A stretch of DNA of 64,000 bases from a virus, in IMG/VR virus record IMGVR_UViG_3300042695_000360, positions 17,294-81,293 of that record, one strand, 5' to 3'. Under the pieces are notes generated by a model. That model worked only from the letters and a program-made list of their open reading frames with translations. It ran no database searches and had not been told where the DNA came from. Positions 1 to 64,000 of this stretch are shown here, in pieces. Position 1 is the first letter of the stretch. The number at the start of each line of letters is the position of its first letter. Made by a program: the position numbers and the translations under genes.

Positions 1-837
1 TAATCCTACGTAACCTGATGTAGTTAATACTCCAGTTCCCGTTGTGTGATTGCCTTTAAACTCTACATTCCTAATTAACGAGTTGTCGGCACAGTCAAGA
101 CTTAACAAACTCATTGCTGATGTAACAGTTGTAGCTGTATTATACTGTAATGTAAGATCACTCATTTGAATGAATCTTGCAGTACCTGTAGTTACAAAAC
201 CACCTGAGTCGAATGTAAGTGGGTTAAGGCCACTGACGGACCGACTATCCATTGTTTTAATCATAGCAGATGTATTCGTTGTCAAAACAAATACAGTCTT
301 TCCAATACCATCACCTATAATATTAGTATAAGCAGGAATATAAACAGTTCCTGTTATGTAATATGTACCGGCTGGAAAATACAACTTTTTAGCCGGATCA
401 ATATTGTACTTTGCATTATTTAAAAACAGCCTATCAATAGTAAATTGTAACCTATCTAGATCCCAATCATTACCATTGCCGTAAACTCCAAAATCTCTTA
501 CACTAACAATATCATCTAATTTATCTTGTATAGTTCGATCCCATTCGGCACCACCATACTCAGTAATACCGTCAATTCCTGCCACAGCAGAAGCCGAACC
601 TTCTCTATAGATATAAGTTGATGTTGTGAAACTAACTTGGAAGAAGTTCTTCAGATGATTTTCTGTTAGAATTTCTACATTTGCGTCACGTGACCCACCG
701 TCATCTCTTCTTAAGCCGACGAACAGACGTTCTGTATCAGCAGCCCAAGCAAATTCGCCACCTGCAAGTGCAGGTATTCCTGTTTGATTTTCTTGTCCTC
801 TTCGGACCTGGATTTTTGCAATCTCGATGACAGCCAT
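1..837 (-). CDS. Tail fibre/tailspike with beta-helix domain (partial)
   Basis: The reading frame starts with ATG at 837 and stays open to the left edge, so the C-terminus lies outside the window. The N-terminus (IAKIQVRRG, then a GEFAWAADTERLFVGL-like stretch) resembles the short N-terminal module of phage tropism-determinant and tail-fibre proteins. It is followed by SVRDFGVYGNGNDWD, the usual lead-in to pectate-lyase-like right-handed beta-helices of tailspikes, and by repetitive beta-rich sequence. The likely role is host-surface binding or glycan depolymerisation at the tail tip. A GGGGA ribosome site and an ATAAATAT late box lie just upstream. The fold family is fairly sure; the substrate is unknown. 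Confidence 0.8.
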   Translation of the reverse strand, partial: MAVIEIAKIQVRRGQENQTGIPALAGGEFAWAADTERLFVGLRRDDGGSRDANVEILTENHLKNFFQVSFTTSTYIYREGSASAVAGIDGITEYGGAEWDRTIQDKLDDIVSVRDFGVYGNGNDWDLDRLQFTIDRLFLNNAKYNIDPAKKLYFPAGTYYITGTVYIPAYTNIIGDGIGKTVFVLTTNTSAMIKTMDSRSVSGLNPLTFDSGGFVTTGTARFIQMSDLTLQYNTATTVTSAMSLLSLDCADNSLIRNVEFKGNHTTGTGVLTTSGYVGL

Positions 838-858
838 AAAAAATATCCCCGTTATGGG

Positions 859-866
859 ATATTTAT
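859..866 (-). promoter_or_regulatory. Late promoter box (ATAAATAT)
   Basis: ATAAATAT on the minus strand, 21 bp before the ATG of the partial tail-fibre gene. It matches the T4-type late promoter core TATAAATA, which has no -35 element and is read by the late sigma factor and sliding clamp. Confidence 0.6.
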
Positions 867-867
867 C

Positions 868-1593
868 TTACTGAGTGAGCATTTGCTTTAAGCCCTGCAT
901 GCCTTTAGTGTAGTATTCTTCTACTTTTCCTAACCACATGTCTTCGTACTTGTTAAAGTTGTCTTTGTTTAGATCAAACTGCTGATACTGTAAATCGCGG
1001 CTGCACATAAAAATAACACCCCTACGAATGTTAGTTCCGTAGACTTCATTATGTGCTAATATATAGGCAACTAACTGTACATAATAGTCCTCGACCCACT
1101 CTGCTTTTTTAGGCTTGTTAGTCTGCTTATGATCGCATACTGCTGGCTCATCCTCGAATACTCCAACTAGGTCAGTAGTACCACTGTATAGTCCCGGGAA
1201 ATACAGGCTCTGTTCCATGGCCCATACTTCGTTCATTTTACTCAGTCCGTTTTCAATGATGATATCAGCCATTTTATTAGCCTGCACATGCACTGGGTTA
1301 TTACCGGGCTGTCGCTGTTCACCAATTAGGAATCGTTCTAAATTGGCGTGCATGGCTGTACCTACGCCTGCTGCCTCTGTGGTGATCTGTTGCGCTTTCT
1401 CAGCACCTACTCGTTTACGCCATTCAATCAAGTGCGTCTGATCTTTGGTGGCACTGAGGATAGTAGTTACGCTGGGTAGCTTTTCACCGTCAGGTGTTTG
1501 ATAAACTCGTTTCCGTGTTACGGGATCATTTATCTGCTGACAATTTTTGTATTGGAATCGTTCAATGAACGGGGGAGGAGTATAAACTTGCAT
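868..1593 (-). CDS. PD-(D/E)XK superfamily nuclease (RecB/Cas4-like)
   Basis: A 241-residue protein with the linear signature of the PD-(D/E)XK phage exonuclease group. GTAMHANLERFL near residue 77 is the helix with conserved His and Glu. GTTDLVG near 138 supplies the acidic metal ligand, VCDHKQT near 152 is the (D/E)XK-type strand, and YYVQLVAY near 171 is the Q-x3-Y helix. The probable role is DNA end processing in recombination or degradation of host DNA. Unlike its late-type neighbours it has its own sigma70-type promoter (1601-1629), which suggests early or middle expression. The family is well supported; polarity and substrate are not. Confidence 0.82.
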   Translation of the reverse strand: MQVYTPPPFIERFQYKNCQQINDPVTRKRVYQTPDGEKLPSVTTILSATKDQTHLIEWRKRVGAEKAQQITTEAAGVGTAMHANLERFLIGEQRQPGNNPVHVQANKMADIIIENGLSKMNEVWAMEQSLYFPGLYSGTTDLVGVFEDEPAVCDHKQTNKPKKAEWVEDYYVQLVAYILAHNEVYGTNIRRGVIFMCSRDLQYQQFDLNKDNFNKYEDMWLGKVEEYYTKGMQGLKQMLTQ

Positions 1594-1600
1594 TACTATA

Positions 1601-1629
1601 ATTATAGCATCGCAAGTTTATAAGGTCAA
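1601..1629 (-). promoter_or_regulatory. Sigma70-type promoter for the nuclease
   Basis: Minus strand TTGACC (1624-1629), a 17-bp spacer and TATAAT (1601-1606), directly upstream of the ATG at 1593. With about 8 nt between the -10 box and the ATG, the transcript would have almost no leader. Confidence 0.7.
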
Positions 1630-1964
1630 ATATTTGGCGATAATTGTTTGGCGTTGCTAGATGCCATTGCATCTACTGCCGGGGAACCTGTGGGTTCTTG
1701 TGGTTGATTTGGATTTGCTTCGCCTGTATTAAGGATAACATTTCCTTGATCATCAATGTCTTGAATAACATCTCCTGCTGGATCTACTTCATTTTTAAGA
1801 GCAATTAACCCGTCTGGAGTACTAATTCCCAAACCAAATGGTCTAATTAGTTTTATGACAACAGCAAAAGGCAAAGTTGAACTTTGCCCTGCTCTATTTG
1901 CCTGTCCTTGAAGAACTGCTAAGACATCCCTAGCACTTCCTAAGTCTACTTCAAATAATCTCAT
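1626..1964 (-). CDS. Small virion-associated protein candidate
   Basis: A 112-residue protein that I do not recognise by function. The N-terminus MRLFEVDLGSARDVLAVLQG is a short amphipathic helix of the kind shared by several small proteins here (3756, 3967, 7206, 31029, 33914, 40584). The middle is hydrophobic (FAVVIKLIRPFGLGI) and the C-terminal half is rich in Pro, Asn, Gln and acidic residues and probably unstructured. Its start overlaps the stop of the 437-residue gene by 4 nt, so the two are probably translated together. It could be an internal head or structural accessory protein; that is inference from context. Confidence 0.55.
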   Translation of the reverse strand: MRLFEVDLGSARDVLAVLQGQANRAGQSSTLPFAVVIKLIRPFGLGISTPDGLIALKNEVDPAGDVIQDIDDQGNVILNTGEANPNQPQEPTGSPAVDAMASSNAKQLSPNI

Positions 1965-3274
1965 TTTGCCAATTTAGACATAATGCTGTGAGACTCGGCC
2001 AACTTGCGGGCAAAACGGCTTTCACGCATTTCTCGACCTGTTGTGCCCATGCCTGCTGCTGCATCACTAGCACCAAACTCGTCACCGGCCGGTGCAGGTG
2101 CATTCATATCGTCTGGTGCCGCAATATCCATGCTTGGATCATCTGTTGGCATACCTGCGTCCATGCCTGGCTCCATTCCCATATTGCCCATGTCTGGAGT
2201 AGCTTCGCCTGCCAACACTGCAACTGCGCCGCTTACTGCTTCACGCTGTTGTGTCAATACTTCTAGTGTTGCGCTCAGTGCCGGGCCTACGGATGCCTTG
2301 AATGCTTCTGCTTCTTGTGCTCCAAAGTCTGCCTTGATAGCATCAGCCAATTCAATCATTGTCTTTGTCTGATATTGACCAACACGTTGCATCCAACTTG
2401 TAAAGTCATTGACCATGTCGCCTGCGGCTGTGATAGCCTTGGCCTTGCCTTCTTCGTCTTCTTGCAATAAGAACTGTAGGCTCTCATTTACAAAGTGAAC
2501 GTTGTGGTTAAATTGGCTTTCTTTCATAGCCTTCTTAGCTTTCTTATCGCTGTCTGGTGCTTTAGGAGCATCCTTACCACCGTAGTTCTTGCCTGCTGTG
2601 TGCTTTAGACCTGTAGCAGTTTTAGTAATCTCGCCACCTGTGCTTGACTTCTTCTTCTCGCCTGCTTTCATACTGGCTGTACCAGCGGCTGCTTTCTTAG
2701 CATCGTCAACAGTTGGGAAACCTTCTTTGACTTTTTTGTCTTTAACGGCTTTCTTCATCGGTTCTTTTTTATTACCGTCTTTGTCCATGTCGAGGAAGTC
2801 TGGCTTAGATCCTTTACCTTCTTCAAATGGCTTGCCTGACTTGGCAGCAGCTTTAGCACGACTACCCCAGACTTCGTCCTTAGGGCTTTCTTTCTTGCCA
2901 TCGCCGTCGTAGTCTTTAGCAGAGGTACCCTGTGAGTGAATCTTGTACTTAGGTGCTTTGACGCCCTTTTTAGCTTCACTTAGCTCTGTCATTTTGTCAC
3001 GTAGTTTTTTGATGTCTTCACCTAGCATTTCTTTAATCCTTGTGTTGAGCAAGTCCAACATGGCCTTGTCTTTTTGGTATGTTTCGTTAGTTAGCAGATC
3101 GTTAATACCTGCACGTCCTTCTTGTTGGAACACCCTTGTGCGTAGTTTGTTACGCATATCTTCTAGCTGCTCTCTGTCATATTTGTCAAGATGAACGTTA
3201 AGGCCAAACATTTTATTCATGTTTTCCTTTAGTTTAAAACTAGTAATTGTAGCTGAAAAATCTGTTGTCTTCAT
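1961..3274 (-). CDS. Head scaffold/core-like structural protein with DxDxDG loops
   Basis: A 437-residue, highly charged protein. An N-terminal helical region (about 20-100) is followed by a Lys/Ala/Gly-rich low-complexity stretch (about 105-250). That stretch holds two EF-hand-like acidic loops, DYDGDGKKESPKDE and DMDKDGNKKEPMKK, a signature I associate with virion-associated proteins of T4-like cyanophages. A helical segment (about 255-350), a Met/Pro/Asp-rich linker and a conserved-looking tail, SRFARKLAESHSIMSKLAK, complete it. Composition and position suggest a prohead core or internal structural protein that may bind calcium. The specific role is inferred, not proven. Confidence 0.6.
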   Translation of the reverse strand: MKTTDFSATITSFKLKENMNKMFGLNVHLDKYDREQLEDMRNKLRTRVFQQEGRAGINDLLTNETYQKDKAMLDLLNTRIKEMLGEDIKKLRDKMTELSEAKKGVKAPKYKIHSQGTSAKDYDGDGKKESPKDEVWGSRAKAAAKSGKPFEEGKGSKPDFLDMDKDGNKKEPMKKAVKDKKVKEGFPTVDDAKKAAAGTASMKAGEKKKSSTGGEITKTATGLKHTAGKNYGGKDAPKAPDSDKKAKKAMKESQFNHNVHFVNESLQFLLQEDEEGKAKAITAAGDMVNDFTSWMQRVGQYQTKTMIELADAIKADFGAQEAEAFKASVGPALSATLEVLTQQREAVSGAVAVLAGEATPDMGNMGMEPGMDAGMPTDDPSMDIAAPDDMNAPAPAGDEFGASDAAAGMGTTGREMRESRFARKLAESHSIMSKLAK

Positions 3275-3304
3275 AGTGGTTCCGAAAGAATTGGTTAAAT
3301 TTAT

Positions 3305-3775
3305 TTATCTAAACCGCATTAGTTTCTCGAAGACTTTCTTAACTTCAAACATGTGCTGATTCTTTTTGTGTCTTGCAATAATTGACTTTGTGTACATCAT
3401 TTCGGCTTTGTCTAGGTCTTTTTTACCTAGGCTGCGCTCAGCTAAATGAGTATGCAATTCTTCATCGAAATGTGCATGGCCATATTTTGTATCTGCCTGC
3501 ATTATATTGTCATCTATATACTTGCCCAGTGCTAACCTGTTGGCCTGTATTGCTGCGGTTTGCGGTAAGTTTATACGATTAAGTATAACTTCATTTTTAA
3601 AATCCAGTATGGAGTAAAATCCAGACCCTTCTTTTTTGATGCTGTACGAACCTATTTGAATAGATCCATCACGTTTCTTTACAGGAACAACAATGCCCTG
3701 ACGTTTAAGTGTTTCCTTAACATCAGTGCTGATTTGTTGAATCTTTAAATAAATTTCATCTGAAGTTATTTTCAT
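3305..3775 (-). CDS. Conserved-looking hypothetical phage protein
   Basis: A 156-residue protein of unknown function. The first 40 residues are predicted helical. The middle (RDGSIQIGSYSIKKEGSGFYSILD) looks like beta strands, and the C-terminal half is strongly helical with many His and Lys (HAHFDEELHTHLAERSLGKK, then a basic end). It overlaps the end of the 69-residue gene upstream by 20 nt and precedes the 437-residue structural gene. A TAAATAAAT late-like box overlaps its stop codon. The setting suggests a late virion or assembly protein. No catalytic motif is visible. Confidence 0.55.
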   Translation of the reverse strand: MKITSDEIYLKIQQISTDVKETLKRQGIVVPVKKRDGSIQIGSYSIKKEGSGFYSILDFKNEVILNRINLPQTAAIQANRLALGKYIDDNIMQADTKYGHAHFDEELHTHLAERSLGKKDLDKAEMMYTKSIIARHKKNQHMFEVKKVFEKLMRFR

Positions 3776-3965
3776 CTAATTTCTTTATAATTGATCGGCT
3801 GTCATTACTTAGTTCATAGATGCCCTTGCGTACAAGGTTCTGAGCAATCCATTTATCTCGCTCGTCTAGTGCGTTGATAGTGGCTTCAGGGAAACGCTTT
3901 ACAAATTTTTGTTCTTCATTTGTAAGTGCAATTGAAACACCGTCTAAAAGTTGTGCAATTTTCAT
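3756..3965 (-). CDS. Small hypothetical protein with amphipathic leader
   Basis: A 69-residue protein starting MKIAQLLDGVSIALTNEEQ, related in pattern to the other MR/MKxxELL-type N-termini in this window. The rest is a compact helical domain (EEQKFVKRFPEATINALDERDKWIAQNLVRKGIYEL). It lies 1 nt after the stop of the 138-residue gene and overlaps the start of the next gene by 20 nt, typical of a translationally coupled late operon. Function unknown; a small capsid- or tail-associated protein is plausible. Confidence 0.5.
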   Translation of the reverse strand: MKIAQLLDGVSIALTNEEQKFVKRFPEATINALDERDKWIAQNLVRKGIYELSNDSRSIIKKLDENNFR

Positions 3966-3966
3966 A

Positions 3967-4383
3967 TTACATTGTTCCCTGTGCAGGAGTTGTTTGGCCT
4001 GGCAGGGTAGCAGGCTTTTGTCCCATTGGCTGACCTGGCTTTTGTGCAGATAATTGTTTTAGAGCAGTTGCAAATCCTTGATTCTTCATCATAGGATTAA
4101 CTAGTTTACCTAACAGCTCTTGCTGATCAGGCCTTAATTGTTTAGGATTCTGCATGGCAACTTGCAGAGCGGATGTGGCATTGTTTAGATCTTCCGGGTT
4201 TGTAATACCCTGTGGCATCAACAACTTGGCCATCTTTTCTTGATCGGGATTTGTGGTTGCCTTATTATCAGTATTGGTCGGTGCAGATGATTGACTAACT
4301 TGAGGAACCTGACCAGGAGTGCCTGCAGTTGAGCCCACACTGCCAATTGGTTGAATCTGCTCTAGAAGTTCGAATATACGCAT
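3967..4383 (-). CDS. Gln/Pro-rich small protein with capsid-targeting-like N-terminus
   Basis: A 138-residue protein. MRIFELLEQIQ at the N-terminus has the hydrophobic-x-Glu pattern seen in T4 capsid-targeting peptides. The remainder is low complexity, rich in Gln, Pro, Thr and Asn (GTPGQVPQVSQSS; a tail of repeated GQ and PAT units), with one central helical segment (PDQEKMAKLLMPQGITNPEDL). It lies 1 nt from the next gene upstream, so co-expression is very likely. I do not recognise a catalytic domain; an internal or disordered virion protein is the best guess. Confidence 0.5.
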   Translation of the reverse strand: MRIFELLEQIQPIGSVGSTAGTPGQVPQVSQSSAPTNTDNKATTNPDQEKMAKLLMPQGITNPEDLNNATSALQVAMQNPKQLRPDQQELLGKLVNPMMKNQGFATALKQLSAQKPGQPMGQKPATLPGQTTPAQGTM

Positions 4384-4384
4384 G

Positions 4385-4690
4385 TTATTTTATAAATTTT
4401 AAGATAGTGTCAGCATGTGCTGTTGCCCAACCTAATACTATCATTCCGCCGGCAAACGTATACATCCACCTGTCTTTTAATCTTTCCATGGCAGATATTT
4501 TTTTAGCCAGTTCCTCGTGCTGCTGGCAACTGGCCTGATACATAGTATCAAGTTTAACTCCTAGTTCATCACGAGTTTTATCTAGACAATCGTGCATTTC
4601 TTTTACATCGACTTTAAGATTGTCTAATTTTTCATCTAAGTTAGTGACCTTGGTCTCTACTATACCAAGTCGCTCTACTGTTGTTGCCAT
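4385..4690 (-). CDS. Coiled-coil protein with C-terminal membrane anchor (XhlA-like)
   Basis: A 101-residue protein. Residues 1-70 form a heptad-rich coiled coil (VETKVTNLDEKLDNLKVDVKEM and onward). Residues about 77-93 (FAGGMIVLGWATAHADTIL) are one membrane segment followed by a short basic tail. This layout matches haemolysin XhlA-like phage proteins, which sit in the inner membrane and assist lysis. It could instead be a membrane-anchored spacer unrelated to lysis. It stands among late structural genes, consistent with late expression. The lysis role is inferred. Confidence 0.55.
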   Translation of the reverse strand: MATTVERLGIVETKVTNLDEKLDNLKVDVKEMHDCLDKTRDELGVKLDTMYQASCQQHEELAKKISAMERLKDRWMYTFAGGMIVLGWATAHADTILKFIK

Positions 4691-4728
4691 TGAGGCTCTC
4701 CTTAATTTTTAAAACTGAAACTTACTAC

Positions 4729-5154
4729 TTAGTTATTGCCTTGGATTGCCTTGATGATGGTATTTTTAGTGGCGGCGTTTTTTAACTCAAACATGGCCGT
4801 ATCCATATTTATAGTTTCTGTCAATTTTTGGATAACGGGGACTCCGTTGACATCGTCGAGTAGTGCGCCAACTTCGTTGTTTCCTTCTATGTAAGCCCCA
4901 CTACGATCTGGATAGAATCGGAATGTCCATACCCTGTGTTTGCCCTTGTATTGTGATCCAAATCCTAGATCCTTGATGTCGACTGTTTCCACAGTTGGAC
5001 TAGCGTCATAGCTGATAATAGATCTAATCTCAACACATTGTCTCAGTGTTGTAAAGTTTCGATATTGATCGTGTGCTAGAACAGATCCTTGATTGGGTCT
5101 AGCGACTTTAGTGTCTGTAATGTCTACAAGTGTTTGAATTTCGATGGTTTGCAT
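4729..5154 (-). CDS. Hypothetical late phage protein, beta-rich
   Basis: A 141-residue protein of unknown function with a mostly beta pattern: MQTIEIQTLVDITDTKV, CVEIRSIISYD, then HRVWTFRFYPDRSGAYIEG, and a helical C-terminus (MDTAMFELKNAATKNTIIKAIQ). It sits under an ATAAATAT late box (5176-5183) and a minus-strand terminator (5194-5215), so it probably forms its own late transcription unit. It may be a virion or assembly protein. No motif allows a firmer call. Confidence 0.55.
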   Translation of the reverse strand: MQTIEIQTLVDITDTKVARPNQGSVLAHDQYRNFTTLRQCVEIRSIISYDASPTVETVDIKDLGFGSQYKGKHRVWTFRFYPDRSGAYIEGNNEVGALLDDVNGVPVIQKLTETINMDTAMFELKNAATKNTIIKAIQGNN

Positions 5155-5175
5155 AAAGTACCTATTTAATTACAG

Positions 5176-5183
5176 ATATTTAT
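5176..5183 (-). promoter_or_regulatory. Late promoter box (ATAAATAT)
   Basis: ATAAATAT on the minus strand, 21 bp before the ATG at 5154 and just downstream (in transcription order) of a hairpin terminator. A second TAAATAGG lies closer to the gene. Confidence 0.6.
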
Positions 5184-5193
5184 GTCAAAGAAA

Positions 5194-5215
5194 AAGGACG
5201 CTAAAAAACGTCCTT
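5194..5215 (-). terminator. Rho-independent terminator of the 134-aa gene
   Basis: A perfect 7-bp stem AAGGACG/CGTCCTT with an 8-nt loop. Read on the minus strand the stem is followed by TTTTTC. It lies directly after the stop of the gene at 5236. Confidence 0.75.
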
Positions 5216-5235
5216 CTCTTATCTAAGTAATTAGA

Positions 5236-5640
5236 TTATAGTGCGTAAGCAACTACGGTAGCATTTGCAAGGTTAACACCCTGGTGTGTACCAGCGGCAA
5301 TAACTAGGTCTTCTAGGTGAACAGCGAAAGCTTCGCTGTTTGTACCGTCATATGTGTCAGCACCGTATGCACCGCCGATTGCTGCAACAGCAATACGTAG
5401 GCCATTACCAGCACCGCCAGTTGCATCACCTGCACCGATAATTTCGATGCTAGCAACTTGTGCAATTGCTTCTAGAGCAACAGCAACTGGGCTGCGTGGA
5501 GCATTTGGGAATCCAACTGGGTCAGAATCGAACATTGCAGATACGTCTGCGCCGAAGTCAATTTGGAAGAACTGTAGTGTTACGCCGTTCTTGTAAAAAG
5601 GTGCTACTACCTTTTCGTTTTTGTTTGTTAATGTTGCCAT
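5236..5640 (-). CDS. Ala/Gly-rich hypothetical virion protein
   Basis: A 134-residue protein. The N-terminus (MATLTNKNEKVVAPFYKNGVTLQFFQIDFGADVSAMF) is beta-like. The rest is rich in Ala, Gly and Val with alternating strands (VASIEIIGAGDATGGAGNGLRIAVAAIGG). It is monocistronic, with a late-like TAAATAAAA box about 55 bp upstream and a strong terminator downstream. That arrangement suits an abundant structural product such as a head decoration or fibre protein. The assignment is inference; no homologous family is recognised. Confidence 0.55.
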   Translation of the reverse strand: MATLTNKNEKVVAPFYKNGVTLQFFQIDFGADVSAMFDSDPVGFPNAPRSPVAVALEAIAQVASIEIIGAGDATGGAGNGLRIAVAAIGGAYGADTYDGTNSEAFAVHLEDLVIAAGTHQGVNLANATVVAYAL

Positions 5641-5733
5641 TTTAATGGTCTCCTTAATCGTTTTTGAACTCCCCTATGGAGCTCGTTATGTTTTTATTTA
5701 GTCTCTTTGAAAAAAATTTACTCAAATGACTGA

Positions 5734-6063
5734 TTAATCGTCATCTTTTAGGTCACCCTCGATAACTTTTAACCCTTTAGCAGTTTCTTTACTATCACGT
5801 AACTTACGTATACCCCTAGTAAATTTAGTAGGATCACCTGCTTTGATGCTGTTTAAGAGGCGCCGCTCTAACTCATACGCCTGCTCAGGTGGGAAATTTT
5901 CCTTAATGATTGCTAAAAGATTAATTGCGCTATTAATGACATGAGCAGCTCTACTTTCTACAATAGCTTCGCCGTCTTTCTTAAGCGTAATTGAATTTAG
6001 TTCTTCTAATAGGCTTTTTGTGGCTCTTTTCAAGTTAGTATCCTTTGCAATATTTAGTTTCAA
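5734..6063 (-). CDS. Small helical hypothetical protein
   Basis: A 109-residue, almost wholly helical protein (LKRATKSLLEELNSITLKKDGEAIVESRAAHVINSAINLL, then ERRLLNSIKAGDPTKFTRGIRKLRDSKE) with an acidic end EGDLKDDD. Charge and length would suit a DNA- or protein-binding accessory factor, but no family is recognised. The intergenic region upstream contains ATTTTGGTAAAAT (6080-6092), related to the operator-like motif of the early promoters, so its regulation may differ from that of the late genes around it. Confidence 0.5.
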   Translation of the reverse strand: MKLNIAKDTNLKRATKSLLEELNSITLKKDGEAIVESRAAHVINSAINLLAIIKENFPPEQAYELERRLLNSIKAGDPTKFTRGIRKLRDSKETAKGLKVIEGDLKDDD

Positions 6064-6126
6064 ATAAAGTATAATAGATATTTTGGTAAAATACTATCTT
6101 GTTTTAACTCAGTAGAAACACTAATA

Positions 6127-6134
6127 TATAAATA
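6127..6134 (+). promoter_or_regulatory. Late promoter box (exact TATAAATA)
   Basis: An exact TATAAATA followed by C, 50 bp upstream of the DUF3563-like gene and pointing right. No -35 element is visible, as expected for T4-type late promoters. Confidence 0.7.
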
Positions 6135-6183
6135 CAGAGTCAGTAGAAACCATGAGTCTACCCACACTTACAGAGGAAAAAAT

Positions 6184-6360
6184 ATGAAAATTATATCAGA
6201 ATTTATGCTAGGACTAATGGAACGTTTAAGTGAGATGTTTCCGGGATCTAGTTATCAAAGCCGCTTAGACGCATATCTAAGCACCAAAGGCATTACCGAT
6301 GCCGCACAGTTGGAAACTTACGTCCGACAATTTAATTCTCAAAAGGAAAACTATCTATGA
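6184..6360 (+). CDS. DUF3563-like small protein
   Basis: A 58-residue protein: an amphipathic helix (MKIISEFMLGLMERLSEMF), then SSYQSRLDAYLSTKGITDAAQLETYVRQF. The second part fits the pattern of DUF3563, a short family common in Proteobacteria whose core reads as (Y/L)xxxLdaYLa...adlExxxR. An AGAGGAAAA ribosome site precedes the ATG. Its TGA overlaps the ATG of the next gene, so the two are coupled. Function unknown. The gene may have been acquired from a host. I matched the family by pattern only. Confidence 0.55.
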   Translation: MKIISEFMLGLMERLSEMFPGSSYQSRLDAYLSTKGITDAAQLETYVRQFNSQKENYL

Positions 6361-6479
6361 AAAAATTACTAAACATTCTATACGAAATTGGCCTAAGCAT
6401 TGGTCAAGCTCGTGCTGCTTCTGCTATGGTTCGTGCAGGCATGCACAAAGAAGCACAGACATTACTGGCTGGCAAGTAA
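6357..6479 (+). CDS. 40-residue helical peptide coupled to the DUF3563-like gene
   Basis: A short ORF of 40 residues (MKKLLNILYEIGLSIGQARA, then a helix ending in HKEAQTLLAGK). The start overlaps the previous stop as ATGA, strong evidence for translation by coupling. It is amphipathic, slightly basic and without cysteine. The segment with ARAASAMVRAGMHKEAQ resembles small proteobacterial proteins often found beside DUF3563 or DUF1127 members, but I cannot name a family. Confidence 0.5.
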   Translation: MKKLLNILYEIGLSIGQARAASAMVRAGMHKEAQTLLAGK

Positions 6480-6500
6480 TATCGTATTTTGTCAGATCGC

Positions 6501-6535
6501 TTTACACAGCGTAACAAGATCTATATAATAAATAC
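6501..6535 (+). promoter_or_regulatory. Merged sigma70 and late promoter
   Basis: TTTACA (6501-6506), a 17-bp spacer and TATAAT (6524-6529). The -10 box is fused to a late-type box AATAAATAC (6527-6535). It drives the phasin-like gene. The same fused string TATAATAAATAC occurs before the HNH gene. Confidence 0.65.
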
Positions 6536-6585
6536 TTAGGCAGTAATGATACTGCTTATACAAACATACACACAAGGAGAAAAAT

Positions 6586-6840
6586 ATGTTTTCAGCATTT
6601 GCACCATACTTTACGCTCGAGGCACAGATCGATGCGTTTCAAACTACCAAGCGTGGTTTAACAGATAAGATCATCACTGATCCTACATTGAACAAAGCGG
6701 CACACCAATACATCGATGCTCAGACTACATTTGCCAAGATGTTGTCTAAGAACTTCGCTGATCTTGCCAAGTATTCCGTGGATTCTTTTGCCAACAAGGC
6801 ATTTCCACAGACTAAAGAAAAAGCCACTACTAAGGCTTAA
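6586..6840 (+). CDS. Phasin-like small protein
   Basis: An 84-residue helical protein (MFSAFAPYFTLEAQIDAFQTT, then AAHQYIDAQTTFAKMLSKNFADLAKYSVDSFANKAFP and a Lys/Thr-rich tail). The FAKMLSKNFADLAKYS-type helix pattern resembles phasins, the amphipathic proteins that coat polyhydroxyalkanoate granules, though it is shorter than most. An ACAAGGAGAAAAAT ribosome site precedes the ATG. The gene has a merged early/late promoter and is followed 22 nt later by the 89-residue gene. A role in host storage granules or simply membrane binding is possible. The family call is tentative. Confidence 0.45.
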   Translation: MFSAFAPYFTLEAQIDAFQTTKRGLTDKIITDPTLNKAAHQYIDAQTTFAKMLSKNFADLAKYSVDSFANKAFPQTKEKATTKA

Positions 6841-6862
6841 TACACACATACAGGAAAAAAAT

Positions 6863-7132
6863 ATGACAGACTTTAATACACCAAAGCTACCAGAAGTTAA
6901 ATTTAATAAGAACGGCTACGAAATCCGTACAGACATTCTAGGCATGGCAAAAAGCCTAGTACAAGAAGATTTCCATGCTAAATTTCAAGGCTGGGAAATG
7001 ACTGCTACTCGTGACGAGAAGACTGGTCAGATCGTCAGTACTGTTGCAATGCCGACTTTTCCAGGACTAGACAAAGTTCTTGAAACAGCAGAAAAAATGT
7101 ACGCATTTGTCAACGCTGGCGCCAAGAAATAA
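6863..7132 (+). CDS. 89-aa hypothetical protein (intact copy of a duplicated gene)
   Basis: The start is ATG 6863, preceded by CAGGAAAAAAAT. The protein [20 protein letters not shown] and onward contains an alpha/beta-like core ([53 protein letters not shown]). A second copy, about 85% identical over its length, lies at 11247-11492. It follows the phasin-like gene, and the pair resembles PHA-granule-associated gene pairs, but no function can be shown. The strong terminator at 7181 ends the unit. Confidence 0.6.
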   Translation: MTDFNTPKLPEVKFNKNGYEIRTDILGMAKSLVQEDFHAKFQGWEMTATRDEKTGQIVSTVAMPTFPGLDKVLETAEKMYAFVNAGAKK

Positions 7133-7180
7133 TTTATAATAATATTAGGGCATAGCCCATAAAATAATATACTAGAAAAT

Positions 7181-7206
7181 AAAAAAGGACCTTCGGGTCC
7201 TTTTTT
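7181..7206. terminator. Bidirectional terminator with TTCG loop
   Basis: Perfect 11-bp stem AAAAAAGGACC/GGTCCTTTTTT with a TTCG tetraloop, A-rich on one side and T-rich on the other. It terminates the rightward 89-aa gene and the leftward metallopeptidase gene's convergent side. A near-identical copy with the loop in the opposite orientation lies at 11545. Confidence 0.85.
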
Positions 7207-7610
7207 TATAGTGGCTTGCTTCTTAGATAGTTAGGATATCGTTTATTGAAGTTACGCATAATAACTCCTGCTATCTCATGTGCTTGATTTTCATGCGGAC
7301 TACCTGTTTCACCACTAGTATCCGTTAGCTCACCTTGCTGATCTTGTTTGTAATGAACCAGCTCGTGTGCCACTGTTCTCAGTATGTCAACAGGGTGACG
7401 GTTCTTTAAGGCAACTAACAGCATATTCTCACTCGGCACGTATGCACCAAAGCTGGGCTGCTCGCCTGTATTTAGATCCGGGGCAAACTGCATCTTAGGC
7501 AACTGATCTATTTCAAGGATCTCCATAGCTAGAGGTAGAAACTTTTGAAACATTTCCACAACGTTGGCATTTTCCTCTGCGCCTTCAACAATAAACTGAC
7601 GTGCTCTCAT
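7206..7610 (-). CDS. HExxH zinc metallopeptidase-like protein
   Basis: A 134-residue protein. HELVHYKQDQ at 82-86 is a zincin-type HExxH motif, and the ENQAHE segment (107-112) could supply the third ligand. The N-terminus MRARQFIVEG carries an I-V-E sequence, matching the (I/L)xE rule of T4 prohead-protease sites, so the protein might be packaged in the head and matured. Gene order places it just after the large glycosyltransferase gene (8 nt apart). Peptidase activity is likely from the motif; substrate and packaging are inference. Confidence 0.7.
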   Translation of the reverse strand: MRARQFIVEGAEENANVVEMFQKFLPLAMEILEIDQLPKMQFAPDLNTGEQPSFGAYVPSENMLLVALKNRHPVDILRTVAHELVHYKQDQQGELTDTSGETGSPHENQAHEIAGVIMRNFNKRYPNYLRSKPL

Positions 7611-7618
7611 AGCAGTAT

Positions 7619-10600
7619 TTAGCGCCGAACAAAATGATAATCACCGTCGGGTCCGTTGTTGCTAAAGATACCCAAACAGTCGAACCCTTGTGTGTCCATA
7701 TATGCTATTACATCATCTTTTAACGGGGCACCTTTATTGTATTCTACAACCTGTAGTTCTAGAATAACATGTTTCACTGTGGATAATGTTTCTACAGCAC
7801 CCTTTAGCACATCTAACTCTGCACCTTGTACATCCATTTTAATCATATCTGGGGGAGGAAAGTTTTTAAGGCGGCGTACAGCATCTAGGGTCACTGTCTT
7901 TAGCCTACGACGATGTGTTTCGTTAAAGTAGTTGACTGTTTCGGGATTTACTTCTTCGTTTTCTTTGTAATAACTGTTGCCACCCGGATGTACATCATTT
8001 TGATAGAAGTCAACTTCTTTGCCACTCTGGTCACTTAGCACACCCATATGATATTGCAAATTACGTTCTTTATATAGGAACTCGCTACTGTCCATTGCTT
8101 CAAATACAACATACTTTGCTCGATCCCAAATACGTTGTGCTTCGTTAGTCCAGTGCAGAACACATGCACCGATATCGTATATAACCTTTGGTTCAAACCC
8201 TTCATTCTTGAGTTTGGCAAGATAATCTACATGGTTACGAGGAATCAGTCGTTGACTTCCTAACTCCCGTAAACGATCCTGTATGTTAAACGGTGTTACA
8301 TCTGGGGCAGCAGTAATGGCATTATCTACATTAAAAGTAAAGCTGCCAGTATGGCTGCATAACACACTGGGATCTGCCCAAATTTTAAATCCTTTGTCCC
8401 GGGCCTTGCGACAGAAATCTACATCTTCTGAAACAGTGTTCCTATGATCGATAGCACTATAATACTTAAATTGTGGATAACCTATTTCACACATAACTTC
8501 TGCTTTGACTAGAGCACAACCAAATCCACAGCCGGCAATTTCAACTAAAGGTCTACCCTTTAGCTTTTCATACGGCATATTGCTTACTCCGCCATTCTGA
8601 TTGTGTTCATATATTTCTAAAATATGTAATCCAGGTTTACGTTGTATGTATAAACCGCTGACAACATCCTTATCGTGCGATAGCAACTTTGACAGTGTGT
8701 TAGGAGGGAAGCTAATATCACTATCTACACTGAATAGATAATCAAATCCTTTTACTACCCAGTCGGCAATCAAGTTGCGTACCTGATCAATATTGTATCC
8801 GTAAAAATATTGGAACGTTGCTTCGTAGCCCTCGGGGATGATTAAGTCATAGATACTTTTAAAAGTTTCCGGTTCAATATTACGAGCTGTTGGAATTGCT
8901 ATGAGAATCTTTTTTTTAGATGGATTCATTTTTTTAATAATAGATTTAGCTGCTACGTTTTGTTCAATAGCATTTACTTTGTAATCGTTGAGTGGATTAA
9001 CATCATTGTAATTATATACAATATCTTGTAGACATTTAACTTTACTAGGATCAGCATTTTCGATTAGTGCATAGAAAATACTGCCGTCACCGCCTGCCTT
9101 ATACCATGCACCTGTGTCATCTTGGAATAGGCTATCGTCTAGACCGTCAATTAACTGTTGTTTAAATGTGCGTAGGTGTGTGTAAGGTAAGATCCAATTA
9201 AAGTGATGATTCCTGTATTCTTTGCTGTTCTTTACGTGCTCGGGATAAGGCTGACTAATCAATGGAATATTATCAACCATTGACCAGCAACTACCGTAGG
9301 TAAATTCTGTTGTGCCGTCATACACATTGTTATAGTAGCTGAACACAGTGTTGTCATTAACTAGACTGTCGTCACCGTCGAGTATCATTACAATAGCATT
9401 GGGATCTTGTAGACTTCTAAATGTATCTATTTGATTTTTTACTGCGCCTACGTTATTTTGATTTTCAATAACTTCAAACTTGGCTCGAATGTGTGCAGGA
9501 TAGGCTGACAGTGCAGTGTACAATGCTTCCAGTGTATTATCAGTACTTGCATCGTCTACCAAAATACATCGATAGTTGTCGTAGTCTTGTGTAGCAATAC
9601 TGTTGATGCAACGTGCAATATAATTTTTGCAATTGTAGAATGTGCTAACAACCACAATAGGTTGCTCTGTTCCCGGCTTGTAATCTTCTAATTCAACTGT
9701 ATTATGAAACTTGCGATTGTAAATCTTGTGCAGTCTGTGGTTGATTTTGCTAACAGCACGATAGTCACTGCTGCTTAGATAATGTCCTGTCTTTTTATAA
9801 AAATGCTGCTTCCATTGCAGTGCTACACTGTCCCAACCCGCAATGTCTTTAACAATGTTGCAATAGTATTGTTTCTGTTGATGTAGATACGGATTACGAT
9901 ATGCTTCTACCGTGGTCTTGACAAACTGTTCAACCTGTGTTGGTACACTGATATCCGGAAACAGTCCATTGGGTTCAATAGCATAGTCAATTAAGTAACA
10001 AGCACCTGCCACTGCAATTTCTTCTAATGCACCAAAGCGGCAAGTTATGATAGGAGTGTTGTAGCATAAACTCTCCATTGATGAAATGCCGTAGGTTTCC
10101 GGAAACGCTGCCGGATACAGCATGAAGTTAGCAGTAGTTAGTATATCGGCAATTTCTTTCTGCGGTATAACACCTGTAAATTCTATACCTTGTGCTGCTA
10201 GCTGCGGATCAGCAGCCATCTCGCGCCAATCTTTTTCTTGTTGATCAGGTTCTGCATTTGTGCTAAATCTATAGTAGCCGCCTATGACTTTTAGTTTAGC
10301 TTCAGGTATATGTCGCTTGACATGTGGCCAGATCATTTTAACCAGCGGAATCATTCCTTTGGTCACTGATGCATTATAAACAAACAAATTCTTATCTTTG
10401 GCTTTGATATCCACTTCGCGATTATAGATGCGTACACCGTTACGTGTGATGAACATCTTACGCTTTAGTACTTCGAAGTTTCGTCTGCGGCCATGATGAC
10501 AGTTAGTAACATAGGTTAGGTGGAAATCGCTTAGTGTAAAGATGTCTGTAATTCTATCTGCAACAGCAAGCTCTTCGATCAAGTTATCGCCTAGACAGAA

Positions 10601-10987
10601 TGTGTCGTGCATCCACAATACTCGCATTTTAGCTTTACTGATAATCCTGTCGTATAGATTCATAGACATGAATGGTACACTGCGATTATCGTTTAATCTC
10701 GGATAATCTTTCGGATCAGTGAATGGAATAATTGTGCGACTGCTTATAACAATATCAAACTCGTGATTGTTAGCTAGATCTGTAAGTGGCCTATAAGTTA
10801 CTGTGTCGTACTTGCCAGGTACTGCATGATCAATGTTACAGTTATTGAACACTGTAACATCAAATCCAATTTGTGCGAGTTCCCTACTCATTAGGATAAC
10901 AGCACTTTCGCTGCCTCCTAGTCCTTGTTTGAATACCGTAGTTCCGTCGTATGGGATGCCGATAATATCTATAATAGCTAGCTTCAT
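7619..10987 (-). CDS. Four-domain glycosyltransferase/FkbM methyltransferase
   Basis: A 1122-residue fusion. Residues 1-400 are a GT4-like GT-B fold, with GLGGSES near 22-28 and the E-x7-E catalytic pair E297/E305 in PETYGISSMESLCYN. Residues 440-640 are a GT2 domain (VDDAS 477-481, DGDD 537-540). Residues 690-890 are a second GT-A domain with DSD at 755-757. Residues 930-1122 are an FkbM-type SAM methyltransferase (YDIGA, MDVQGAE 1051-1057). The likely product is a modified glycan on virion, DNA or host envelope. It has a sigma70-type promoter at 10995. Such a one-chain assembly line is unusual. Confidence 0.85.
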   Translation of the reverse strand: MKLAIIDIIGIPYDGTTVFKQGLGGSESAVILMSRELAQIGFDVTVFNNCNIDHAVPGKYDTVTYRPLTDLANNHEFDIVISSRTIIPFTDPKDYPRLNDNRSVPFMSMNLYDRIISKAKMRVLWMHDTFCLGDNLIEELAVADRITDIFTLSDFHLTYVTNCHHGRRRNFEVLKRKMFITRNGVRIYNREVDIKAKDKNLFVYNASVTKGMIPLVKMIWPHVKRHIPEAKLKVIGGYYRFSTNAEPDQQEKDWREMAADPQLAAQGIEFTGVIPQKEIADILTTANFMLYPAAFPETYGISSMESLCYNTPIITCRFGALEEIAVAGACYLIDYAIEPNGLFPDISVPTQVEQFVKTTVEAYRNPYLHQQKQYYCNIVKDIAGWDSVALQWKQHFYKKTGHYLSSSDYRAVSKINHRLHKIYNRKFHNTVELEDYKPGTEQPIVVVSTFYNCKNYIARCINSIATQDYDNYRCILVDDASTDNTLEALYTALSAYPAHIRAKFEVIENQNNVGAVKNQIDTFRSLQDPNAIVMILDGDDSLVNDNTVFSYYNNVYDGTTEFTYGSCWSMVDNIPLISQPYPEHVKNSKEYRNHHFNWILPYTHLRTFKQQLIDGLDDSLFQDDTGAWYKAGGDGSIFYALIENADPSKVKCLQDIVYNYNDVNPLNDYKVNAIEQNVAAKSIIKKMNPSKKKILIAIPTARNIEPETFKSIYDLIIPEGYEATFQYFYGYNIDQVRNLIADWVVKGFDYLFSVDSDISFPPNTLSKLLSHDKDVVSGLYIQRKPGLHILEIYEHNQNGGVSNMPYEKLKGRPLVEIAGCGFGCALVKAEVMCEIGYPQFKYYSAIDHRNTVSEDVDFCRKARDKGFKIWADPSVLCSHTGSFTFNVDNAITAAPDVTPFNIQDRLRELGSQRLIPRNHVDYLAKLKNEGFEPKVIYDIGACVLHWTNEAQRIWDRAKYVVFEAMDSSEFLYKERNLQYHMGVLSDQSGKEVDFYQNDVHPGGNSYYKENEEVNPETVNYFNETHRRRLKTVTLDAVRRLKNFPPPDMIKMDVQGAELDVLKGAVETLSTVKHVILELQVVEYNKGAPLKDDVIAYMDTQGFDCLGIFSNNGPDGDYHFVRR

Positions 10988-10994
10988 GCTATTA

Positions 10995-11022
10995 ATTATA
11001 CAGTATATCTTAGTAGGGTCAA
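10995..11022 (-). promoter_or_regulatory. Sigma70-type promoter for the multidomain glycosyltransferase
   Basis: Minus strand TTGACC (11017-11022), a 16-bp spacer and TATAAT (10995-11000). The ATG at 10987 is only 7 bp downstream of the -10 box, so the transcript would be nearly leaderless. Confidence 0.6.
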
Positions 11023-11109
11023 TGATATTGATTTTTACTCATTGATCGGATAATGCTCGTGAAATTAATCTTTTAATAATCTAGGTAAGACTCTGTCAGT
11101 GCTGTAAAG

Positions 11110-11240
11110 TTAAGAAGTTTGGAAAGGACCTGCAGGTGCCGTGAAGTTAGCAGTGTAACGTGCTACACCATTGGTAATTCTGAAGTCACTAATGTATCCG
11201 TTCAAATAATCACCAGCCTGGCCTCCAAAGTTTTGAAACC
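11110..11240 (-). pseudogene. Remnant of a LamG-type fibre gene (C-terminal end)
   Basis: On the minus strand this stretch reads [16 protein letters not shown], then [20 protein letters not shown] and a stop at 11110-11112. The intact gene at 11585 ends the same way ([20 protein letters not shown]). The remainder of the paralog is missing: upstream sequence is replaced by the duplicated 81-aa ORF on the other strand. This is a fragment of a former tail-fibre gene left by recombination. Confidence 0.7.
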
Positions 11241-11246
11241 CCAAAA

Positions 11247-11492
11247 TTGCCAGAAGTTAAATTCAACAAAAACGGATACGAAATCCGTACAGATATCCTA
11301 GATATGGCAAAGGGACTAGTAAGCGAAGAATTTCATTCCAAATTTCAAGGTTGGGAAATGACTGCTACTCGTGACGAGAAGACTGGTCAGATCGTTACCA
11401 AAGTTGGTATGCCAGAGTTTCCAGGACTTGAAAAAGTTCTTGAGACAGCGGAAAAAATGTATAGTTTTGTCAATGCTGGTGCTAAGAAATAA
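11247..11492 (+). CDS. 5'-truncated duplicate of the 89-aa gene
   Basis: 81 residues, closely similar to the product of 6863-7132 from FxTPKLPEV to the shared end FVNAGAKK. The homologous frame continues upstream through TTTGAAACCCCAAAA but the ATG and ribosome site of the parent are gone, replaced by the LamG remnant. The only starts are weak, for example TTG at 11247. The body is intact and free of stops, so either it is recent or it is still expressed from a weak start. It may be a pseudogene. A terminator copy follows, as at the parent locus. Confidence 0.5.
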
Positions 11493-11544
11493 TTTTATAA
11501 TAATAATATTAGGGCATAGCCCAAACATAATATAGTAAGTAATG

Positions 11545-11568
11545 AAAAAGGACCCGAAGGTCCTTTTT
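11545..11568. terminator. Bidirectional terminator, inverted-loop copy
   Basis: Perfect 10-bp stem AAAAAGGACC/GGTCCTTTTT with loop CGAA on the plus strand (TTCG on the minus strand). It serves the leftward 1526-aa fibre gene and the rightward duplicate gene. The flanking AT-rich text matches the region before the terminator at 7181. Confidence 0.8.
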
Positions 11569-11584
11569 CTATAGTATTTCGCTG

Positions 11585-14500
11585 TTACTGAGTCAGGGAA
11601 ACACCTGTAGGTGGTGTAAAGTTAGCAGTGTAACGGGCAATACCTAGGGTGATTCTAAAGTCACTAATATAACCATTGACACTATGAGCAGCACTAAAGC
11701 TACTGCCACCTATATATATAAGACCGGTAGCAGATGCAAAATTAGTTGAATTAGAAGTAGTGGAGCCAACTTGTGTTCCGTTAACAAATAATCTCAGTGA
11801 TGTGCCTGATCTGGTAGCTGCTATATGAGTCCAAGTATTTGCTACTACTGCTGTGGTCGTCACATTTAATATAACCGCGTTTCTTGCGTCAAGCTTCAGT
11901 TGGGTGGTGCTCCAATCGTAACCAAATGACACTACCGATCCTCCATCGTCAGGTCGTAAAAACGAAGAAAATGTACTAGTGTTTGCCATGTTTACCCAAA
12001 GTTCTATAGTAAAGTCGCCTGTACCAAAATTTATAGAGGCACCGCCTATATAAGTCAAACTATCCCCATTACCGTCAAACTTCACGCTTTCTGTGCCGGT
12101 GAATTTAACTACTGTGGTGTCAATTTTAGCATCACCCACAGTTTCATAATTGTTCATTCCCGAACTGTCATAGACACCAGCACCGGTTCCGTTGATCAAT
12201 AATACAGTGTTTCTAACTGCTGTTAATGGTGTGTTTTGTGGTACGAAATTTGAGGTGTAGAGTGCGGTACCTTTGACATATCTAAAATCGCTGATGTAAC
12301 CAGTAACACCTACTGGGTTAAAAGCAGTCCAATTGGTTGAATTAACGCCTAACCATAATCCGTTAGGTCCAGCTAAATCATATCGACTACTCAATGGTTG
12401 TGCTGCACCAGGTGCGCTGACCGCTGTTCCTCCTACTCCATTTACATACACTTTAATAAAATTACTCGAACGAACTAGCGCAATGTGGTTCCAGCTATTA
12501 GTTGATAAAGTAGCCGACGACGGAAATAGCGCGGTATATTGTACAGAGCTCGTATTACTGCCGCCGCTGATAAAGATACTTGCGCTTTTGTTAGTAATCC
12601 AAATAACCCGCTCACTGTTATATGCTTCTTTGTAAGTGCCGTAGTTTGCTATTGTGTAATCTGCCAAACCGCTAGTTGAGTAAACCCATAACTCCATAGT
12701 GAAGTCTTGACCGGAAGCAAAATTCATTACGGATGTGGTATTGGTCTGAGCAGAACCAATCCAATCATTGGTACCATCAAAGCGTGAACTACCGCCAAAC
12801 ACTTGTGGTGTATAACGTTGTCTAGTAGTGTAAGCGACGTTGAATGGTGCGAATTGGGATGGTATCGTGTTACCAACCGCAGTTATTGCAAAATTGTTTG
12901 TACTGTTATCTATGAAAGTATTAGATTGGCAAGTCAATAAACTTGTACCTGCGATAGCAGTTAGTGGTTCAGTAGGTACTGTTATCGTAGTAGATGTAGC
13001 AGCGTAGGGAGCAGAACCAGTAGCACCATTATAAATCCTAACGTTACTAATATACCCCACATGGCCTCCGCCCCCAGCAATGATGCCAAAACCAATATAT
13101 AAAGCACTGGCACTGGTTTTTGCAGCAGTGTTCAATCCGTTGAAAGATGTTGCCCTAGTGCCATTGATGAACAAAGCCCAGTCTGCATTTGTTTTGACCA
13201 ATGCCAAGTGATACCACTGACCTGCAACAGGAACGGTACTAGAAGGAAGAACGCCGATCCCCGAGCTGCCAGGTGCACCAGAAGCTCCCCAATTTATAGC
13301 AATTTGACTAGATGCATTTAAATATATTGCCCAGTTTGAAAAAGAGACAGTATCTAATCCGCCGTTGTCAATGATAGTTCGGTTGGCACTAACAGTAGCA
13401 AAGTTTACCCAAAGCTCGCAACTAAAAGAATCTGTGCTACCCGAAGTGATATTAAATGCAGCATTTGATGGTACAGTTAAATAATCCCCAGTACCATCAA
13501 AGTAGTTGCTATAATAAGGTGTAGGTAATGAGGTTTCTGTAAAAGGACTGAACTTTTGCACACTGACATCACCCGCCTTGGTGACGGCAAAGTTGTTGGG
13601 GCTGGCATCGACGAGTCGATTGCGAGCACAGGTCAACAAACTTGTTCCAGCTATGGGTTGCAGTGGGGCGGTGCTTGGTGTAAAGTTAGCGGTATAAAGT
13701 GCGGTGCCTTTGACTAACCTTAAATTACTAATATAACCGGTAACATATTCAGATGTTCCGTCTGAATATGCTCCAACAGTCACTTGGCTTGCACCGTCGG
13801 TTAGTGCTCCTATTGTGCCGGTAGTTGCATCTAATACTCCGTTCACAAACAATCTAACAGTACTGCTGGATCGTGTAATTGCAACGTGATTCCATTGGTT
13901 GATGACTACCGCAGTGGTAGTTCCTGTTACATTGGTAGCAGCCCCTGAAAATTGTAGTCGACCAGCAGCAACATATCTAAAGATCCATGCATTACCGGTA
14001 CCCCATTGTGCCAATATATTATTATTTCCTGAAGTAATAGAAGTTGGATACACCCAGCATTCAAAAGTAAAGTCATTAGTGCCCAATGTGAACGCAGCGT
14101 TGTCCGGAATACTTAAATAATCGCCAGTACCATCAAAGTAGTTGCTCCATCCACCACCGTAGGGACTGAATGTTCCTTGTGTAGTATTACCATTTCTTGT
14201 TATCAAGAAATTGTTAGTGCTGTTGTCAATGAACACATTGTTGTTGACTGGTTGATTGGTTTGGCAAGTCAATAAACTTGTACCTGCGATAGCAGTTAGT
14301 GGTTCAGTAGGTACAGTTAATGTAGTTTGTGTCGGATCGTAAACTGCTGTACCTATAACAACTCTAAAATTACTAATATAACCAAAAAACATCTGTGAAG
14401 CTGCACCGCCTATAGTTGCTGGTCCTGCTACATAATTTGTGCTGACTGTACCATTGACATTACGAACACCGTTAAAAAATATACTTGTTTGGTTTGCACC

Positions 14501-16165
14501 TGTTCCACTTCTTACAGCCACAATATGTAACCATCTATTTGTAACAAACGGACTTCCCGATGTTGCTATAGTATTGCCTACGCCGTATGTACCAATATTT
14601 AAATTTCCACCGCTATCTGTTTGTAATTGTATACCTCCGTTTGTAGTGGTACCAAATATAATAGCGTTTGTTGGTATTGATGTAGGATAAGCCCAAAACT
14701 CTATAGTAAAGGCACTAGTTCCGAGCGTCATTGATTGTGCCGTTAAAAAGTCCCCAGTACCATCAAAGTAAGTACTGCCGTATCCACTATAACTAGTATT
14801 GGGTACAAACGGATCAAACCCTGATATAGCCAAATTTCCATTTACTGTTAGTGCAAAATTGTTTGTACTGTTATCAATAAATCTATTGCTCTGACAAGTT
14901 AATAAAGTAGTACCTGCAATAGCAGTTAGTGGTACCGTAGGCGGTGTAAAGTTAGCTGTATAAACAGCAGAACCTTTGACTATTCTTACATTAGAAATAT
15001 ATCCGTTGAAGTCCCATCCACTGCCTGCATCTGGATTTCTACCAATGTAAAATGTACTTGCATTATCGGAGCCCGGGACAAGTGCGCCAGTAGCTGTTTG
15101 CGCTACACCGTTTAAGTACAGTATATTTGTTGTTCCGTCGTAACACATGGCAACATGATTCCACTGGTTCAAAGGAGCAGTATTGTTTGATAGTTGACTA
15201 CTGCCAGTATTAAATAACCAAGTCACTTGTTGAGATGTGTTTACATCAAGTCGCCATCTTGCGGCGCCTGATGAAATTAATTGAACTTGTTTTGAGCTTG
15301 TTTGATAAAACCAACATTCAACAGTCCACGACCCGGAGCTTAGGTTAAATGCTACATTTCCCGGATTAGATATAAAATCACCAGTACCATCAAAGAAATT
15401 ACTGTAATATCCAGGTGTATATGGACCGAAGTTATTTGGTCTAGTATCGCCAAATATAGATACTGGGAAGTTGTTTGTACTTGCATCGTCGACAAATACA
15501 CTAGTTGCAGGGGAATTTGCACTAATCAATGTAGTGACATTTTTAAAGAAAGGGTCAGCGATCGTTATAGTAACAGTAAAGGCTCTGGGGCTTTCTTGTA
15601 ATTCCACATCAATTGCTTCTATAGTAAAATTATAAAGTGTTTCAACACCCACTGCAACTAATCCAGTAATTAATCCACTGCTGGACAATGAAACACCGCT
15701 CGGTAAACTACTACCGGCTTGAACCGCATATGTTAGTGGTGAATCTCCGGTTGTTTCTAGTTGTATAGAGATGGCAGTATTTGCCGGTTGATCGGGCAAT
15801 GTACTACCTGTTACCCAAGTAGGGTTTCCACTATAGGTTAACCCATTAACTCGTATTGCGACTCCACCATCGGGATTGACTACATACACTACATATGTAC
15901 CCGCAACCTGTGCAGGAACCTGTACATTTAGGGTAGTACTATTTACAAATGTAACTGATGTTGCGTTTGCACTGCCTAAAATAACTTGACATCCTGAAAC
16001 AAACTTAGTTCCTGTGAGTTTTATGTAACCACCGGATAGTAATACAGCGGTATCATCAATAATAGCATAACTGGCATCTGTTATTTGTACGTTGGTTAAC
16101 GTAGGGCCGCCCAACGCGGCTAATGTTGCAGGTTGTATGTTGTCTTGACTAATTTGAGTAGGCAT
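11585..16165 (-). CDS. Giant tail fibre/adhesin with six LamG domains
   Basis: 1526 residues. Residues 1-110 form a TIG/IPT-like beta domain paralogous to the next gene upstream. Residues about 115-210 are an Ig-like (He_PIG) domain (SSLPSGVSLSSSGLITG). The rest is six LamG/concanavalin-like units, each with a FDGTGD-type strand, a WNHIALxRS-type strand, LFVNG, and GYISNxRxVKGTALYT. Units end TAIAGTSLLTCQ and N(F/I)AxTxxGN, giving strong internal repetition. The role is adhesion to host-surface glycans. Gene conversion between units is likely, and a remnant of a further copy is at 11110. Confidence 0.85.
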   Translation of the reverse strand: MPTQISQDNIQPATLAALGGPTLTNVQITDASYAIIDDTAVLLSGGYIKLTGTKFVSGCQVILGSANATSVTFVNSTTLNVQVPAQVAGTYVVYVVNPDGGVAIRVNGLTYSGNPTWVTGSTLPDQPANTAISIQLETTGDSPLTYAVQAGSSLPSGVSLSSSGLITGLVAVGVETLYNFTIEAIDVELQESPRAFTVTITIADPFFKNVTTLISANSPATSVFVDDASTNNFPVSIFGDTRPNNFGPYTPGYYSNFFDGTGDFISNPGNVAFNLSSGSWTVECWFYQTSSKQVQLISSGAARWRLDVNTSQQVTWLFNTGSSQLSNNTAPLNQWNHVAMCYDGTTNILYLNGVAQTATGALVPGSDNASTFYIGRNPDAGSGWDFNGYISNVRIVKGSAVYTANFTPPTVPLTAIAGTTLLTCQSNRFIDNSTNNFALTVNGNLAISGFDPFVPNTSYSGYGSTYFDGTGDFLTAQSMTLGTSAFTIEFWAYPTSIPTNAIIFGTTTNGGIQLQTDSGGNLNIGTYGVGNTIATSGSPFVTNRWLHIVAVRSGTGANQTSIFFNGVRNVNGTVSTNYVAGPATIGGAASQMFFGYISNFRVVIGTAVYDPTQTTLTVPTEPLTAIAGTSLLTCQTNQPVNNNVFIDNSTNNFLITRNGNTTQGTFSPYGGGWSNYFDGTGDYLSIPDNAAFTLGTNDFTFECWVYPTSITSGNNNILAQWGTGNAWIFRYVAAGRLQFSGAATNVTGTTTAVVINQWNHVAITRSSSTVRLFVNGVLDATTGTIGALTDGASQVTVGAYSDGTSEYVTGYISNLRLVKGTALYTANFTPSTAPLQPIAGTSLLTCARNRLVDASPNNFAVTKAGDVSVQKFSPFTETSLPTPYYSNYFDGTGDYLTVPSNAAFNITSGSTDSFSCELWVNFATVSANRTIIDNGGLDTVSFSNWAIYLNASSQIAINWGASGAPGSSGIGVLPSSTVPVAGQWYHLALVKTNADWALFINGTRATSFNGLNTAAKTSASALYIGFGIIAGGGGHVGYISNVRIYNGATGSAPYAATSTTITVPTEPLTAIAGTSLLTCQSNTFIDNSTNNFAITAVGNTIPSQFAPFNVAYTTRQRYTPQVFGGSSRFDGTNDWIGSAQTNTTSVMNFASGQDFTMELWVYSTSGLADYTIANYGTYKEAYNSERVIWITNKSASIFISGGSNTSSVQYTALFPSSATLSTNSWNHIALVRSSNFIKVYVNGVGGTAVSAPGAAQPLSSRYDLAGPNGLWLGVNSTNWTAFNPVGVTGYISDFRYVKGTALYTSNFVPQNTPLTAVRNTVLLINGTGAGVYDSSGMNNYETVGDAKIDTTVVKFTGTESVKFDGNGDSLTYIGGASINFGTGDFTIELWVNMANTSTFSSFLRPDDGGSVVSFGYDWSTTQLKLDARNAVILNVTTTAVVANTWTHIAATRSGTSLRLFVNGTQVGSTTSNSTNFASATGLIYIGGSSFSAAHSVNGYISDFRITLGIARYTANFTPPTGVSLTQ

Positions 16166-16167
16166 AG

Positions 16168-16515
16168 TTATACTATTGTTATTCCATTCGGTTTTACTGC
16201 AACTTTTCCATTGTCAGTGGTTGTGACATAAACAATGTAATTTCCCACAGCTAGTGCAGGTACTTGAATATTTATTCTAACAGAGCTTACAAATGTAACT
16301 GTGCTGGCCAGTGCTGTACCTATCACAACATTGATGTTACTTGAAAAATTAGATCCGTTGATGATTGCAAACCCACCTGTTGTGCCTATTGTGGTTCCGC
16401 CTGTTGCAATATAAGAACCATTAGCAACCTGCACGCTGGTAATTTTAGGGCCAGATATATATATAATATCCAATGTACTGGGCTGAATATTGTTCGATGA
16501 TATTTGAGTAGTCAT
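16168..16515 (-). CDS. TIG/IPT-domain fibre-associated protein
   Basis: A 115-residue protein that is essentially one TIG-like beta-sandwich (GGFAIINGSNFSSNINVVIG, then VRINIQVPALAVGNYIVYVTT). It is paralogous to the N-terminal domain of the 1526-residue fibre immediately downstream, sharing MxTQIS-x-NIQPxTL at the start and the same strand order. It could be a separate subunit capping the fibre, or the product of a duplication that split off the domain. It is 2 nt from the fibre gene. The domain is secure; the role is inferred. Confidence 0.65.
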   Translation of the reverse strand: MTTQISSNNIQPSTLDIIYISGPKITSVQVANGSYIATGGTTIGTTGGFAIINGSNFSSNINVVIGTALASTVTFVSSVRINIQVPALAVGNYIVYVTTTDNGKVAVKPNGITIV

Positions 16516-16542
16516 TTATTTAAATTTTGATCAAATAACGTT

Positions 16543-16908
16543 TCAAGACAGCGTGAGTAGAATCCAAGATTGTGTATCTTCGTCCCATGTATATGTTTCA
16601 CCGTCAGTTGGATACGGTACTGGAGCAGTCCATTGGCTGGTATCTGTGTCAAGAACCCAACTTGGATAGGGACTGGGAGGTATAAATGCGTCTAATTCTA
16701 GATCATATGTATGGCCCGTGCCCGCATAATTTTTTCTAAAATTAGCATTGTAACTGGTTTGAACCCAATTTCCACCCAATAACTGTGTACAAAATTCTTG
16801 ACCCAATTGTTCACTTTCATTACCGTTAGCATCCAATAAAACATCGTTGTTTACTACGATTACTTGAATTACTGAATTATTTTCATCTAGTTGGGCAAAA
16901 TGTGCCAT
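16543..16908 (-). CDS. Marine-phage tail accessory protein (MAHFAxLDENN family)
   Basis: 121 residues beginning MAHFAQLDENNSVIQVIVVN, with GGNWVQTSYNANFRKNYAG, the core (GHTYDLELDAFIPPSPYPSW) and WVLDTDTSQWTAPVPYP. This is a recurrent small protein next to fibre genes in marine T4-like phages. I recognise the pattern but know of no biochemical function. The Trp- and Pro-rich C-terminus suggests a small beta domain, perhaps a fibre-tip or chaperone protein. A ribosome site AAAGGAAAAG precedes the ATG. Confidence 0.65.
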   Translation of the reverse strand: MAHFAQLDENNSVIQVIVVNNDVLLDANGNESEQLGQEFCTQLLGGNWVQTSYNANFRKNYAGTGHTYDLELDAFIPPSPYPSWVLDTDTSQWTAPVPYPTDGETYTWDEDTQSWILLTLS

Positions 16909-16925
16909 ATCTTTTCCTTTAATAT

Positions 16926-17864
16926 TTAAAATGTAATAGAGCCTGAGCCAATGAAGGAGTAGATTCTAAAACCGTTCAATAATGTAATAGTTGGACCACC
17001 AGTAGTAGATGTGGCCGCCGGGTACGCACTTGAGTATCTAAGTACCACAACTCCGGACGAACCGGCGGTACCTGTCGAACCTGTGCCACCACCACCACCG
17101 CCACCACCCGTGTTTGCATCGCCAGCAACTGGTCTATTACCTGCGGCGGTTGGAGCGCCTTGGCCACCTGGTGAATAAGTTACAGCAGAGCCCCTAATAC
17201 CATTAGATAACCCTGCACCTCCGGCGGCCAGCACTATACCAGCACCGTTTGCGCCCACGCCGCCAGCTCCACCACCACCTGCGCCGCCGCCGCCGCTGGT
17301 GCCAGTTTCTGCTGTAGATCCACCGTTTCTACCGTAAACTCCGCCTGCACCAGCAGCGCCACTGGAGTTGGCGCCACCGCCTCCAGACCCATTTCCGGAA
17401 CTATTTCCGGCACGAGTTGCAGCATAACTAGAGCCAGTACCACCGGCAGTTCCACCAAAACCTCCTCCATTGGCTGTGACAGAATACGCAACTGCTCCTG
17501 CTGTTGTAATACTGCTATTACCTCCGTTGGTTTGAGTTCTACTGGCCACGCCTCCAATTGTGCCGCCGCCGCCTACTGTGATGATATAGGTTTGGCCAAT
17601 CTCAAAATTCTGAGAAGACAATGTTAAGTATGCGCCGCCGCCGCCACCTCCGCCGCCACGTGCATTATTTGCTCCGGCACCGCCCGCTCCACCCCCTCCG
17701 ACTATAAGTATATCATCAACAGGTATACGAAACAGCGGCGGCCAGGTATTAGTTTGTCTAGCCTGCATTTGCTGAGTAACATTAAAAACTCCATTTATCG
17801 CCGCTACTGCGCTAATAGTTGGGGGTGTAGCCGATATTATTCCGCCAAGGTACCGTTTTACCAT
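16926..17864 (-). CDS. Poly-glycine tail-tip adhesin
   Basis: 312 residues. An N-terminal 60-residue attachment segment ends in WPPLFRIPVDDILIVGGGGAGG. It is followed by a long glycine-rich region with many GGGG blocks, then the conserved end SSGVVVLRYSSAYP, ITLLNGFRIYSFIGSGSITF. The poly-Gly sandwich resembles receptor-binding adhesins of the T2/T4 gp38 type and the glycine-rich domain of other phage fibres. It pairs with the small protein at 17866, and the pair is duplicated at 18745 and 19659. The role is very probably host recognition. Confidence 0.7.
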   Translation of the reverse strand: MVKRYLGGIISATPPTISAVAAINGVFNVTQQMQARQTNTWPPLFRIPVDDILIVGGGGAGGAGANNARGGGGGGGGAYLTLSSQNFEIGQTYIITVGGGGTIGGVASRTQTNGGNSSITTAGAVAYSVTANGGGFGGTAGGTGSSYAATRAGNSSGNGSGGGGANSSGAAGAGGVYGRNGGSTAETGTSGGGGAGGGGAGGVGANGAGIVLAAGGAGLSNGIRGSAVTYSPGGQGAPTAAGNRPVAGDANTGGGGGGGGTGSTGTAGSSGVVVLRYSSAYPAATSTTGGPTITLLNGFRIYSFIGSGSITF

Positions 17865-17865
17865 G

Positions 17866-18237
17866 TTAACTTATATCCTCATAACTACAAGTAACTATCA
17901 ATGAATTTCCTGTCGCCGCCGCAGCGCCTAGACTATTGTTTTCTTCTAAATAGTACTGACTAGTTTTGTCAATAACGTTCAATGTTGCTCCCGCCGGCAC
18001 CGCTGCATTACTTATAATTGCAAACGCAGCACCTCCTATGCTTGCAGTATTATACCAACTTACAGTTACATTGGTTGCTGTGGCTCCATAATTTGCCACG
18101 TTCAATGTGTTGACTTTCAAACATTTTCCACTATCTGATGGATTATTCAACACTGTAGTAGTTGATGTTGTGGTAAGACTAGTTCCGGTGGTCTTACCTG
18201 TAATTGTTGTTGCGCCGATTAAGTTTGGTGCTGTCAT
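17866..18237 (-). CDS. Small beta-rich virion protein (MxxPNL family, copy 1)
   Basis: The start is ATG 18235-18237 (MTAPNLIGATTITGKTTG). A longer frame begins at a TTG that overlaps the Shine-Dalgarno GGAGG, so I reject it. The protein is Thr-rich and beta-like, with VSWYNTASIGGAAFAIISNA, VPAGATLNVIDKTSQYYLEE and a tail LIVTCSYEDIS. It is paralogous to the gene at 19659 (shared VPAxATLDVINKS, YLEEGD, CSYEEIQ). It sits between the collagen-like gene and a poly-Gly adhesin, so a fibre connector or trimerisation role is plausible. Confidence 0.6.
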   Translation of the reverse strand: MTAPNLIGATTITGKTTGTSLTTTSTTTVLNNPSDSGKCLKVNTLNVANYGATATNVTVSWYNTASIGGAAFAIISNAAVPAGATLNVIDKTSQYYLEENNSLGAAAATGNSLIVTCSYEDIS

Positions 18238-18238
18238 A

Positions 18239-18700
18239 TTATCCTCCAAAGACTAAATTGTATCCTGCTATTGCTGCGTTGCTAGTTCCGCCGGATCCAC
18301 CAGAGCCACCAGAGCCACTAATGATTATTTCTCTTATCTGTATGGCCATATTTGTTGTAGGTGCTGTGACAAATATTAAGTTTGTGCCACTAACAGTATA
18401 ATCAGTTGTGGGAAACTGCATAATACCGTTTTCAAATACAAACACACTGTTTACAGTCAATCCGTTCGTAATGGTAAAGGTTGTATTACTACCATTACCT
18501 GTGTAATTTCTAGTTACAAAATTTATTGATGCGCTGCTGCCTTGACTACCTGTATATCCAATATCACCCTTTGAACCAGTATATCCCAATTCTCCCTGGG
18601 GTGGAACAACTTCCCAGCCCTCGCCATTAAACTTCCATGTTCTAGTTCCTAGAGTATAGAGAGCGTCGAGGGCCGGTGATGATGGAAAATTTAATGACAT
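18239..18700 (-). CDS. Short tail-fibre protein with collagen-like segment
   Basis: 153 residues. The N-terminus MSLNFPSSPALDALYTLGTR and TWKFNGEGWEVVPP is the common fibre N-terminal motif of phage proteins (F-P-x-x-P...W-x-W/F-x-G). A short collagen-like stretch ([16 protein letters not shown]) follows, then a beta domain (FVFENGIMQFPTTDYTVSG) and a GGSGGSGG linker. Its last codons (GGA GGA TAA) form the ribosome site of the next gene, so the two are coupled. It is likely a small side-fibre subunit. Confidence 0.65.
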   Translation of the reverse strand: MSLNFPSSPALDALYTLGTRTWKFNGEGWEVVPPQGELGYTGSKGDIGYTGSQGSSASINFVTRNYTGNGSNTTFTITNGLTVNSVFVFENGIMQFPTTDYTVSGTNLIFVTAPTTNMAIQIREIIISGSGGSGGSGGTSNAAIAGYNLVFGG

Positions 18701-18744
18701 AATATTGTATACTTATCTGTTGTTTGATAACTGATTGTTACTTT

Positions 18745-19659
18745 TTAGAATGTTATGCTACCGGACCCGGTGAAGGTATAGATTCTAAATCCACCAACTG
18801 TGGTAATTGTAGGGCTTCCTGTTGTGGCTGATGCTGCATTGAATCTGTCTGGATAGCGAATGATGACAATGCCAGATCCACCACCACCGCCAGCACTGGT
18901 AGTGTTGCCGGCGCCACCGCCGCCACCACCTGTATTAGAAGTTCCCGGGGCAAACCCGCCGCTAGCTCTACCACCTTGGCCACCACCGCCAGCGCCTCCT
19001 GCAGGAAAAAAGCCAGCCGTTCCAGCAAAATGTCCGCCGCCTCCGCCGCCTGCATAGGTTACGGCATTTCCTGAAATAGCCGATGATGTTCCTGCGCCGC
19101 CAGCGCCGCCGCCAGTAGTATTGCCGGCAAATCCAGTACCACCTGCTCCACCACCACCACCAGCTGAAAACTGTGGGCTACCGGGACCTCCTTGTCCACC
19201 ATTACTACCTTGAGACGGAGTTGTAGACGGGGTATTACCGTCGCCGGCAGCTCCACTAGTATAGGAGCCACCTCCTCCTGAACCACCCGCAGCACCTGCT
19301 CCGGCATTGCTAACACCACCTCTACCTCCACCGGTAGAAGTTATAGAAGAAAACACAGAGTTCACTCCGCTTGCAGCAGTAGTGCCGCCACTACCTCCTG
19401 CACCTACTGTTATTGTATAACTTACTTGACTTGCAATACTTAAAGTTCCGGTTCTAAATCCTCCTGCGCCACCACCACCATAATTGCTGCCGCCGCCGCC
19501 GCCAGCAACAACTAGATATTCAACTTCAGATACGATAAACCCCGGTGGCCATCTATTAAAGTTTTGCTGTTGTTCACTAATAGACCATATACCTGAAGAT
19601 CCTAGCAGAGGATCTGGTGTATTCAACGAACCTATAAGGCCGCCATTATTCCTGCCCAT
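18745..19659 (-). CDS. Poly-glycine tail-tip adhesin (second copy)
   Basis: 304 residues, paralogous to the protein at 16926. NRWPPGFIVSEVEYLVVAGGGGG opens the glycine-rich region, and the end reads GSGIVIIRYPDRFN, then ITTVGGFRIYTFTGSGSITF. The GGGG blocks differ in number and order from the other copy, as expected for a variable receptor-binding domain. The start codon overlaps the stop of the preceding gene (TAATG). Host recognition is the likely role. Confidence 0.7.
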   Translation of the reverse strand: MGRNNGGLIGSLNTPDPLLGSSGIWSISEQQQNFNRWPPGFIVSEVEYLVVAGGGGGSNYGGGGAGGFRTGTLSIASQVSYTITVGAGGSGGTTAASGVNSVFSSITSTGGGRGGVSNAGAGAAGGSGGGGSYTSGAAGDGNTPSTTPSQGSNGGQGGPGSPQFSAGGGGGAGGTGFAGNTTGGGAGGAGTSSAISGNAVTYAGGGGGGHFAGTAGFFPAGGAGGGGQGGRASGGFAPGTSNTGGGGGGAGNTTSAGGGGGSGIVIIRYPDRFNAASATTGSPTITTVGGFRIYTFTGSGSITF

Positions 19660-20012
19660 TACTGAATTTCCTCATATGAGCACACTGCCTGTAGACGAGA
19701 ATTGACCCCAGCAGTCAATCTCAATGTATCACCTTCTTCTAGATAAATTGATTTATTAATTACATCTAGTGTTGCATCAGCAGGTACAACTACAGTTTTG
19801 GCAATGTGATATGCAACACTGCTTCTAAACACATCTACAGTGACGGATTCATTATTTGTACCATCCACATTACTAATGTATAATGCGCTGATTTTCAACA
19901 CAGTGTTGCTGGCAGTGCTGTTGGTAACAATAGCAGTTGCGGCAGTTGTTATTGATTGAACTGCGGTTTTTGGTGTAATTGTTGTTAAACTTAATAAATT
20001 TGGTGTTGCCAT
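19659..20012 (-). CDS. Small beta-rich virion protein (MxxPNL family, copy 2)
   Basis: The start is ATG 20010-20012 (MATPNLLSLTTITPKTA). As in copy 1, GGAGG lies just upstream and belongs to the end of the preceding fibre gene. The protein is Thr/Ser/Val-rich, with VLKISALYISNVDGTNNESV, VVPADATLDVINKSIYLEEG and the tail CSYEEIQ. Together with the downstream poly-Gly adhesin it forms a two-gene unit repeated in the cluster. Function is inferred from position only. Confidence 0.6.
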   Translation of the reverse strand: MATPNLLSLTTITPKTAVQSITTAATAIVTNSTASNTVLKISALYISNVDGTNNESVTVDVFRSSVAYHIAKTVVVPADATLDVINKSIYLEEGDTLRLTAGVNSRLQAVCSYEEIQ

Positions 20013-20013
20013 G

Positions 20014-22062
20014 TTATCCTCCAAAACTAAACACTGTGCCTAGTCCATAAACTTGTGAAGCGGTTAAGCCGCCCCCGCTGCCTGTCCCTACACTTCCAGT
20101 AAATCCAAGAGTACCTGGATTACTGAACTCTACCCACTGAGTAGAATTGCCGTCATCTATATAAAAATATTGTATGCCCGTGTCAGTATCAATCCAAACA
20201 TCACCTAATGATGGTGTGACTGGTGGCGTCGCAGATATTGTTGCTACTACTGCTCCTCGACTACCAGTGAATCCGACTCCTTGACTACCAGTGAATCCAA
20301 CTCCCTGACTACCAGTGAATCCTTGACTACCCACAAATCCATTAATACCTTGACTACCAGTGAATCCAACTCCCTGACTACCAGTGAATCCTTGACTTCC
20401 GTCATATCCATTAATACCTTGACTACCAGTGAATCCAACTCCCTGACTACCAGTGAATCCTTGACTTCCGTCATATCCATTAATACCTTGACTACCAGTG
20501 AATCCAACTCCCTGACTACCAGTGAATCCTTGACTTCCCACAAATCCAACACTGCCAGTAAATCCCTGACTACCGGTATAGCCAATATCCCCCTGCGGCC
20601 CAACAATGCTGCCAACTGCATTCCATGTTGAACCAGTCCAAACATTAAGATATCCATTGTCTGTTGTAATGTATCCGTCGCCTATATTGCCTGAATAAGG
20701 ATCAGGTAACGCAGTGTAAGTAGAAGTAGACCCAACGATAGCCACAGAAGTTCCGTCATTTCCTTGACTACCAGTATATCCTTGACTACCAGTATATCCA
20801 ATAACAGTGCTTGCCGAACCAGTGAATCCGACTCCTTGTGATCCAGTATAGCCAATATCTCCTTGACTACCTGTATAACCTTGACTGCCAGTAAATCCTT
20901 GACTTCCGGTATAGCCAATATCTCCTTGACTACCCACAAATCCAACACTGCCAGTAAATCCTTGACTCCCGGTATAGCCAATATCTCCTTGACTACCCAC
21001 AAATCCAACACTGCCAGTAAATCCTTGACTTCCGGTATAGCCAATATCTCCTTGACTACCTGTATAACCTTGACTACCAGTAAATCCTTGACTTCCGGTA
21101 TAGCCAATATCTCCTTGACTACCTGTATAACCTTGACTACCAGTGAACCCCTGACTACCAGTAAATCCCTGACTACCAGTAAATCCCTGACTACCAGTAT
21201 AGCCAATATCTCCCTGACTGCCAGTATAACCATCAGCGCCATCTGAGCCATTAGTACCGTCTGTACCCGGGTCTCCTTGGCTACCTGTATATCCCGTATC
21301 GCCTTGACTACCAGTATACCCTTGTGATCCGTCATAGCCTCTAGATCCAGTATATCCGTAGCCTACACTGATTCCATTTCTGAATATCTCTCCGGCAATT
21401 TGTAGATCCTTACCAATGCCCGCGCCACCGGCAACTACTAACGCACCAGTTTCTGTTGATACGGAGTTAGTATCATTGTCCACTGTGAATACATCATCAG
21501 TGACAATAGATGTTGTAGTAATTGTAGTCAGCTGTATTGTTAACTTTTCAGCAACAATCTCACCACCTACATATAGGTTTCCGCCGATGCCCACTCCGCC
21601 TGCTACTACTAATGAGCCCGTAACAGTTGATGTTGACTGTGTTGCAGTTGTCAACACTATGCTGGCAGCAGTTATAGTAGAATTGGCATTTATTCCACTA
21701 GTGAATAACGTTCCATTCTGATATAGGTCACCGCCAAAGTATATATTGCCACCGACTCCTAGGCCGCCAGAAATAACCAATGCACCCGTTGTAGTGCTAG
21801 TAGATTCTGTGTCATTGACTATTGATAGGATACCGCTTACAGTTCCTGTAGTTATTGTAACAAAATCTAAAGTTAGATTAGTTAATGTTTGTGACCAATA
21901 TCTTAAACCATCGATACTACCTAATAATACAGAATTGTCATCGTTGGGTAGACCCAAGTCAGGTTCCGCTTGACTTACATCTAAATATTCGTAGCGATCA
22001 ACGGAGAGTTGCCCTCCGCTTAACTTTTTTATCTTACCGCTGAAGAGTCTGCTCTTACTCAT
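20014..22062 (-). CDS. Collagen-like tail fibre
   Basis: 682 residues. Residues 1-230 are beta-rich with three repeats of the type TETGALVVxGGxGIGGNLYxGG. From about 235 to 640 come collagen-like Gly-x-y triplets dominated by GYTGSQG and GFTGSQG, interrupted near 430-480 by [20 protein letters not shown]. The end has a strand-rich cap (PSLGDVWIDTDTGIQYFYID). The triplets should form trimeric rods. At DNA level parts are near-perfect tandem repeats with a 69-bp period (20341-20547), which allows length variation. Confidence 0.8.
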   Translation of the reverse strand: MSKSRLFSGKIKKLSGGQLSVDRYEYLDVSQAEPDLGLPNDDNSVLLGSIDGLRYWSQTLTNLTLDFVTITTGTVSGILSIVNDTESTSTTTGALVISGGLGVGGNIYFGGDLYQNGTLFTSGINANSTITAASIVLTTATQSTSTVTGSLVVAGGVGIGGNLYVGGEIVAEKLTIQLTTITTTSIVTDDVFTVDNDTNSVSTETGALVVAGGAGIGKDLQIAGEIFRNGISVGYGYTGSRGYDGSQGYTGSQGDTGYTGSQGDPGTDGTNGSDGADGYTGSQGDIGYTGSQGFTGSQGFTGSQGFTGSQGYTGSQGDIGYTGSQGFTGSQGYTGSQGDIGYTGSQGFTGSVGFVGSQGDIGYTGSQGFTGSVGFVGSQGDIGYTGSQGFTGSQGYTGSQGDIGYTGSQGVGFTGSASTVIGYTGSQGYTGSQGNDGTSVAIVGSTSTYTALPDPYSGNIGDGYITTDNGYLNVWTGSTWNAVGSIVGPQGDIGYTGSQGFTGSVGFVGSQGFTGSQGVGFTGSQGINGYDGSQGFTGSQGVGFTGSQGINGYDGSQGFTGSQGVGFTGSQGINGFVGSQGFTGSQGVGFTGSQGVGFTGSRGAVVATISATPPVTPSLGDVWIDTDTGIQYFYIDDGNSTQWVEFSNPGTLGFTGSVGTGSGGGLTASQVYGLGTVFSFGG

Positions 22063-22390
22063 TGCTTGTTTCTAGAATACTTAGAATTAAATTTACACTG
22101 TTATTGGCACCGGCGCTGGCAGTAACAGATGAACCTGTTTCGATTACCAATTTACCTGTAGTTACTTCAGCCGCATCATTAACAGGGATTTCAAAATCTT
22201 TTAACATGACAAAATTTGTATCATTTTTAATCAAGGTAAATCTAACAGTAACTGGGTCATTACCTATGTTGTTTGCCTGAGCGCCTAGTACGATGGTAGT
22301 AATATCAGCCGGCGTTTCATATATTGTCTGCGTCGATGTTGTTAACTCGAATGCCATAGTTTTAAACGAATTTAAGGGTAGCGTTGCCAT
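22055..22390 (-). CDS. Small beta-rich virion protein
   Basis: 111 residues: MATLPLNSFKTMAFELTTST, a strand-rich core (PADITTIVLGAQANNIGNDP, VTVRFTLIKND) and NSVNLILSILETSNE. Length and strand pattern resemble the MxxPNL proteins nearby, and like them it lies between two large fibre genes. It overlaps the start of the 682-residue fibre by 8 nt and lies 3 nt after the 747-residue fibre. It may be a connector between fibre segments. No catalytic motif. Confidence 0.55.
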   Translation of the reverse strand: MATLPLNSFKTMAFELTTSTQTIYETPADITTIVLGAQANNIGNDPVTVRFTLIKNDTNFVMLKDFEIPVNDAAEVTTGKLVIETGSSVTASAGANNSVNLILSILETSNE

Positions 22391-22393
22391 TTT

Positions 22394-24637
22394 TTAGGAT
22401 CCTATTGCCAGTATATATGGCGTCATTACTGCGAACAGACTCTTGGTAAATGTTCTACCAGATATTGTTCCTATGCTGTTATTTATAACCAGGTCATTAC
22501 CAATACGGAAATCTCCCTGCTGGTCTGTACCGGTATAGTAGACTTTCCCCCCATCTAATGCCACTGCTTGATTATCACTGTTGGGTTCACCGCCTAGATA
22601 GGGCAAGGCCGAATTGATGTTTATACCTGCACCAATCCATTCAAAGTTGTGTGCCGAACTCTGTATTTGACTGTATTGATGGAATGATACCACAGTGTTG
22701 TCCGCAACAGCCGGACTAACTGACGACTGTAAGGTAACTGTGCTCGAGTAAGCGTTTTCTAATATGTTAGATACGATTGCTACTAATGCCTGTGCTCTTG
22801 CTGATTCAGTAGATGTTCCTGCTGTGGTACTAGTATTCTGCACTACACTAGACTGCAATGGAGTAACGGCTGTTGCTAATATACAATCATCTACAATTGT
22901 ACTGATAAAATCATATGCTGCAATAGTAGCAGGTTTTTCTTCTAATGGTATTCTAAACACTGCTCCGTCGTAGTAGGAATCGGCAGCATCGGCAGTCTGA
23001 CTATTGCCCCCGTATAATACATCGTAACTTACTGCATCTATAATATATCCTACATCTCTCTTGCAGGTGCCTGTATTGTAGACAAGAGAAGGATATTCAT
23101 CAGCAATATAGGCTATAGTTTCTTCTGCAATGAATGCTCTATTAGACTGAAGTAAAGTAACTGCATTAACAGTAGAAGTACTTGCACCTGTTGGTGTATT
23201 ATAAGCCAGTGCAGGCGCTGCCGATTCGCCATTCTCTAATATGTTTAATAATATATCAAACAGATTAGATGTGCGTGTATAGGCAGTAGTTGCCGGAGTT
23301 AATAAAGCCAGTGTCTTGGTTTTTAAGAAACTGATAGCACTTAATGTTTCAGTTAATTGATCTTCTACGACTACTAAACTTGCTGCTCTATAATAACTCG
23401 TGCCTGCTTTCACAGTTTGATAGTTAGTGTTTAACACCATGTCGTATGCCACAGCATTTAAAATGTCACCTACGTCTCTACTGCACTTGAATTGATTAAA
23501 ATCAAATCCTGGAAATGTTTCAAGAACATGATTAATAGTCATCACCTGTAATTTTGGCTTTTCGTTGAGTATAACTTGTCTAGAATTTCTTAAACCTGCA
23601 TCTTCTGCTGTTAATATAGGATAGACAATGTCTGTGTTGCCCGTTTTAAATGCAGTTGCACTGACAATGGTATAGTATGTACTAGTACCGAAACTGATAG
23701 CATCTCCCACGGATGGTTTAATACTTAAATTATCAATAGTAATTGTTCTACCACTAGATGTGCTGACTACCTTGCCTGTGTATTTTGCGGGACTTACTCC
23801 TACTGCTTTTAATGCATAGTTACCGAAACTGCTGTTACTGTTGGTAATAGAACAGAATCCGCCTGTTTCACACAAAAATCCCACATCGCAGCAAATGGTA
23901 AACACTGACACTAAAGATGCATATCCACTGTTTAACATATGTATGCCGATGCCGCCCTGGTTATACTGCGTGAACGCATCAACCATCATACTCTTTGTAC
24001 CCAGTGCATGATCCCCGTCAACACGCATACCAGTACCGCTGCTGGTCATACTGGTGCAGTTTTGCACATATGGACTAGTAGATATAACACCTGCACTACC
24101 GTCCGGATCAAATGCCACTGCTGCGGAGGGGCTTACATGATCCTTAAATGTCATGTGTGCTAGGTAAGATCCATTGTTTACGTAGAATAAGTCGTTAGTG
24201 GGAGTTTGTGGACGAACTGTAACAGATCTTAAATTATCACCAATTACAGATACAAAATCTGGTACTGTGATAGGATTTGCTTCAGTGTAGTCCCCGCTCT
24301 TGACAAAAACTGTAGTACCGCGAGTAGCAATAGCTAACGCTGCTTTGATAGTTCTTTTGCTTAAATTTAGTGCAGTTCCAGAATTTGCATCGTTGCCGCT
24401 TTCACTAACATACAGAACATTATCGACTGCAATGTTGCCCACGCTACCTGCATAACCTACACTACCTGTATAGCCGCGAATCCCGCCGTAGTCTAAATCT
24501 AGCCAGTTGTCCTGGCCGTTACCTATTTTAAACAGATCAGTATCTGTTTCTATACCCATTTCGGCTACAGCTAGGGCAGGGTTAACGCTAGCCCATTCCG
24601 CTGCTGTCCCCCTTTTAAATTGAATCTGTATTGCCAT
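22394..24637 (-). CDS. Tail fibre/tailspike with pectate-lyase-like beta-helix
   Basis: 747 residues. The N-terminal module (IQIQFKRGTAAEWASVNPAL, ETDTDLFKIGNG) is the tail-fibre attachment type also seen at the left edge. A short collagen-like linker (RGYTGSVGYAGSVG) leads to LYVSESGNDANSGTALNLSK, RTIKAALAIATRGTTVFVKSG and an extended right-handed beta-helix. The second half has repeated helical inserts (FNQFKCSRDVGDILNAVAYD and TGTCKRDVGYIIDAVSYDV). This fits a glycan-binding or glycan-cleaving spike; no catalytic residues can be assigned. Confidence 0.8.
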   Translation of the reverse strand: MAIQIQFKRGTAAEWASVNPALAVAEMGIETDTDLFKIGNGQDNWLDLDYGGIRGYTGSVGYAGSVGNIAVDNVLYVSESGNDANSGTALNLSKRTIKAALAIATRGTTVFVKSGDYTEANPITVPDFVSVIGDNLRSVTVRPQTPTNDLFYVNNGSYLAHMTFKDHVSPSAAVAFDPDGSAGVISTSPYVQNCTSMTSSGTGMRVDGDHALGTKSMMVDAFTQYNQGGIGIHMLNSGYASLVSVFTICCDVGFLCETGGFCSITNSNSSFGNYALKAVGVSPAKYTGKVVSTSSGRTITIDNLSIKPSVGDAISFGTSTYYTIVSATAFKTGNTDIVYPILTAEDAGLRNSRQVILNEKPKLQVMTINHVLETFPGFDFNQFKCSRDVGDILNAVAYDMVLNTNYQTVKAGTSYYRAASLVVVEDQLTETLSAISFLKTKTLALLTPATTAYTRTSNLFDILLNILENGESAAPALAYNTPTGASTSTVNAVTLLQSNRAFIAEETIAYIADEYPSLVYNTGTCKRDVGYIIDAVSYDVLYGGNSQTADAADSYYDGAVFRIPLEEKPATIAAYDFISTIVDDCILATAVTPLQSSVVQNTSTTAGTSTESARAQALVAIVSNILENAYSSTVTLQSSVSPAVADNTVVSFHQYSQIQSSAHNFEWIGAGININSALPYLGGEPNSDNQAVALDGGKVYYTGTDQQGDFRIGNDLVINNSIGTISGRTFTKSLFAVMTPYILAIGS

Positions 24638-24660
24638 TTTTATATATTCCAGTTGACAGG

Positions 24661-24668
24661 ATATTTAT
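24661..24668 (-). promoter_or_regulatory. Late promoter box (ATAAATAT)
   Basis: ATAAATAT on the minus strand, 23 bp upstream of the ATG of the 747-residue fibre gene, in the 32-bp gap after the 1540-residue gene. Confidence 0.6.
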
Positions 24669-24669
24669 T

Positions 24670-27600
24670 CTAAACAATGTAGCCTGCATCTAAGGCAGTA
24701 ATGCCCACATGATTTGAGTCCGGAGTCCCGCCATCGTAATTACCGGATGCGCCGCTGCCACCCGATATAGTAACTACGACGGCTCCTGTGCCACTTGACA
24801 CAGCAGACACTCCGTCCCCTAAGAATGTGATACTTGTAACGGTGTTAGTTATAGTAGTTGTTTGATCGACAATTTTAATAGAAGATCCTGATCCGGCGCT
24901 ACCAGTGTAACCAACAGCAGCATATTCACCCGGGATACCTTGGCTACCAGTGTATCCTAGATCGCCCTTACTTCCGGTAAATCCAGTTTCACCTTGACTA
25001 CCGGTAAATCCAGATCCTTGACTGCCGGTGTATCCAATACTGCCAATAAATCCAACTGATCCCACAAATCCAGTTTCACCTTGACTACCTGTGAATCCGG
25101 TTCCTTGACTGCCGGTGTATCCAACTGATCCCACAAATCCAGTTTCACCTTGACTACCTGTAAATCCAGCTCCTTGGCTACCAGTAAATCCAATACTGCC
25201 AGTGTATCCAACTGATCCCACAAATCCAGATTCGCCTCGACTACCTGTAAATCCAACTCCTTGACTACCTGTGTAACCTAAATCGCCGGCAATACCCTGA
25301 CTACCAGTGAAACCTGTAATGCCTTGACTACCTGTAAATCCAATACTGCCTGTATAACCTTTACTACCCGTAAAGCCCTTGCCGCCGGCAACAGGTGTAA
25401 ACACAACAATTAAATTAAACGTTGCTGATGCTGTTTGTGGAACTGTGTCTTGCACTGTCACAGTAAAAGCAGCAGAATTCGTCAGTACAGTAGGAATACC
25501 AGTGATAAATCCTGTAGCAGTGTTGAAACTTAGACCTGCAGGAAGATTAGGACTGATAGAATAAGTAACTGCACCAAAGCCCCCGGACACGATCACTGGC
25601 TGAAATTCTGTTTCAGCGTTTAATTCTAAAGCAACATCGCTGTTTTGCGGTGCAGCAACTAACGACGGAGGAACAGCATCATTTACTACTAAGTTAAAGT
25701 TAGCCGACGCAGTTATGCCCACACTGTCCAATGCAGTTACTGTATAAGTTGCTGAGGATTCAGTAGTAGGGGTTCCTGTAATTTGTCCGCTGGCGGTGTT
25801 AAATGTCAATCCGATAGGAAGCGAAGGACTAATGCTATATGTTTTAGATCCAGTGCCGCCTGTAGCAGTGACAGGGCTGACTGCTGTAATTTGAACATAC
25901 TCTGTCAATACAATAGTTGGATTATTAACTACGGCAACTAACGGTTGTGCGATTACAGATAGACTAAAAGTGTTACTGCTGGTTTGCGATAAACTATCAG
26001 TTACTGTAACAGTAAAATTAGTAGAAGTTAATAGTGCAACAGGTGTTCCTGTTATTCTTCCTGTGCTGCTGGCAAATTGTAAACCAGTTGGCAAACTCGG
26101 GCTGATAGAAAATACTAGTGTACCATCGCCGCCTGTGGCAGTAACTGGAATAACGGGTGTGATCGTTTGACTTATAACTAGCTCAACTGACGCAGTACTC
26201 AACACAGTGTTAACTGGCGGAGGATCTATTACAGTTAACAAGAATGTGGAAGAATTTGAAGACCCTACACTGTCAGACACAATAACAGTAAAAGATGTAG
26301 CTGTCAACAAAGAATTAGGTTTACCGCCAACGAGTCCAGTGTTGACATTTAATGTCATTGTTGCAGGTAATGAAGGGCTTATGCTGTAAACCAAAGGAGC
26401 AATACCTCCAGCGCCGTTCACTGGTTTAAATGCTGTTGTTTCTTTTGTTCTTGTTGCAGTAGTTGAAGCAATCACCGTTGTTGCAGTAACAGGTGGATTG
26501 TTCAACGTTAAATTAAATTGTTTACTACTGACTTGTGCAATAGAATCATTTGCCGTAATAGTATAAGTTTGGTTAACTAATACTGTGGCAACACCGCTGA
26601 TTCTACCGTTGCCACTGTTAAAACTTAATCCTGCGGGCAAACTTGGGCTAATAGCAAAACTTATTGAACCAAAGCCGCCGGATGCGCTTACCGGGACTAT
26701 GCTGATTGTGTCGGTTACTCTGTTAAATGTAGCAGACGATATAACCAAAGTGGTAGTTAATGGTGGCGGCTCATTTACTGTTATTTTAAATGTGTTGCTG
26801 GCTGTTTGACTTAAACTGTCTGTAACAGTAACTGTATAAGTTGTTTCTGTTGATACAACTGTAGGGGTTCCAGTGATCTGTCCAGTTGAAGTGCTAAATG
26901 CTAGCCCTGCAGACAAATTTGGTGCTACGCCGTAAGAATAAATTAAAGACCCGCCTGTAGCAGTCACTGGTGTAAATGCTGAAATTGGTACAGTTCTAAT
27001 CAGTGTCGAACCTGCAACAGATTGTTGTGCTTGTAATGGAGGCGTTTCAACTGTTAAACTAAAACTCTCGCTAGCAGACTGTGTAGCCTGATCTGAGACT
27101 GTTACAGTATGATTGGTAGCAGTACGGAAAATAGTAGCGGTGCCTGATACCTGTCCAGTTGCTGCGTTAAAATTTAAACCTGTAGGGAGTGCTGGATTAA
27201 TTGCAAATGTCAGTGTACCAAATCCGCCAGTTGCAGTTATTGGAATAAAAGGAGTGTCTGCTAGATTTTGAACCAGTGTCTTAGTACCAATACTGGAAAT
27301 TATCAATATAGGTGCAGGGTCTACTTTAAGACTAAATGTTTTGCTGCTAGTCTGTGGGGTACTATTACTGTCAGTTACTGTAACAGTGTTGTTGGTGTTA
27401 GCACTTACAACTGTAGAAGATCCTGTTATTTGTCCAGTCGCAGTATTAAATGACAATCCTGAGGGCAAGCTAGGACTAATTGCAAATGTCAGTGTACCTT
27501 CGCCACCACTTGCAGTTACCGGTGTAAAGGGAGCACTAACTTGCGAATTCTGAATCAATGTTCTAGAAGAAATCGCCAGTGTCGTTGATAATACAGGTGG

Positions 27601-29292
27601 GCCAACTAGAATAGTAAACTGTTTTGATGTAGTTTGTGTTGCTTGATCCGTTATGGTAACTGTATACTGCGTCTGAGTAGAAGTAACAGTAGGACGACCA
27701 GATATTTGACCAGTTGTAGTACTGAATGTTAATCCAGCAGGTAGTGCCGGACTAATTGCATAAGATAAAGTTAAATACCCACCGCTAGCAGATACTGGAG
27801 TAAATGCCGTAATGGTAGTATTTTTAATGAATGTACTAGTTGCAACTAGTAGTGTTGAATTAAGAGCAGGTAATGCTTCAACTGTTAAACTAAAAGTTTT
27901 GCTGCTAACTTGTGAAGGACTACTAGAGTCAGTAACTGATACAGTGTAAGTCGAAGCTGCAATGGCTTCAGTGGCCGTGCCCGATACTACCCCAGTTGAT
28001 GTGTTAAAACTTAACCCAGCAGGCAATGCTGGACTAATTGAAAATGCTAAAGGCGTTATACCACCGCTAGCAGTTACTGGAGTAAATGCTGTGAACGCAA
28101 TAGTTCTAATTAGAGTTCTACTAGAAACATTTTGTACAGTAATTAGCGCCGGAGGAAGTATTTCTAAACTAAAAGTCTTACTGCTAGTAGCACCAGAACT
28201 GTCGCTAACAGTAATAACAAAATTATTCTGTGCAAAAGATACAGATGGTGTTCCTGAAATAAATCCTGTTGCAGTATTAAATGTTAGTCCTGCAGGTAAT
28301 GCAGGATTGATAGAATATGTTAAAGTTCCAATTCCGCCTGTACCATTAACTGGTTTAAATGCGGTAATAGATAAATTTTGTGTAAGTGTTCTACTTGCCG
28401 TGTCTAGTGTAGAACCCAATTGGGTTGCTCCTGCGGCAACAGCTAATGTAAATGTTGCACTGCCTGTTTGACCGCTAGCATCTGTAAAAGTCATTACATA
28501 TGAAGTAGATGGCGATGCTACTGTAGGAGTTCCGGCGATAACAATATCAAGATAGTTGTACCAGTAATTAACTGTGTCCGCTGCTGTTATCGATTTAACA
28601 GTAGCATCAGTGATACTAACAGTTGCACCTGTATTCCACGCAACCTGTCCTATCGGTGATGTTCCTCCGCTTAGACTAGGATTAGCATTATATCTAAGCG
28701 TGATTGTGGATACTGTAACAGCAGTACATTCCCATATTCCGTTGTAGCTGGTTTTAGTTTGTCCTCTTACTGCGTAAAAACTTCCAGCAACAGGAGTTTG
28801 TCCGTTAGAAGTATATTGATATGTTACAGACCACGAAGTTCCAGATCCTGATATAGTAGGAGCAGTGCCAGAGACATTTAGATCAACTCTAGTTTTTTTA
28901 ATAGCAAGTCCAGCAGGCAGTGCAGGATTGATACTAACATTTAAAATTTCAGTTGGTATCGCACTTCCGCCGTACACACTTACCGGATTAAAGGTGGCCA
29001 GTGTGCCTTGTGTAAAATTCAATGTAGGAACTAAGGTCGTTGCTACAATATTAGGCGGAGTAGGAGGTGAAGCTAGACCGGGAAATCTAGAACCTGTTAC
29101 GCCCAGGTAAGGTTTTGTTAAATCGTAGTTGCCCAGTGTAATCTTACCAGCAGACAACCCAGTACCTAATACGCCCGTTCTGGCAGCGCCGTTTTGGTTG
29201 ATATAAGCGTCTTGAGCACCGAAGTAATTGTCACCTGCTACAGTAGCGGGTGCAGGTTGAGCTGTTGGATAGGGAAAGTAATAAATGGTCAC
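24670..29292 (-). CDS. Giant Ig-repeat fibre with collagen-like tail
   Basis: 1540 residues. After a unique N-terminus (MTIYYFPYPTAQPAPATVAG) there are 12 putative Ig-like (He_PIG type) repeats of roughly 90-95 residues. Each carries a variant of PVxASGGxGxLxFxISPxLPxGLxF, NxxTGxIxGTP and a YTVTVTDS-type strand. Residues about 1330-1460 are collagen-like (GFTGSQG, GYTGSIG), followed by a small C-terminal cap (NHVGITALDAGYIV). This is a long flexible stalk ending in a trimeric rod, probably an adhesin. Repeat number is likely to vary among relatives. Confidence 0.85.
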   Translation of the reverse strand: MTIYYFPYPTAQPAPATVAGDNYFGAQDAYINQNGAARTGVLGTGLSAGKITLGNYDLTKPYLGVTGSRFPGLASPPTPPNIVATTLVPTLNFTQGTLATFNPVSVYGGSAIPTEILNVSINPALPAGLAIKKTRVDLNVSGTAPTISGSGTSWSVTYQYTSNGQTPVAGSFYAVRGQTKTSYNGIWECTAVTVSTITLRYNANPSLSGGTSPIGQVAWNTGATVSITDATVKSITAADTVNYWYNYLDIVIAGTPTVASPSTSYVMTFTDASGQTGSATFTLAVAAGATQLGSTLDTASRTLTQNLSITAFKPVNGTGGIGTLTYSINPALPAGLTFNTATGFISGTPSVSFAQNNFVITVSDSSGATSSKTFSLEILPPALITVQNVSSRTLIRTIAFTAFTPVTASGGITPLAFSISPALPAGLSFNTSTGVVSGTATEAIAASTYTVSVTDSSSPSQVSSKTFSLTVEALPALNSTLLVATSTFIKNTTITAFTPVSASGGYLTLSYAISPALPAGLTFSTTTGQISGRPTVTSTQTQYTVTITDQATQTTSKQFTILVGPPVLSTTLAISSRTLIQNSQVSAPFTPVTASGGEGTLTFAISPSLPSGLSFNTATGQITGSSTVVSANTNNTVTVTDSNSTPQTSSKTFSLKVDPAPILIISSIGTKTLVQNLADTPFIPITATGGFGTLTFAINPALPTGLNFNAATGQVSGTATIFRTATNHTVTVSDQATQSASESFSLTVETPPLQAQQSVAGSTLIRTVPISAFTPVTATGGSLIYSYGVAPNLSAGLAFSTSTGQITGTPTVVSTETTYTVTVTDSLSQTASNTFKITVNEPPPLTTTLVISSATFNRVTDTISIVPVSASGGFGSISFAISPSLPAGLSFNSGNGRISGVATVLVNQTYTITANDSIAQVSSKQFNLTLNNPPVTATTVIASTTATRTKETTAFKPVNGAGGIAPLVYSISPSLPATMTLNVNTGLVGGKPNSLLTATSFTVIVSDSVGSSNSSTFLLTVIDPPPVNTVLSTASVELVISQTITPVIPVTATGGDGTLVFSISPSLPTGLQFASSTGRITGTPVALLTSTNFTVTVTDSLSQTSSNTFSLSVIAQPLVAVVNNPTIVLTEYVQITAVSPVTATGGTGSKTYSISPSLPIGLTFNTASGQITGTPTTESSATYTVTALDSVGITASANFNLVVNDAVPPSLVAAPQNSDVALELNAETEFQPVIVSGGFGAVTYSISPNLPAGLSFNTATGFITGIPTVLTNSAAFTVTVQDTVPQTASATFNLIVVFTPVAGGKGFTGSKGYTGSIGFTGSQGITGFTGSQGIAGDLGYTGSQGVGFTGSRGESGFVGSVGYTGSIGFTGSQGAGFTGSQGETGFVGSVGYTGSQGTGFTGSQGETGFVGSVGFIGSIGYTGSQGSGFTGSQGETGFTGSKGDLGYTGSQGIPGEYAAVGYTGSAGSGSSIKIVDQTTTITNTVTSITFLGDGVSAVSSGTGAVVVTISGGSGASGNYDGGTPDSNHVGITALDAGYIV

Positions 29293-29315
29293 AGTATTAT
29301 ATTTACCCTATTTTA

Positions 29316-31007
29316 TTATGCTCTCACTGTCAAGTCTAATATGTCAAAATATCCTAATCCAGTATCGTAACAAATGAATATAGCAGCATTGACATCATCA
29401 TAGTAATAGTCACCGGGTTTAAGATCGCTTAGGCTTAATCCGTTTGCAGCATCTGCATTGGTATACATTCTAGGTGCAGCTGACAGTTGTCCCGAGCCAT
29501 CTGGAAATACTAGGGTGTAACCCGATTGTATAGTAATAGAACCGATACCGTCTGAAACAAGACCTTCTACGGCACTACCTGTATAGCCAATGTCCCCTTG
29601 ACTACCTGTATAACCATCACGTCCTATTACACCGTCAACACCTGCACTACCTGTGAATCCAATACTACCTGTATAACCTAGATCACCGGCGCTGCCTACA
29701 TCACCTTTTTCTCCTTGCGAACCTACATAACCTACGTTGCCTCTCGAACCTACATAGCCCACATCGCCTTGTGAACCTACATAGCCCACATCGCCTTTTT
29801 CTCCCTGCGAACCTACATAACCTACGTTGCCTCTCGAACCTACATAGCCCACATCGCCTTGTGAACCAGTATATCCATCTATGCCTTGGCTACCAGTAAA
29901 ACCAATACTTCCAGTATACCCTAACTCTCCCTGCGGTCCTACAATATTTCCAACATCTAACCAATCATCACCGACCCAAATGTTTAAGTGGCCATTATCA
30001 GATGTAATGTATCCATCACCGATATTTCCTAGATAGGACCCGGGGAGAGTTGCGTAGGTAGAAGTACTACCTAAAATCTGTACACTAGTACCGTCAGTAC
30101 CTCGACTACCCACATAGCCCACATTTCCCTGACTACCTGTAAATCCTAATTCTCCTTGTGAACCCGAGTATCCAATGCTTCCAGTAAAACCTAGATCACC
30201 TTGACTACCTGTAAATCCTAATTCACCTTGTGATCCGGTAAAACCTTGTGATCCAGTATATCCACGACTTCCAGTAAATCCTATATCGCCTTGACTACCA
30301 GTAAATCCAGTATCACCAACTGATCCATCAACACCGGCACTTCCAGTAAATCCTATATCGCCTTGACTACCAGTAAATCCAGTATCACCAACTGATCCAT
30401 CAACACCGGCACTTCCAGTAAATCCAGTATTGCCTTGACTACCAGTAAATCCAGTATCACCAACTGATCCATCAACACCGGCACTTCCAGTAAATCCAGT
30501 ATTGCCTTGACTACCAGTAAATCCAGTATCACCAACTGATCCAGTATAACCTACATTCCCTTGACTACCTGTAAAACCTTGACTGCCTGTGTAGCCCGTA
30601 TATCCGAGATTTCCCTGAGATCCAGTGTACCCGGTATCTCCACGCGAGCCTGTATAGCCAATATTACCCTGCGAACCTGTATAGCCTGTAGGGCCTTGTA
30701 TTTTTCCTACATCAACCCAAACTGTCCCGTCCCATACCCATAAATTTCCAGTGGCTTCTTCAATAAATCCATCACCGGAATCGCCTGCGTAACTAGTTTC
30801 CAATTGAGTACTATTAGATACGCTGCCTGTAATAGTAACGCCACTACCCGAACCATTAAATTGCAGTAATCTGCCGCCAGGGGTAACGCCGTCACCTATG
30901 CGTAGGTCCCCTAATGTCTCATCATACCAAATTGTGCCCTTGTCCCCTACCCAGTCGTAAGAATTGACAGTTATTATTCTACCGGCTTGTATTTTATAGA
31001 TTGGCAT
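29316..31007 (-). CDS. Collagen-like tail fibre with IQAGR-type N-terminus
   Basis: 563 residues. The N-terminus ([36 protein letters not shown]) is a fibre attachment module. Collagen-like GYTGSQG/GFTGSQG triplets fill about 105-480, with a globular interruption near 300-350 ([20 protein letters not shown]) that has a paralog in the 682-residue fibre. The C-terminus ([20 protein letters not shown]) is a small beta cap. The DNA contains tandem repeats of 72 bp (30336-30551) and 90 bp (about 29700-29880). A trimeric rod fibre is the likely structure. Confidence 0.8.
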
Positions 31008-31011
31008 AACG

Positions 31012-31019
31012 ATATTTAT
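31012..31019 (-). promoter_or_regulatory. Late promoter box (ATAAATAT)
   Basis: ATAAATAT on the minus strand within the palindromic ACGATAAATATCGT, 4 bp upstream of the ATG at 31007. The initiating ATG is so close that translation may begin on a very short leader or transcripts may arrive from further upstream. Confidence 0.5.
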
Positions 31020-31028
31020 CGTATGCTG

Positions 31029-31319
31029 TTATCTTGACATTAATGCTTTTAGTTGTTGAATAATGTCGTTCTGCTCAGGGGGCTCTTCGCCCACTGTTTC
31101 CTGACCTGTTAGTTTGTCTATAACAGGGCTGTCTTTGCCTGCTGCGGCTTTAGCAAGTTCTAGTTCTTGCTGCTGTGGGCTGATCATCACAGGATTTTGC
31201 TGCAATTCTGTATCGGCTTCCTCGGGTGGGTTTTGACCAGCAGCATTAACCACAGGATCTTCATCACCATTAATTGTAATGGTAATAGGTACATTAATGG
31301 TGAATTCTTTTGCTCTCAT
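31029..31319 (-). CDS. Small acidic protein with shared N-terminal leader
   Basis: 96 residues. MRAKEFTINVPITITINGDE opens with the MR-x-x-E-F pattern seen in several small proteins here. The rest is rich in Glu, Gln, Pro and Asn (NPPEEADTELQQNPVMISPQ) with a helical end (DIIQQLKALMSR). It is probably mostly disordered. It lies between a structured intergenic region and a fibre gene. Function unknown; a packaged internal protein is conceivable. Confidence 0.5.
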   Translation of the reverse strand: MRAKEFTINVPITITINGDEDPVVNAAGQNPPEEADTELQQNPVMISPQQQELELAKAAAGKDSPVIDKLTGQETVGEEPPEQNDIIQQLKALMSR

Positions 31320-31457
31320 GATGTATTTAGTTGCCGGTTACTTAATCCGGCGCCGAATTTTTTATGGCTCAGCAGTGTAATTACGCCGGCAATTTACGTT
31401 TGCTAGACGGACGCCTGCCCGGTGGGCTAACCGTTACGACAACGGACCTAAGGTGGT
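31320..31457 (-). other. GC-rich hairpin-bearing intergenic region
   Basis: 138 bp without an ORF. It contains GCCGG/CCGGC around a 9-nt loop (about 31332-31350), GCCC/GGGC around 3 nt and CCGTT/AACGG around a 5-nt loop (near 31420-31443), plus a TAAATAC late-like box next to the downstream gene. It could hold the nuclease gene's terminator, a 5' UTR structure or a small RNA. I found no tRNA-like T-loop. Confidence 0.4.
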
Positions 31458-31898
31458 TTAGTTACACCAACTTTGTTTAGCATCGCCGTAATATTCGCGT
31501 GCTAGACCGTTGGCAATTAATCCTTGACGAATGCTCTGTCCATTGACTAAGATGTCTCCTAGAATGCGACCGCCAAACTTGTCCCAACCGTAGATGATAA
31601 CTTGATGTTTAGGGTGGGATTGAATCGCATGTGTGGTAAATTTGCTGGCCACTAATGCTCTCTCGTTTTCTTGCGGGCACTGTGCTCTGTGTCCTTTTTC
31701 CGGAGTATCAACACCAAATATACGAACTGCTAGTTCTGGCTTTAGTGGAGCAGGAAGGAATGGTGCTGCAATCACAATAGTGTCACCGTCGCTTACACGT
31801 ATAATCTGTGCGTCATAAGTTGCACCTTTAGGTGTCTTTTGTGCTAGAGCAGGAACTGCCGCCACTGCTAATAATAGGGTTAATAATAGTTTTTTCAT
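31458..31898 (-). CDS. Secreted staphylococcal-nuclease-like thermonuclease
   Basis: 146 residues from ATG 31896-31898; a longer frame overlaps the upstream gene but this start places a perfect signal peptide first (MKKLLLTLLLAVAAVPALAQ, cleavage after about residue 19). The SNase core follows: VSDGDTI with D37, VRIFGVDTPE with R59, D64 and E67, and GGRILGD with R111. These correspond to the Ca-binding and catalytic residues of micrococcal nuclease. It should act in the periplasm or outside, cutting nucleic acid. Two cysteines may form a disulphide. Its setting inside a fibre cluster is unusual. Confidence 0.85.
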   Translation of the reverse strand: MKKLLLTLLLAVAAVPALAQKTPKGATYDAQIIRVSDGDTIVIAAPFLPAPLKPELAVRIFGVDTPEKGHRAQCPQENERALVASKFTTHAIQSHPKHQVIIYGWDKFGGRILGDILVNGQSIRQGLIANGLAREYYGDAKQSWCN

Positions 31899-31905
31899 AA
31901 TGTAT

Positions 31906-33618
31906 TTAAGTAATTTCTTGCCAGCCAATTTGTGCCAGCACGTCTGCGTTGTTTGATGTTGCTGCCATAGTTAGTGTCACAATATCGCTGACTCCTGCCA
32001 ATGTTCTGCCTAACTGAAACGCAAACGCATCTGCTCCTAGTTCCGATAGTTCTCTACTGCTGACATAACCAGTTTGTAGTTCTATACCGCCCGAAACTCC
32101 TGTGGCGGCCGTGTCATATTCAACAGTTCCTGAAGTACTGGTTCCTGCCCAAGTAGCACCAGTTAGGGTAGGGTTTAGCACCAATCTCCAACGATAGTAA
32201 TTCACTGTGGGACTCAGCACATCCACTTGTCTGGGCAACACAATAGCATCTAATCTTGTGCTGGCCAATCTAATGCTGACCAACGGATAGTATGTTCCGG
32301 CATTGACCAATCTCAACACACTGGTGCCACGTCCTGCTGATTCGCTGTAGGTAAATGCGTTGTAGCCACCTTCGCTGATTACAGTGGAGCATATCTGTCT
32401 CATCATACTGGATGAAGCAGTGGCTCCAGTATTGGTTATTTCATAACGCACTGGCAGTACAGCCGTGGTCATATAAGTGGTGGTATTATTCACAACATTG
32501 GCATGATGGAATGTGTGGCAAAGCACATAAGCACCGTTGACAACAAATCCACAGCGAACACTTCCCACGCCCAACCACTCAATGTCTGTCCAAAATATCT
32601 GTGTCCTGTCTACATTTAATGCGGCGAATGGATTGTCCCAAGCGTCTTGTCTTATCCTATCTTCAACCAACGCACCTGTACTATAACTTCTTATTACCAA
32701 ATAGTTATATGCGCCATCATTTTCAAAATAGACTCCGTTGTTGGTGGTAAAATATCCCACACGCTGACGCAGGTTGGCCTTGGGAGTGTTCATGGCAAAA
32801 GTGGCCAACACCAGCAGACTCTTGCCTGGCTGATAAGGAAAAACTCTTTTGGTTTCTCGTATGACACTGGATCCATTACTTGTGCTCACTGCCAGTCTAA
32901 ATGTAGAACTGTCTGTTTCGTAGACCACTGTGCCGCCAGTGCTGGTGCTACTGCTAAAATCATTGTGGTCGTAATATCTTGCTCTACTGTCAAACAGTGT
33001 ATAAGGCTCACTGACTCGCAGTCTACCAAACGCATCAGTAGATCCTGTGCCCAATGTAAATGTGTTAGTGCCAGTTAGTGTGGCAGTTACCGTACCACTG
33101 ACGGGTATAGGATTACCTGAATCGTTTTTAATCTCTACTTCCGGAAGGCTTGAGATAGCAACTGTGCCAGTTATAGTCCACGGTATTGTACCTTGGTATA
33201 CTGTGGAGGTGGTTGGAAAGTTAGTTACAGCAAAACTGGTGTTGCTGATTGTCAGTGTATTGCTTACAAATACAGTTGAAGTAAAATTACTTACTGTGAC
33301 TGTTCCTGTGATAGCAGGTAGAGAAGAAATATTTACAGTTGATGTAAAATTGCTGACTACAACTTGTCCGTTGGTTCCTATGCTAACTGTCCAGGTGCCT
33401 TCTTGACGAACACTAATGCTTTCTAATGCAGCCAGTGTTGATGTACTTAAACTTACAGTGTCAACAATAACATCACCTTCAAGATTGATACCATCAACAT
33501 GTACACGAGCCACGGGTTGCCCCTGGCTGTTGTACTGCATAGTCTTATGAATATTTAGAAGATTGCTCTCCTGTGGATGTTCATAGGCTGTGCTGTTCTG
33601 ATAGCGATCAACCGCCAT
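31906..33618 (-). CDS. Virion structural protein of marine T4-like phages
   Basis: 570 residues. The N-terminal third is repetitive beta (VSNFTSTVNISSLPAITGTV and related). The central part (FDSRARYYDHNDFSSSTSTG, then RETKRVFPYQPGKSLLVLAT and LRQRVGYFTTNNGVYFENDG) is a pattern I associate with virion proteins of marine myoviruses. The C-terminal part (SVRCGFVVNGAYVLCHTFHH, RYEITNTG) looks like a jelly-roll-type domain. It is probably a tail or fibre-network component. The following small gene at 33621 is 2 nt away, so they share an operon. Confidence 0.65.
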   Translation of the reverse strand: MAVDRYQNSTAYEHPQESNLLNIHKTMQYNSQGQPVARVHVDGINLEGDVIVDTVSLSTSTLAALESISVRQEGTWTVSIGTNGQVVVSNFTSTVNISSLPAITGTVTVSNFTSTVFVSNTLTISNTSFAVTNFPTTSTVYQGTIPWTITGTVAISSLPEVEIKNDSGNPIPVSGTVTATLTGTNTFTLGTGSTDAFGRLRVSEPYTLFDSRARYYDHNDFSSSTSTGGTVVYETDSSTFRLAVSTSNGSSVIRETKRVFPYQPGKSLLVLATFAMNTPKANLRQRVGYFTTNNGVYFENDGAYNYLVIRSYSTGALVEDRIRQDAWDNPFAALNVDRTQIFWTDIEWLGVGSVRCGFVVNGAYVLCHTFHHANVVNNTTTYMTTAVLPVRYEITNTGATASSSMMRQICSTVISEGGYNAFTYSESAGRGTSVLRLVNAGTYYPLVSIRLASTRLDAIVLPRQVDVLSPTVNYYRWRLVLNPTLTGATWAGTSTSGTVEYDTAATGVSGGIELQTGYVSSRELSELGADAFAFQLGRTLAGVSDIVTLTMAATSNNADVLAQIGWQEIT

Positions 33619-33620
33619 AA

Positions 33621-33911
33621 TTAATCAGCGTCGATAAGTGTAACGTAACCTAAACCCGTTGGACTGATAAACGCAACGTGCGTTCCTGTAGTAACATTAA
33701 AATCCATCATAGAGTTTGCAGGAACTACACAGCTGGCAGTCGTTGCAGCAACAGTTCCTGTACCGAATGACATGAACTGGCTAGTACCGTTGGTTACTAC
33801 AGTAATACGTCTTGCGGTAATTGCTGTATTAACACTGGCTGCACCTGTTTGCAGTGTGGTGAATTTTGGAGTGGCGCTATTGCTAGCATAAAGGGTGTGA
33901 TATCTACTCAT
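33621..33911 (-). CDS. Small beta-rich virion protein
   Basis: 96 residues: MSRYHTLYASNSATPKFTTL, a strand-rich core (ARRITVVTNGTSQFMSFGTG, ASCVVPANSMMDFNVTTGTH) and VAFISPTGLGYVTLIDAD. It resembles short beta-sandwich proteins accompanying fibre genes. Two nucleotides separate it from the 570-residue structural gene, and two from the gene at 33914. A structural role is likely from context only. Confidence 0.55.
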   Translation of the reverse strand: MSRYHTLYASNSATPKFTTLQTGAASVNTAITARRITVVTNGTSQFMSFGTGTVAATTASCVVPANSMMDFNVTTGTHVAFISPTGLGYVTLIDAD

Positions 33912-33913
33912 TG

Positions 33914-34216
33914 TTATTCCTTGGTTTGAAAGTTTGGATACATGCTTACGCTGTCTGATCTAATGTCACTAGGGTTTTTAGGACCGTTTAGTCCGCCTAG
34001 CCCTGCGGCTGTGGTCACGCTGTCAATGCCTTGTACATGCACGTCTGGACTGTTGTCATACATGCCAGCAGATTTAACTTCTACAGGTTCTGCTGATAAT
34101 TGTGCAAACAGTTGTGCAAAGGCACCACCGATCGGATCTTGCTGTGTAGATTGTTGGGCGCACTCAACTTGATCAATAAGATCCAGTACGCCACGAATAA
34201 TTTCAGTTGCTCTCAT
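33914..34216 (-). CDS. Small hypothetical protein with shared N-terminal leader
   Basis: 100 residues. MRATEIIRGVLDLIDQVECA forms an amphipathic helix of the shared MRxxEx type. The remainder is Gln/Ser/Asp-rich and probably flexible (GIDSVTTAAGLGGLNGPKNP). A GTAAATAC late-like box lies about 10 bp upstream of the ATG. The position between fibre genes and the leader suggest a virion-associated protein. Function unknown. Confidence 0.5.
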   Translation of the reverse strand: MRATEIIRGVLDLIDQVECAQQSTQQDPIGGAFAQLFAQLSAEPVEVKSAGMYDNSPDVHVQGIDSVTTAAGLGGLNGPKNPSDIRSDSVSMYPNFQTKE

Positions 34217-34246
34217 AATGTGTATTTACTCGTAAGTTAACACTGA

Positions 34247-36946
34247 TTAGACTATGTTGATAACATTACCCATTACGCCATGGATAGTGCATTGATAATA
34301 CAGTGTAGATGGTGCATTCATTGGCACAGTAAATGTCTGTGTGCCTGCTTGACTGCCTGAAACGCCGTCAGTATAAGCTGCGCCGCCGTCACTTACTCTA
34401 ATAGCAAAGGGATGACTGCCACCCGTAGTGTTGATAAAAGTATAGGTAAATCCTCTGTATAGATATAGCACAGGATCATTAGTGTTGCCTGCAACTACAC
34501 CGGGTCCGCTGAATACGTAATCACTAGTTCCAGTAGATGATACTGACCACGTAATAGAAGCACTAGGGCCAGTTGGCCCTGTATCGCCTTGTGGTCCTTG
34601 TGGTCCAGTTACTCCTTGTGGACCAGTTGGACCTACGTTTCCTTGAACGCCTTGTGAACCACTTGGCCCAGTTGGCCCTGATGGTCCAATAAATCCTATG
34701 CCGTTTGCTCCACTAGGTCCTGATGGCCCGGTTGGCCCGGTGGGTCCTGTGGCCCCGTCGACTCCTGTGGGTCCCGATGGCCCAGTAGGACCCGAAGGTC
34801 CTGCTACTGCGCTTGCCGGTCCTGCTGGTCCAGTGGCGCCTGATGGGCCAGTAGGTCCTGTATCACCAGATGGTCCTTGTGGACCAGTTGGGCCTGCACC
34901 TGTAGGTCCTGTATCGCCTGGAATTCCTTGAGCACCTGATGGTCCAGTTGGACCAGTTGGACCTACAGCTCCTTGAACACCCTGTGGGCCAGTTGGACCC
35001 ACGTCTCCTTGAACGCCTTGTGGACCTTGCGGGCCACCGGATGGGCCAGTTGGACCCACGTCTCCTTGAACGCCTTGTGGACCAGCAGGGCCAGTTGCAC
35101 CAGTAGGCCCCTGTGGACCTACGTCTCCTTGAACGCCTTGTGGACCTTGCGGGCCACCGGATGGGCCAGTTGGACCCACGTCTCCTTGAACGCCTTGTGG
35201 ACCAGCAGGGCCAGTTGCACCTACCGATCCTTGACCACCGGCAGGGCCAGTTGGACCCACGTCTCCTTGAACGCCTTGTGGACCAGCAGGACCAGTTGGA
35301 CCTACAGCTCCTTGACCACCAGCAGGTCCTTGTGGGCCAGTTAGTCCTTGTGATCCGGTACTTGCAACTACAATACCATTTACACTTATATCACCTTCGA
35401 GTGTAACTTGCAAAGGAATACCGCCAAAATATACGGTGCTAGTCCCAACATACAAACTACGCCATTGTTTATCAGCACTACCTAAATCAAATCTTATATC
35501 ATCTGTTGGAATTAAACTGTTTTGCACTTGTAAGTCTGTACCTGTTGCCAGTGACCCTATCTTTGTAAACTTAAATGTTCCTGTTGATGAAAGCTCCGAT
35601 GAAACTATGCTAGTAGTAGTAGTTCCGGAGTTAGTAAAAAACATAAACTTGGCAGTGGGGAAAGTCCCTGTGTTTTCAACTCGAACGTGTATTCTTGCGG
35701 GAGCCATGAATTGTGTTGGAGTTCGAGTTGAAAACACAAGCTCTGCAATATTATCATTTTCTAACAAAGGTGTTGGTGCAGTTGCTGTTCCTCTAGTTCT
35801 AACCCATCTAAAATCTAATGCATCTGGTTGATCAAAGTGTTGTGAAAATGACCAACCTGCGGCACCTGGTATAAAAAGTTCTCTAGACCAAGCAACACTT
35901 GTACCAGTATTAGAGGTAGCACCACCAATAAAAATTACCTGACTATCGAAATTGTAAGACATTGCTAAACTAGGAGAAATTTCTGTATTATTAGTTGTTC
36001 CGTAGAGTGCAAATCTTCCAAATTGACCAGGATTTACTCTTCCTTGTCTAATACCATCTATACTAATTCCGGTTGTTGGATCTACAGATACTTGGTAATT
36101 GTCAAAGTACATGGATGTAGATGCTACATGTATCGTTCCACTGTTTAGGTATAGATTGCCTTGTCCAGTTAGTTCTAACTTTTTAACCCAGGTAGTTTCC
36201 TGTCCGGTGGTAGGGACTGTATAGGTTTCAAATGAATTGTCAGCAACACCGATACCGAATAATGTCTGTGAATCACCCGGTCCCGTATCCCCTAGAAATA
36301 AAACTTGATTTATGTTTGCATCTTCATTTACTAAAACTGTTGATTGCTCGTATGCCGAGGCGAATCCGTATGCTCGATATTCACCTCCGGTAAATGGAGT
36401 TGATTCTAAGTGACGTATTCTACTATAATTGTCACTATCATAACCTCCAACAACAATAGCTTGACGAATGGTAAGTGTGTTAACATAGACGGTATTCCAT
36501 CTACGTAGGTCAGATCCTAAGTTAAATTGGTTACTAGCATTGGGTAATACATTACCGGAAGTTACTAAGTTTCCAAAGCTATTTAGACTAGTAACAAAAG
36601 ATCCGTTAACCAGAGACGACGTGGTTGAAAATCCGCCCCCGGTACCGGCAGGGCCAGTTGGGCCAGTCTCACCTTGTGGCCCAGCAGGGCCGGTAGGACC
36701 GGCAGCTACAGTAAATTGAACAATATTTAATGCATCATTATATACAGCAGTCATGCCACTATGACTACTATGAACTAATAGCGTAGCACCAGCGTCTGCT
36801 ACTGCTTCTGTAAAATCAGTACCAGTTGTTCCTAGCAGTGTGGCAATTTCTGTAAAATTTTGATTTACTTTGATAAATGCAGATCGTATGCTGTCACCGT
36901 CGCCTGAGTTTGCATTAGAACCTGTATTGATAACTTGAATGGTCAT
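34247..36946 (-). CDS. Collagen-like fibre ending in a cupredoxin domain
   Basis: 899 residues. The N-terminus ([32 protein letters not shown]) is a common marine-phage fibre start. Residues about 100-530 are beta-rich, and about 535-790 are GPTGP/GPQG collagen-like repeats. Residues 795-899 form a plastocyanin-like domain with all four type-1 copper ligands: H845 (SHPFAI), C886, H889 and M892 ([12 protein letters not shown]). The collagen part should trimerise and present the copper domain at the tip. The domain call is strong; copper binding is inferred from ligands. Confidence 0.8.
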
Positions 36947-36948
36947 TT

Positions 36949-37236
36949 TTATAATCCTGCTAGTTTTCTAATTGACTCTAACTGATCCGGTTTCTCTAGA
37001 ATCTTGTCATAATCTTGCATAGTGAGTACACCCTTGTTCTTAATAGCCAAAATGTTAGTGATAACAAAGTGCAGGTCTGCATCCGATTTTACGTCCTCGC
37101 GGGCTAGTTCTAAAATTCGAGTAAGTAATGGAATATCCAATGTTACTGTATCAACAGCATCTGCGGACTCCTTTACTGTAATATTTGGTTTGGCAGGGTT
37201 TACAATGCCGGAATGTATAAAAGTTGAGTGACTCAT
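36949..37236 (-). CDS. Small helical hypothetical protein
   Basis: 95 residues. [20 protein letters not shown] is followed by a helical domain ([38 protein letters not shown], then [20 protein letters not shown]). It lies 2 nt before the 899-residue fibre gene, with a TAAATAG late-like box just upstream. It might be a fibre chaperone or a tail subunit. No known family is recognised. Confidence 0.5.
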
Positions 37237-37248
37237 ATGACTATTTAG

Positions 37249-37283
37249 TTGCTCTTTATGGTAAATGACTGTATAATAAATAC
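37249..37283 (+). promoter_or_regulatory. Merged sigma70 and late promoter for the HNH gene
   Basis: TTGCTC (37249-37254), a 17-bp spacer and TATAAT (37272-37277), fused to the late-type AATAAATAC (37275-37283). The combined TATAATAAATAC is identical to that before the phasin-like gene. Confidence 0.65.
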
Positions 37284-37312
37284 TGGGTCACAACAACCTT
37301 TGAAAGTAGTAA

Positions 37313-37825
37313 ATGAGTTCGACATTATTGTTAAATGCAGACGGAGCCCCGATTTCTTGGCTACCGTTGAGCACAATTTCCTGGGAAGAATCTATTAAGT
37401 TCATAGTGCTTGAAAAAGCCACTGTGTTAGATGTCTACGATAATTGGGTCGTGCATAGTGCAAACTGGGAAACACAGGTTCCTGCCGTTATGATTCTTCG
37501 CGAGTACGAAAAGCGCAAGACTGCAATTCGTTATTCCAAACATAATGTGTTCCTTCGTGATGGCTATACATGCCAGTACTGTGGGGATGATGTAAGCCGT
37601 AAAACAGCCACGTTAGACCACGTGCTGCCAGTTAGTCACGGTGGTAAGACTACCTTTGAAAACACTGTCTGCGCCTGCGCGAGCTGTAATGCAAACAAGG
37701 GTAACGACAAGAAGATTGTGCCAAAGCACAAGCCAGTTAAGCCCACCTACTATCAATTAGTAGACAAGCGTAGACAGCAAAAGTGGGATATACCACACCC
37801 ATCGTGGGCCAACTACTTAGGATAA
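37313..37825 (+). CDS. HNH endonuclease
   Basis: 170 residues. The N-terminal 75 residues (STLLLNADGAPISWLPLSTI) are typical of a phage HNH family. The HNH core has CQYC (C87, C90), LDHVLPVSHGG with the catalytic His near 103, FENTVCACASC with N117 and the second Cys pair, and NANKG. A zinc-binding beta-beta-alpha metal finger is expected. It is the only rightward gene in this part of the late block and has its own promoter and terminator, like a stand-alone homing-type or packaging-linked nuclease. Confidence 0.85.
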   Translation: MSSTLLLNADGAPISWLPLSTISWEESIKFIVLEKATVLDVYDNWVVHSANWETQVPAVMILREYEKRKTAIRYSKHNVFLRDGYTCQYCGDDVSRKTATLDHVLPVSHGGKTTFENTVCACASCNANKGNDKKIVPKHKPVKPTYYQLVDKRRQQKWDIPHPSWANYLG

Positions 37826-37828
37826 AAG

Positions 37829-37850
37829 AAAAGCACCGTAAGGTGCTTTT
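37829..37850 (+). terminator. Rho-independent terminator after the HNH gene
   Basis: Perfect 9-bp stem AAAAGCACC/GGTGCTTTT with a GTAA tetraloop, followed by three more T. It starts 3 nt after the stop codon. Confidence 0.85.
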
Positions 37851-37865
37851 TTTATGACCCAAATT

Positions 37866-38084
37866 TTATTTTGAACGATATACTATACGACATTTAGTTA
37901 AGTCGTATGGGCTCATTTCTACCCTAACTCTATCCCCTAACAGTATTTGAATTCTGTTCTGTCGCATCTTGCCCGAGATGAATCCCAGAACTGCGGAACC
38001 TTGTTCCAACCTTACCCGAAACATTGCGTTGGGTAGTACTTCTTCGATCCTGCCCTCAAGGCTGATCATATCTTCTTTAGCCAC
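37866..38084 (-). CDS. infA: Translation initiation factor IF-1
   Basis: 72 residues, the same length as Escherichia coli IF-1. The S1/OB-fold sequence is highly similar throughout: [40 protein letters not shown], then [20 protein letters not shown]. The start is GTG (38082-38084) with AGGAGAAAG upstream. It is the last gene of the ligase operon. IF-1 binds the ribosomal A site with IF-2 and IF-3. A phage copy could sustain or bias initiation during infection. The identity is firm; the purpose is inference. Confidence 0.92.
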
Positions 38085-38086
38085 GA

Positions 38087-38329
38087 TTAAACACTTTCTC
38101 CTTTAAGTCCTTTAATGACCATTTCTTTAGCTCTCCTATCTAAATCAGCTACTTCAGCTTTGTGTATATTTACTGCCATTTGAATCATAAAGTCCGTTAT
38201 GGCAATCTTGCCCCGATCAGTAAAATAACAGTATTCTGGACCTACGGCACTGCGGTGGTAGAATCGATCGTCCCTGGCCAACTCGCAGAAGCCTCCGAAC
38301 ATTAAATTTTTAACAGCTTCTTTATCCAT
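38087..38329 (-). CDS. Small hypothetical protein in the ligase operon
   Basis: 80 residues from ATG 38327-38329, 1 nt after the ligase stop. A longer frame reaching into the ligase gene is only an overlap. Sequence [20 protein letters not shown], then [20 protein letters not shown] and a helical end, suggests a small winged-helix-like domain (helices followed by a FTDRGKI beta wing). This could bind nucleic acid, but no family is recognised. It lies between DNA ligase and IF-1 and is surely co-transcribed. Confidence 0.55.
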
Positions 38330-38330
38330 A

Positions 38331-39623
38331 TTATAGTTTCTCACCTGCTTTAAAACCTCGGAATCGAAGAGCCCGTGGAAATCGGAGGCTGTATACGTCT
38401 TCACTATCTTGGCTCCGAGTAATTGCATCTGCTCGCACTTCCAAGACTTGACCAATAACCTCATCGTCAACTTCGGCTCTCTGATCATCTGTCCAGCCAG
38501 AGCCAACATTAACACGGATGAACTTGCCATCCTCTTCGCCTTCGCAGATAACTGCGCCCATTTTGCCTTCATTTTTACCTGTTCCTGGCTCGATGCCCAC
38601 AATGGTTAAACTTACTTCGATAAATGGCTTTTGTTTGAGCCACGCCACATGACGCTTACAGACATAAGGTGCATCAATGTCTTTGATCATAATGCCTTCA
38701 AACCCTGCATCAATGGCATCTTTGTTATATTGTTTAAATTGCATTTCACCAACTGCTGTGTCTAGATCCACTTCAAGTTGAGGAATAATATCAATGTTCC
38801 CAATCTTATCCAGTACAGACTGCATACTGCGTAGGAGATTACTACGACGGCGTTGTCCCAGAATGCTTTTACCTTTTCGGAATTCACTAAGTGGAAGAAC
38901 ATCAAAGGCCATCAGTCGTGCATCGCTGGCATCTGCATCGCTTTTACGATGTACCTGTTTCATTAGTGCTTGGAAGCTAGAGCTAACCACTTCACCGTCA
39001 ATGACAATACTGCGATCAAACAGTTCGATGTTATCTTCAATGCCTTTGGTAATGTGTCCAAAGTTTTCTAAAATTTTGCCATTGCGGCTGTAGACAGTTG
39101 CAGTCTTAGCATCGGCATCAACAATCAACACAGCACGAACACCGTCCAGTTTAGGCTCAAGCAGTTTCTTACCTGCGACTTTGCTTTCGTGGTTGGCGCC
39201 GTCGTGAGCCAACATGCACTCGAACAATGGTACAGCGTCTTTCTTAATCTTATTGATAGTCTTTTCACTAACACCGCAACGGAGATCCTTGATTAGGATA
39301 CGACGATACCAATCATTCCATTGCTTCTGTGTGCTTGCACTCAATGCCAATTCGATTGCATCACGTGCGGCATCGCCTGTTAGTTGTCGAGTGCGTAGAA
39401 GTTCGCACAGTTCTTTAAATGCAACCCAAGGCAGACCCTGTCCGCTACCACCTGTGCTGGTAGGTACTTTCTTTACACCAAATGTAATAAATGGACTTAG
39501 AGCCAGTTGAAAGCCTTCAAACAACTCTACGTTGTCGATTTCTGCTTCTAGGATTGCTTCTTTGTTTAGTCGGCTGGAGTGTTCTTCCAGACTGCGGATT
39601 ACTGCATCGCAAGGAGTTGTCAT
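38331..39623 (-). CDS. ATP-dependent DNA ligase
   Basis: 430 residues with the standard nucleotidyltransferase motifs: EPKLDGVRA with the AMP-accepting Lys K158 (motif I), the DGEVVS strand (motif III), EGIMIK (motif IV) and WLKQKPFIEV (motif V). An N-terminal helical domain (1-140) and a C-terminal OB fold follow the layout of phage ligases such as T4 gp30, slightly shorter than the 487 residues of T4. It seals nicks in phage DNA replication and repair. It has its own sigma70-type promoter (39655), suiting early expression, and leads an operon ending with IF-1. Confidence 0.92.
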   Translation of the reverse strand: MTTPCDAVIRSLEEHSSRLNKEAILEAEIDNVELFEGFQLALSPFITFGVKKVPTSTGGSGQGLPWVAFKELCELLRTRQLTGDAARDAIELALSASTQKQWNDWYRRILIKDLRCGVSEKTINKIKKDAVPLFECMLAHDGANHESKVAGKKLLEPKLDGVRAVLIVDADAKTATVYSRNGKILENFGHITKGIEDNIELFDRSIVIDGEVVSSSFQALMKQVHRKSDADASDARLMAFDVLPLSEFRKGKSILGQRRRSNLLRSMQSVLDKIGNIDIIPQLEVDLDTAVGEMQFKQYNKDAIDAGFEGIMIKDIDAPYVCKRHVAWLKQKPFIEVSLTIVGIEPGTGKNEGKMGAVICEGEEDGKFIRVNVGSGWTDDQRAEVDDEVIGQVLEVRADAITRSQDSEDVYSLRFPRALRFRGFKAGEKL

Positions 39624-39654
39624 GTGTGTTTCATTAGTGTGTTACGATAAGACA

Positions 39655-39683
39655 ATTATACAACATTTTTGGAACAGTGTCAA
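39655..39683 (-). promoter_or_regulatory. Sigma70-type promoter for the ligase operon
   Basis: Minus strand TTGACA (39678-39683), 17-bp spacer and TATAAT (39655-39660). ATTTTACCAAAAT (39689-39701), an operator-like motif related to that of the early promoters, lies just upstream of the -35 box. Confidence 0.8.
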
Positions 39684-39701
39684 TGGACATTTTACCAAAA
39701 T

Positions 39702-40025
39702 TTAAATGGAGAAGCTACTGCCGCAGCCGCAAGTGGATTGAGCGTTTGGATTTTTTATTGAAAAGCTAGATCCGGAAAGATCTTCTTTGTAATCAATTTC
39801 GGCACCTTGTAGATACTGCATACTCATAGCATCTACTACGACTTTAAATTCACCAATTGGAAATTGGAAATCATCTTCGTTAAATTCTTCATCAAAGGTA
39901 AATCCGTAACTAAATCCAGAACAGCCGCCACCTTGTACAAAGGTTCTTAAGGCAAGTTTTGGATTATTTTCCTCCATTAGGAGGTCTGTAATCTTTGTCT
40001 TAGCATTTGATGTTATGTTGATCAT
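39702..40025 (-). CDS. erpA: A-type Fe-S cluster carrier (ErpA/IscA family)
   Basis: 107 residues from ATG 40023-40025. The core ([20 protein letters not shown]) and tail ([16 protein letters not shown]) match ErpA almost exactly, including the three cluster ligands C35, C99 and C101. ErpA receives [2Fe-2S] or [4Fe-4S] clusters and passes them to target enzymes. The phage encodes several radical SAM enzymes a few kb away, which need such clusters. Divergent to it is the Cys-rich peptide gene. Family identity is firm. ErpA rather than IscA is favoured by the tail. Confidence 0.9.
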
Positions 40026-40039
40026 ACTACTATTTACAC

Positions 40040-40047
40040 TATAAATA
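40040..40047 (+). promoter_or_regulatory. Late promoter box (exact TATAAATA)
   Basis: Exact TATAAATA followed by TCC, 18 bp upstream of the Cys-rich peptide ATG, with GCAGGAGA as the ribosome site. It points away from the ErpA gene. Confidence 0.7.
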
Positions 40048-40065
40048 TCCAAGCAGGAGAAAAAC

Positions 40066-40230
40066 ATGGAACAATACATGGATGACTTTCAAAACTACAA
40101 ACGATTTACAGCTAAATGCAAATGCGGATGTCCTGCACACTGCAATCATAGTTGTACTGAATGCGAATACTGCCCGGACTGCGAATGTCCAGAGTGCATA
40201 GAATTAGATAATAGCAGAGGGTACAATTAA
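40066..40230 (+). CDS. 54-residue peptide with ten cysteines
   Basis: A short ORF with a good ribosome site (CAGGAG) and a late box. The N-terminal 17 residues ([17 protein letters not shown]) lack Cys. Residues 18-44 contain ten Cys and two His ([13 protein letters not shown], then [14 protein letters not shown]), and a short polar tail follows. The spacing CxCxC, CxxxCxxC, CxxCxCxxC could bind zinc or an Fe-S cluster, or be a leader-plus-core substrate for a modifying enzyme. The stop overlaps the start of the next gene (TAATG). Unknown family. Confidence 0.65.
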
Positions 40231-40583
40231 TGGCATACTGGTCTAGAGATGATACTAAAGAATGGATCATACAGTTAGAGCATCGTATTGACGACATCGA
40301 CTACTATTTGAATAAAACTTTAGAATGGTGCGAAGAATACGGTATAGAAAATCAACGTGTGATTTTTATGTGCAGTTTCTTAACCTGTATTTGGGTTAGC
40401 CAGGTTCGGGGAGAGACTATAACGTTTACAGAACTAATGGAAATGTTAGGCGTTTCGGAATGGGAAACTAATTTTAATAACGAAGAAAAAATATATGAAC
40501 TCGACAAGTGTTTCGCCGAGTTAGATCATCACGAGTTGTTAGAAACGGCCGTGCTGAAACTCAATCAGAATGACGAGTGGTAA
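40230..40583 (+). CDS. Hypothetical protein coupled to the Cys-rich peptide
   Basis: 117 residues, acidic and mostly helical (DTKEWIIQLEHRIDDIDYYL and onward). A hydrophobic helix (RVIFMCSFLTCIWVSQV) sits near 43-60, followed by LGVSEWETNFNNEEKIYELD. The ATG overlaps the stop of the Cys-rich peptide gene, so the two are co-translated and may work together. Four cysteines, no obvious catalytic motif. It could be a partner or chaperone of the peptide; that is inference. Confidence 0.55.
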   Translation: MAYWSRDDTKEWIIQLEHRIDDIDYYLNKTLEWCEEYGIENQRVIFMCSFLTCIWVSQVRGETITFTELMEMLGVSEWETNFNNEEKIYELDKCFAELDHHELLETAVLKLNQNDEW

Positions 40584-40835
40584 TCATTTACTGTCGTAGT
40601 CTTTAACAGGGCCGCCGTGTAATTCACTCTTAGACTTTTTGCCTTTGAGTCTTACACCGCTGCCTGCCTTGCCCTGTGTACCCGTACCGTCAGTATGATT
40701 GCTATCATGTTTAAGCATGCCGCGGCTCACGCATTGTGAATAGCGCACATTACTCAATCTAGAACGCCCAATAGAGCATTGGCTAGCAGTAGGTGCGGCT
40801 ATTTTCTTTTCGGCAAGTAGTTCTGTGATTCGCAT
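40584..40835 (-). CDS. Small basic protein with capsid-targeting-like N-terminus
   Basis: 83 residues. MRITELLAEKK carries the L-A-E sequence expected at a T4-type prohead-protease site. The rest is basic and Gly/Ser/Lys-rich (HTDGTGTQGKAGSGVRLKGK, KSKSELHGGPVKDYDSK), probably flexible and able to bind DNA. These are properties of internal head proteins. It is transcribed toward the convergent 117-residue gene. Function not established. Confidence 0.5.
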   Translation of the reverse strand: MRITELLAEKKIAAPTASQCSIGRSRLSNVRYSQCVSRGMLKHDSNHTDGTGTQGKAGSGVRLKGKKSKSELHGGPVKDYDSK

Positions 40836-40843
40836 AGATTTAT

Positions 40844-41164
40844 TTATTTGAATAGGATCAAACTCATAATTACTGTCTGTGCCGCAAAGCCCAAACAGAT
40901 AGTAGCAATGTACAAGAAGTTACGTTCAATAAGAGCTTTAAAAAACAGCGTGATCAATGCACTCCAAACAAATACCATTAAATCTACAGGAGGCAGCTTA
41001 TCGCTCTGCGCCATCAATACTGCTACAAGAGTAGGAATACTAGACAGATGCAGTAGGATAATTGTAACCCAACCTAATGTATGGGCACTTACATGCCCAA
41101 GGTGATCTTTAGCAAATTTAACAAGAAATAATACTGCGTCTTTAATTTGATCAATGATAAACAT
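40844..41164 (-). CDS. Three-helix membrane protein, holin candidate
   Basis: 106 residues with probable membrane helices at about 31-50 (GWVTIILLHLSSIPTLVAVL), 58-77 (PVDLMVFVWSALITLFFKAL) and 83-104 (FLYIATICLGFAAQTVIMSL). A short amphipathic N-terminus (MFIIDQIKDAVLFLVKFAKD) precedes them. It lies 8 nt after the SleB-like endolysin gene, in the usual place for a lysis partner. Class I holins have this size and topology. The lysis role is inferred from size and neighbour. Confidence 0.6.
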   Translation of the reverse strand: MFIIDQIKDAVLFLVKFAKDHLGHVSAHTLGWVTIILLHLSSIPTLVAVLMAQSDKLPPVDLMVFVWSALITLFFKALIERNFLYIATICLGFAAQTVIMSLILFK

Positions 41165-41172
41165 ACTTGTCC

Positions 41173-41754
41173 TTACTTGTAAAAAATGTGATTGCCGATT
41201 TTAGTGATACGTTCTCTCTTCCAGCCTGGATTGATATAATCACCGTGGAAGTACATGGCCTCTTTTAGGCTAGGAAGGCGAAATCCTTCTAGTAGAACTT
41301 TCTTAGCGACTTCTTCGCTTTCTTTAAAAGAAGCCTTGTTCACTGCCCTAGTTGGAACAGTCCTGTCACAGACCCAACTAAATTGGCATAGGACCTTTTC
41401 ATAGACAATGTTCTTTTGATAGATTGTCTTGCAGATATCGCTTGGATACTGCCCGCTTTCAGTTCTGTTTATTGTAACTTGTGCAACTGCAACCTTGCCC
41501 TCAAACGGCTGATTGCCTGCTTCATAATAGATGTTCTTGGCGAGACAAGCTAATTGTCTTTCGCGAACTTCTGTTGTAATTTGGGAACTATCTGTTACTT
41601 GATAATTAGATTGCTTGTTAGCAATGGCCCATTGTAATAGAGATACAGATCCATAAGCAGCTACAATCATCAACAATAATGTGATGATCTTCAACAAAGT
41701 CGAAGAAACTTGCACCTGTGTATCTTGATCCCTATCTAGCGTTAACTCAGTCAT
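41173..41754 (-). CDS. SleB-type cell wall hydrolase (endolysin) with N-terminal anchor
   Basis: 193 residues. An uncleaved signal-anchor-like segment at about 20-43 (LLKIITLLLMIVAAYGSVSL) precedes the SleB hydrolase domain. Motif residues include LAKNIYYEAGNQP with the catalytic Glu E78, VAQVTINR, SQYPxDICxTIY-like text and YFHGDYINPGW. The family cleaves peptidoglycan glycan strands. A signal-anchor endolysin would reach the periplasm by the Sec route. It has a sigma70-type promoter with three GGTAAAA-type motifs nearby. Confidence 0.8.
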   Translation of the reverse strand: MTELTLDRDQDTQVQVSSTLLKIITLLLMIVAAYGSVSLLQWAIANKQSNYQVTDSSQITTEVRERQLACLAKNIYYEAGNQPFEGKVAVAQVTINRTESGQYPSDICKTIYQKNIVYEKVLCQFSWVCDRTVPTRAVNKASFKESEEVAKKVLLEGFRLPSLKEAMYFHGDYINPGWKRERITKIGNHIFYK

Positions 41755-41785
41755 ATAGACCTCCTTTTTCGTTAGTGGTAAAATA

Positions 41786-41815
41786 ATTATACAACAATGA
41801 CTATTATACAGTCAA
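41786..41815 (-). promoter_or_regulatory. Sigma70-type promoter with nearby GGTAAAA motifs
   Basis: Minus strand TTGACT (41810-41815), 18-bp spacer and TATAAT (41786-41791). A second TATAAT overlaps at 41803-41808. The motif GGTAAAA occurs at about 41778, 41819 and 41840, the last within GTTTTGGTAAAAT. Confidence 0.65.
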
Positions 41816-41853
41816 AGTTGGTAAAAAGCAACCGGTTTTGGTAAAATCTAGGA

Positions 41854-42405
41854 TTACTTAATGCCAATAAGCATAAATCTTGAGAACTTCCAAGTGGGGT
41901 ACTCAAAGTCTTTTTGGCCGCGGTACAGTAGGTTACTAACTGGATAAGTCCCGATGAACTCGTCTAAACTACTGCTGTGTATGTGGTGGTCTTCGTGCGG
42001 CATATTGTTGCCTTGAAGTACTACAGTGGTTCCTTTTGGGATACTGTTCCACCAATCCAAACTTTCGAAGTGTTCGGTGCTTGTATTTATAACCAAATCT
42101 GGGCCGTGCCAGTCCAGATCAAGTAGATTACAGTCCTGGGTTTTAGCTTTAAACTTCCAGTTATCTATAACCCAATTCTCGTTGATCATGTCCGCCACAG
42201 CTTCGCATTTTGGATCAACGTCGTAACTGCGTATCTTTCCAATCTGTATATTGCCTCGACTGTTTAATAGGAACGCTGTTACTCCATACCATCCGCCGTA
42301 GATCCAAATACTATCGACAGAATCAAAAAGTTTTTCTAATTCTTCGCAGAGCCAAATCTTACTTCCTATTTGACCGCTACTAAATGCATCCTTATTCACT
42401 ATCAT
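41854..42405 (-). CDS. Class I SAM-dependent methyltransferase-like protein
   Basis: 183 residues with a Rossmann-type layout: SIWIYGGWYGVTAFLL as the SAM-binding loop (motif I-like, IYGGWYG in place of the usual ExGxGxG), IRSYDVDPKCEAVADMI for the ribose-binding Asp, and HGPDLVINTSTEHF with a strand at 118-125. It is short for the family and lacks a clear substrate domain. It stands beside the radical SAM cluster with its own promoter region, divergent from the B12-type enzyme. The target is unknown. Confidence 0.65.
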   Translation of the reverse strand: MIVNKDAFSSGQIGSKIWLCEELEKLFDSVDSIWIYGGWYGVTAFLLNSRGNIQIGKIRSYDVDPKCEAVADMINENWVIDNWKFKAKTQDCNLLDLDWHGPDLVINTSTEHFESLDWWNSIPKGTTVVLQGNNMPHEDHHIHSSSLDEFIGTYPVSNLLYRGQKDFEYPTWKFSRFMLIGIK

Positions 42406-42501
42406 ACTTTAATTTCAATATTTTTTTCAAGACTAGGAACCCTAAATATAGCATCTATTTACTGAGAGATCAAATGTTGTTAATATAACAGTATTTTATT
42501 T

Positions 42502-42510
42502 AATAAATAC
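42502..42510 (+). promoter_or_regulatory. Late-type promoter box (AATAAATAC)
   Basis: AATAAATAC, the same variant as at 6527 and 37275, only 4 bp upstream of the ATG of the B12-type radical SAM gene. The leader would be very short. Confidence 0.45.
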
Positions 42511-42514
42511 CGCT

Positions 42515-44479
42515 ATGCCTGATAGATCTATACAATTACTAACTGATGTTTTTCCAAATTCAACTACAAATCATGGTAATTTGAACAATCCCGATATAAT
42601 ACTAGTCCAGGCACCTGGATGGGGAGTGCAAACAGCTCCGCTTTCTTTAGCATCACTTTCAGCCTATGTTCGGCAGAAAGGATACAAGATTTTACCATTA
42701 GATTTAAATGTTGAATTTTTTGCTATTAGACCTGAGAAATTTTCCATAATGTGGGACATAGATCAATCTCAGTGGTTTTGGGAATCTAAAGACTGCGTTA
42801 ATGACCTGTTAACCGAATACAAAAAAGAAATTGATGACTTTGTCGAGTTAGTGGTGTCGACTAATACACCATTAGTTGGATTTAGTTTATACAACACTTC
42901 AATGCATACTTCGATGCATCTTATCAAACTGCTCAAAGCACGTAAGCCTGAGCTAAAGATTATTGTCGGTGGTCCTCATGCCCACCGATATCTAGCTGGT
43001 AATGTTTTGGCAAAAAATCCGTTAATAGATGCAGTCGCCCAGGCTGAGGGAGAAGAAACATTAGTAGACATAATTGAGCGTGTTCGAAAAAATCAATCAT
43101 TGCTCGATTGCCCTGGATTGTTAGTGTTTAAAGACGGAGCAGTACATGCTACTCCAACAAGGCCAATGATTCCAAAAATCGACACTCTTCCGATACCCCA
43201 CTACAGTGATTTTTCATTAGCTCCTTACCTATCCCCAACACGATTACCAATGGCGTCTAGTCGAGGGTGTCCTAATAAATGTATATTCTGTAATGAGCAA
43301 CCTTATTGGGAATCATATCGATTTCGGTCTGCAGAAAGCATGATTGAAGAAGTTAAGTACCAATTAAAATTATATCCTGAAATTGACTTTATTGACTTTC
43401 AAGATAGTTTATGTAACGGGAAGATAAGCGCAATTGAAAAGTTTGCCGAATACCTCATTGAAAATAAAATTAAAATACAATGGGCCGGACAGGCAGTTAT
43501 TAGAAAAGAAATGACCGAAGAACTGATGATAAAATTAAAACAGTCCGGATGTGTGGTCATGGCCTACGGATTAGAAACTCCAAACCCTACACTTATGAGG
43601 AGTGTAGGAAAGTTATTATCAAAAGGTGCCGATATTGATAAAATTGCTGAATCTCATGCAAGGACCGGACTTAATGCAGTTTACAATGTCATGTTTGGGT
43701 TACCGGGAGAAACTGAAGAAGATTCATTAATGGTCTTAGAGTTTTTAAGACGTAATTCAAAAAATAAATTATATGTAAATCCCAGTGCAGCATTTTGCGG
43801 ATTTGCTAACGGAACTCCTGGATGGGAGAACGCAGAAAAATTCGGTATTGACAAAACACTCGGCGGAACTTTTTGGAAAAGTGTAGATGGTAATAACACA
43901 TTCCTAGTTCGATTAAAAAGATTTGAAGATTTTTGTCGATTAGTTTCCGACTTAGGTATAAAAACCACTTATCCGTCGACATATCTTCTCAATAGAAATC
44001 AAGTCATTGCCCAATATTATATTGCAATAGGTCAACCAGAAAAAGCAATATACTATTACACAGAATGGGTTAAAGATCATCCCGAAGATCAAATAGCTAA
44101 AAAGTTTTTATTCGAATATTCAGGTTTCTTAAAAAGTACCCCAAGTTCAAATGTTTATGCAATTAGCCGGCATTCGGATGAGAATTGGTTAAATGGTGTT
44201 GCTAGAAATTGGGGGCCTGCAATATTATTTTCACATGTTCCTTACATTTTAGAAGAATTAACAGTTGGTAAAATTGTACAGTTTTCAGATCTTCAAACAA
44301 GAAAAATAATTAGAGTTGAAGATAATTTTGAAAATGATTGTATTGTAATACACCTCGACGGCACTCATTTAGATGGAGATCAAGTTGGTTGGCCAAAACT
44401 AATAACTGTTTTAGAGGAGCCTAGCAAAGTTATCCCTATTAAGATAGTTAATTACACAGAAATAGATTTTAAAAAATGA
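42515..44479 (+). CDS. B12-binding-type radical SAM protein
   Basis: 654 residues. Residues 25-215 form a cobalamin-binding-like Rossmann domain (DIILVQAPGWGVQTAPLSLA, FSLYNTSMHTSMHL, IIVGGPHAH), without the canonical DxHxxG, as in many members of this family. Residues 245-470 are a radical SAM barrel with SRGCPNKCIFC (C252, C256, C259) and YGLETPNPTLM. A TPR-like helical stretch and a C-terminal beta domain follow. Typical reactions are methylations or rearrangements of unreactive carbon. The next gene overlaps by 4 nt. Substrate unknown. Confidence 0.82.
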   Translation: MPDRSIQLLTDVFPNSTTNHGNLNNPDIILVQAPGWGVQTAPLSLASLSAYVRQKGYKILPLDLNVEFFAIRPEKFSIMWDIDQSQWFWESKDCVNDLLTEYKKEIDDFVELVVSTNTPLVGFSLYNTSMHTSMHLIKLLKARKPELKIIVGGPHAHRYLAGNVLAKNPLIDAVAQAEGEETLVDIIERVRKNQSLLDCPGLLVFKDGAVHATPTRPMIPKIDTLPIPHYSDFSLAPYLSPTRLPMASSRGCPNKCIFCNEQPYWESYRFRSAESMIEEVKYQLKLYPEIDFIDFQDSLCNGKISAIEKFAEYLIENKIKIQWAGQAVIRKEMTEELMIKLKQSGCVVMAYGLETPNPTLMRSVGKLLSKGADIDKIAESHARTGLNAVYNVMFGLPGETEEDSLMVLEFLRRNSKNKLYVNPSAAFCGFANGTPGWENAEKFGIDKTLGGTFWKSVDGNNTFLVRLKRFEDFCRLVSDLGIKTTYPSTYLLNRNQVIAQYYIAIGQPEKAIYYYTEWVKDHPEDQIAKKFLFEYSGFLKSTPSSNVYAISRHSDENWLNGVARNWGPAILFSHVPYILEELTVGKIVQFSDLQTRKIIRVEDNFENDCIVIHLDGTHLDGDQVGWPKLITVLEEPSKVIPIKIVNYTEIDFKK

Positions 44480-45258
44480 AAAGTTTTTTAAATCAATATA
44501 ATGTTATATCTGAAGATATACCAGGGTCCTTACAATTTCCCAGTGCATTAGTATGGGACTCGTTATTAGGTTATCAAACCGAAAATAAAGTTGTGCGTAA
44601 TTTTTTAGAAATAGGTGTATTACATGGAAAGTCTGCAATGCTAAGTGGGCTATATGCACAGGCCAACAACACACAGCAGGTGATTGTAGATCCCGGTGAA
44701 TGGATGGACACAACTTATTCAAATTTACTATCAAAGATTGAGGGATTAAATCTAAGATTAATAAATGATTATTCTAACAGTTTGGTGCATTTTCATTATT
44801 CTATTTTTCAAGAACATTCTCGCGATTATTCATGGTTTCATATTGATGGCGATCATAGTTATGCACAATGCTATAAAGATTTAATTTTAGCTGATCATTT
44901 TTTGTCTGACTATGGAGTTGTTATTGTTGATGATTTCTTTTCAACCATGTTTCCTCAGGTTACAGCTAGCACTTTTTCATATTTAGAAAAACATCCATTA
45001 AATTTAAAAATGTTTTTAGTTGGTCAATGTAATAAAGCATATCTATGCAGACCGCCAGCATTTGATTTTTATAAAACGTTTTGCATAGATGTATTATCTA
45101 AAGATATGAAAGACCGAAAATATCCTGTAACTATAACTAAAACAACTTATCCTCAGGATTTTGATTGTTACGGGTATCAACCCATAGGATGGACTGATGA
45201 CAGAATGGAGTTTCGTGGTCCGGACTGGGATAGAACTAATTTTATAAAATATACCTAA
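44476..45258 (+). CDS. Class I SAM methyltransferase (Methyltransf_24-like)
   Basis: 260 residues. FLEIGVLHGKSAMLSGLYAQ is the SAM-binding loop, IVDPGEW holds the ribose ligand, and SWFHIDGDHSYAQCYKDLIL, VVIVDDFF is the DGDHxY signature of this subgroup, often found among sugar or cephalosporin-type methyltransferases. The start overlaps the B12-type radical SAM stop (ATGA), so both are co-translated. A step in the same modification pathway is likely; the acceptor is unknown. Confidence 0.75.
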   Translation: MKSFLNQYNVISEDIPGSLQFPSALVWDSLLGYQTENKVVRNFLEIGVLHGKSAMLSGLYAQANNTQQVIVDPGEWMDTTYSNLLSKIEGLNLRLINDYSNSLVHFHYSIFQEHSRDYSWFHIDGDHSYAQCYKDLILADHFLSDYGVVIVDDFFSTMFPQVTASTFSYLEKHPLNLKMFLVGQCNKAYLCRPPAFDFYKTFCIDVLSKDMKDRKYPVTITKTTYPQDFDCYGYQPIGWTDDRMEFRGPDWDRTNFIKYT

Positions 45259-45261
45259 CAG

Positions 45262-46497
45262 TTAATTTTTCCACCACGGCAAATATTTTTCTGTATTGTG
45301 ATTTCGATAAGCATCCATCTTTTTTATTATCGAAACACTGTTTTTAAAATTTATATCTGACTCAGGTGTTCCGATTAAAAATGTAATCATTGCACTCAAT
45401 ATGTTAGCCTTTTCTTTAACTGCATCTTTTTCAAGTAGTTCTCTATTGTTTTCAAACCAGGTTGCAATTTCTTGATACACTGTATTTTTATAAGCTGTTG
45501 GTAAATTACTCGGGGATGCATAGCTTGGATCGTAGATATAATTTATGTGAGGAAAGTTTAAAATATTCTTTCCTTCCAACCTCACAATATAATCTAACAA
45601 TTCTGTAAATTTATGTGTATTAAAAATAGAAAACACAGTGTGAAACTCGATACCAATATTTTCGTTTTCATTCGAATATTGAACTATGCTATCAATATTA
45701 TCTTTAACAATGTTCCATTTTCCAGGATATCTAATATATTCGTACATATCAGCAACAGCATCAATACTTACTTTAATAGTCATAGTCTTAAAATGGCTCC
45801 AGATGTCAAACCATTTTGACGGTGTCACAGTTAAATTTGTATGTATAGATAAGTCAACCTGTTTAGATAAACCTGAACTAATTAGTTCTTTACAAAATGT
45901 ATAAAAATCGTTGTTGATTAATGGTTCACCACCGGTTACTAATATCTGCACTAATCCGTCAGTCTTTACTAGGTCAAGGATATGTTTAATTTGATCATAG
46001 TTCCATTGAGCTTTATAATCACTTTCTTTTTCACCCCATGGTTTAATGTTGAGGAATTTAAATTCTTTTATTAGTTGATCGCTAGCTCCCGGGGTACACA
46101 TCTTGCATTGTAGATTACACTTATTCGACCAACTTAAATCTAAGTAATTTACATCAACAGATTCTAACTTGCCCGTATGCATTTCAGTGTTTGTTATAAT
46201 ATCTTCAATCGGCCATCTCTTTACAAACCAATTTCTAACACTTTCACCCCCATTGTCCTCAACATTATAACAATGCTGGCACTCGGCCACCCGCTCGCCG
46301 TCTATCATTTTCTTTCTTATATTTTTTAATTGATCAATATTGTAAAATTCAATCAAACTTGTTATCTCATTTATTTTTACAAACTTGCCATCTTTCTTTA
46401 ATCTTCCTGCATTAGTAGAATTACAACAAAGACGCATATTGCCATCAGTGTGTGTAGAAAAATGATTCCATGCTAACGGGCAATATGTCTTAGTCAT
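45262..46497 (-). CDS. Radical SAM protein with N-terminal twitch/SPASM-like domain (1)
   Basis: 411 residues from ATG 46495-46497; an ATG 12 nt upstream is possible but lacks a ribosome site. Residues 5-80 hold the auxiliary-cluster pattern CPLAWNHFSTHTDGNMRLCC and CQHC. The radical SAM motif CNLQCKMC (C127, C131, C134) comes after it. In ordinary SPASM enzymes the auxiliary domain follows the radical domain. VTGGEPL continues the SAM-binding features. It is one of three such proteins in tandem. Peptide, protein or glycan may be the substrate. Confidence 0.78.
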   Translation of the reverse strand: MTKTYCPLAWNHFSTHTDGNMRLCCNSTNAGRLKKDGKFVKINEITSLIEFYNIDQLKNIRKKMIDGERVAECQHCYNVEDNGGESVRNWFVKRWPIEDIITNTEMHTGKLESVDVNYLDLSWSNKCNLQCKMCTPGASDQLIKEFKFLNIKPWGEKESDYKAQWNYDQIKHILDLVKTDGLVQILVTGGEPLINNDFYTFCKELISSGLSKQVDLSIHTNLTVTPSKWFDIWSHFKTMTIKVSIDAVADMYEYIRYPGKWNIVKDNIDSIVQYSNENENIGIEFHTVFSIFNTHKFTELLDYIVRLEGKNILNFPHINYIYDPSYASPSNLPTAYKNTVYQEIATWFENNRELLEKDAVKEKANILSAMITFLIGTPESDINFKNSVSIIKKMDAYRNHNTEKYLPWWKN

Positions 46498-47839
46498 GTT
46501 TAAAAGCATCTTTCAAGTCTGGAATATAATCGCCGATTGAAATTCCTCTATGGTCATCAAGTATTTTAATTCTATGTTTGAATACCTTAAACAGTTTCGG
46601 ATTGTCAGGCTTGGTTAATTCATTTAATAACAAGTGTATCTTTCCATCTAGTCCGGGAAAATCTTTAATGACTTGACTATTTTCTAGATATGCTGTTAAT
46701 CTCTGTGTAGCTAAATCTTTCAGAGACTGTGGTAACATTGATATTTGTTGTTCCATCGGAAACATAATTAAGTTGATGTTATATGGCCACTCTTTAAAGT
46801 ATGGATGCACTTTGGCCTGTTCTTCTATAAAATATAATAGGCTATCTAAGTTAACAATGTTCAATGAGCTAACGGTGATATTATTCAATATCTTAACATT
46901 GCTGTGTTTCATATAACTCTTTGCTTCAATGTAATTCTTTGATACCTGGCGCCATTTACTAGGATATCTAGCATAATCGTTGACTTTATCAAACCCGTCA
47001 ATACTGGCAATGAGTTCAAACTTTTTAAACTTAGGCATTAACTCTAAAAAGTTTTTATTTAGGTTTGTAAAGTTACTGGACAAAAATACAGTAATATTTT
47101 TAGCATGATCATTGTCTACAACATATTGCAGTGCCTTTAACACAAATGGCATAATTGTAGGTTCACCACCGGCAAAACTTAATACTTCTAGTCCAGGTGC
47201 TAATTTTGTAAAACTTTCCCATATTTCTTCATTATCAGACCAATCGGGATGTTCGACATCTTTCCATGTTTTATTATGTTCAGTGATTCCAAACACACTG
47301 GAAATTTCAATAAATCTTCCATCTAATACTTTGATGCCACCAAATTTATTATTAAGTTCACCTAACTCTTTAGCAATCTGACTACTGTCGTAACTGTTGC
47401 ACATGACACATTTAAGGTTGCACAAATTACTAGGCTTTAATTCTAAATATGTTGGTTGGTGTAACACTTCGTAACTGTTGTTTATGCTGTTGGCAACTAT
47501 CTCTAATGTTTTTCGATTATTTTTATAATCTTCAATTGACCGTGTACGCATACTAACGTCGCCGTCTCGAATGCAACGCCTGCAAGCATCAGGAGTATCT
47601 CCTGTATGTAATTTTTTTCTTAAATCAACAAGGTGTTCGCTGTTCCACGCATCACTAAAATTATCCCCGGATAAAATGCTAATGATATCTCCGTTCGGGT
47701 GTGTCATTGTTCCTACATAATTACAACACGGTTTAAGGTGGCCAGCGGGATTAGAACTTAGTTGTGTAAAAGGATAAAAACAAAATGTCTCACTTTCAAT
47801 AATTTCTGTTCTTAATTGATCAATCTTGTCCATATTCAT
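46490..47839 (-). CDS. Radical SAM protein with N-terminal twitch/SPASM-like domain (2)
   Basis: 449 residues. An N-terminal auxiliary module (CFYPFTQLSSNPAGHLKPCC, then DAWNSEHLVDLRKKL and CRRC) precedes the radical SAM motif CNLKCVMC (C140, C144, C147) and FAGGEPT. This matches what I know as twitch-domain radical SAM proteins, common in large marine phages. The start overlaps the end of the 981-residue gene by 20 nt and the stop overlaps the next gene, so the three are translated as a unit. Confidence 0.78.
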   Translation of the reverse strand: MNMDKIDQLRTEIIESETFCFYPFTQLSSNPAGHLKPCCNYVGTMTHPNGDIISILSGDNFSDAWNSEHLVDLRKKLHTGDTPDACRRCIRDGDVSMRTRSIEDYKNNRKTLEIVANSINNSYEVLHQPTYLELKPSNLCNLKCVMCNSYDSSQIAKELGELNNKFGGIKVLDGRFIEISSVFGITEHNKTWKDVEHPDWSDNEEIWESFTKLAPGLEVLSFAGGEPTIMPFVLKALQYVVDNDHAKNITVFLSSNFTNLNKNFLELMPKFKKFELIASIDGFDKVNDYARYPSKWRQVSKNYIEAKSYMKHSNVKILNNITVSSLNIVNLDSLLYFIEEQAKVHPYFKEWPYNINLIMFPMEQQISMLPQSLKDLATQRLTAYLENSQVIKDFPGLDGKIHLLLNELTKPDNPKLFKVFKHRIKILDDHRGISIGDYIPDLKDAFKHD

Positions 47840-50765
47840 TATTCCTTGTTGCTTCTAACACTAATTTCATTTCTGGTATGATTTCATAAGTATTCTCACC
47901 TCTTAACTTATCCAATTGTTCCGTCACTGTTACAAATTTCTTTGCTGATGTTAAATCAAATGGTTTTTTTAATTCATGTATGATATGTGTTAAAAGATGA
48001 TCTATGCTTGTATTATATGTTTCGTTGTGCTCTTTGACAAAAGTTTCTAATTTAATTACAGTCTCTGCACGATAATCATCGGGTAGAATACTAACATGAT
48101 AATGTGAAGGATGTTCTAACAAATTGATGAAGAAATTATTGTAATTAATAAATTTGGTTTTAGGATGTTGACGTATAACTCCTATTGAAATCAAATGTTT
48201 AATAATTTCAGGAAATCTGCCAACATTCCAAGCACCTACAGTAATACCCGGGCGTATGATAGCATTATCTAATGTCATCAATTCTTTTAGATTTGACTCA
48301 ACCTTAGACCATACAGTGCCGGCTCGAATGAGTTCTGCACGTTCTCCAACTTCATCGATACTGGGCCATATTTCTAATTTGCCAAAGTTCCATCGCCGCC
48401 AGTAGTCAATAACATTTTTCTTATTATAAGATAACACTGATGCATTTGTGTTATATGATAGTTTAACATCAAATCGTTGTTTTTCTACCAACATTTCTAA
48501 AATTTGCCAGTGTTCAGGCATGAGTAGAGGTTCGCCTCCAGCAAAGTAAATTCTTTCCACATGGTTAATTTGATCTTTTAGAAAATCAAAGTTATTCTTA
48601 TCATCTACTGATTCGATGCTCCATATTTTTTCTTGATCAGTGAGGCCTAATTTTTTAGCATCCGGCACCCATGCTGAACTGTAACGTGGTCCGCAACTAC
48701 GACATTTAAAATTGCAAAGATTACTAAAACGGAAATCCCAATACTTCAACTCCATAGTAGTGCATGTTCCGTCTGCTAGTGTAATTTCTGGAATTTTTTT
48801 TACTACCTCTGGAAAGTCTCTATTGTGATAGAAACGACCACTTTCACCAGTGACCCGTTCTCTATCAAAACATTTACGGCATATTTCGGGCTCTTTGCCC
48901 CCTATCATATCTTTTCTTAAAGATTTCATATTGCCGCTGTTCCAAATTTCTTCAATGCTCTGATGTGTTAGATCACCAGCAAAATAATTATGTACAGAGG
49001 TTAGGCAACACGGAATTACTTTTCCACTAGGTTCAAATGCAAGATGCATCCAGGGCACTGCACATATTGTGGTTGTATTTGTTGCAACTGCAACTACATC
49101 TTCTTTTTTGACAATTTTAATAGGTTTGTAATCGAAGGCAGTTATTTTTTTTGAGTTGAACATTGTGAGTAACCAGGACCTGTTATTTATTTGTTGTAAT
49201 GTTGGTGTATTTTTATTTGCATCAAAGAACTCTTTAGCAGAATGTACAGCAGATAATGCATAATTACCGAACGGCCTATCTACTCCCAGAGTCTCCCATG
49301 CTGCCAATCTATCAATAGCTTCAGCATTATCGGGATCTTGTGCAATGGTATTGCATAACTTAATTGTTTCCCTAAATGCACTTCGCCATGTGGCAAACTC
49401 GTCTGTGTTAAATGTTGTAATGTTACTGACTTTATCGAAGACTTTTAATTTAGGAACAATAGTCGTCAGTAGGTCTAATGTTTTCCAAACTTTGATTTTG
49501 CCAAATGCCCGCTTAGGGAATAATTTAACGCCACCGTAACCATATTCTAAATCATTAACAGGATTCTTACTGTGCCAGACGTATGTACAGTCTCTATCAA
49601 ATATCTCTGGTTGGTAGTCGAACTGCCAGTCATCGACTAAGTAAGCATCACCGTCGACTACATAGAACATGTCAGTCTTGGATAACTTAGCCGCTGCCTT
49701 ATGTGCCTCAAAGATACCAGTAACACCATCCACACGTTTGGCATGTGGTGCTTTTTCTAAAACACGCTGCCAATTCTCTTCTGCATTAGATTCATGGTAA
49801 CTAATAAAGATTACATCCAGTGTTTCGGCAATCAGAGGAGTAACTGTTCCTATTTCTTTAACACCCACAATCTCTGCACTGGGAGTAATTTTCAAAGCCC
49901 AAATCTTCTCCCCGTTTATTTCTTTGTCTAGATACCATATATGTTCATAGGCTAGATCGTGCCAAGGAATGTCGTAATCTAAATCAAAACGCATTTCTGG
50001 TAGGCTAGGATTTTGTTCAATTTTAAACTCAGGACTAACTGTGCCTAACCATTCCCATTTAGAAGTTTTTTTACGTTTAGGTTCAAACTTAATCAACCAA
50101 GTACCTGGTTTTGGACTGTAGTTAGGATCCAGCTCAAGTGCAGTAACGTAATCCAGAAACCAAAATGGCGGATAACATTCGTTGACATCGATGAGTAGTT
50201 TAGGAAGATCAGGATTCCATGTAACTCGCATTTCAGGCATAACGTATCCCATGTCTTTCTCGCCTTTAACGTTGGCGCCAGGCACCTCACAAGTAAATGC
50301 CCATATTTTATCTTCTAAAGGATTGACTCTAGGATCAATGTACCAAACTAACGTATAGTCAGCATCGTCTTGATTATATACATAACTTTCTATAGGATTA
50401 AATTCAAATGTAATAGAACTTGCTATTGCAGAATTCTTTTTCCAGATAGGCGTTTTTGCCCACATGTGATTCTTTGGTACTTCTATTTCATGTGTTTCAT
50501 ATCCAGCATATGGGTGCCACCCATCTTTAAACAGTTTGGCTACCCACTCACCTTTGTATGTCCAAACTAGACATTTTCTTGTTTTAGGCACATCATTTAC
50601 AAAGTTCAAGACACTAGAATGTCTTGCATAAGGATTTATCACTAAGAATTCAGTATCGCCTTCACCTAAGTTGTATAATTGTTGGTCATAATAAAACTCA
50701 TCCCCTCCCCAGGGGATTTCTTTGATTAGGTCTGTATTGATTTTGGGGTATTGATCTAGAAGCAT
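47820..50765 (-). CDS. Glycosyltransferase-like and radical SAM fusion protein (3)
   Basis: 981 residues. Residues 1-310 have three beta repeats with WAxTxE and TPLI-type strands. Residues 315-540 are a GT-A-like domain (DVIFISYHESNAEENWQRVL, KRVDGVTGIFEAHKAAA, MFYVVDGDAYLVDDW with a DGD metal motif at 371-373). Residues 565-640 form the auxiliary-cluster module (CAVPWMHLAFEPSGKVIPCC, CRKC). Residues 670-981 form the radical SAM barrel (CNFKCRSC, C684, C688, C691; YFAGGEPLL). Fusion of a sugar-transfer fold to a radical enzyme suggests one pathway. Substrate unknown. Confidence 0.75.
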   Translation of the reverse strand: MLLDQYPKINTDLIKEIPWGGDEFYYDQQLYNLGEGDTEFLVINPYARHSSVLNFVNDVPKTRKCLVWTYKGEWVAKLFKDGWHPYAGYETHEIEVPKNHMWAKTPIWKKNSAIASSITFEFNPIESYVYNQDDADYTLVWYIDPRVNPLEDKIWAFTCEVPGANVKGEKDMGYVMPEMRVTWNPDLPKLLIDVNECYPPFWFLDYVTALELDPNYSPKPGTWLIKFEPKRKKTSKWEWLGTVSPEFKIEQNPSLPEMRFDLDYDIPWHDLAYEHIWYLDKEINGEKIWALKITPSAEIVGVKEIGTVTPLIAETLDVIFISYHESNAEENWQRVLEKAPHAKRVDGVTGIFEAHKAAAKLSKTDMFYVVDGDAYLVDDWQFDYQPEIFDRDCTYVWHSKNPVNDLEYGYGGVKLFPKRAFGKIKVWKTLDLLTTIVPKLKVFDKVSNITTFNTDEFATWRSAFRETIKLCNTIAQDPDNAEAIDRLAAWETLGVDRPFGNYALSAVHSAKEFFDANKNTPTLQQINNRSWLLTMFNSKKITAFDYKPIKIVKKEDVVAVATNTTTICAVPWMHLAFEPSGKVIPCCLTSVHNYFAGDLTHQSIEEIWNSGNMKSLRKDMIGGKEPEICRKCFDRERVTGESGRFYHNRDFPEVVKKIPEITLADGTCTTMELKYWDFRFSNLCNFKCRSCGPRYSSAWVPDAKKLGLTDQEKIWSIESVDDKNNFDFLKDQINHVERIYFAGGEPLLMPEHWQILEMLVEKQRFDVKLSYNTNASVLSYNKKNVIDYWRRWNFGKLEIWPSIDEVGERAELIRAGTVWSKVESNLKELMTLDNAIIRPGITVGAWNVGRFPEIIKHLISIGVIRQHPKTKFINYNNFFINLLEHPSHYHVSILPDDYRAETVIKLETFVKEHNETYNTSIDHLLTHIIHELKKPFDLTSAKKFVTVTEQLDKLRGENTYEIIPEMKLVLEATRNNEYGQD

Positions 50766-50804
50766 TACTACTAATTATCTTAGTAGAGAATGCTTCCGAA
50801 TCTT

Positions 50805-52334
50805 TTAGAAACTCTTAGGCAGCGACACAATGCTGGTCAGTACTGTACCCGAATTGTCAAATCCTATAAATTTACGTGTCACTGTTCCATCAAGTATAGC
50901 GCCGGAGTCTAACTGGTAATACCTAGGCGGAGTATCAACATTCGAATAATAATGGAATGCTCTAGTTAGATTTTTTAGTGTTGTATCAAAATCACTGTTA
51001 AGATCCGATATGTCCCTCAACTGATTTAATGAAACATTAACGTTTCCGTTGCCGTCGTCATTGACAATGAACATAGATCCTACAGAAGATTCTAAACCAA
51101 AAGATGTTTCGTAGTCCAATCCTGGTGTACTCTTTACCTTATACAGTGGCAGGCCGTCACTATTTGTGGCGCTACTGAGATGCTGTACAGGTCCAGTAGA
51201 CGATAACGGGAATCTATATACAGTGGCCCATCCACTATACGGATAGTCTGTAGCTGTGGCAAGATAGCCCAATGTGCTGGTTGCTGTAAAGACTTGACCA
51301 CCAGCACCATATAAATCTGTGCCATCTCCACCTGTACCTACACCTATGGTAAGAACTTTAACTTGATCAATCTTGTCGTAACTCATTCCTATAACACTGT
51401 TATACGGTGCAGCAGGACTTACCCAATAACCCAAGGATTCAAATCTCGAAAGGTCAATAGCTACATTAACTATGTTAGTGACTGTGACTACAGAGTTAAT
51501 TCCAACACCGCCTTCAGATGCAATAGTTACATTGTTAGTATAGGTTCCGGGTGTGTTGTTTAGCTCTAGCACACGCAATCTTACAGTAAAGGTATTGTTG
51601 GCTTTATCAACGATGCTCCATCCTGGGTTGTTGTTTCCAAACGATGTAGTAAAATCTAATAGTACATCTGGCTGATCAATTAGATCATATACGGGCATAA
51701 TTTCAAAACTTTGACGTACTTGTTCTCCTAGCTGTGTTGCCGTGGTAGTTGCAGTGATGGGACTTACACGCATACTAAAGGTACGTTCTACATTTTGAAA
51801 TGTAGGTATCTTATAGTTTACAGCATCAAAATCAGAAACAATATTTAAGAAATTAGAATATTGACCTACTTCAGTTCCATAATAAGAGATAATAAAGTTT
51901 TGACTGCCGCCCGGAGGGATAACAAAGGAACTGGTAGTATGAAATATTGGAAAGACTCCGTTAGGAAAAGATCGTTTAATACCATTACCATCAGTGTCTC
52001 CTACGGTCAAAGGAGTATTTCCGTCATTATGTAGGGTAAGAGTCTGTCGTGTAGCAGTACTGTACCATTTTAACAAATCTGCCCAGTTAGTTGGATTTTG
52101 CAAAACAAGATCTGTGGTACTGGTCGAAGCTGGTGGAAATACAAAGGTAGGAACGGGATTAGGTGTTACTCGTAATATCTTTGTTTGAGTAACAGCCGTA
52201 GGTGCCCTCTTAACTGGTTCCCATAGATATTTCAGTGTCTCTAATGTTGGAACTGGGCCTTTAACAGCGCCACCAGATATTCTAAATCCGAGTGAACTGG
52301 TAATTCTTAGATTAGTATCAAAATTATTTGCCAT
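50805..52334 (-). CDS. Ig-like virion structural protein
   Basis: 509 residues, largely beta. ANNFDTNLRITSSLGFRISG, a segment with LTLHNDGNTPLTVGDTDGNG and SFVIPPGGSQNFIISYYGTE (choice-of-anchor or ASH-like Ig features), and FSMRVSPITAT. The C-terminal part (ALDYETSFGLESSVGSMFIV) leads to DGTVTRKFIGFDNSG. The pattern recurs in structural proteins of marine T4-like phages, probably tail or baseplate-associated. It is the first gene of a three-gene structural set with 52338 and 53178. Confidence 0.6.
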   Translation of the reverse strand: MANNFDTNLRITSSLGFRISGGAVKGPVPTLETLKYLWEPVKRAPTAVTQTKILRVTPNPVPTFVFPPASTSTTDLVLQNPTNWADLLKWYSTATRQTLTLHNDGNTPLTVGDTDGNGIKRSFPNGVFPIFHTTSSFVIPPGGSQNFIISYYGTEVGQYSNFLNIVSDFDAVNYKIPTFQNVERTFSMRVSPITATTTATQLGEQVRQSFEIMPVYDLIDQPDVLLDFTTSFGNNNPGWSIVDKANNTFTVRLRVLELNNTPGTYTNNVTIASEGGVGINSVVTVTNIVNVAIDLSRFESLGYWVSPAAPYNSVIGMSYDKIDQVKVLTIGVGTGGDGTDLYGAGGQVFTATSTLGYLATATDYPYSGWATVYRFPLSSTGPVQHLSSATNSDGLPLYKVKSTPGLDYETSFGLESSVGSMFIVNDDGNGNVNVSLNQLRDISDLNSDFDTTLKNLTRAFHYYSNVDTPPRYYQLDSGAILDGTVTRKFIGFDNSGTVLTSIVSLPKSF

Positions 52335-52337
52335 GAC

Positions 52338-53162
52338 TTATTTGTTTTTCCTATATAAGGATATCCACGATTTTCTTGCATATCTTTTACTTACAACAGC
52401 ACCAGTTACAGTCATTGCCGCTAACCAAACAACACTATTTGGTATAGATAATTTATTAAATCTGTTACCGCGTAACATATTTGTAGCATTAGTAAATGAC
52501 CATTCTACATATTTAGATGTCCACCTTGTTCCGTTTTTAAACAATAAAGGAAGAATGATTTTTGATCCAATAACCTGATAACCGCGTCGAAATGTTTCAC
52601 CTAACATTGTATCATGTAAAGCATTTTCGCACCACTTTACTAATTCCATTTTTTCAGATAAAGACCAAGTGCCAGCGGTAGTCAACGCTGTTGCTACTAC
52701 GCAAGCACCGGCGCTGCCGCTGCCGCTGCCGCTGGCCGAGCAACTACTACTGTTGCTGTCAGCACAAGAAACACCACCGCCACCACCGCCGTCACCTGTA
52801 GGTGTGTAAGGAACTTCTGGGTCTGGCTGCGATGTTCCAGAAATACGCACTGTTGTGGTCTCTGATGTAGTAGTTGAACTAGCGTCCGGGTACTGACCAG
52901 ACACTGTTAAAACACTGAGATAGTCACCTGTGACCAGTGTGGCCGAAGTATGGAATGTGGTAAATTCAGAACTGTATGTACGTGGGGGCAACACCAACGG
53001 ACTAGCCAGGGTAATGGGCGTTGTGGTAATGTCACTGCCCTCTCCAAATACTGTGAGATTCGCGTGTTGCAGTATCTTAGTGTTGTCAATTGTAAAAGAG
53101 AATGTGGTAACAGTGATGGTGTTTGCACTGTTGTTGTATAGTTTAAAGTTTCCCGCTGCCAT
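52338..53162 (-). CDS. Structural protein with Gly/Ser-Cys linker and helical C-terminal domain
   Basis: 274 residues. An N-terminal Ig-like beta domain (residues 1-110), then a low-complexity linker GDGGGGGGVSCADSNSSSCS, ASGSGSGSAGA, and a C-terminal helical domain (CVVATALTTAGTWSLSEKME, KWCENALHDTMLGETFRRGY, QVIGSKIILPLL). The C-terminal part resembles the Cys-Phe-Ile-box type domain of bacterial surface proteins, recurrent in marine phages. A short basic tail follows. It lies 3 nt before the 509-residue gene. Function unknown; a tail assembly role is likely. Confidence 0.6.
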   Translation of the reverse strand: MAAGNFKLYNNSANTITVTTFSFTIDNTKILQHANLTVFGEGSDITTTPITLASPLVLPPRTYSSEFTTFHTSATLVTGDYLSVLTVSGQYPDASSTTTSETTTVRISGTSQPDPEVPYTPTGDGGGGGGVSCADSNSSSCSASGSGSGSAGACVVATALTTAGTWSLSEKMELVKWCENALHDTMLGETFRRGYQVIGSKIILPLLFKNGTRWTSKYVEWSFTNATNMLRGNRFNKLSIPNSVVWLAAMTVTGAVVSKRYARKSWISLYRKNK

Positions 53163-53177
53163 ATATGTTGTTCTCTT

Positions 53178-54005
53178 TTATAGTACGATGTTCTCAAAAT
53201 GGGTCTTGGGCGTGATGATAAAGCCAGGAGCCGTGGTATCTGTATAGGTTATGGTAAATTCCACACCCTTGCCGGTGTTAACGTCCTTTTGTGCTACCAT
53301 GCTGATCTGCAGGGTACCACTGGTCCAGTAGGTACTGGTAGTGGGCCAGGCTGTGTCGCGCCACTGTGTTCTGGTATATTTCCAGTTCTGGGTATCCTGT
53401 ATATAGAGTATAAATGCAGCCCACTCCTGATCTAGATCGTTGACCCCCGTGGTGTCATCGTAGAAACTGCTCCAAACAAACTCACCCCCAGTGTTAAAGA
53501 AATAGTGACCTAGCAGGCTAGTAGTCCAACTGGCCGTGACCACATGGCTGATTTCCCCAACCCATGATGTAGTTGTACTGGTACTAACACCCCCTCTATA
53601 AGGGCTTGTGGTCACAGCGCCTGTGCGATCTATAGTATTACCACCATCTGAGAAGTACTGGCTAGGATGGCAAGTGTACCGACGCACATCGTCCAAGAGC
53701 CAAAGAGCTCTGTAGTGTAGATCATTATGTGTGGCTGTGGAGACCAGGGTAGTGCCTGTTGTGGGGCCCACTGTTGATGTAGTGACGTTTAGTACGTGAA
53801 GATGTATTTGATTAATGTCAGCAATCAAGTTATGCCAACCCTGGGCTGTGACCCTGTTGCGATTGGTCACGGGCACACTGTTCAGCCAGGTCAACCCATA
53901 GCCATCTATGCCCGTGCCCAGAATTTCTTCCACATTGTTGTAGATGGTGTTGTAGTCGTCGATCTGGATTAGAGTCAATGGACTGGAATATAGTGGATAG
54001 GTCAT
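53178..54005 (-). CDS. Virion protein with polar beta fold
   Basis: 275 residues. An N-terminal helical part (TLIQIDDYNTIYNNVEEILG, TAQGWHNLIADINQIHLHVL) and a C-terminal beta domain (GHYFFNTGGEFVWSSFYDDT, DLDQEWAAFILYIQDTQNWK, LQISMVAQKDVNTGKGVEFT). This combination recurs beside the two preceding structural genes in marine phage genomes. The role is probably in the virion. Gene order (275, 274, 509 residues) suggests a conserved late operon. Codon use is more GC-rich than in the flanking fibre genes. Confidence 0.6.
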   Translation of the reverse strand: MTYPLYSSPLTLIQIDDYNTIYNNVEEILGTGIDGYGLTWLNSVPVTNRNRVTAQGWHNLIADINQIHLHVLNVTTSTVGPTTGTTLVSTATHNDLHYRALWLLDDVRRYTCHPSQYFSDGGNTIDRTGAVTTSPYRGGVSTSTTTSWVGEISHVVTASWTTSLLGHYFFNTGGEFVWSSFYDDTTGVNDLDQEWAAFILYIQDTQNWKYTRTQWRDTAWPTTSTYWTSGTLQISMVAQKDVNTGKGVEFTITYTDTTAPGFIITPKTHFENIVL

Positions 54006-54080
54006 AATGATGTTACAATAGTGTGATATTTATCCTTGATCTCGACATTGACAAATCAGCTTAGATTAAATACTAACATT

Positions 54081-54839
54081 ATGAAACGATACAAACATTC
54101 AGGTACCATGGGCGACATCATATATGCTCTGCCCATAATGCGTCACTTTGGCGGTGGAGAATTTTATCTACACCTCAATCAAGTTGACTGGATAGGTCAA
54201 CACTACTACGGTAGCCCCCCAAACCCATTCCATCAGGGTCGCATGACCCCAAAAGATCTAGACTTCATGCAGAGCTTTTTCCTGGCCCAGGACTACATCA
54301 CACGCTGTGATGCACTGGATCCCAAAGAGGAAATCACGCACAATTTGGATCTATTCAGACCCTTGTTCGTGGGTCACCCGGGCAACTATGTGGACTGCTA
54401 CGCAGAAGCATTCAAGATCCGAGAGCCGGGTCTGCGCACAATTTTACGCAATCAACCCTGGCTCACCGTGCCCAAGCCCACGCCCATTGCGGAAATAGTG
54501 GTCAACAGGTCCGCTCGTTGGAACAGTCCCGACAGTCTAACAGGTTGGACAGCCATTCGTGATCAAGCAGAAGATCGAGCTGTGTTTGTGGGTCTACCCG
54601 AAGAGCATCAAGAGTTCTGTAAGTTTGCCAACTGGGCCATACCCTATCATCCCACAGAGACCCTACTGGAGTTGGCTGAAGTCATTGCGGGTGCGGATCA
54701 GTTCGTGGGCAATCAAAGCCTAGGTTTGAGTCTGGCCATAGGACTGGGAGCGGACTGGGCCTGTGAACTACGCAGAGATCTACCACAGGAACGCAATGAA
54801 TGCTGGTTCCCGGATCATCCCCGCGGCGAATACTTTTAA
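54081..54839 (+). CDS. GT9-like glycosyltransferase (heptosyltransferase fold), copy 1
   Basis: 252 residues from ATG 54081 (MKRYKHSGTMGDIIYALPIM). The GDIIYALP motif is the N-terminal nucleotide-sugar strand of GT-B enzymes such as ADP-heptose:LPS heptosyltransferases. Later segments (AEIVVNRSARWNSPDSLTGW, EVIAGADQFVGNQSLGLSLA) match the C-terminal donor-binding half. A TTAAATAC late-like box lies upstream. A second copy follows 8 nt later. It may alter host lipopolysaccharide or glycosylate virion proteins. Confidence 0.72.
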   Translation: MKRYKHSGTMGDIIYALPIMRHFGGGEFYLHLNQVDWIGQHYYGSPPNPFHQGRMTPKDLDFMQSFFLAQDYITRCDALDPKEEITHNLDLFRPLFVGHPGNYVDCYAEAFKIREPGLRTILRNQPWLTVPKPTPIAEIVVNRSARWNSPDSLTGWTAIRDQAEDRAVFVGLPEEHQEFCKFANWAIPYHPTETLLELAEVIAGADQFVGNQSLGLSLAIGLGADWACELRRDLPQERNECWFPDHPRGEYF

Positions 54840-54847
54840 TCAACAAT

Positions 54848-55579
54848 ATGACAGCAAAATCTCCACGTAGACCCAAACTGGGCATAGTACAATCAAGAGG
54901 TCTAGGCGACATAGTGATAGCTCTGCCCATAGCTAAATTTTATCACGATCAAGGCTGGGATATTCTGTGGCCCATATGTACAGAATTCATCTCGCACTTT
55001 GAACACACAGTACCCTGGATCAAATGGATTCCAGTGCAGACAGACCCGGGCAGTTTCTTCTACGACCAACCCATGAAGGCCCTGAAGAACTTTCATTGTG
55101 ACGAGATCATCCCCCTGTATCAAGCACTGACGGGCCATAAATTCCACGAAGAACTGTACTTTCAACAGACCAAGTTTGATCAATACAAGTACATCAAAGC
55201 GGGCGTACCATTCTTAAACAAGTGGAAACTTAGCGAGTGTATTCAGCGTGATGCACAAAGAGAACAACGTCTATATGACAAGATCATTACCAATGAAAAA
55301 TACGCAGTAGTACATCTAGAAGGCAGCGATCACACGGCCAACTTCGATCCCAGTATAATACCCAGCGACTGGCAAACAGTGTATATCAAAGCGGAAACTG
55401 ACAGCATCTTCGACTGGCTAAAGATCATAGAAGGCGCAGAAAGTCTAGTAATGGTCGACAGTGTGTATAGTAATCTAGTTGATCAATTAAAGATCAAAAC
55501 GGACAAATACTTTATACCAAGAAGTCATGTGGGACTAACACCTGTACACGGTATGGACTGGACATGGATTAAGTTCTAA
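54848..55579 (+). CDS. GT9-like glycosyltransferase, copy 2
   Basis: 243 residues from ATG 54848 (MTAKSPRRPKLGIVQSRGLG). The GLGDIVIALPIAKFYHDQGW motif is the typical heptosyltransferase start. VVHLEGSDHTANFDPSII and IIEGAESLVMVDSVYSNL correspond to the C-terminal GT-B half. It is a divergent paralog of the gene 8 nt upstream, so the pair probably acts in sequence or as a heterodimer. Low similarity argues for an old duplication. Together with the GT domains elsewhere it supports a glycan-related programme. Confidence 0.72.
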   Translation: MTAKSPRRPKLGIVQSRGLGDIVIALPIAKFYHDQGWDILWPICTEFISHFEHTVPWIKWIPVQTDPGSFFYDQPMKALKNFHCDEIIPLYQALTGHKFHEELYFQQTKFDQYKYIKAGVPFLNKWKLSECIQRDAQREQRLYDKIITNEKYAVVHLEGSDHTANFDPSIIPSDWQTVYIKAETDSIFDWLKIIEGAESLVMVDSVYSNLVDQLKIKTDKYFIPRSHVGLTPVHGMDWTWIKF

Positions 55580-55609
55580 ACACACAGTATATATACACTA
55601 CACTGTATA

Positions 55610-55740
55610 CACCCAAATACCCCGCTACAGCCTAATACGTTATAGCGGGATTCTTATATATACACATAGTCAAATACCCCGCTGTAGGTCTATTGGGGAT
55701 TAGTCATACAGCGTATATACACATAGTCAAATACCCCGCT
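55610..55740 (+). repeat. Three direct copies of AAATACCCCGCT
   Basis: AAATACCCCGCT occurs near 55615, 55672 and 55729, spaced 57 bp apart. The last two copies share a 27-bp identical block (55657-55683 and 55714-55740). In the first unit CCCGCTA pairs with a TAGCGGG 16 nt downstream. Confidence 0.75.
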
Positions 55741-56000
55741 ATAAGAGGCCCCTCACACAGTAAAGAGAACTCAAACTTCTACAATGATTGGCGGTGGGAG
55801 AACCTGAGAGAACCTGAGGAAGAACGGTGAAAACCATTTTACGATAACCTCTCTTCACCATGGCCCCACCACAGCCCGCACCCTAGAAATCACGGTGAAT
55901 CCACAGCCAAACCACAGCATCTTATGCTGGAAAAGTGGCATTTTCGCCACAGAAATGCTGGAAATACACCGGTTATTAGCAGGGTTTTTCAGCCCCACAG

Positions 56001-56029
56001 TTGCCCAAACTAGCTAATGATGTTATACT
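56001..56029 (+). promoter_or_regulatory. Promoter of the 56.0-kb RNA candidate
   Basis: TTGCCC (56001-56006), 17-bp spacer, TATACT (56024-56029). Predicted start about 56036, exactly where a 7-bp hairpin begins. Confidence 0.6.
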
Positions 56030-56035
56030 ATACGC

Positions 56036-56204
56036 ATACAGTAGAGAAAACCGTAACTGTATAGGTAGTGTATGAGCTTAACCACAGTCGCTTACCGGAT
56101 GGGAGTGGGGACCAAGTACATGAGCAGAAGTCCTAGACCTGTGTACTATACAGTGAAAGACCGGCCGGAATGTGGTAAGCGGCAAAGTCTAGCTCATTGA
56201 GCAG
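56036..56204 (+). ncRNA. Candidate structured small RNA (rod-like)
   Basis: No ORF with a ribosome site. Exact complementary arms: ATACAGT/ACTGTAT (56036/56056), ATGAGCT/AGCTCAT (56072/56191), CGCTTACC/GGTAAGCG (56089/56174) and AGTACA/TGTACT (56115/56142). The last three are nested and coaxial in order, giving a long rod with internal loops and a 21-nt end loop. The overall outline is reminiscent of 6S-type RNAs, but no sequence match is claimed. A promoter stands at the right distance. The 3' end is uncertain; a CCCGTATA/TATACGGG stem at 56221-56250 may end it. Confidence 0.6.
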
Positions 56205-56220
56205 GAACAAGGTCTGCGGG

Positions 56221-56337
56221 CCCGTATAATGACACTTGCGTATATACGGGATATATAATGACTATACTGGTATATTGGAGTATTATCTCACTATATACAG
56301 TATAGTCTATTATGTAGATAATCAATAACTGATTATC
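56221..56337. repeat. AT-rich inverted repeats
   Basis: Three perfect inverted repeats: CCCGTATA/TATACGGG (56221-56250), GACTATACTG/CAGTATAGTC (56260-56307, 10 bp) and GATAATCA/TGATTATC (56317-56337, 5-nt loop). The last could terminate the leftward 83-aa gene. Confidence 0.65.
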
Positions 56338-56348
56338 TGGATTATCTT

Positions 56349-56600
56349 TTAAACAAACTCAATATTATCTGTACGCATAGTTTGTTTTGCAGTAGAGATA
56401 ATACGCTCTTTATCTTTTTGTATAGTTTCCCAAACAAAATCTCCGCTAACAAAATCGCATTTAGCACGAGTGGGAAACTTCCAAGCACCTTTATCTGTTT
56501 GTTCTGTAACATTAAAAGCGCAGATAATAGTATATACTTCTTTTTCTTTATTATATACAATTTTAGCTTTTGCAGTGTTTGCAGTGTATACTTTTGACAT
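56349..56600 (-). CDS. Small hypothetical early protein
   Basis: 83 residues, with AAAGGAAG as ribosome site and a promoter at 56627. Sequence MSKVYTANTAKAKIVYNKEK, EVYTIICAFNVTEQTDKGAW, KFPTRAKCDFVSGDFVWETI suggests a small alpha/beta domain. An alternative, longer frame on the same strand (to 56671) is Lys/Leu/Ile-rich, lacks a ribosome site and runs over the promoter, so I reject it. It is the only leftward gene in the early region and is divergent from the GIY-YIG gene. Function unknown. Confidence 0.55.
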   Translation of the reverse strand: MSKVYTANTAKAKIVYNKEKEVYTIICAFNVTEQTDKGAWKFPTRAKCDFVSGDFVWETIQKDKERIISTAKQTMRTDNIEFV

Positions 56601-56626
56601 GTGCTTCCTTTGTTGTTTAAGTATGT

Positions 56627-56655
56627 ATTATAGCATCTTTTGGAGTGCCTGTCTT
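56627..56655 (-). promoter_or_regulatory. Leftward early promoter
   Basis: Minus strand AAGACA (56650-56655), 17-bp spacer and TATAAT (56627-56632). The spacer contains CTCCAAAAG, as in the rightward promoter at 62999. Confidence 0.6.
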
Positions 56656-56693
56656 GTTGTATTTTGAACACAGATCATTTGGAGGGTCTTTGG

Positions 56694-56722
56694 TTGACTG
56701 ATTGGTAAAACCTTGCTATAAT
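56694..56722 (+). promoter_or_regulatory. Early promoter P1 with operator-like GGTAAAACC
   Basis: TTGACT, 17 bp, TATAAT. GGTAAAACC at 56704-56712 in the spacer. Confidence 0.85.
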
Positions 56723-56727
56723 ACACT

Positions 56728-57066
56728 ATGACGACACAAACAGTAACCCGTAAGAAGCGTGTAGACCGCAATCATATCATCTATGAGCTTGTGGTCAACG
56801 GCAAGAACTACATTGGCGTCACAGCTAAGACAGAGAGCACTGTGAACAAGAGTGTTTTGAGTCGTGCCGCTAAACACTTCTATCGTGCCAAGACTGAGAC
56901 TAAGAACTGGCTGCTCTGTGCTGAGTTGCGCACACTGAGCGACAAGAGCGAGATTGAAGTATACGTGCATGAAGTTATACGAGGCAAGGCAGAAGCCCAC
57001 AAGCGTGAAGTAGAGATCCGCAGAATGGTTAAGCCTGTTTTAAATACAGACGTTCGTGGGGACTAA
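56728..57066 (+). CDS. GIY-YIG nuclease-like protein
   Basis: 112 residues. HIIYELVVNGKNYIGVTAK (residues 16-34) is a GIY-YIG-type core with IYE for GIY and YIG at 28-30. LSRAAKHFYRA provides the conserved Arg (R46), and HKREVEIRRMVKPVLNTD carries Glu E94 and the PxLN end. Family members cut DNA. The ATG lies only 5 nt after the -10 box, without a ribosome site, so the mRNA may be leaderless. A DNA-repair or host-DNA-cutting role is possible. Confidence 0.68.
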   Translation: MTTQTVTRKKRVDRNHIIYELVVNGKNYIGVTAKTESTVNKSVLSRAAKHFYRAKTETKNWLLCAELRTLSDKSEIEVYVHEVIRGKAEAHKREVEIRRMVKPVLNTDVRGD

Positions 57067-57085
57067 GTGTCACTTCAAGTAACAC

Positions 57086-57114
57086 TTGACAAGTTGGTAA
57101 AACCGTGTTATAAT
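57086..57114 (+). promoter_or_regulatory. Early promoter P2 with operator-like GGTAAAACC
   Basis: TTGACA, 17 bp, TATAAT. GGTAAAACC at 57096-57104. Confidence 0.9.
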
Positions 57115-57140
57115 TGACACTTACACACTAAGGAGCAATG

Positions 57141-57416
57141 ATGAGTTATACACTATACATCTACAAAGCAGATCGTCGTACAAAGACCGGAGAGCGCTTG
57201 TTCTCTACTACAGTTTGGCCCGTAGCGGATGACAATGCCATGCGCCGCACTGTAGCGGACTTGTTCCATTTGTACAGGCCAGAAGACGGCTTCCGCTTCG
57301 ACTGGACTCCCAGCATGAAGACTGTTAAGAACTTGATGACTGGGGCAATGGTTGAGATCGCACACGACACTCCCCGCAGTTGCGATCCGTCAAGCGAACT
57401 CTACTGGAGCATGTGA
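57141..57416 (+). CDS. Hypothetical early protein
   Basis: 91 residues from the second of two adjacent ATGs, the one 5 nt after AGGAG, the spacing used by neighbouring genes. SYTLYIYKADRRTKTGERLF, STTVWPVADDNAMRRTVADL and a Trp/Tyr-containing end suggest a small beta-alpha-beta domain. The stop overlaps the start of the next gene (TGATG). Function unknown; likely an early host-takeover protein by position. Confidence 0.55.
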   Translation: MSYTLYIYKADRRTKTGERLFSTTVWPVADDNAMRRTVADLFHLYRPEDGFRFDWTPSMKTVKNLMTGAMVEIAHDTPRSCDPSSELYWSM

Positions 57417-57577
57417 TGAAGAACGAAATTGAACGTTTGAACTTTGTGATCTGGGCCAAGGATCGATTCCCGGGCTTTACCACCAATCACGAACAATGGA
57501 CCAAGGCCAATCGGGCATGGCGGGCTGTGGCTCGCAAAAACCCAATGGTTGACAAGGTTATCGGTTTTACCGTATAA
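57416..57577 (+). CDS. Small basic early protein overlapping promoter P3
   Basis: 53 residues from ATG 57416 (MKNEIERLNFVIWAKDRFPG, FTTNHEQWTKANRAWRAVAR). Trp- and Arg-rich and helical, possibly nucleic-acid-binding. Its last codons, including the TAA stop, form promoter P3. A longer frame from 57380 would extend into the previous gene and is less likely. Function unknown. Confidence 0.5.
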   Translation: MKNEIERLNFVIWAKDRFPGFTTNHEQWTKANRAWRAVARKNPMVDKVIGFTV

Positions 57578-57578
57578 T
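57549..57578 (+). promoter_or_regulatory. Early promoter P3 with inverted operator motif GGTTTTACC
   Basis: TTGACA (57549-57554), 18-bp spacer, TATAAT (57573-57578). The spacer holds GGTTTTACC (57563-57571), the exact reverse complement of the motif in other promoters. The whole promoter lies in the end of the preceding coding sequence. Confidence 0.8.
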
Positions 57579-57604
57579 ATACACTTACACACAAAGGAGC
57601 TGAT

Positions 57605-57877
57605 ATGTCCGTTCAATCTATCAACAATGAGATTCTTGCAGGCAACTTCACTAACGATCAACTGACCAGCATCATCGACGCTGTGAAATTTGCCCGAGCA
57701 CGCCTTGCAGAGAAGACCAAACGCTCTGTCACGCTGGGCAGTGCTGTGAAGTTCACTAGCACTAAAACAGGCATCACTATGCAGGGTGTCGTAGACAAGA
57801 TCGCGATCAAATACGTAACAGTTCGTACTAACCAGGGCCTGTGGAGGGTGCCTGCAAATATGTTAGAAACCGCTTGA
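57605..57877 (+). CDS. Hypothetical early protein with Sm/SH3-like beta core
   Basis: 90 residues. A helical first part (SVQSINNEILAGNFTNDQLT, SIIDAVKFARARLAEKTKRS) and a beta-rich second part (VTLGSAVKFTSTKTGITMQG, VVDKIAIKYVTVRTNQGLWR). The VxFxSxxTGxxxxGxVxxIxxKxVxV pattern looks like a small SH3/Sm-type barrel, which often binds nucleic acid. The ribosome site AAGGAG is 5 nt from the ATG after GCTGAT. Family unknown. Confidence 0.6.
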   Translation: MSVQSINNEILAGNFTNDQLTSIIDAVKFARARLAEKTKRSVTLGSAVKFTSTKTGITMQGVVDKIAIKYVTVRTNQGLWRVPANMLETA

Positions 57878-57902
57878 CACTTTGGTAAAACCGTGTTATA
57901 AT
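57874..57902 (+). promoter_or_regulatory. Early promoter P4 with operator-like GGTAAAACC
   Basis: TTGACA, 17 bp, TATAAT. GGTAAAACC at 57884-57892. The -35 box overlaps the stop of the previous gene. Confidence 0.9.
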
Positions 57903-57928
57903 ACATACTTGTTTAACAGGAGAAGACG

Positions 57929-58285
57929 ATGACTGTAGTGTATAAAGCAGGTGAGCAGACCTTTAAGGCCGTTGAGTTGTTGTTTGGCAAGCGCGAACTG
58001 GTCAATGCCGTTGTAGAGCAAGTACTGATCAGCCAGACAGAAGCTTTCATTGAGATGATCATGGACGGGCAAGAGGACATGTCGCGCAATGGGATCAACG
58101 AAACCCTGCGTGGCGTTAAAGACAGCGCCACTGACTTCATTGGCGATATGATGGGCGACCTCGAAAGCATGATCAGAGAGCGTCTCAAGCAGGTCAACTA
58201 CGGCGCGGCTGTGACGGGTATTAAGTACGATCTCGCTGGCGACGTTACAGATATTGAGGTCGATGTGTCTGTGGGCGTTGAATAA
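57929..58285 (+). CDS. Hypothetical early protein
   Basis: 118 residues. A mostly helical protein (LVNAVVEQVLISQTEAFIEM, IMDGQEDMSRNGINETLRGV, DSATDFIGDMMGDLESMIRE) with a C-terminal beta hairpin (AVTGIKYDLAGDVTDIEVDV). Acidic overall. AGGAGAAGACG serves as ribosome site. It is monocistronic between P4 and P5. No family recognised. Confidence 0.55.
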   Translation: MTVVYKAGEQTFKAVELLFGKRELVNAVVEQVLISQTEAFIEMIMDGQEDMSRNGINETLRGVKDSATDFIGDMMGDLESMIRERLKQVNYGAAVTGIKYDLAGDVTDIEVDVSVGVE

Positions 58286-58293
58286 CCCTTCGG

Positions 58294-58322
58294 TTGACAG
58301 GGTTGGTAAAACCTGTTATAAT
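58294..58322 (+). promoter_or_regulatory. Early promoter P5 with operator-like GGTAAAACC
   Basis: TTGACA, 17 bp, TATAAT. GGTAAAACC at 58305-58313. AACCC (58284) can pair with GGGTT (58300), placing the -35 box in a short hairpin loop. Confidence 0.9.
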
Positions 58323-58347
58323 ACATACATCGCAACAAGGAGCTGAT

Positions 58348-58578
58348 ATGCGCAAGTACACTACGAAGCTGTTAGAGATGATGGATGAGGGTTTGATCTC
58401 AGCAGAAGCTGTGGCAGAGATGGCATTGGCCTACATGAGCGAGGACGATGTTAAAGACATGTGCCGTGCTAACGACATCCTGGACGAAGAGGATGAGGAC
58501 ACCATTGTTGAAGAAGACGAGGAGTGGACTCCCGACAATGCAGACTTCTGCGATCCCGGCTCACGTCACCACTATTGA
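58348..58578 (+). CDS. Acidic early protein
   Basis: 76 residues from ATG 58348 with AAGGAG upstream; a longer frame would run through the promoter. The N-terminus is helical (RKYTTKLLEMMDEGLISAEA, VAEMALAYMSEDDVKDMCRA). The C-terminal half is very acidic (LDEEDEDTIVEEDEEW). Such acidic small phage proteins can mimic DNA or inhibit host enzymes, which is speculation here. The next gene starts 10 nt later. Confidence 0.55.
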   Translation: MRKYTTKLLEMMDEGLISAEAVAEMALAYMSEDDVKDMCRANDILDEEDEDTIVEEDEEWTPDNADFCDPGSRHHY

Positions 58579-58587
58579 AAGGCAACT

Positions 58588-58968
58588 ATGCGATACTACG
58601 ATGAACTGGCAACTTACGAGCGCGATGGCTTTACTGTGATCGTAGACAAGAGCTACGAAGACCTGAACCCACGTGATTGCTTTGACTTTGATAGTGAAGA
58701 AGAAGTTAGCAAGATGTGTAAAGACATCGACAATGGCAACTTGGATTGGTTCATGTTGCGAGTGCGTGTAATGGTTGACAGCCTTGAGATGGGTTCGCAC
58801 TACCTGGGCGGATGTCTGTACAAGGATGCTCGCGAAGTACTGACAGACGGCACCGCAGAGGACTGCATCGGCGAAGCACTGCACGAAGCCAAACGCGAAG
58901 TCTACAAGTACAAACAAAAATTCGCTGAGTTGAGCGACATGGTTGATCGTGAAGGTGTTGATGTTTAA
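58588..58968 (+). CDS. Hypothetical early protein
   Basis: 126 residues, acidic alpha/beta. It starts RYYDELATYERDGFTVIVDK, continues CFDFDSEEEVSKMCKDIDNG, has a SHYLGGCLYKDAREVLTDG segment and ends in a long helix (CIGEALHEAKREVYKYKQKF). The pattern GFTVIVDKSYEDLNPRDCFD recurs in small early phage proteins, but no function is known. Translation of the next gene begins inside its last codons. Confidence 0.55.
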   Translation: MRYYDELATYERDGFTVIVDKSYEDLNPRDCFDFDSEEEVSKMCKDIDNGNLDWFMLRVRVMVDSLEMGSHYLGGCLYKDAREVLTDGTAEDCIGEALHEAKREVYKYKQKFAELSDMVDREGVDV

Positions 58969-59191
58969 TAAGAATGAAGTACTACAGTGGGTGGGTGCCG
59001 TGGCGATCATTGCCGGGCACGTACTCAACGCAATAGGTCCCAGTGTCTATCCTTACAATATTATCGCGTTCGCTGTGGGCACTGTAGCGTTCTTGGCATG
59101 GGCTATCCGTGTGGCAAATAAGCCACAGGCTGTGGTCAACGTTGTATCATTAGCCATAGGCATTGTAGGGTTATACAAAGCATTTGGTTGA
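58961..59191 (+). CDS. Small three-helix membrane protein
   Basis: 76 residues from ATG 58961, overlapping the previous stop by 8 nt. Three membrane helices: about 8-28 (LQWVGAVAIIAGHVLNAIGP), 33-52 (YNIIAFAVGTVAFLAWAIRV) and 58-75 (AVVNVVSLAIGIVGLYKAFG). The three-helix size recalls SemiSWEET-type half transporters or early membrane effectors, without key residues I can identify. It may alter the host inner membrane early in infection. Confidence 0.55.
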   Translation: MFNKNEVLQWVGAVAIIAGHVLNAIGPSVYPYNIIAFAVGTVAFLAWAIRVANKPQAVVNVVSLAIGIVGLYKAFG

Positions 59192-59216
59192 CAAGTTGGT
59201 AAAACCTTGCTATAAT
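59188..59216 (+). promoter_or_regulatory. Early promoter P6 driving the 59.2-kb RNA
   Basis: TTGACA, 17 bp, TATAAT. GGTAAAACC at 59198-59206. No ORF follows before the next promoter. Confidence 0.88.
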
Positions 59217-59400
59217 AAGGCATAGTAAGAAATAAACAGGGTTACCTAGTCCGTTAGGGCCCACAGCAAGCGAAGAGTTCCGACGGGGACAGGTTGCTGT
59301 GGGGCATGAAGGCAGTTGTAAACGAAAGTTTACACGAGTTGCTGACGGGGAACTAGGGCGTAATGTTTGGCACACCGAACGTTAGAGACGGACTAACGGG
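59217..59400 (+). ncRNA. Candidate structured RNA with pseudoknot
   Basis: About 180 nt between P6 and P7, without an ORF. Exact complementary arms: CCCACAGCAA/TTGCTGTGGG (59260/59294, 10 bp) enclosing GTTCC/GGGAC; TGTAAAC-GAAA-GTTTACA (59317-59334), a GAAA tetraloop hairpin; AATGTTTGG-CACA-CCGAACGTT (59362-59383, two G-U pairs). CCTAGT/ACTAGG (59245/59352) and CCGTTAG/CTAACGG (59251/59393) cross each other, predicting a pseudoknot. Such density of perfect stems under a dedicated strong promoter argues for a functional RNA. No known family is recognised. The 3' end is not marked by a U-tract. Confidence 0.75.
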
Positions 59401-59403
59401 TAG

Positions 59404-59432
59404 TTGACAATCCCCTGTTTTCTTGCTATAAT
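59404..59432 (+). promoter_or_regulatory. Early promoter P7 (no GGTAAAACC)
   Basis: TTGACA, 17 bp, TATAAT. The spacer reads ATCCCCTGTTTTCTTGC and lacks the operator motif. Confidence 0.88.
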
Positions 59433-59458
59433 ACACACTTACACACTAAGGAGCAAAG

Positions 59459-59728
59459 ATGAAAGCACTAGAGAAGTTTATCGAGCAGAAGAATCACTGG
59501 AACAGTTTCTTCAAAGGCGAGCAATACGAGATCCAGAGTGCCAAGGGTCGCCAGCGTATCGCAGACATGATCGATGCCGCATTGAGTCCGGAGAACTTGA
59601 CCTGTGATGGCGAACTGAGCCGCACAGAAGTCAATCGTCGCTACAAGGAACTGATGACTGCGGCAAAGCAGTTGAAGAAGTTGGACCCGGCTGTTTCTTT
59701 TTACGAGTGGGAAGAGGAGATCATCTAA
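59459..59728 (+). CDS. Helical hypothetical early protein
   Basis: 89 residues, helical and charged (ALEKFIEQKNHWNSFFKGEQ, GRQRIADMIDAALSPENLTC, VNRRYKELMTAAKQLKKLDP). AAGGAGCAAAG precedes the ATG. The stop overlaps the next start (TAATG), so this is the first gene of a three-gene unit with 59728 and 59933. No motif of known function. Confidence 0.55.
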   Translation: MKALEKFIEQKNHWNSFFKGEQYEIQSAKGRQRIADMIDAALSPENLTCDGELSRTEVNRRYKELMTAAKQLKKLDPAVSFYEWEEEII

Positions 59729-59940
59729 TGAAAGCAATGGTTACAACTGTTCTCCGTCAGGAGATTGAAGTGCCCGAGGGCACGGATCGTCAAAGTGTGC
59801 TGGAGTTTCTGGCAGAGAACCAAAGCTTCACAGATGCGTTCTGTGGTGTTAGCGATATGACACAACGGTTCCGCATTGTTGATATCAGTGTGGTGGAAGA
59901 AGAGATTACTGAACTTGGCGAGGAGAGCTACGATGCCTAA
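59728..59940 (+). CDS. Small early protein
   Basis: 70 residues from ATG 59728 (MKAMVTTVLRQEIEVPEGTD, RQSVLEFLAENQSFTDAFCG). Beta-alpha-beta-like with an acidic end. It begins like ferredoxin-like or VHS1-type small domains (TVLRQEIEVPEGTDRQSVLEFLAE), but the family is not certain. Overlaps both neighbours by a few nt. Function unknown. Confidence 0.55.
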   Translation: MKAMVTTVLRQEIEVPEGTDRQSVLEFLAENQSFTDAFCGVSDMTQRFRIVDISVVEEEITELGEESYDA

Positions 59941-60481
59941 TTGGTGTTCAAACGGTATTACACTGCGTCACGCAGACCCCCAAATGATCCAGCGGGCCGC
60001 CAAGGCTCTGCAAGAGGGCAAGTTCCTGCAGGAGTTCATTCCTTGCCCTGCCGAACTGCTGGACACTGTGGCTCAGATGGGCACCAACGATGCTGAAAAA
60101 GCTAACCGAGAGAAGTACGGATACAGTTCCTGGTATGACTTCAATGTGGCCAACTGGGGCACCAAGTGGGATGTAGAGTCTAGCAATGTAGAGATCGAGG
60201 ATGCTAACACTGTCACAGCTGGCTTCGACAGTGCCTGGGCACCACCCATCCGTGCATATGAGCAGTTGATGGACTTGGGCTTTGATCTAGTGGCCTTCTA
60301 CTACGAGCCTGGCATGCAGTTTGTGGGCAAGTGGGACAACGGTAGTGACGACTGCTGTGAGTACGGTGGCGCAACTGCTGACACGGTGCGTGACATGATC
60401 GGCGAGGAGTTAGACGACTACTTCTGCATCAGCGAGAGTATGGCTGACTGGGAAGAAGAGAACCAAGAGGATCAAGAATAA
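59933..60481 (+). CDS. Api92/YubB-like protein (DUF1281-type)
   Basis: 182 residues from ATG 59933. MPNWCSNGITLRH, FLQEFIPCPAELLD, WYDFNVANWGTKWDV and AGFDSAWAPPIRAYEQLMD are the hallmarks of the Api92-like/YubB ferredoxin-fold family found on phages and plasmids. The role is not known; some are linked with early takeover. The C-terminus is acidic (WEEENQEDQE). The first codons overlap the end of the preceding gene. A hairpin AGCCC/GGGCT and TTT follow the stop. Confidence 0.75.
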   Translation: MPNWCSNGITLRHADPQMIQRAAKALQEGKFLQEFIPCPAELLDTVAQMGTNDAEKANREKYGYSSWYDFNVANWGTKWDVESSNVEIEDANTVTAGFDSAWAPPIRAYEQLMDLGFDLVAFYYEPGMQFVGKWDNGSDDCCEYGGATADTVRDMIGEELDDYFCISESMADWEEENQEDQE

Positions 60482-60487
60482 CCCTAC

Positions 60488-60503
60488 AGCCCCCAGGGGC
60501 TTT
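60488..60503 (+). terminator. Short terminator before P8
   Basis: AGCCC-CCAG-GGGCT followed by TTT, 7 nt after the stop of the Api92-like gene. The TTT-GG-TTG tail runs into the -35 box of P8. Confidence 0.55.
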
Positions 60504-60505
60504 GG

Positions 60506-60534
60506 TTGCTCGTTTTACAAAACAGTGTTATAAT
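60506..60534 (+). promoter_or_regulatory. Early promoter P8
   Basis: TTGCTC, 17 bp, TATAAT. The spacer has GTTTTACAAAAC, a palindrome, in place of GGTAAAACC. Confidence 0.75.
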
Positions 60535-60564
60535 ACACACATGTTAAAACAAACAGGAACCAAA

Positions 60565-60741
60565 ATGTTAAAAATGTATACACTGCAACGCAATAACACT
60601 TATCTAATTGCAGGAAAATTTGTGCCGCTAGCAGTAGCACAAAAAAATAAAGCAAGCATGTACAAATATAAAACTATGCTCGCACATGCAACACAAAGCA
60701 TTAAGCAAGCAGGAGACACTGTAGCAGTGTTTACTTTATAA
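60565..60741 (+). CDS. Small basic early protein
   Basis: 58 residues from ATG 60565, 5 nt after AGGAA; an in-frame ATG at 60541 would sit at the transcription start. LKMYTLQRNNTYLIAGKFVP, LAVAQKNKASMYKYKTMLAH and TQSIKQAGDTVAVFTL. Basic, short beta then helix. AT-rich codon use compared with neighbours suggests separate origin. Function unknown. Confidence 0.5.
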   Translation: MLKMYTLQRNNTYLIAGKFVPLAVAQKNKASMYKYKTMLAHATQSIKQAGDTVAVFTL

Positions 60742-60762
60742 CCCTACAGCACATAGGGTCTT
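60741..60762 (+). terminator. Terminator-like hairpin before P9
   Basis: ACCCTA-(7 nt)-TAGGGT (60741-60759) followed by CTTT. It starts within the stop codon and ends 4 nt before the -35 box of P9. Confidence 0.5.
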
Positions 60763-60765
60763 TGG

Positions 60766-60794
60766 TTGCCCTGTGTACCTTTTTGCGTTATAAT
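60766..60794 (+). promoter_or_regulatory. Early promoter P9
   Basis: TTGCCC, 17 bp, TATAAT. The spacer lacks GGTAAAACC and is TGTGTACCTTTTTGCGT. Confidence 0.75.
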
Positions 60795-60824
60795 ACACAC
60801 ATGTTAAACGAAAAGGAAATTAAA

Positions 60825-61211
60825 ATGCAAACATACACTACACTGCACACAAACGGACTCGGCTACTGGAGCCGCACAGCTAAAGCTGTAGACGTTACGA
60901 AACTAGACTTGCAGTTCATTAACGACGAGAGAGACTTCGGCGAGCTGTGTGTGTACTTTACAGCAGACAGCTGGGACGTTAACACAATGGGACTAATTTA
61001 CACAGACAAGCAGTTTAAAGCAGAACTGCGTGAGTACTTGGTTACGTTGGGCTTTACGCAAGCAGAAGCAAACGACGTGGAGTACAGCGAGCAGGGTATG
61101 CAGGGCGACAATTACGTGTCGTGCGATGTAGGAGATAAGTTTATTGCGGGCTTAATGCGTTTGGACCCCCAGCATGTTAACGCTGTGATTGCGGAGTGCG
61201 AGGGCATTTAA
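60825..61211 (+). CDS. Hypothetical early protein
   Basis: 128 residues from ATG 60825 with AAAAGGAAAT; an in-frame ATG at 60801 lies at the transcription start and lacks a ribosome site. QTYTTLHTNGLGYWSRTAKA, FGELCVYFTADSWDVNTMGL, IYTDKQFKAELREYLVTLGF, VEYSEQGMQGDNYVSCDVGD. It is a mixed alpha/beta domain with a central YFTADSWDV strand. Unknown family. Confidence 0.55.
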   Translation: MQTYTTLHTNGLGYWSRTAKAVDVTKLDLQFINDERDFGELCVYFTADSWDVNTMGLIYTDKQFKAELREYLVTLGFTQAEANDVEYSEQGMQGDNYVSCDVGDKFIAGLMRLDPQHVNAVIAECEGI

Positions 61212-61227
61212 TAGTACAGTAAAGTGG

Positions 61228-61256
61228 AAGGGCATTGTTGACAGCAGTGCCCTTTT
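61228..61256 (+). terminator. Terminator hairpin whose loop is the -35 box of P10
   Basis: Stem AAGGGCATTG (61228-61237) with CAGTGCCCTT (61245-61254, one G-U pair), then TT. The 7-nt loop is TTGACAG, containing the -35 hexamer of P10. Confidence 0.75.
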
Positions 61257-61266
61257 GCGTTATAAT
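61238..61266 (+). promoter_or_regulatory. Early promoter P10, nested in a terminator
   Basis: TTGACA (61238-61243), 17 bp, TATAAT (61261-61266). The spacer is the 3' arm and T-run of the preceding terminator. Confidence 0.85.
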
Positions 61267-61293
61267 ACACACATACACTAAACAGGAGCAGAC

Positions 61294-61449
61294 ATGAAGC
61301 GTACAGATGTTGAAGAGCTGTTGGGAAAGATGGAACAGTTTGCGGACTTCCTGTTTGCACAGGGCAAGAACTGTGCAGGCAATGAGCTGTTGGGCTTTAT
61401 TGAGACCGCAGATGCTGTGTTAGAGGACTGCGAGTTGGAGGCGGAATGA
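61294..61449 (+). CDS. 51-residue acidic early protein
   Basis: A short ORF with ribosome site CAGGAG and promoter P10. MKRTDVEELLGKMEQFADFL, FAQGKNCAGNELLGFIETAD, AVLEDCELEAE: helical, acidic, two Cys. The next ORF starts inside its stop (ATGA), which supports real translation. Function unknown. Confidence 0.55.
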   Translation: MKRTDVEELLGKMEQFADFLFAQGKNCAGNELLGFIETADAVLEDCELEAE

Positions 61450-61670
61450 TTACAGCGGACAAACTCAAACTCCTCACCAACATGCCAGCAGTTATGCTAG
61501 AGCAGGCACTGCCCGTCAAAGGCCGACCCAAACTCAAGACAGCCCGCTTCCTGGGCATCACCAACGGGCACGAGTTCTGCTACCTTGTGACAGACACTGA
61601 TGACGGTGCGGGCAAACTGTTCCTCAAGTATGACCCTACAGCGGATAAGGTTTCTGCTACGCTGGCTTGA
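61446..61670 (+). CDS. Small early protein, beta-rich
   Basis: 74 residues starting at the ATGA overlap. MITADKLKLLTNMPAVMLEQ, RPKLKTARFLGITNGHEFCY, LVTDTDDGAGKLFLKYDPTA. The second half looks like a three-stranded sheet. The stop overlaps the -35 region of P11. Function unknown. Confidence 0.5.
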   Translation: MITADKLKLLTNMPAVMLEQALPVKGRPKLKTARFLGITNGHEFCYLVTDTDDGAGKLFLKYDPTADKVSATLA

Positions 61671-61695
61671 CAAGTTGGCAAAATCTTGTTATAAT
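61667..61695 (+). promoter_or_regulatory. Early promoter P11 with variant GGCAAAATC
   Basis: TTGACA, 17 bp, TATAAT. GGCAAAATC in the spacer is a two-base variant of GGTAAAACC. Confidence 0.85.
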
Positions 61696-61720
61696 ACATA
61701 CATCGCAACAAGGAGTAGAC

Positions 61721-61984
61721 ATGCTTACAGTCAATCAAACTACCCGCTCTTACACTGGCAAGCCCGGCTGCATGTGCGGATGCAATGGCACTTACAACGA
61801 GGGCGAACGTGCTCGTAAGATGGCTATAACTGCTCTGCTTAAAAACCCTGCTGTGCGCTACGACAGCTGGAACGATGGGCAAGAGGGCGCTGTGTTTGTT
61901 GTTACAGCTACCCGCAATCGTGTACTTTATCTTACAGCAGAGGGCGTGAAAGCTGTTGAAGCTATGGGCGTAAAGCCCGAGTAA
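61721..61984 (+). CDS. Small early protein with CxCxC motif
   Basis: 87 residues from ATG 61721 with AAGGAG upstream. LTVNQTTRSYTGKPGCMCGC, NGTYNEGERARKMAITALLK, NPAVRYDSWNDGQEGAVFVV. CMCGCNGTY resembles a short metal-binding loop, found in small early phage proteins of this type. The rest is helix then beta strands. Function unknown. Confidence 0.55.
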   Translation: MLTVNQTTRSYTGKPGCMCGCNGTYNEGERARKMAITALLKNPAVRYDSWNDGQEGAVFVVTATRNRVLYLTAEGVKAVEAMGVKPE

Positions 61985-62000
61985 GCTGTAGGGTCTTTGG

Positions 62001-62029
62001 TTGACAGGGTAGCCAAACAGTGTTATAAT
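62001..62029 (+). promoter_or_regulatory. Early promoter P12
   Basis: TTGACA, 17 bp, TATAAT. The spacer GGGTAGCCAAACAGTGT contains a degenerate form of the motif. Confidence 0.85.
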
Positions 62030-62056
62030 ACACACATACACAACAAAGGAGCTGAT

Positions 62057-62299
62057 ATGAATATGTCTTACTGCATGTTTGAGAACACAATGAATGATCT
62101 GCGTCACTGCGTGGAAGCAATGGACAATGCGGACTCTATGAGCGAGCTGGACTTGAGCCGCACTGAGAAAGCAGCTTATGAGTATATGCGCGAGCTGTGC
62201 CAAAACTTCCTGGACTGTGCAGAGCGCCTGGAGCAAGAGGAAGCTGACGGACAGCCCGACGAAGCGCAAGAGTGGGCAGACTTTGATCCCGATTGCTGA
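62057..62299 (+). CDS. Acidic helical early protein
   Basis: 80 residues from ATG 62057 with AAAGGAGC upstream. NMSYCMFENTMNDLRHCVEA, MDNADSMSELDLSRTEKAAY, EYMRELCQNFLDCAERLEQE and an acidic tail. Four Cys, fully helical pattern. A long inverted repeat that overlaps P13 begins 3 nt after the stop. Function unknown. Confidence 0.55.
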   Translation: MNMSYCMFENTMNDLRHCVEAMDNADSMSELDLSRTEKAAYEYMRELCQNFLDCAERLEQEEADGQPDEAQEWADFDPDC

Positions 62300-62301
62300 A
62301 A

Positions 62302-62358
62302 TGTCAACCCCTGCCATTAGACCCTGCAACACGCCTGGGTACTTCGCAGGGGTTGACA
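62302..62358 (+). repeat. 13-bp inverted repeat overlapping P13
   Basis: TGTCAACCCCTGC (62302-62314) and its perfect reverse complement (62346-62358) enclose a 31-nt loop with an inner ACCC/GGGT stem. The 3' arm ends in TTGACA, the -35 box of P13. Confidence 0.8.
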
Positions 62359-62381
62359 GTTTGGTAAAACCTTGCTATAAT
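62353..62381 (+). promoter_or_regulatory. Early promoter P13 with operator-like GGTAAAACC
   Basis: TTGACA, 17 bp, TATAAT. GGTAAAACC at 62363-62371. The -35 box is the end of a 13-bp inverted repeat. Confidence 0.9.
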
Positions 62382-62412
62382 TAACACTTACACAAACACA
62401 CTGGAGCACACA

Positions 62413-62826
62413 ATGGGTACACGAAGCACTATCGCACTTGAGTTTGCAGATGGCACAGTACAGCAAGTCTACTGTCACTGGGACGGCTACCTGGCACACA
62501 ACGGCCAGCTCTTGCTCAAGCACTACAGCGATCCGTTCAAACTGCGTGACTTGATTGACTTGGGCGGTTTCTCAAGCCTGTGCGACTCTGTTGAGGAAAC
62601 TAAACAGGGTGCCTACACACAACGCGGTGAAGAGTTGTCGATTGAGAAATACAAAGACATTGAGGACTATTACAAAAATGTCAGCGGCGAGGAGTACGAC
62701 TACATCCTCAGCATGAACTGGAAAGGCAAGGCTCAGTGGTATGTTCGTCACTACGGCACACAAGAGAATTGGATTCCGTTAGAACTGGCATTTGAACAAG
62801 AGAAGCAAGAGGAGGAAATGGAATGA
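62413..62826 (+). CDS. Conserved phage protein (MGTRSTIA family)
   Basis: 137 residues. GTRSTIALEFADGTVQQVYC, HWDGYLAHNGQLLLKHYSDP, FKLRDLIDLGGFSSLC form a signature widespread among phages and plasmids. The function of the family is not known to me. The YCHWDGYLxHNG core with conserved His, Trp and Asp suggests an enzyme or binding site. The C-terminus is acidic (EQEKQEEEME). The stop overlaps the next start as ATGA. Confidence 0.7.
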   Translation: MGTRSTIALEFADGTVQQVYCHWDGYLAHNGQLLLKHYSDPFKLRDLIDLGGFSSLCDSVEETKQGAYTQRGEELSIEKYKDIEDYYKNVSGEEYDYILSMNWKGKAQWYVRHYGTQENWIPLELAFEQEKQEEEME

Positions 62827-63002
62827 GCAAGATCGCTGAACTGGCATACGACATTGAGCAACTGTACATCGATGGCATGAGTGCCAGAATGATTGCACTG
62901 ACATTGGATTGCCCCGTGGAGATGGTCTACGGTTGGATTGAAGGCAACAGTGTTGCTGATACGCCACAAGAGGAGGAAGTCTATTCGCCATATTTTGGTT
63001 GA
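62823..63002 (+). CDS. Small helix-turn-helix protein
   Basis: 59 residues from the ATGA overlap. IEQLYIDGMSARMIALTLDC, PVEMVYGWIEG is a clear homeodomain-like HTH: a helix, a G-M-S turn and a recognition helix with VYGWI. The tail is acidic. The size suits a DNA-binding regulator or terminase-small-subunit-like fragment. Being in the operator-rich early region, it is a candidate for the protein that reads GGTAAAACC; that is conjecture. Its stop lies in the -35 box of P14. Confidence 0.65.
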   Translation: MSKIAELAYDIEQLYIDGMSARMIALTLDCPVEMVYGWIEGNSVADTPQEEEVYSPYFG

Positions 63003-63027
63003 CAGTTCCTCCAAAAGAGGTTATAAT
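62999..63027 (+). promoter_or_regulatory. Early promoter P14
   Basis: TTGACA, 17 bp, TATAAT. The spacer has CCTC-CAAAA-GAGG, a small palindrome, and matches the leftward promoter at 56627 (CTCCAAAAG). Confidence 0.85.
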
Positions 63028-63084
63028 TAATACATGGACAGCGCGGTGCTGTTCGTACACACAGACAAACACAAAGGAAATTTT

Positions 63085-63504
63085 ATGTCTAAATCTTTTA
63101 CCCATGCTGGCGTTTCTAAACAAGATGGCCAATTCAAAGTTCGTTTTGCCAATGACGCACTGCGTACCAAGGTGCTGATCAAGAACGGTCATACCGATAT
63201 TGATATCATCGAGCTGAAACACGCTATGACCAAAGAGGACGCTGTTGCTTATCTCATGGAGATCGACTTTGCCACTACCAACGGCAAGACCAATGCTGAT
63301 GTGTTGGCTGCACTGGCTGCTGAGATCGACAAGCGTAGCGAAGTGCCTGCTAAAGAGGCTAAGGTTGCCAAAGCTGCAAAGGCCAAGCCTACTATGAAGG
63401 CTATCGAAGCCAAGGTGGCTGCTAAGAAGGCAGAAGCCAAACCCACTCCTACTAAAGCCCAAGTGATTGCCCAGCTGGCTGACATGGAAGACGCCCCTTA
63501 CTAA
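63085..63504 (+). CDS. Early protein with Ala/Lys-rich histone-H1-like tail
   Basis: 139 residues from ATG 63085 with AAAGGAAAT. Residues 1-80 form an alpha/beta domain (DGQFKVRFANDALRTKVLIK, DIIELKHAMTKEDAVAYLME). Residues 85-130 are Ala/Lys/Pro-rich (AKEAKVAKAAKAKPTMKAIE, AKVAAKKAEAKPTPTK), similar to histone H1 or bacterial HU-type tails, and should bind DNA non-specifically. The leader from P14 is unusually long, about 50 nt. A nucleoid-modifying early role is plausible. Confidence 0.62.
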   Translation: MSKSFTHAGVSKQDGQFKVRFANDALRTKVLIKNGHTDIDIIELKHAMTKEDAVAYLMEIDFATTNGKTNADVLAALAAEIDKRSEVPAKEAKVAKAAKAKPTMKAIEAKVAAKKAEAKPTPTKAQVIAQLADMEDAPY

Positions 63505-63588
63505 GAATAACCCCTGCAGTGTGCGTAGAGGCAATGTCAATAAGTCCTCTTCGATAACATGTATAACGGGGTATTCAGAGAGAACACT

Positions 63589-63807
63589 ATGAGTAGATTA
63601 GATTATATTGGTCGTCCTTGGACGGCATTCGATCCGGAGAACAAGCAACACCGCAAATGGTTTGCAGAGTTCCAAAGGTCCGGTACTTGGGGTCGTTGCC
63701 CTGTTCGATTCATTGTTTCGGATCAGCACGGGGATTTGATTACCCTTATCCAGCGTAAACTGATCGGACATTATGTCGATCGTGAATTTGGCAAAATTAG
63801 TGCTTGA
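63589..63807 (+). CDS. Small early protein
   Basis: 72 residues from ATG 63589 (MSRLDYIGRPWTAFDPENKQ, HRKWFAEFQRSGTWGRCPVR, FIVSDQHGDLITLIQRKLIG). Trp, Arg and His-rich with a beta-rich second half. An in-frame ATG at 63559 would add ten residues but lacks a ribosome site; the chosen ATG has only AGAGAG. No strong promoter stands directly upstream, so it may be read from P14. Function unknown. Confidence 0.5.
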   Translation: MSRLDYIGRPWTAFDPENKQHRKWFAEFQRSGTWGRCPVRFIVSDQHGDLITLIQRKLIGHYVDREFGKISA

Positions 63808-63832
63808 TTTACCAGTCAGTCTTCTCTATAAT
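63804..63832 (+). promoter_or_regulatory. Early promoter P15
   Basis: TTGATT, 17 bp, TATAAT. The spacer TACCAGTCAGTCTTCTC lacks GGTAAAACC. Confidence 0.75.
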
Positions 63833-63872
63833 AGATAATAACTGCACAGCAGTATCTAACAAGGAAGACAAA

Positions 63873-64000
63873 ATGAAAACGATTAATCCAGAAACCAAAG
63901 CCGGGAAACTATTCACAGCATTGAAAGCAGGCGAGGCATTGACTCCTGCACAGGCTGCAAAGCGTTTCGGTATCAAGAATGTCACAGCTGAAGTCAGCCG
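63873..64000 (+). CDS. Small HTH-like DNA-binding protein (partial)
   Basis: Starts at ATG 63873 with AAGGAAG and runs off the right edge; the first 42 residues are visible. MKTINPETKAGKLFTALKAG and EALTPAQAAKRFGIKNVTAE match a small winged-helix-like family recurrent in marine phages, with TPAQAAKRFGI as the first two helices of an HTH. A regulatory role is likely but unproven. Confidence 0.6.
   Translation, partial: MKTINPETKAGKLFTALKAGEALTPAQAAKRFGIKNVTAEVS

Follow-up and report, generated by a model that had tools for sequence, protein, structure and literature searches.

The window, a stretch of 64,000 nucleotides from an IMG/VR virus record of 81,293 bases (IMGVR_UViG_3300042695_000360, positions 17,294 to 81,293), carries a cluster of radical SAM enzymes, methyltransferases and a fused glycosyltransferase that we read, with modest confidence, as a modular phage-borne cassette for glycan tailoring, with an envelope glycan as its most likely target. 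The module comprises N_Twi radical SAM enzymes (N_Twi_rSAM, NCBIfam NF033640, twitch domain-containing radical SAM protein; curated cut-off 170 bits), a predicted GT-A glycosyltransferase domain and a small putative methyltransferase, MT1. The module is found again in many big phages and, next to genes for building sugars, in bacterial chromosomes; its product is therefore probably an unusual surface sugar chain that carries decorations. Gene copies with 100% identity are present in further IMG/VR contigs, among them one 207,813 bases long. All six open reading frames originally predicted between 41854 and 50765 were recovered at their coordinates, and the features of the region are as follows:

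39702..40079, minus strand: ErpA-type Fe-S cluster insertion protein (NF010147, 161 bits; cut-off 117)
41854..42405, minus strand: MT1, 183-aa protein with a predicted class I methyltransferase fold (AlphaFold2 and Foldseek)
42515..44479, plus strand: B12-binding radical SAM protein, 654 aa, CPNKCIFC motif (PF02310, 54 bits; PF04055, 49.5 bits)
44476..45258, plus strand: Methyltransf_24 protein, 260 aa (PF13578, 46.8 bits)
45262..46509, minus strand: N_Twi radical SAM enzyme, subfamily 3 (numbering of the present analysis), 415 aa (NF033640, 324 bits)
46490..47839, minus strand: N_Twi radical SAM enzyme, subfamily 2, 449 aa (NF033640, 306 bits), overlapping both neighbours by 20 nt
47820..50765, minus strand: 981-aa fusion of a repeat region, a predicted GT-A glycosyltransferase domain and an N_Twi domain of subfamily 0 (NF033640, 353 bits, residues 565-967)
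49155..49832, minus strand: predicted GT-A domain of the fusion, about residues 312-537, DxD motif (alignment and structure model)
49866..50765, minus strand: repeat region at the N terminus of the fusion (REP; HMM hits in phage loci)
50805..54005, minus strand: three co-directional genes encoding proteins of 509, 274 and 275 aa, separated by 39 nt from the fusion gene downstream (open reading frames)

The genes between 41854 and 50765 form three blocks rather than a single operon. The N_Twi trio, joined by two overlaps of 20 nt each, lies on the minus strand and is convergent to the B12 radical SAM/Methyltransf_24 pair on the plus strand, while MT1 (minus strand) stands apart. Given this layout, the overlaps, originally taken as a sign of co-translation, argue for coupling inside each block only. 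The ErpA-type protein is probably a support gene product for the Fe-S enzymes. The three genes upstream of the fusion probably encode virion proteins; PHROG gave no match to any of them, and Pfam none to the 509- and 275-aa proteins. Tail-fibre genes are present in the window, and the block itself contains no NDP-sugar enzyme genes.

The three N_Twi proteins score far above the family cut-off and retain both the radical SAM motif CX3CX2C and the N-terminal auxiliary cysteines, in agreement with the original assignment of three overlapping radical SAM proteins with an N-terminal auxiliary-cluster domain. The expectation that homologs keep their cluster-binding cysteines also holds: CX3CX2C is present in 311/311 profile hits of at least 330 residues, the auxiliary cysteines as well in 306/311, and C7, C26, C66 and C69 are invariant across 36 aligned sequences. 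Matches to the SPASM-like PF13186 precede the radical SAM core (e.g. residues 20-89 and 568-632). In SPASM/Twitch peptide maturases the auxiliary cluster domain is C-terminal to the core, a layout that the N_Twi proteins do not share. The N_Twi profile built here also picks up other radical SAM proteins, such as subfamily 6, which lacks the auxiliary cysteines, and final counts follow a strict motif rule that replaces it (a recount gives 28/54 strict vs 32/54 with the looser profile). Against 50,697 phage records the three N_Twi queries returned 2, 3 and 15 records, namely Vibrio phages and a single virus record from a marine single cell; in the largest of these searches 13/15 records align to only ~60% of the query, with identities of 21-22%.

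The domain within the 981-aa protein is predicted to be a GT-A glycosyltransferase, as first proposed, on the basis of fold and DxD motif. Its model (pLDDT 90) matches GT-A structures, and the DxD residues (D71, D73) are invariant in 35/35 aligned sequences. Structural similarity is distant (Foldseek E 1e-4, with low TM-scores of at most 0.43 over the query; VIA-align Z about 11), and nucleotidyltransferases, which have the same fold, rank nearly as high. A GT-A profile found no relative among solved-structure sequences (a single chance-level row), and a search of the 50,697 phage records with one GT-A relative returned nothing. REP precedes the GT-A domain in relatives too, according to HMM hits in phage loci. 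Two divergent proteins, of 981 and 642 aa, join the GT-A domain to a complete N_Twi domain; an 868-aa fusion was rejected as a third, since it contains the radical SAM core only and no auxiliary part.

MT1 is a conserved component of the module and a predicted methyltransferase. It matches no family in Pfam, NCBIfam or PHROG, its profile found no relative among solved-structure sequences, and the 50,697 phage records contain no match. Its AlphaFold2 model (pLDDT 85) adopts a class I methyltransferase fold, with a Foldseek E of 3e-8 to a BioC structure, which agrees, at the level of fold, with the second methyltransferase proposed for the cluster. Class I SAM methyltransferases usually have a GxGxG loop motif; in MT1 the loop that follows the first strand has the sequence YGGWYG. 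The B12-type radical SAM protein and its coupled methyltransferase were likewise correctly recognised: Pfam identifies B12-binding, Radical_SAM and Methyltransf_24 domains, CX3CX2C is intact in the B12 protein, and the start of the Methyltransf_24 gene overlaps the preceding stop by 4 nt. No contig outside one species was found to have this pair, which is a species-level addition to the module; among the 50,697 phage records the B12 protein matched two, both Streptomyces phage SF3, at 23.5%.

The module recurs in other phages. In a survey seeded with MT1 alone (the best 80 of 101 IMG/VR stretches), strict N_Twi genes lie within 10 kb of MT1 in 46/80 loci (50/80 with the looser profile), and the GT-A domain is present in 37/80. 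Distant N_Twi subfamilies recur in a preferred order with overlapping genes: subfamily 0 comes before 2 in eight non-redundant loci and 2 before 3 in four, never reversed, and 64/65 adjacent same-strand strict N_Twi pairs overlap or abut (157/161 with the looser profile). Co-occurrence within the set holds for N_Twi, MT1 and GT-A, which recur together in two differently sampled sets. It does not extend to every gene: in the other 34/80 loci no strict N_Twi gene is present at up to 10 kb from MT1, some subfamily-0/2 pairs have neither GT-A nor MT1 beside them in the stretch examined, and array contents differ widely among phage loci.

Genes for glycan synthesis accompany these arrays. Array interiors contain genes for an NAD-dependent epimerase, UDP-glucose dehydrogenase, cytidylyltransferase/mannose-P isomerase, carbamoyltransferase, DegT aminotransferase and FkbM methyltransferase, although among 81 cluster representatives each listed NDP-sugar family has one match (Asp/Arg hydroxylases have three), and several frequent interior clusters have no Pfam match above cut-off. 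In the isolate Vibrio phage K566, N_Twi genes lie near two GT8 genes, LpxC and an annotated PagP. A fatty-acid desaturase, PP-loop enzymes and 2OG oxygenases are also found in relatives and would suit a small-molecule product as well.

Islands with N_Twi, MT1 and GT-A also occur in Bdellovibrionota chromosomes, together with GT2 or NDP-sugar genes. MT1 is carried by 6/59 Bdellovibrionota genomes, each of which also belongs to the 16 N_Twi carriers (p = 1.8e-4; with the centre genome left out, 5/58 and p = 6.6e-4), and GT-A by 3/59, all three among the six MT1 carriers. Besides N_Twi, MT1 and GT-A, 20/48 island genes are common to phage loci, compared with 0/84 in the flanks and two other regions, a contrast partly expected because the flanks are mostly housekeeping genes. 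PMT_2-like genes appear alongside GT2 and NDP-sugar genes among the companions in islands and loci. MT1 without a nearby N_Twi gene sits in GT2 loci of two genomes, and Bdellovibrionota N_Twi pairs adjoin GT2 and GT2/GT7C genes or have a carbamoyltransferase nearby. The 449- and 415-aa proteins have their closest bacterial relatives side by side in one locus (L191), but in the order opposite to that in the phage, which counts against the glycan-tailoring reading.

The ordered, overlapping N_Twi subfamilies and the co-occurrence of N_Twi, MT1 and GT-A in two sets support the multistep pathway of the original prediction. Beyond these domains, folds, intact cysteines, gene order and glycan neighbours, we infer what the substrate is, which reaction each enzyme carries out, where the product ends up and what benefit it brings. 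The GT-A domain would transfer a sugar, and the fused N_Twi domain and then the two following N_Twi enzymes would act in turn on sugar carbons via hydrogen abstraction, with oxidation, epimerisation, deoxygenation or similar outcomes. Methyl groups may be added by MT1 and, in the present species, by the B12 enzyme with the Methyltransf_24 protein. The product would most likely end on an envelope glycan of the infected host, where it could change the receptor or exclude rival phages. No assayed member of the module was found in the literature searched.

A glycan, a peptide or the virion had been left as targets; the glycan is now favoured. The main rival, which we consider rather improbable, is virion glycosylation, with a tail or capsid protein from the genes immediately upstream as the target of these enzymes. 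The 39-nt spacing between the trio and three probably structural genes, the tail-fibre genes, and low-TM-score matches of GT-A to the glycosyltransferases of the PBCV-1 capsid (2p72) and Mycobacterium phage Che8 agree with it. However, those upstream genes lack a family match, so that their virion role is one we infer, and the K566 array has LpxC and PagP. The chromosomal islands further weaken a virion-only function; Gp23 (T4-type capsid), the sole capsid type searched, was not found in three island-bearing genomes. A RiPP-like peptide target for SPASM-type enzymes is unlikely. The SPASM-like N-terminal domain, the top Foldseek match of GT-A (a glycocin S-glycosyltransferase) and 113-bit matches of the B12 enzyme to the ApyD and rSAM_ocin_1 models are in its favour, but the cut-offs of these models are 282 and 750 bits, and assignment as a RiPP maturation radical SAM C-methyltransferase was rejected (TIGR03975, 112.9 bits vs 281.85). 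Moreover, the contiguity of nearly all N_Twi neighbours leaves no room for precursor genes. Gaps of at least 90 nt beside radical SAM genes hold 26 small ORFs, none in more than two loci, and a peptide precursor was rejected for want of any recurrent small ORF there.

Very unlikely, in our estimation, is the absence of any single pathway, with independent accessory genes having collected in a hypervariable region. The MT1 loci without N_Twi, the variable array contents and the restriction of the B12 pair to one species speak for such a collection; the unreversed subfamily order, the gene fusion and the co-occurrence in bacteria speak against it. We give least credence to hypermodification of nucleotides or phage DNA bases. 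2OG oxygenases, PP-loop/QueC-like proteins and carbamoyltransferases are enzyme types of phage base-modification pathways, and their genes occur in arrays or islands; yet chromosomal islands and loci pair the same enzymes with GT2, PMT_2-like and NDP-sugar genes.

Arrays of phage radical SAM genes are themselves not new, having been reported in 2010, 2017 and 2020 in CP220 (PMC2853527), a T4-like ocean genome (PMC5332604) and pelagimyophages (PMC7029224), so that the claim of an undescribed system requires qualification. The N_Twi/MT1/GT-A module is not named in the literature searched (most subscription journals and all bioRxiv preprints lay outside its scope). Such arrays in phages were termed highly unusual in 2010 (PMC2853527). 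The Campylobacter phages CP220 and CPt10 offer a parallel to the window in interchangeable modules, each of which holds five radical SAM genes (PMC2853527), and in CP220 two genes credited with nucleotide-diphospho-sugar transferase domains directly adjoin them. However, each cluster includes an amidinotransferase (PMC2853527), and CP220 proteins were rejected as N_Twi enzymes (best NF033640 score 30.9 bits, core only). Pelagimyophages have radical SAM cassettes in a host-recognition hypervariable region and also carry LPS glycosyltransferases, rfaE and UDP-glucose dehydrogenase, whereas radical SAM family, gene order, MT1 and a GT-A fusion are not described in the available portion of that report (PMC7029224). 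In the ocean genome TARA_ERS488813_N000010, 12 radical SAM genes occur together with genes for Fe-S assembly, which ErpA of the window phage parallels; no glycan link is described in the available text (PMC5332604). NF033640 itself has the auxiliary-cluster domain before the core, like the window trio, and its name says nothing of function; what the present analysis contributes is the fusion to GT-A, the arrays of ordered subfamilies and the linkage to MT1.

More tentatively, ordered non-redundant N_Twi arrays, fused to or overlapping glycosyltransferases, might remodel sugar carbons in an assembly-line-like manner through undescribed radical chemistry, with whole cassettes moving between the genomes of large phages and the chromosomes of Bdellovibrionota. 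N_Twi arrays are tied to glycosyltransferases by gene fusion and overlap, by their setting in the isolate and by the bacterial islands, and the question of their substrate thereby becomes testable. Bacteria and an isolated Vibrio phage are places in which to read out the chemistry of the N_Twi enzymes, which may act on unactivated sugar carbons.

All six genes claimed in the original prediction are present where it had placed them. Three encode members of the N_Twi_rSAM radical SAM family (N_Twi; NCBIfam NF033640, cut-off 170 bits), in which an auxiliary-cluster domain precedes the radical SAM core:

41854-42405 (-), MT1, no sequence family found in Pfam, NCBIfam and PHROG searches; predicted class I methyltransferase fold
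42515-44479, B12-binding radical SAM protein (family match)
44476-45258, Methyltransf_24 protein (family match)
45262-46509 (-), N_Twi_rSAM enzyme, over the curated NF033640 cut-off
46490-47839 (-), N_Twi_rSAM enzyme, over the curated NF033640 cut-off
47820-50765 (-), largest N_Twi_rSAM enzyme, over the NF033640 cut-off: N-terminal repeat region and GT-A domain, then radical SAM domain

Adjacent N_Twi genes share 20 nt at each junction, and the B12 radical SAM and Methyltransf_24 genes share 4 nt. Because the N_Twi block and the B12 pair are convergent and MT1 is separate from both, we read the genes as three transcription blocks. Pairwise identity among the N_Twi proteins of the window is 23-25%, so they are not recent duplicates.

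The predicted fusion of a GT-A-like domain to an N_Twi protein agrees with the structural model. The domain (~225 residues, upstream of the radical SAM domain) is modelled with a pLDDT of 90. The PDB structures that Foldseek ranks best for it are glycosyltransferases (SunS, the PBCV-1 capsid enzyme, RmlT and ppGalNAc-T), with E ~1e-4 and query TM-scores no higher than 0.43. VIA-align gives a Z of 11.3 against B4GALNT1; nucleotidyltransferases, which belong to the same superfamily, rank close behind. In BFVD, uncharacterised uncultured-phage proteins take the top two places, and most of the matches below them are glycosyltransferases. The D-x-D motif, E25, R44 and H55 are invariant in 35/35 sequences.

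Since our own N_Twi profile also picks up other radical SAM proteins, strict counts require both cysteine sets in addition to a match to the N-terminal part of the profile; recounting in this way made several figures smaller and left the reading and its odds as they were. Around MT1, used alone as seed (best 80 of 101 loci, neighbours within 10 kb), strict N_Twi genes occur in 46/80 loci (50/80 by the looser profile count), GT-A in 37/80 and a B12 radical SAM match in 26/80; with similar MT1 sequences collapsed, the figures are 28/54 (looser count 32/54), 23/54 and 17/54. The pooled loci with a GT-A match (n = 94) contain strict N_Twi in 91 cases and MT1 in 77, but are not independent, since the loci overlap one another and N_Twi had served as the seed for part of them. 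An NF033640 match over the cut-off is found in 26 of 29 whole virus records. One 72,670-base record (G026, that of locus L170) holds an extreme array of 21 matches on both strands at E 0.001 or better, 11 of them over the cut-off. The exact B12/Methyltransf_24 pair is seen only in contigs of the window phage's species.

The arrays also show a preferred order, counted among same-strand neighbours after clustering 544 profile hits into subfamilies at 40% identity. Subfamily 0 precedes subfamily 2 in 8 non-redundant loci and subfamily 2 precedes subfamily 3 in 4, never the reverse, while subfamily 8 precedes subfamily 7 in 8 and follows it in 2. The window has the order 0, 2, 3. Against this preference, the nearest bacterial relatives of its 449- and 415-aa proteins (subfamilies 2 and 3) adjoin in reverse order at one locus (L191). 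The 8-7 pair is common to phages and Bdellovibrionota contigs, and 64/65 strict adjacent same-strand pairs overlap or abut. Homologs have mostly kept their cluster-binding cysteines, the loss of which the original prediction had named as evidence against it: among profile hits of at least 330 residues, CX3CX2C is present in 311/311 and both sets in 306/311, results that the profile search itself favours. Both sets occur in 194/196 members of subfamilies 0, 2, 3, 7 and 8.

Interior genes of the phage arrays form 85 clusters, 81 representatives of which were scanned. Among the matches listed (25 of 51 families) are epimerase, UDP-glucose dehydrogenase, cytidylyltransferase with mannose-P isomerase, carbamoyltransferase, DegT aminotransferase, FkbM methyltransferase and fatty-acid desaturase. 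Asp/Arg hydroxylases account for 3/81 representatives, and several frequent clusters have no family match over cut-off among those scanned. In the isolate Vibrio phage K566, two N_Twi genes score over the cut-off and three more long matches fall short of it, one of these carrying a stop inside its alignment; close by are two GT8 proteins, LpxC and a protein annotated as PagP. Fe-S genes are recurrent as well: the cluster containing the window phage's ErpA, encoded 1.8 kb from MT1, is found in 29/100 loci, and an IscU cluster (representative 226 bits, cut-off 192) in 14/100. A 54-aa cysteine-rich protein lies near ErpA, not adjoining radical SAM genes, at L001:20536-20700 (-) and four other loci. 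Near MT1, a 193-aa protein (41173-41754, -; cluster in 22/100 loci) resembles SleB-type cell wall hydrolases by eye. Elsewhere in the window, a 1122-aa protein that combines GT1, GT2 and FkbM methyltransferase domains (7619-10987, -) is a second glycan gene of the phage. Two overlapping proteins (54036-54839 and 54800-55579, +) have no Pfam, NCBIfam or PHROG match; their N-terminal motif, which we take to be GT9-like, makes them possibly heptosyltransferase-like.

Related genes occur on bacterial chromosomes. A GTDB scan gave 79 loci, headed by ones labelled as Bdellovibrionales and related groups; in one (L190) two glycosyltransferase genes run straight into two N_Twi genes, and in another (L187) an N_Twi pair is followed by a class V aminotransferase and a carbamoyltransferase. 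Islands with N_Twi, MT1 and GT-A lie in a Bdellovibrionia MAG (G032; serS on one side, gmhA further out on the other) and, between EF-Tu and nusG, in a genome labelled only 'bacterium' (G036). Of their other genes, 20/48 have relatives in 100 phage loci, against 0/84 in the flanks and two further G032 regions, a contrast expected in part because most of these 84 look like housekeeping genes. Gp23, the only capsid type searched, was not found in G032, G036 or G037. Among 59 genomes from the phylum of G032, itself included, N_Twi is present in 16, MT1 in 6, all within these 16 (p = 1.8e-4; 6.6e-4 without G032), and GT-A in 3, each of them among the 6 with MT1 (p = 6e-3 without G032, 6e-4 with it). 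In G080, a 2.04-Mb contig carries consecutive GT2, GT2, N_Twi, MT1, radical SAM and GT-A genes; in G046 and G098, MT1 lies among GT2 genes, with N_Twi absent from the 18 kb examined. These three MT1 proteins are 36-43% identical to that of the window. Phage-like MT1/GT-A/radical SAM arrays also lie on three MAG contigs that carry the labels Rickettsiales, Gammaproteobacteria and Neomarinimicrobiota (L200, L202 and L212); these contigs may be phage sequences placed in bacterial bins. Paired small membrane-like proteins (~160 and ~300 aa) recur within and beside the chromosomal islands, the two tested having no Pfam match:

L267:1580-3029, paired membrane-like proteins
L268:923-2285, paired membrane-like proteins
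L269:3634-5044, paired membrane-like proteins
L272:2613-4062, paired membrane-like proteins

Phage radical SAM arrays as such are not new. Earlier reports describe them in Campylobacter phages CP220/CPt10 (PMC2853527), in a T4-like ocean genome with 12 radical SAM genes (PMC5332604) and as cassettes within an LPS gene-rich region of pelagimyophages (PMC7029224). The CP220 record contains sugar-transferase notes; its radical SAM enzymes are not N_Twi. No earlier account of the N_Twi/MT1/GT-A module, of the gene order it prefers, of the fusion or of the shared islands on chromosomes turned up in the literature searched, and to that extent they are new.

The reactions and substrate of the pathway we infer as follows: a sugar would be added by the glycosyltransferase, the N_Twi enzymes would then work on it in order, by radical chemistry, and methyltransferases would cap it. 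Virion glycosylation is a less likely alternative, suggested by the probable virion genes that adjoin the N_Twi genes in the window; an envelope glycan is favoured as the destination, given the bacterial islands and the gene neighbourhood in K566.
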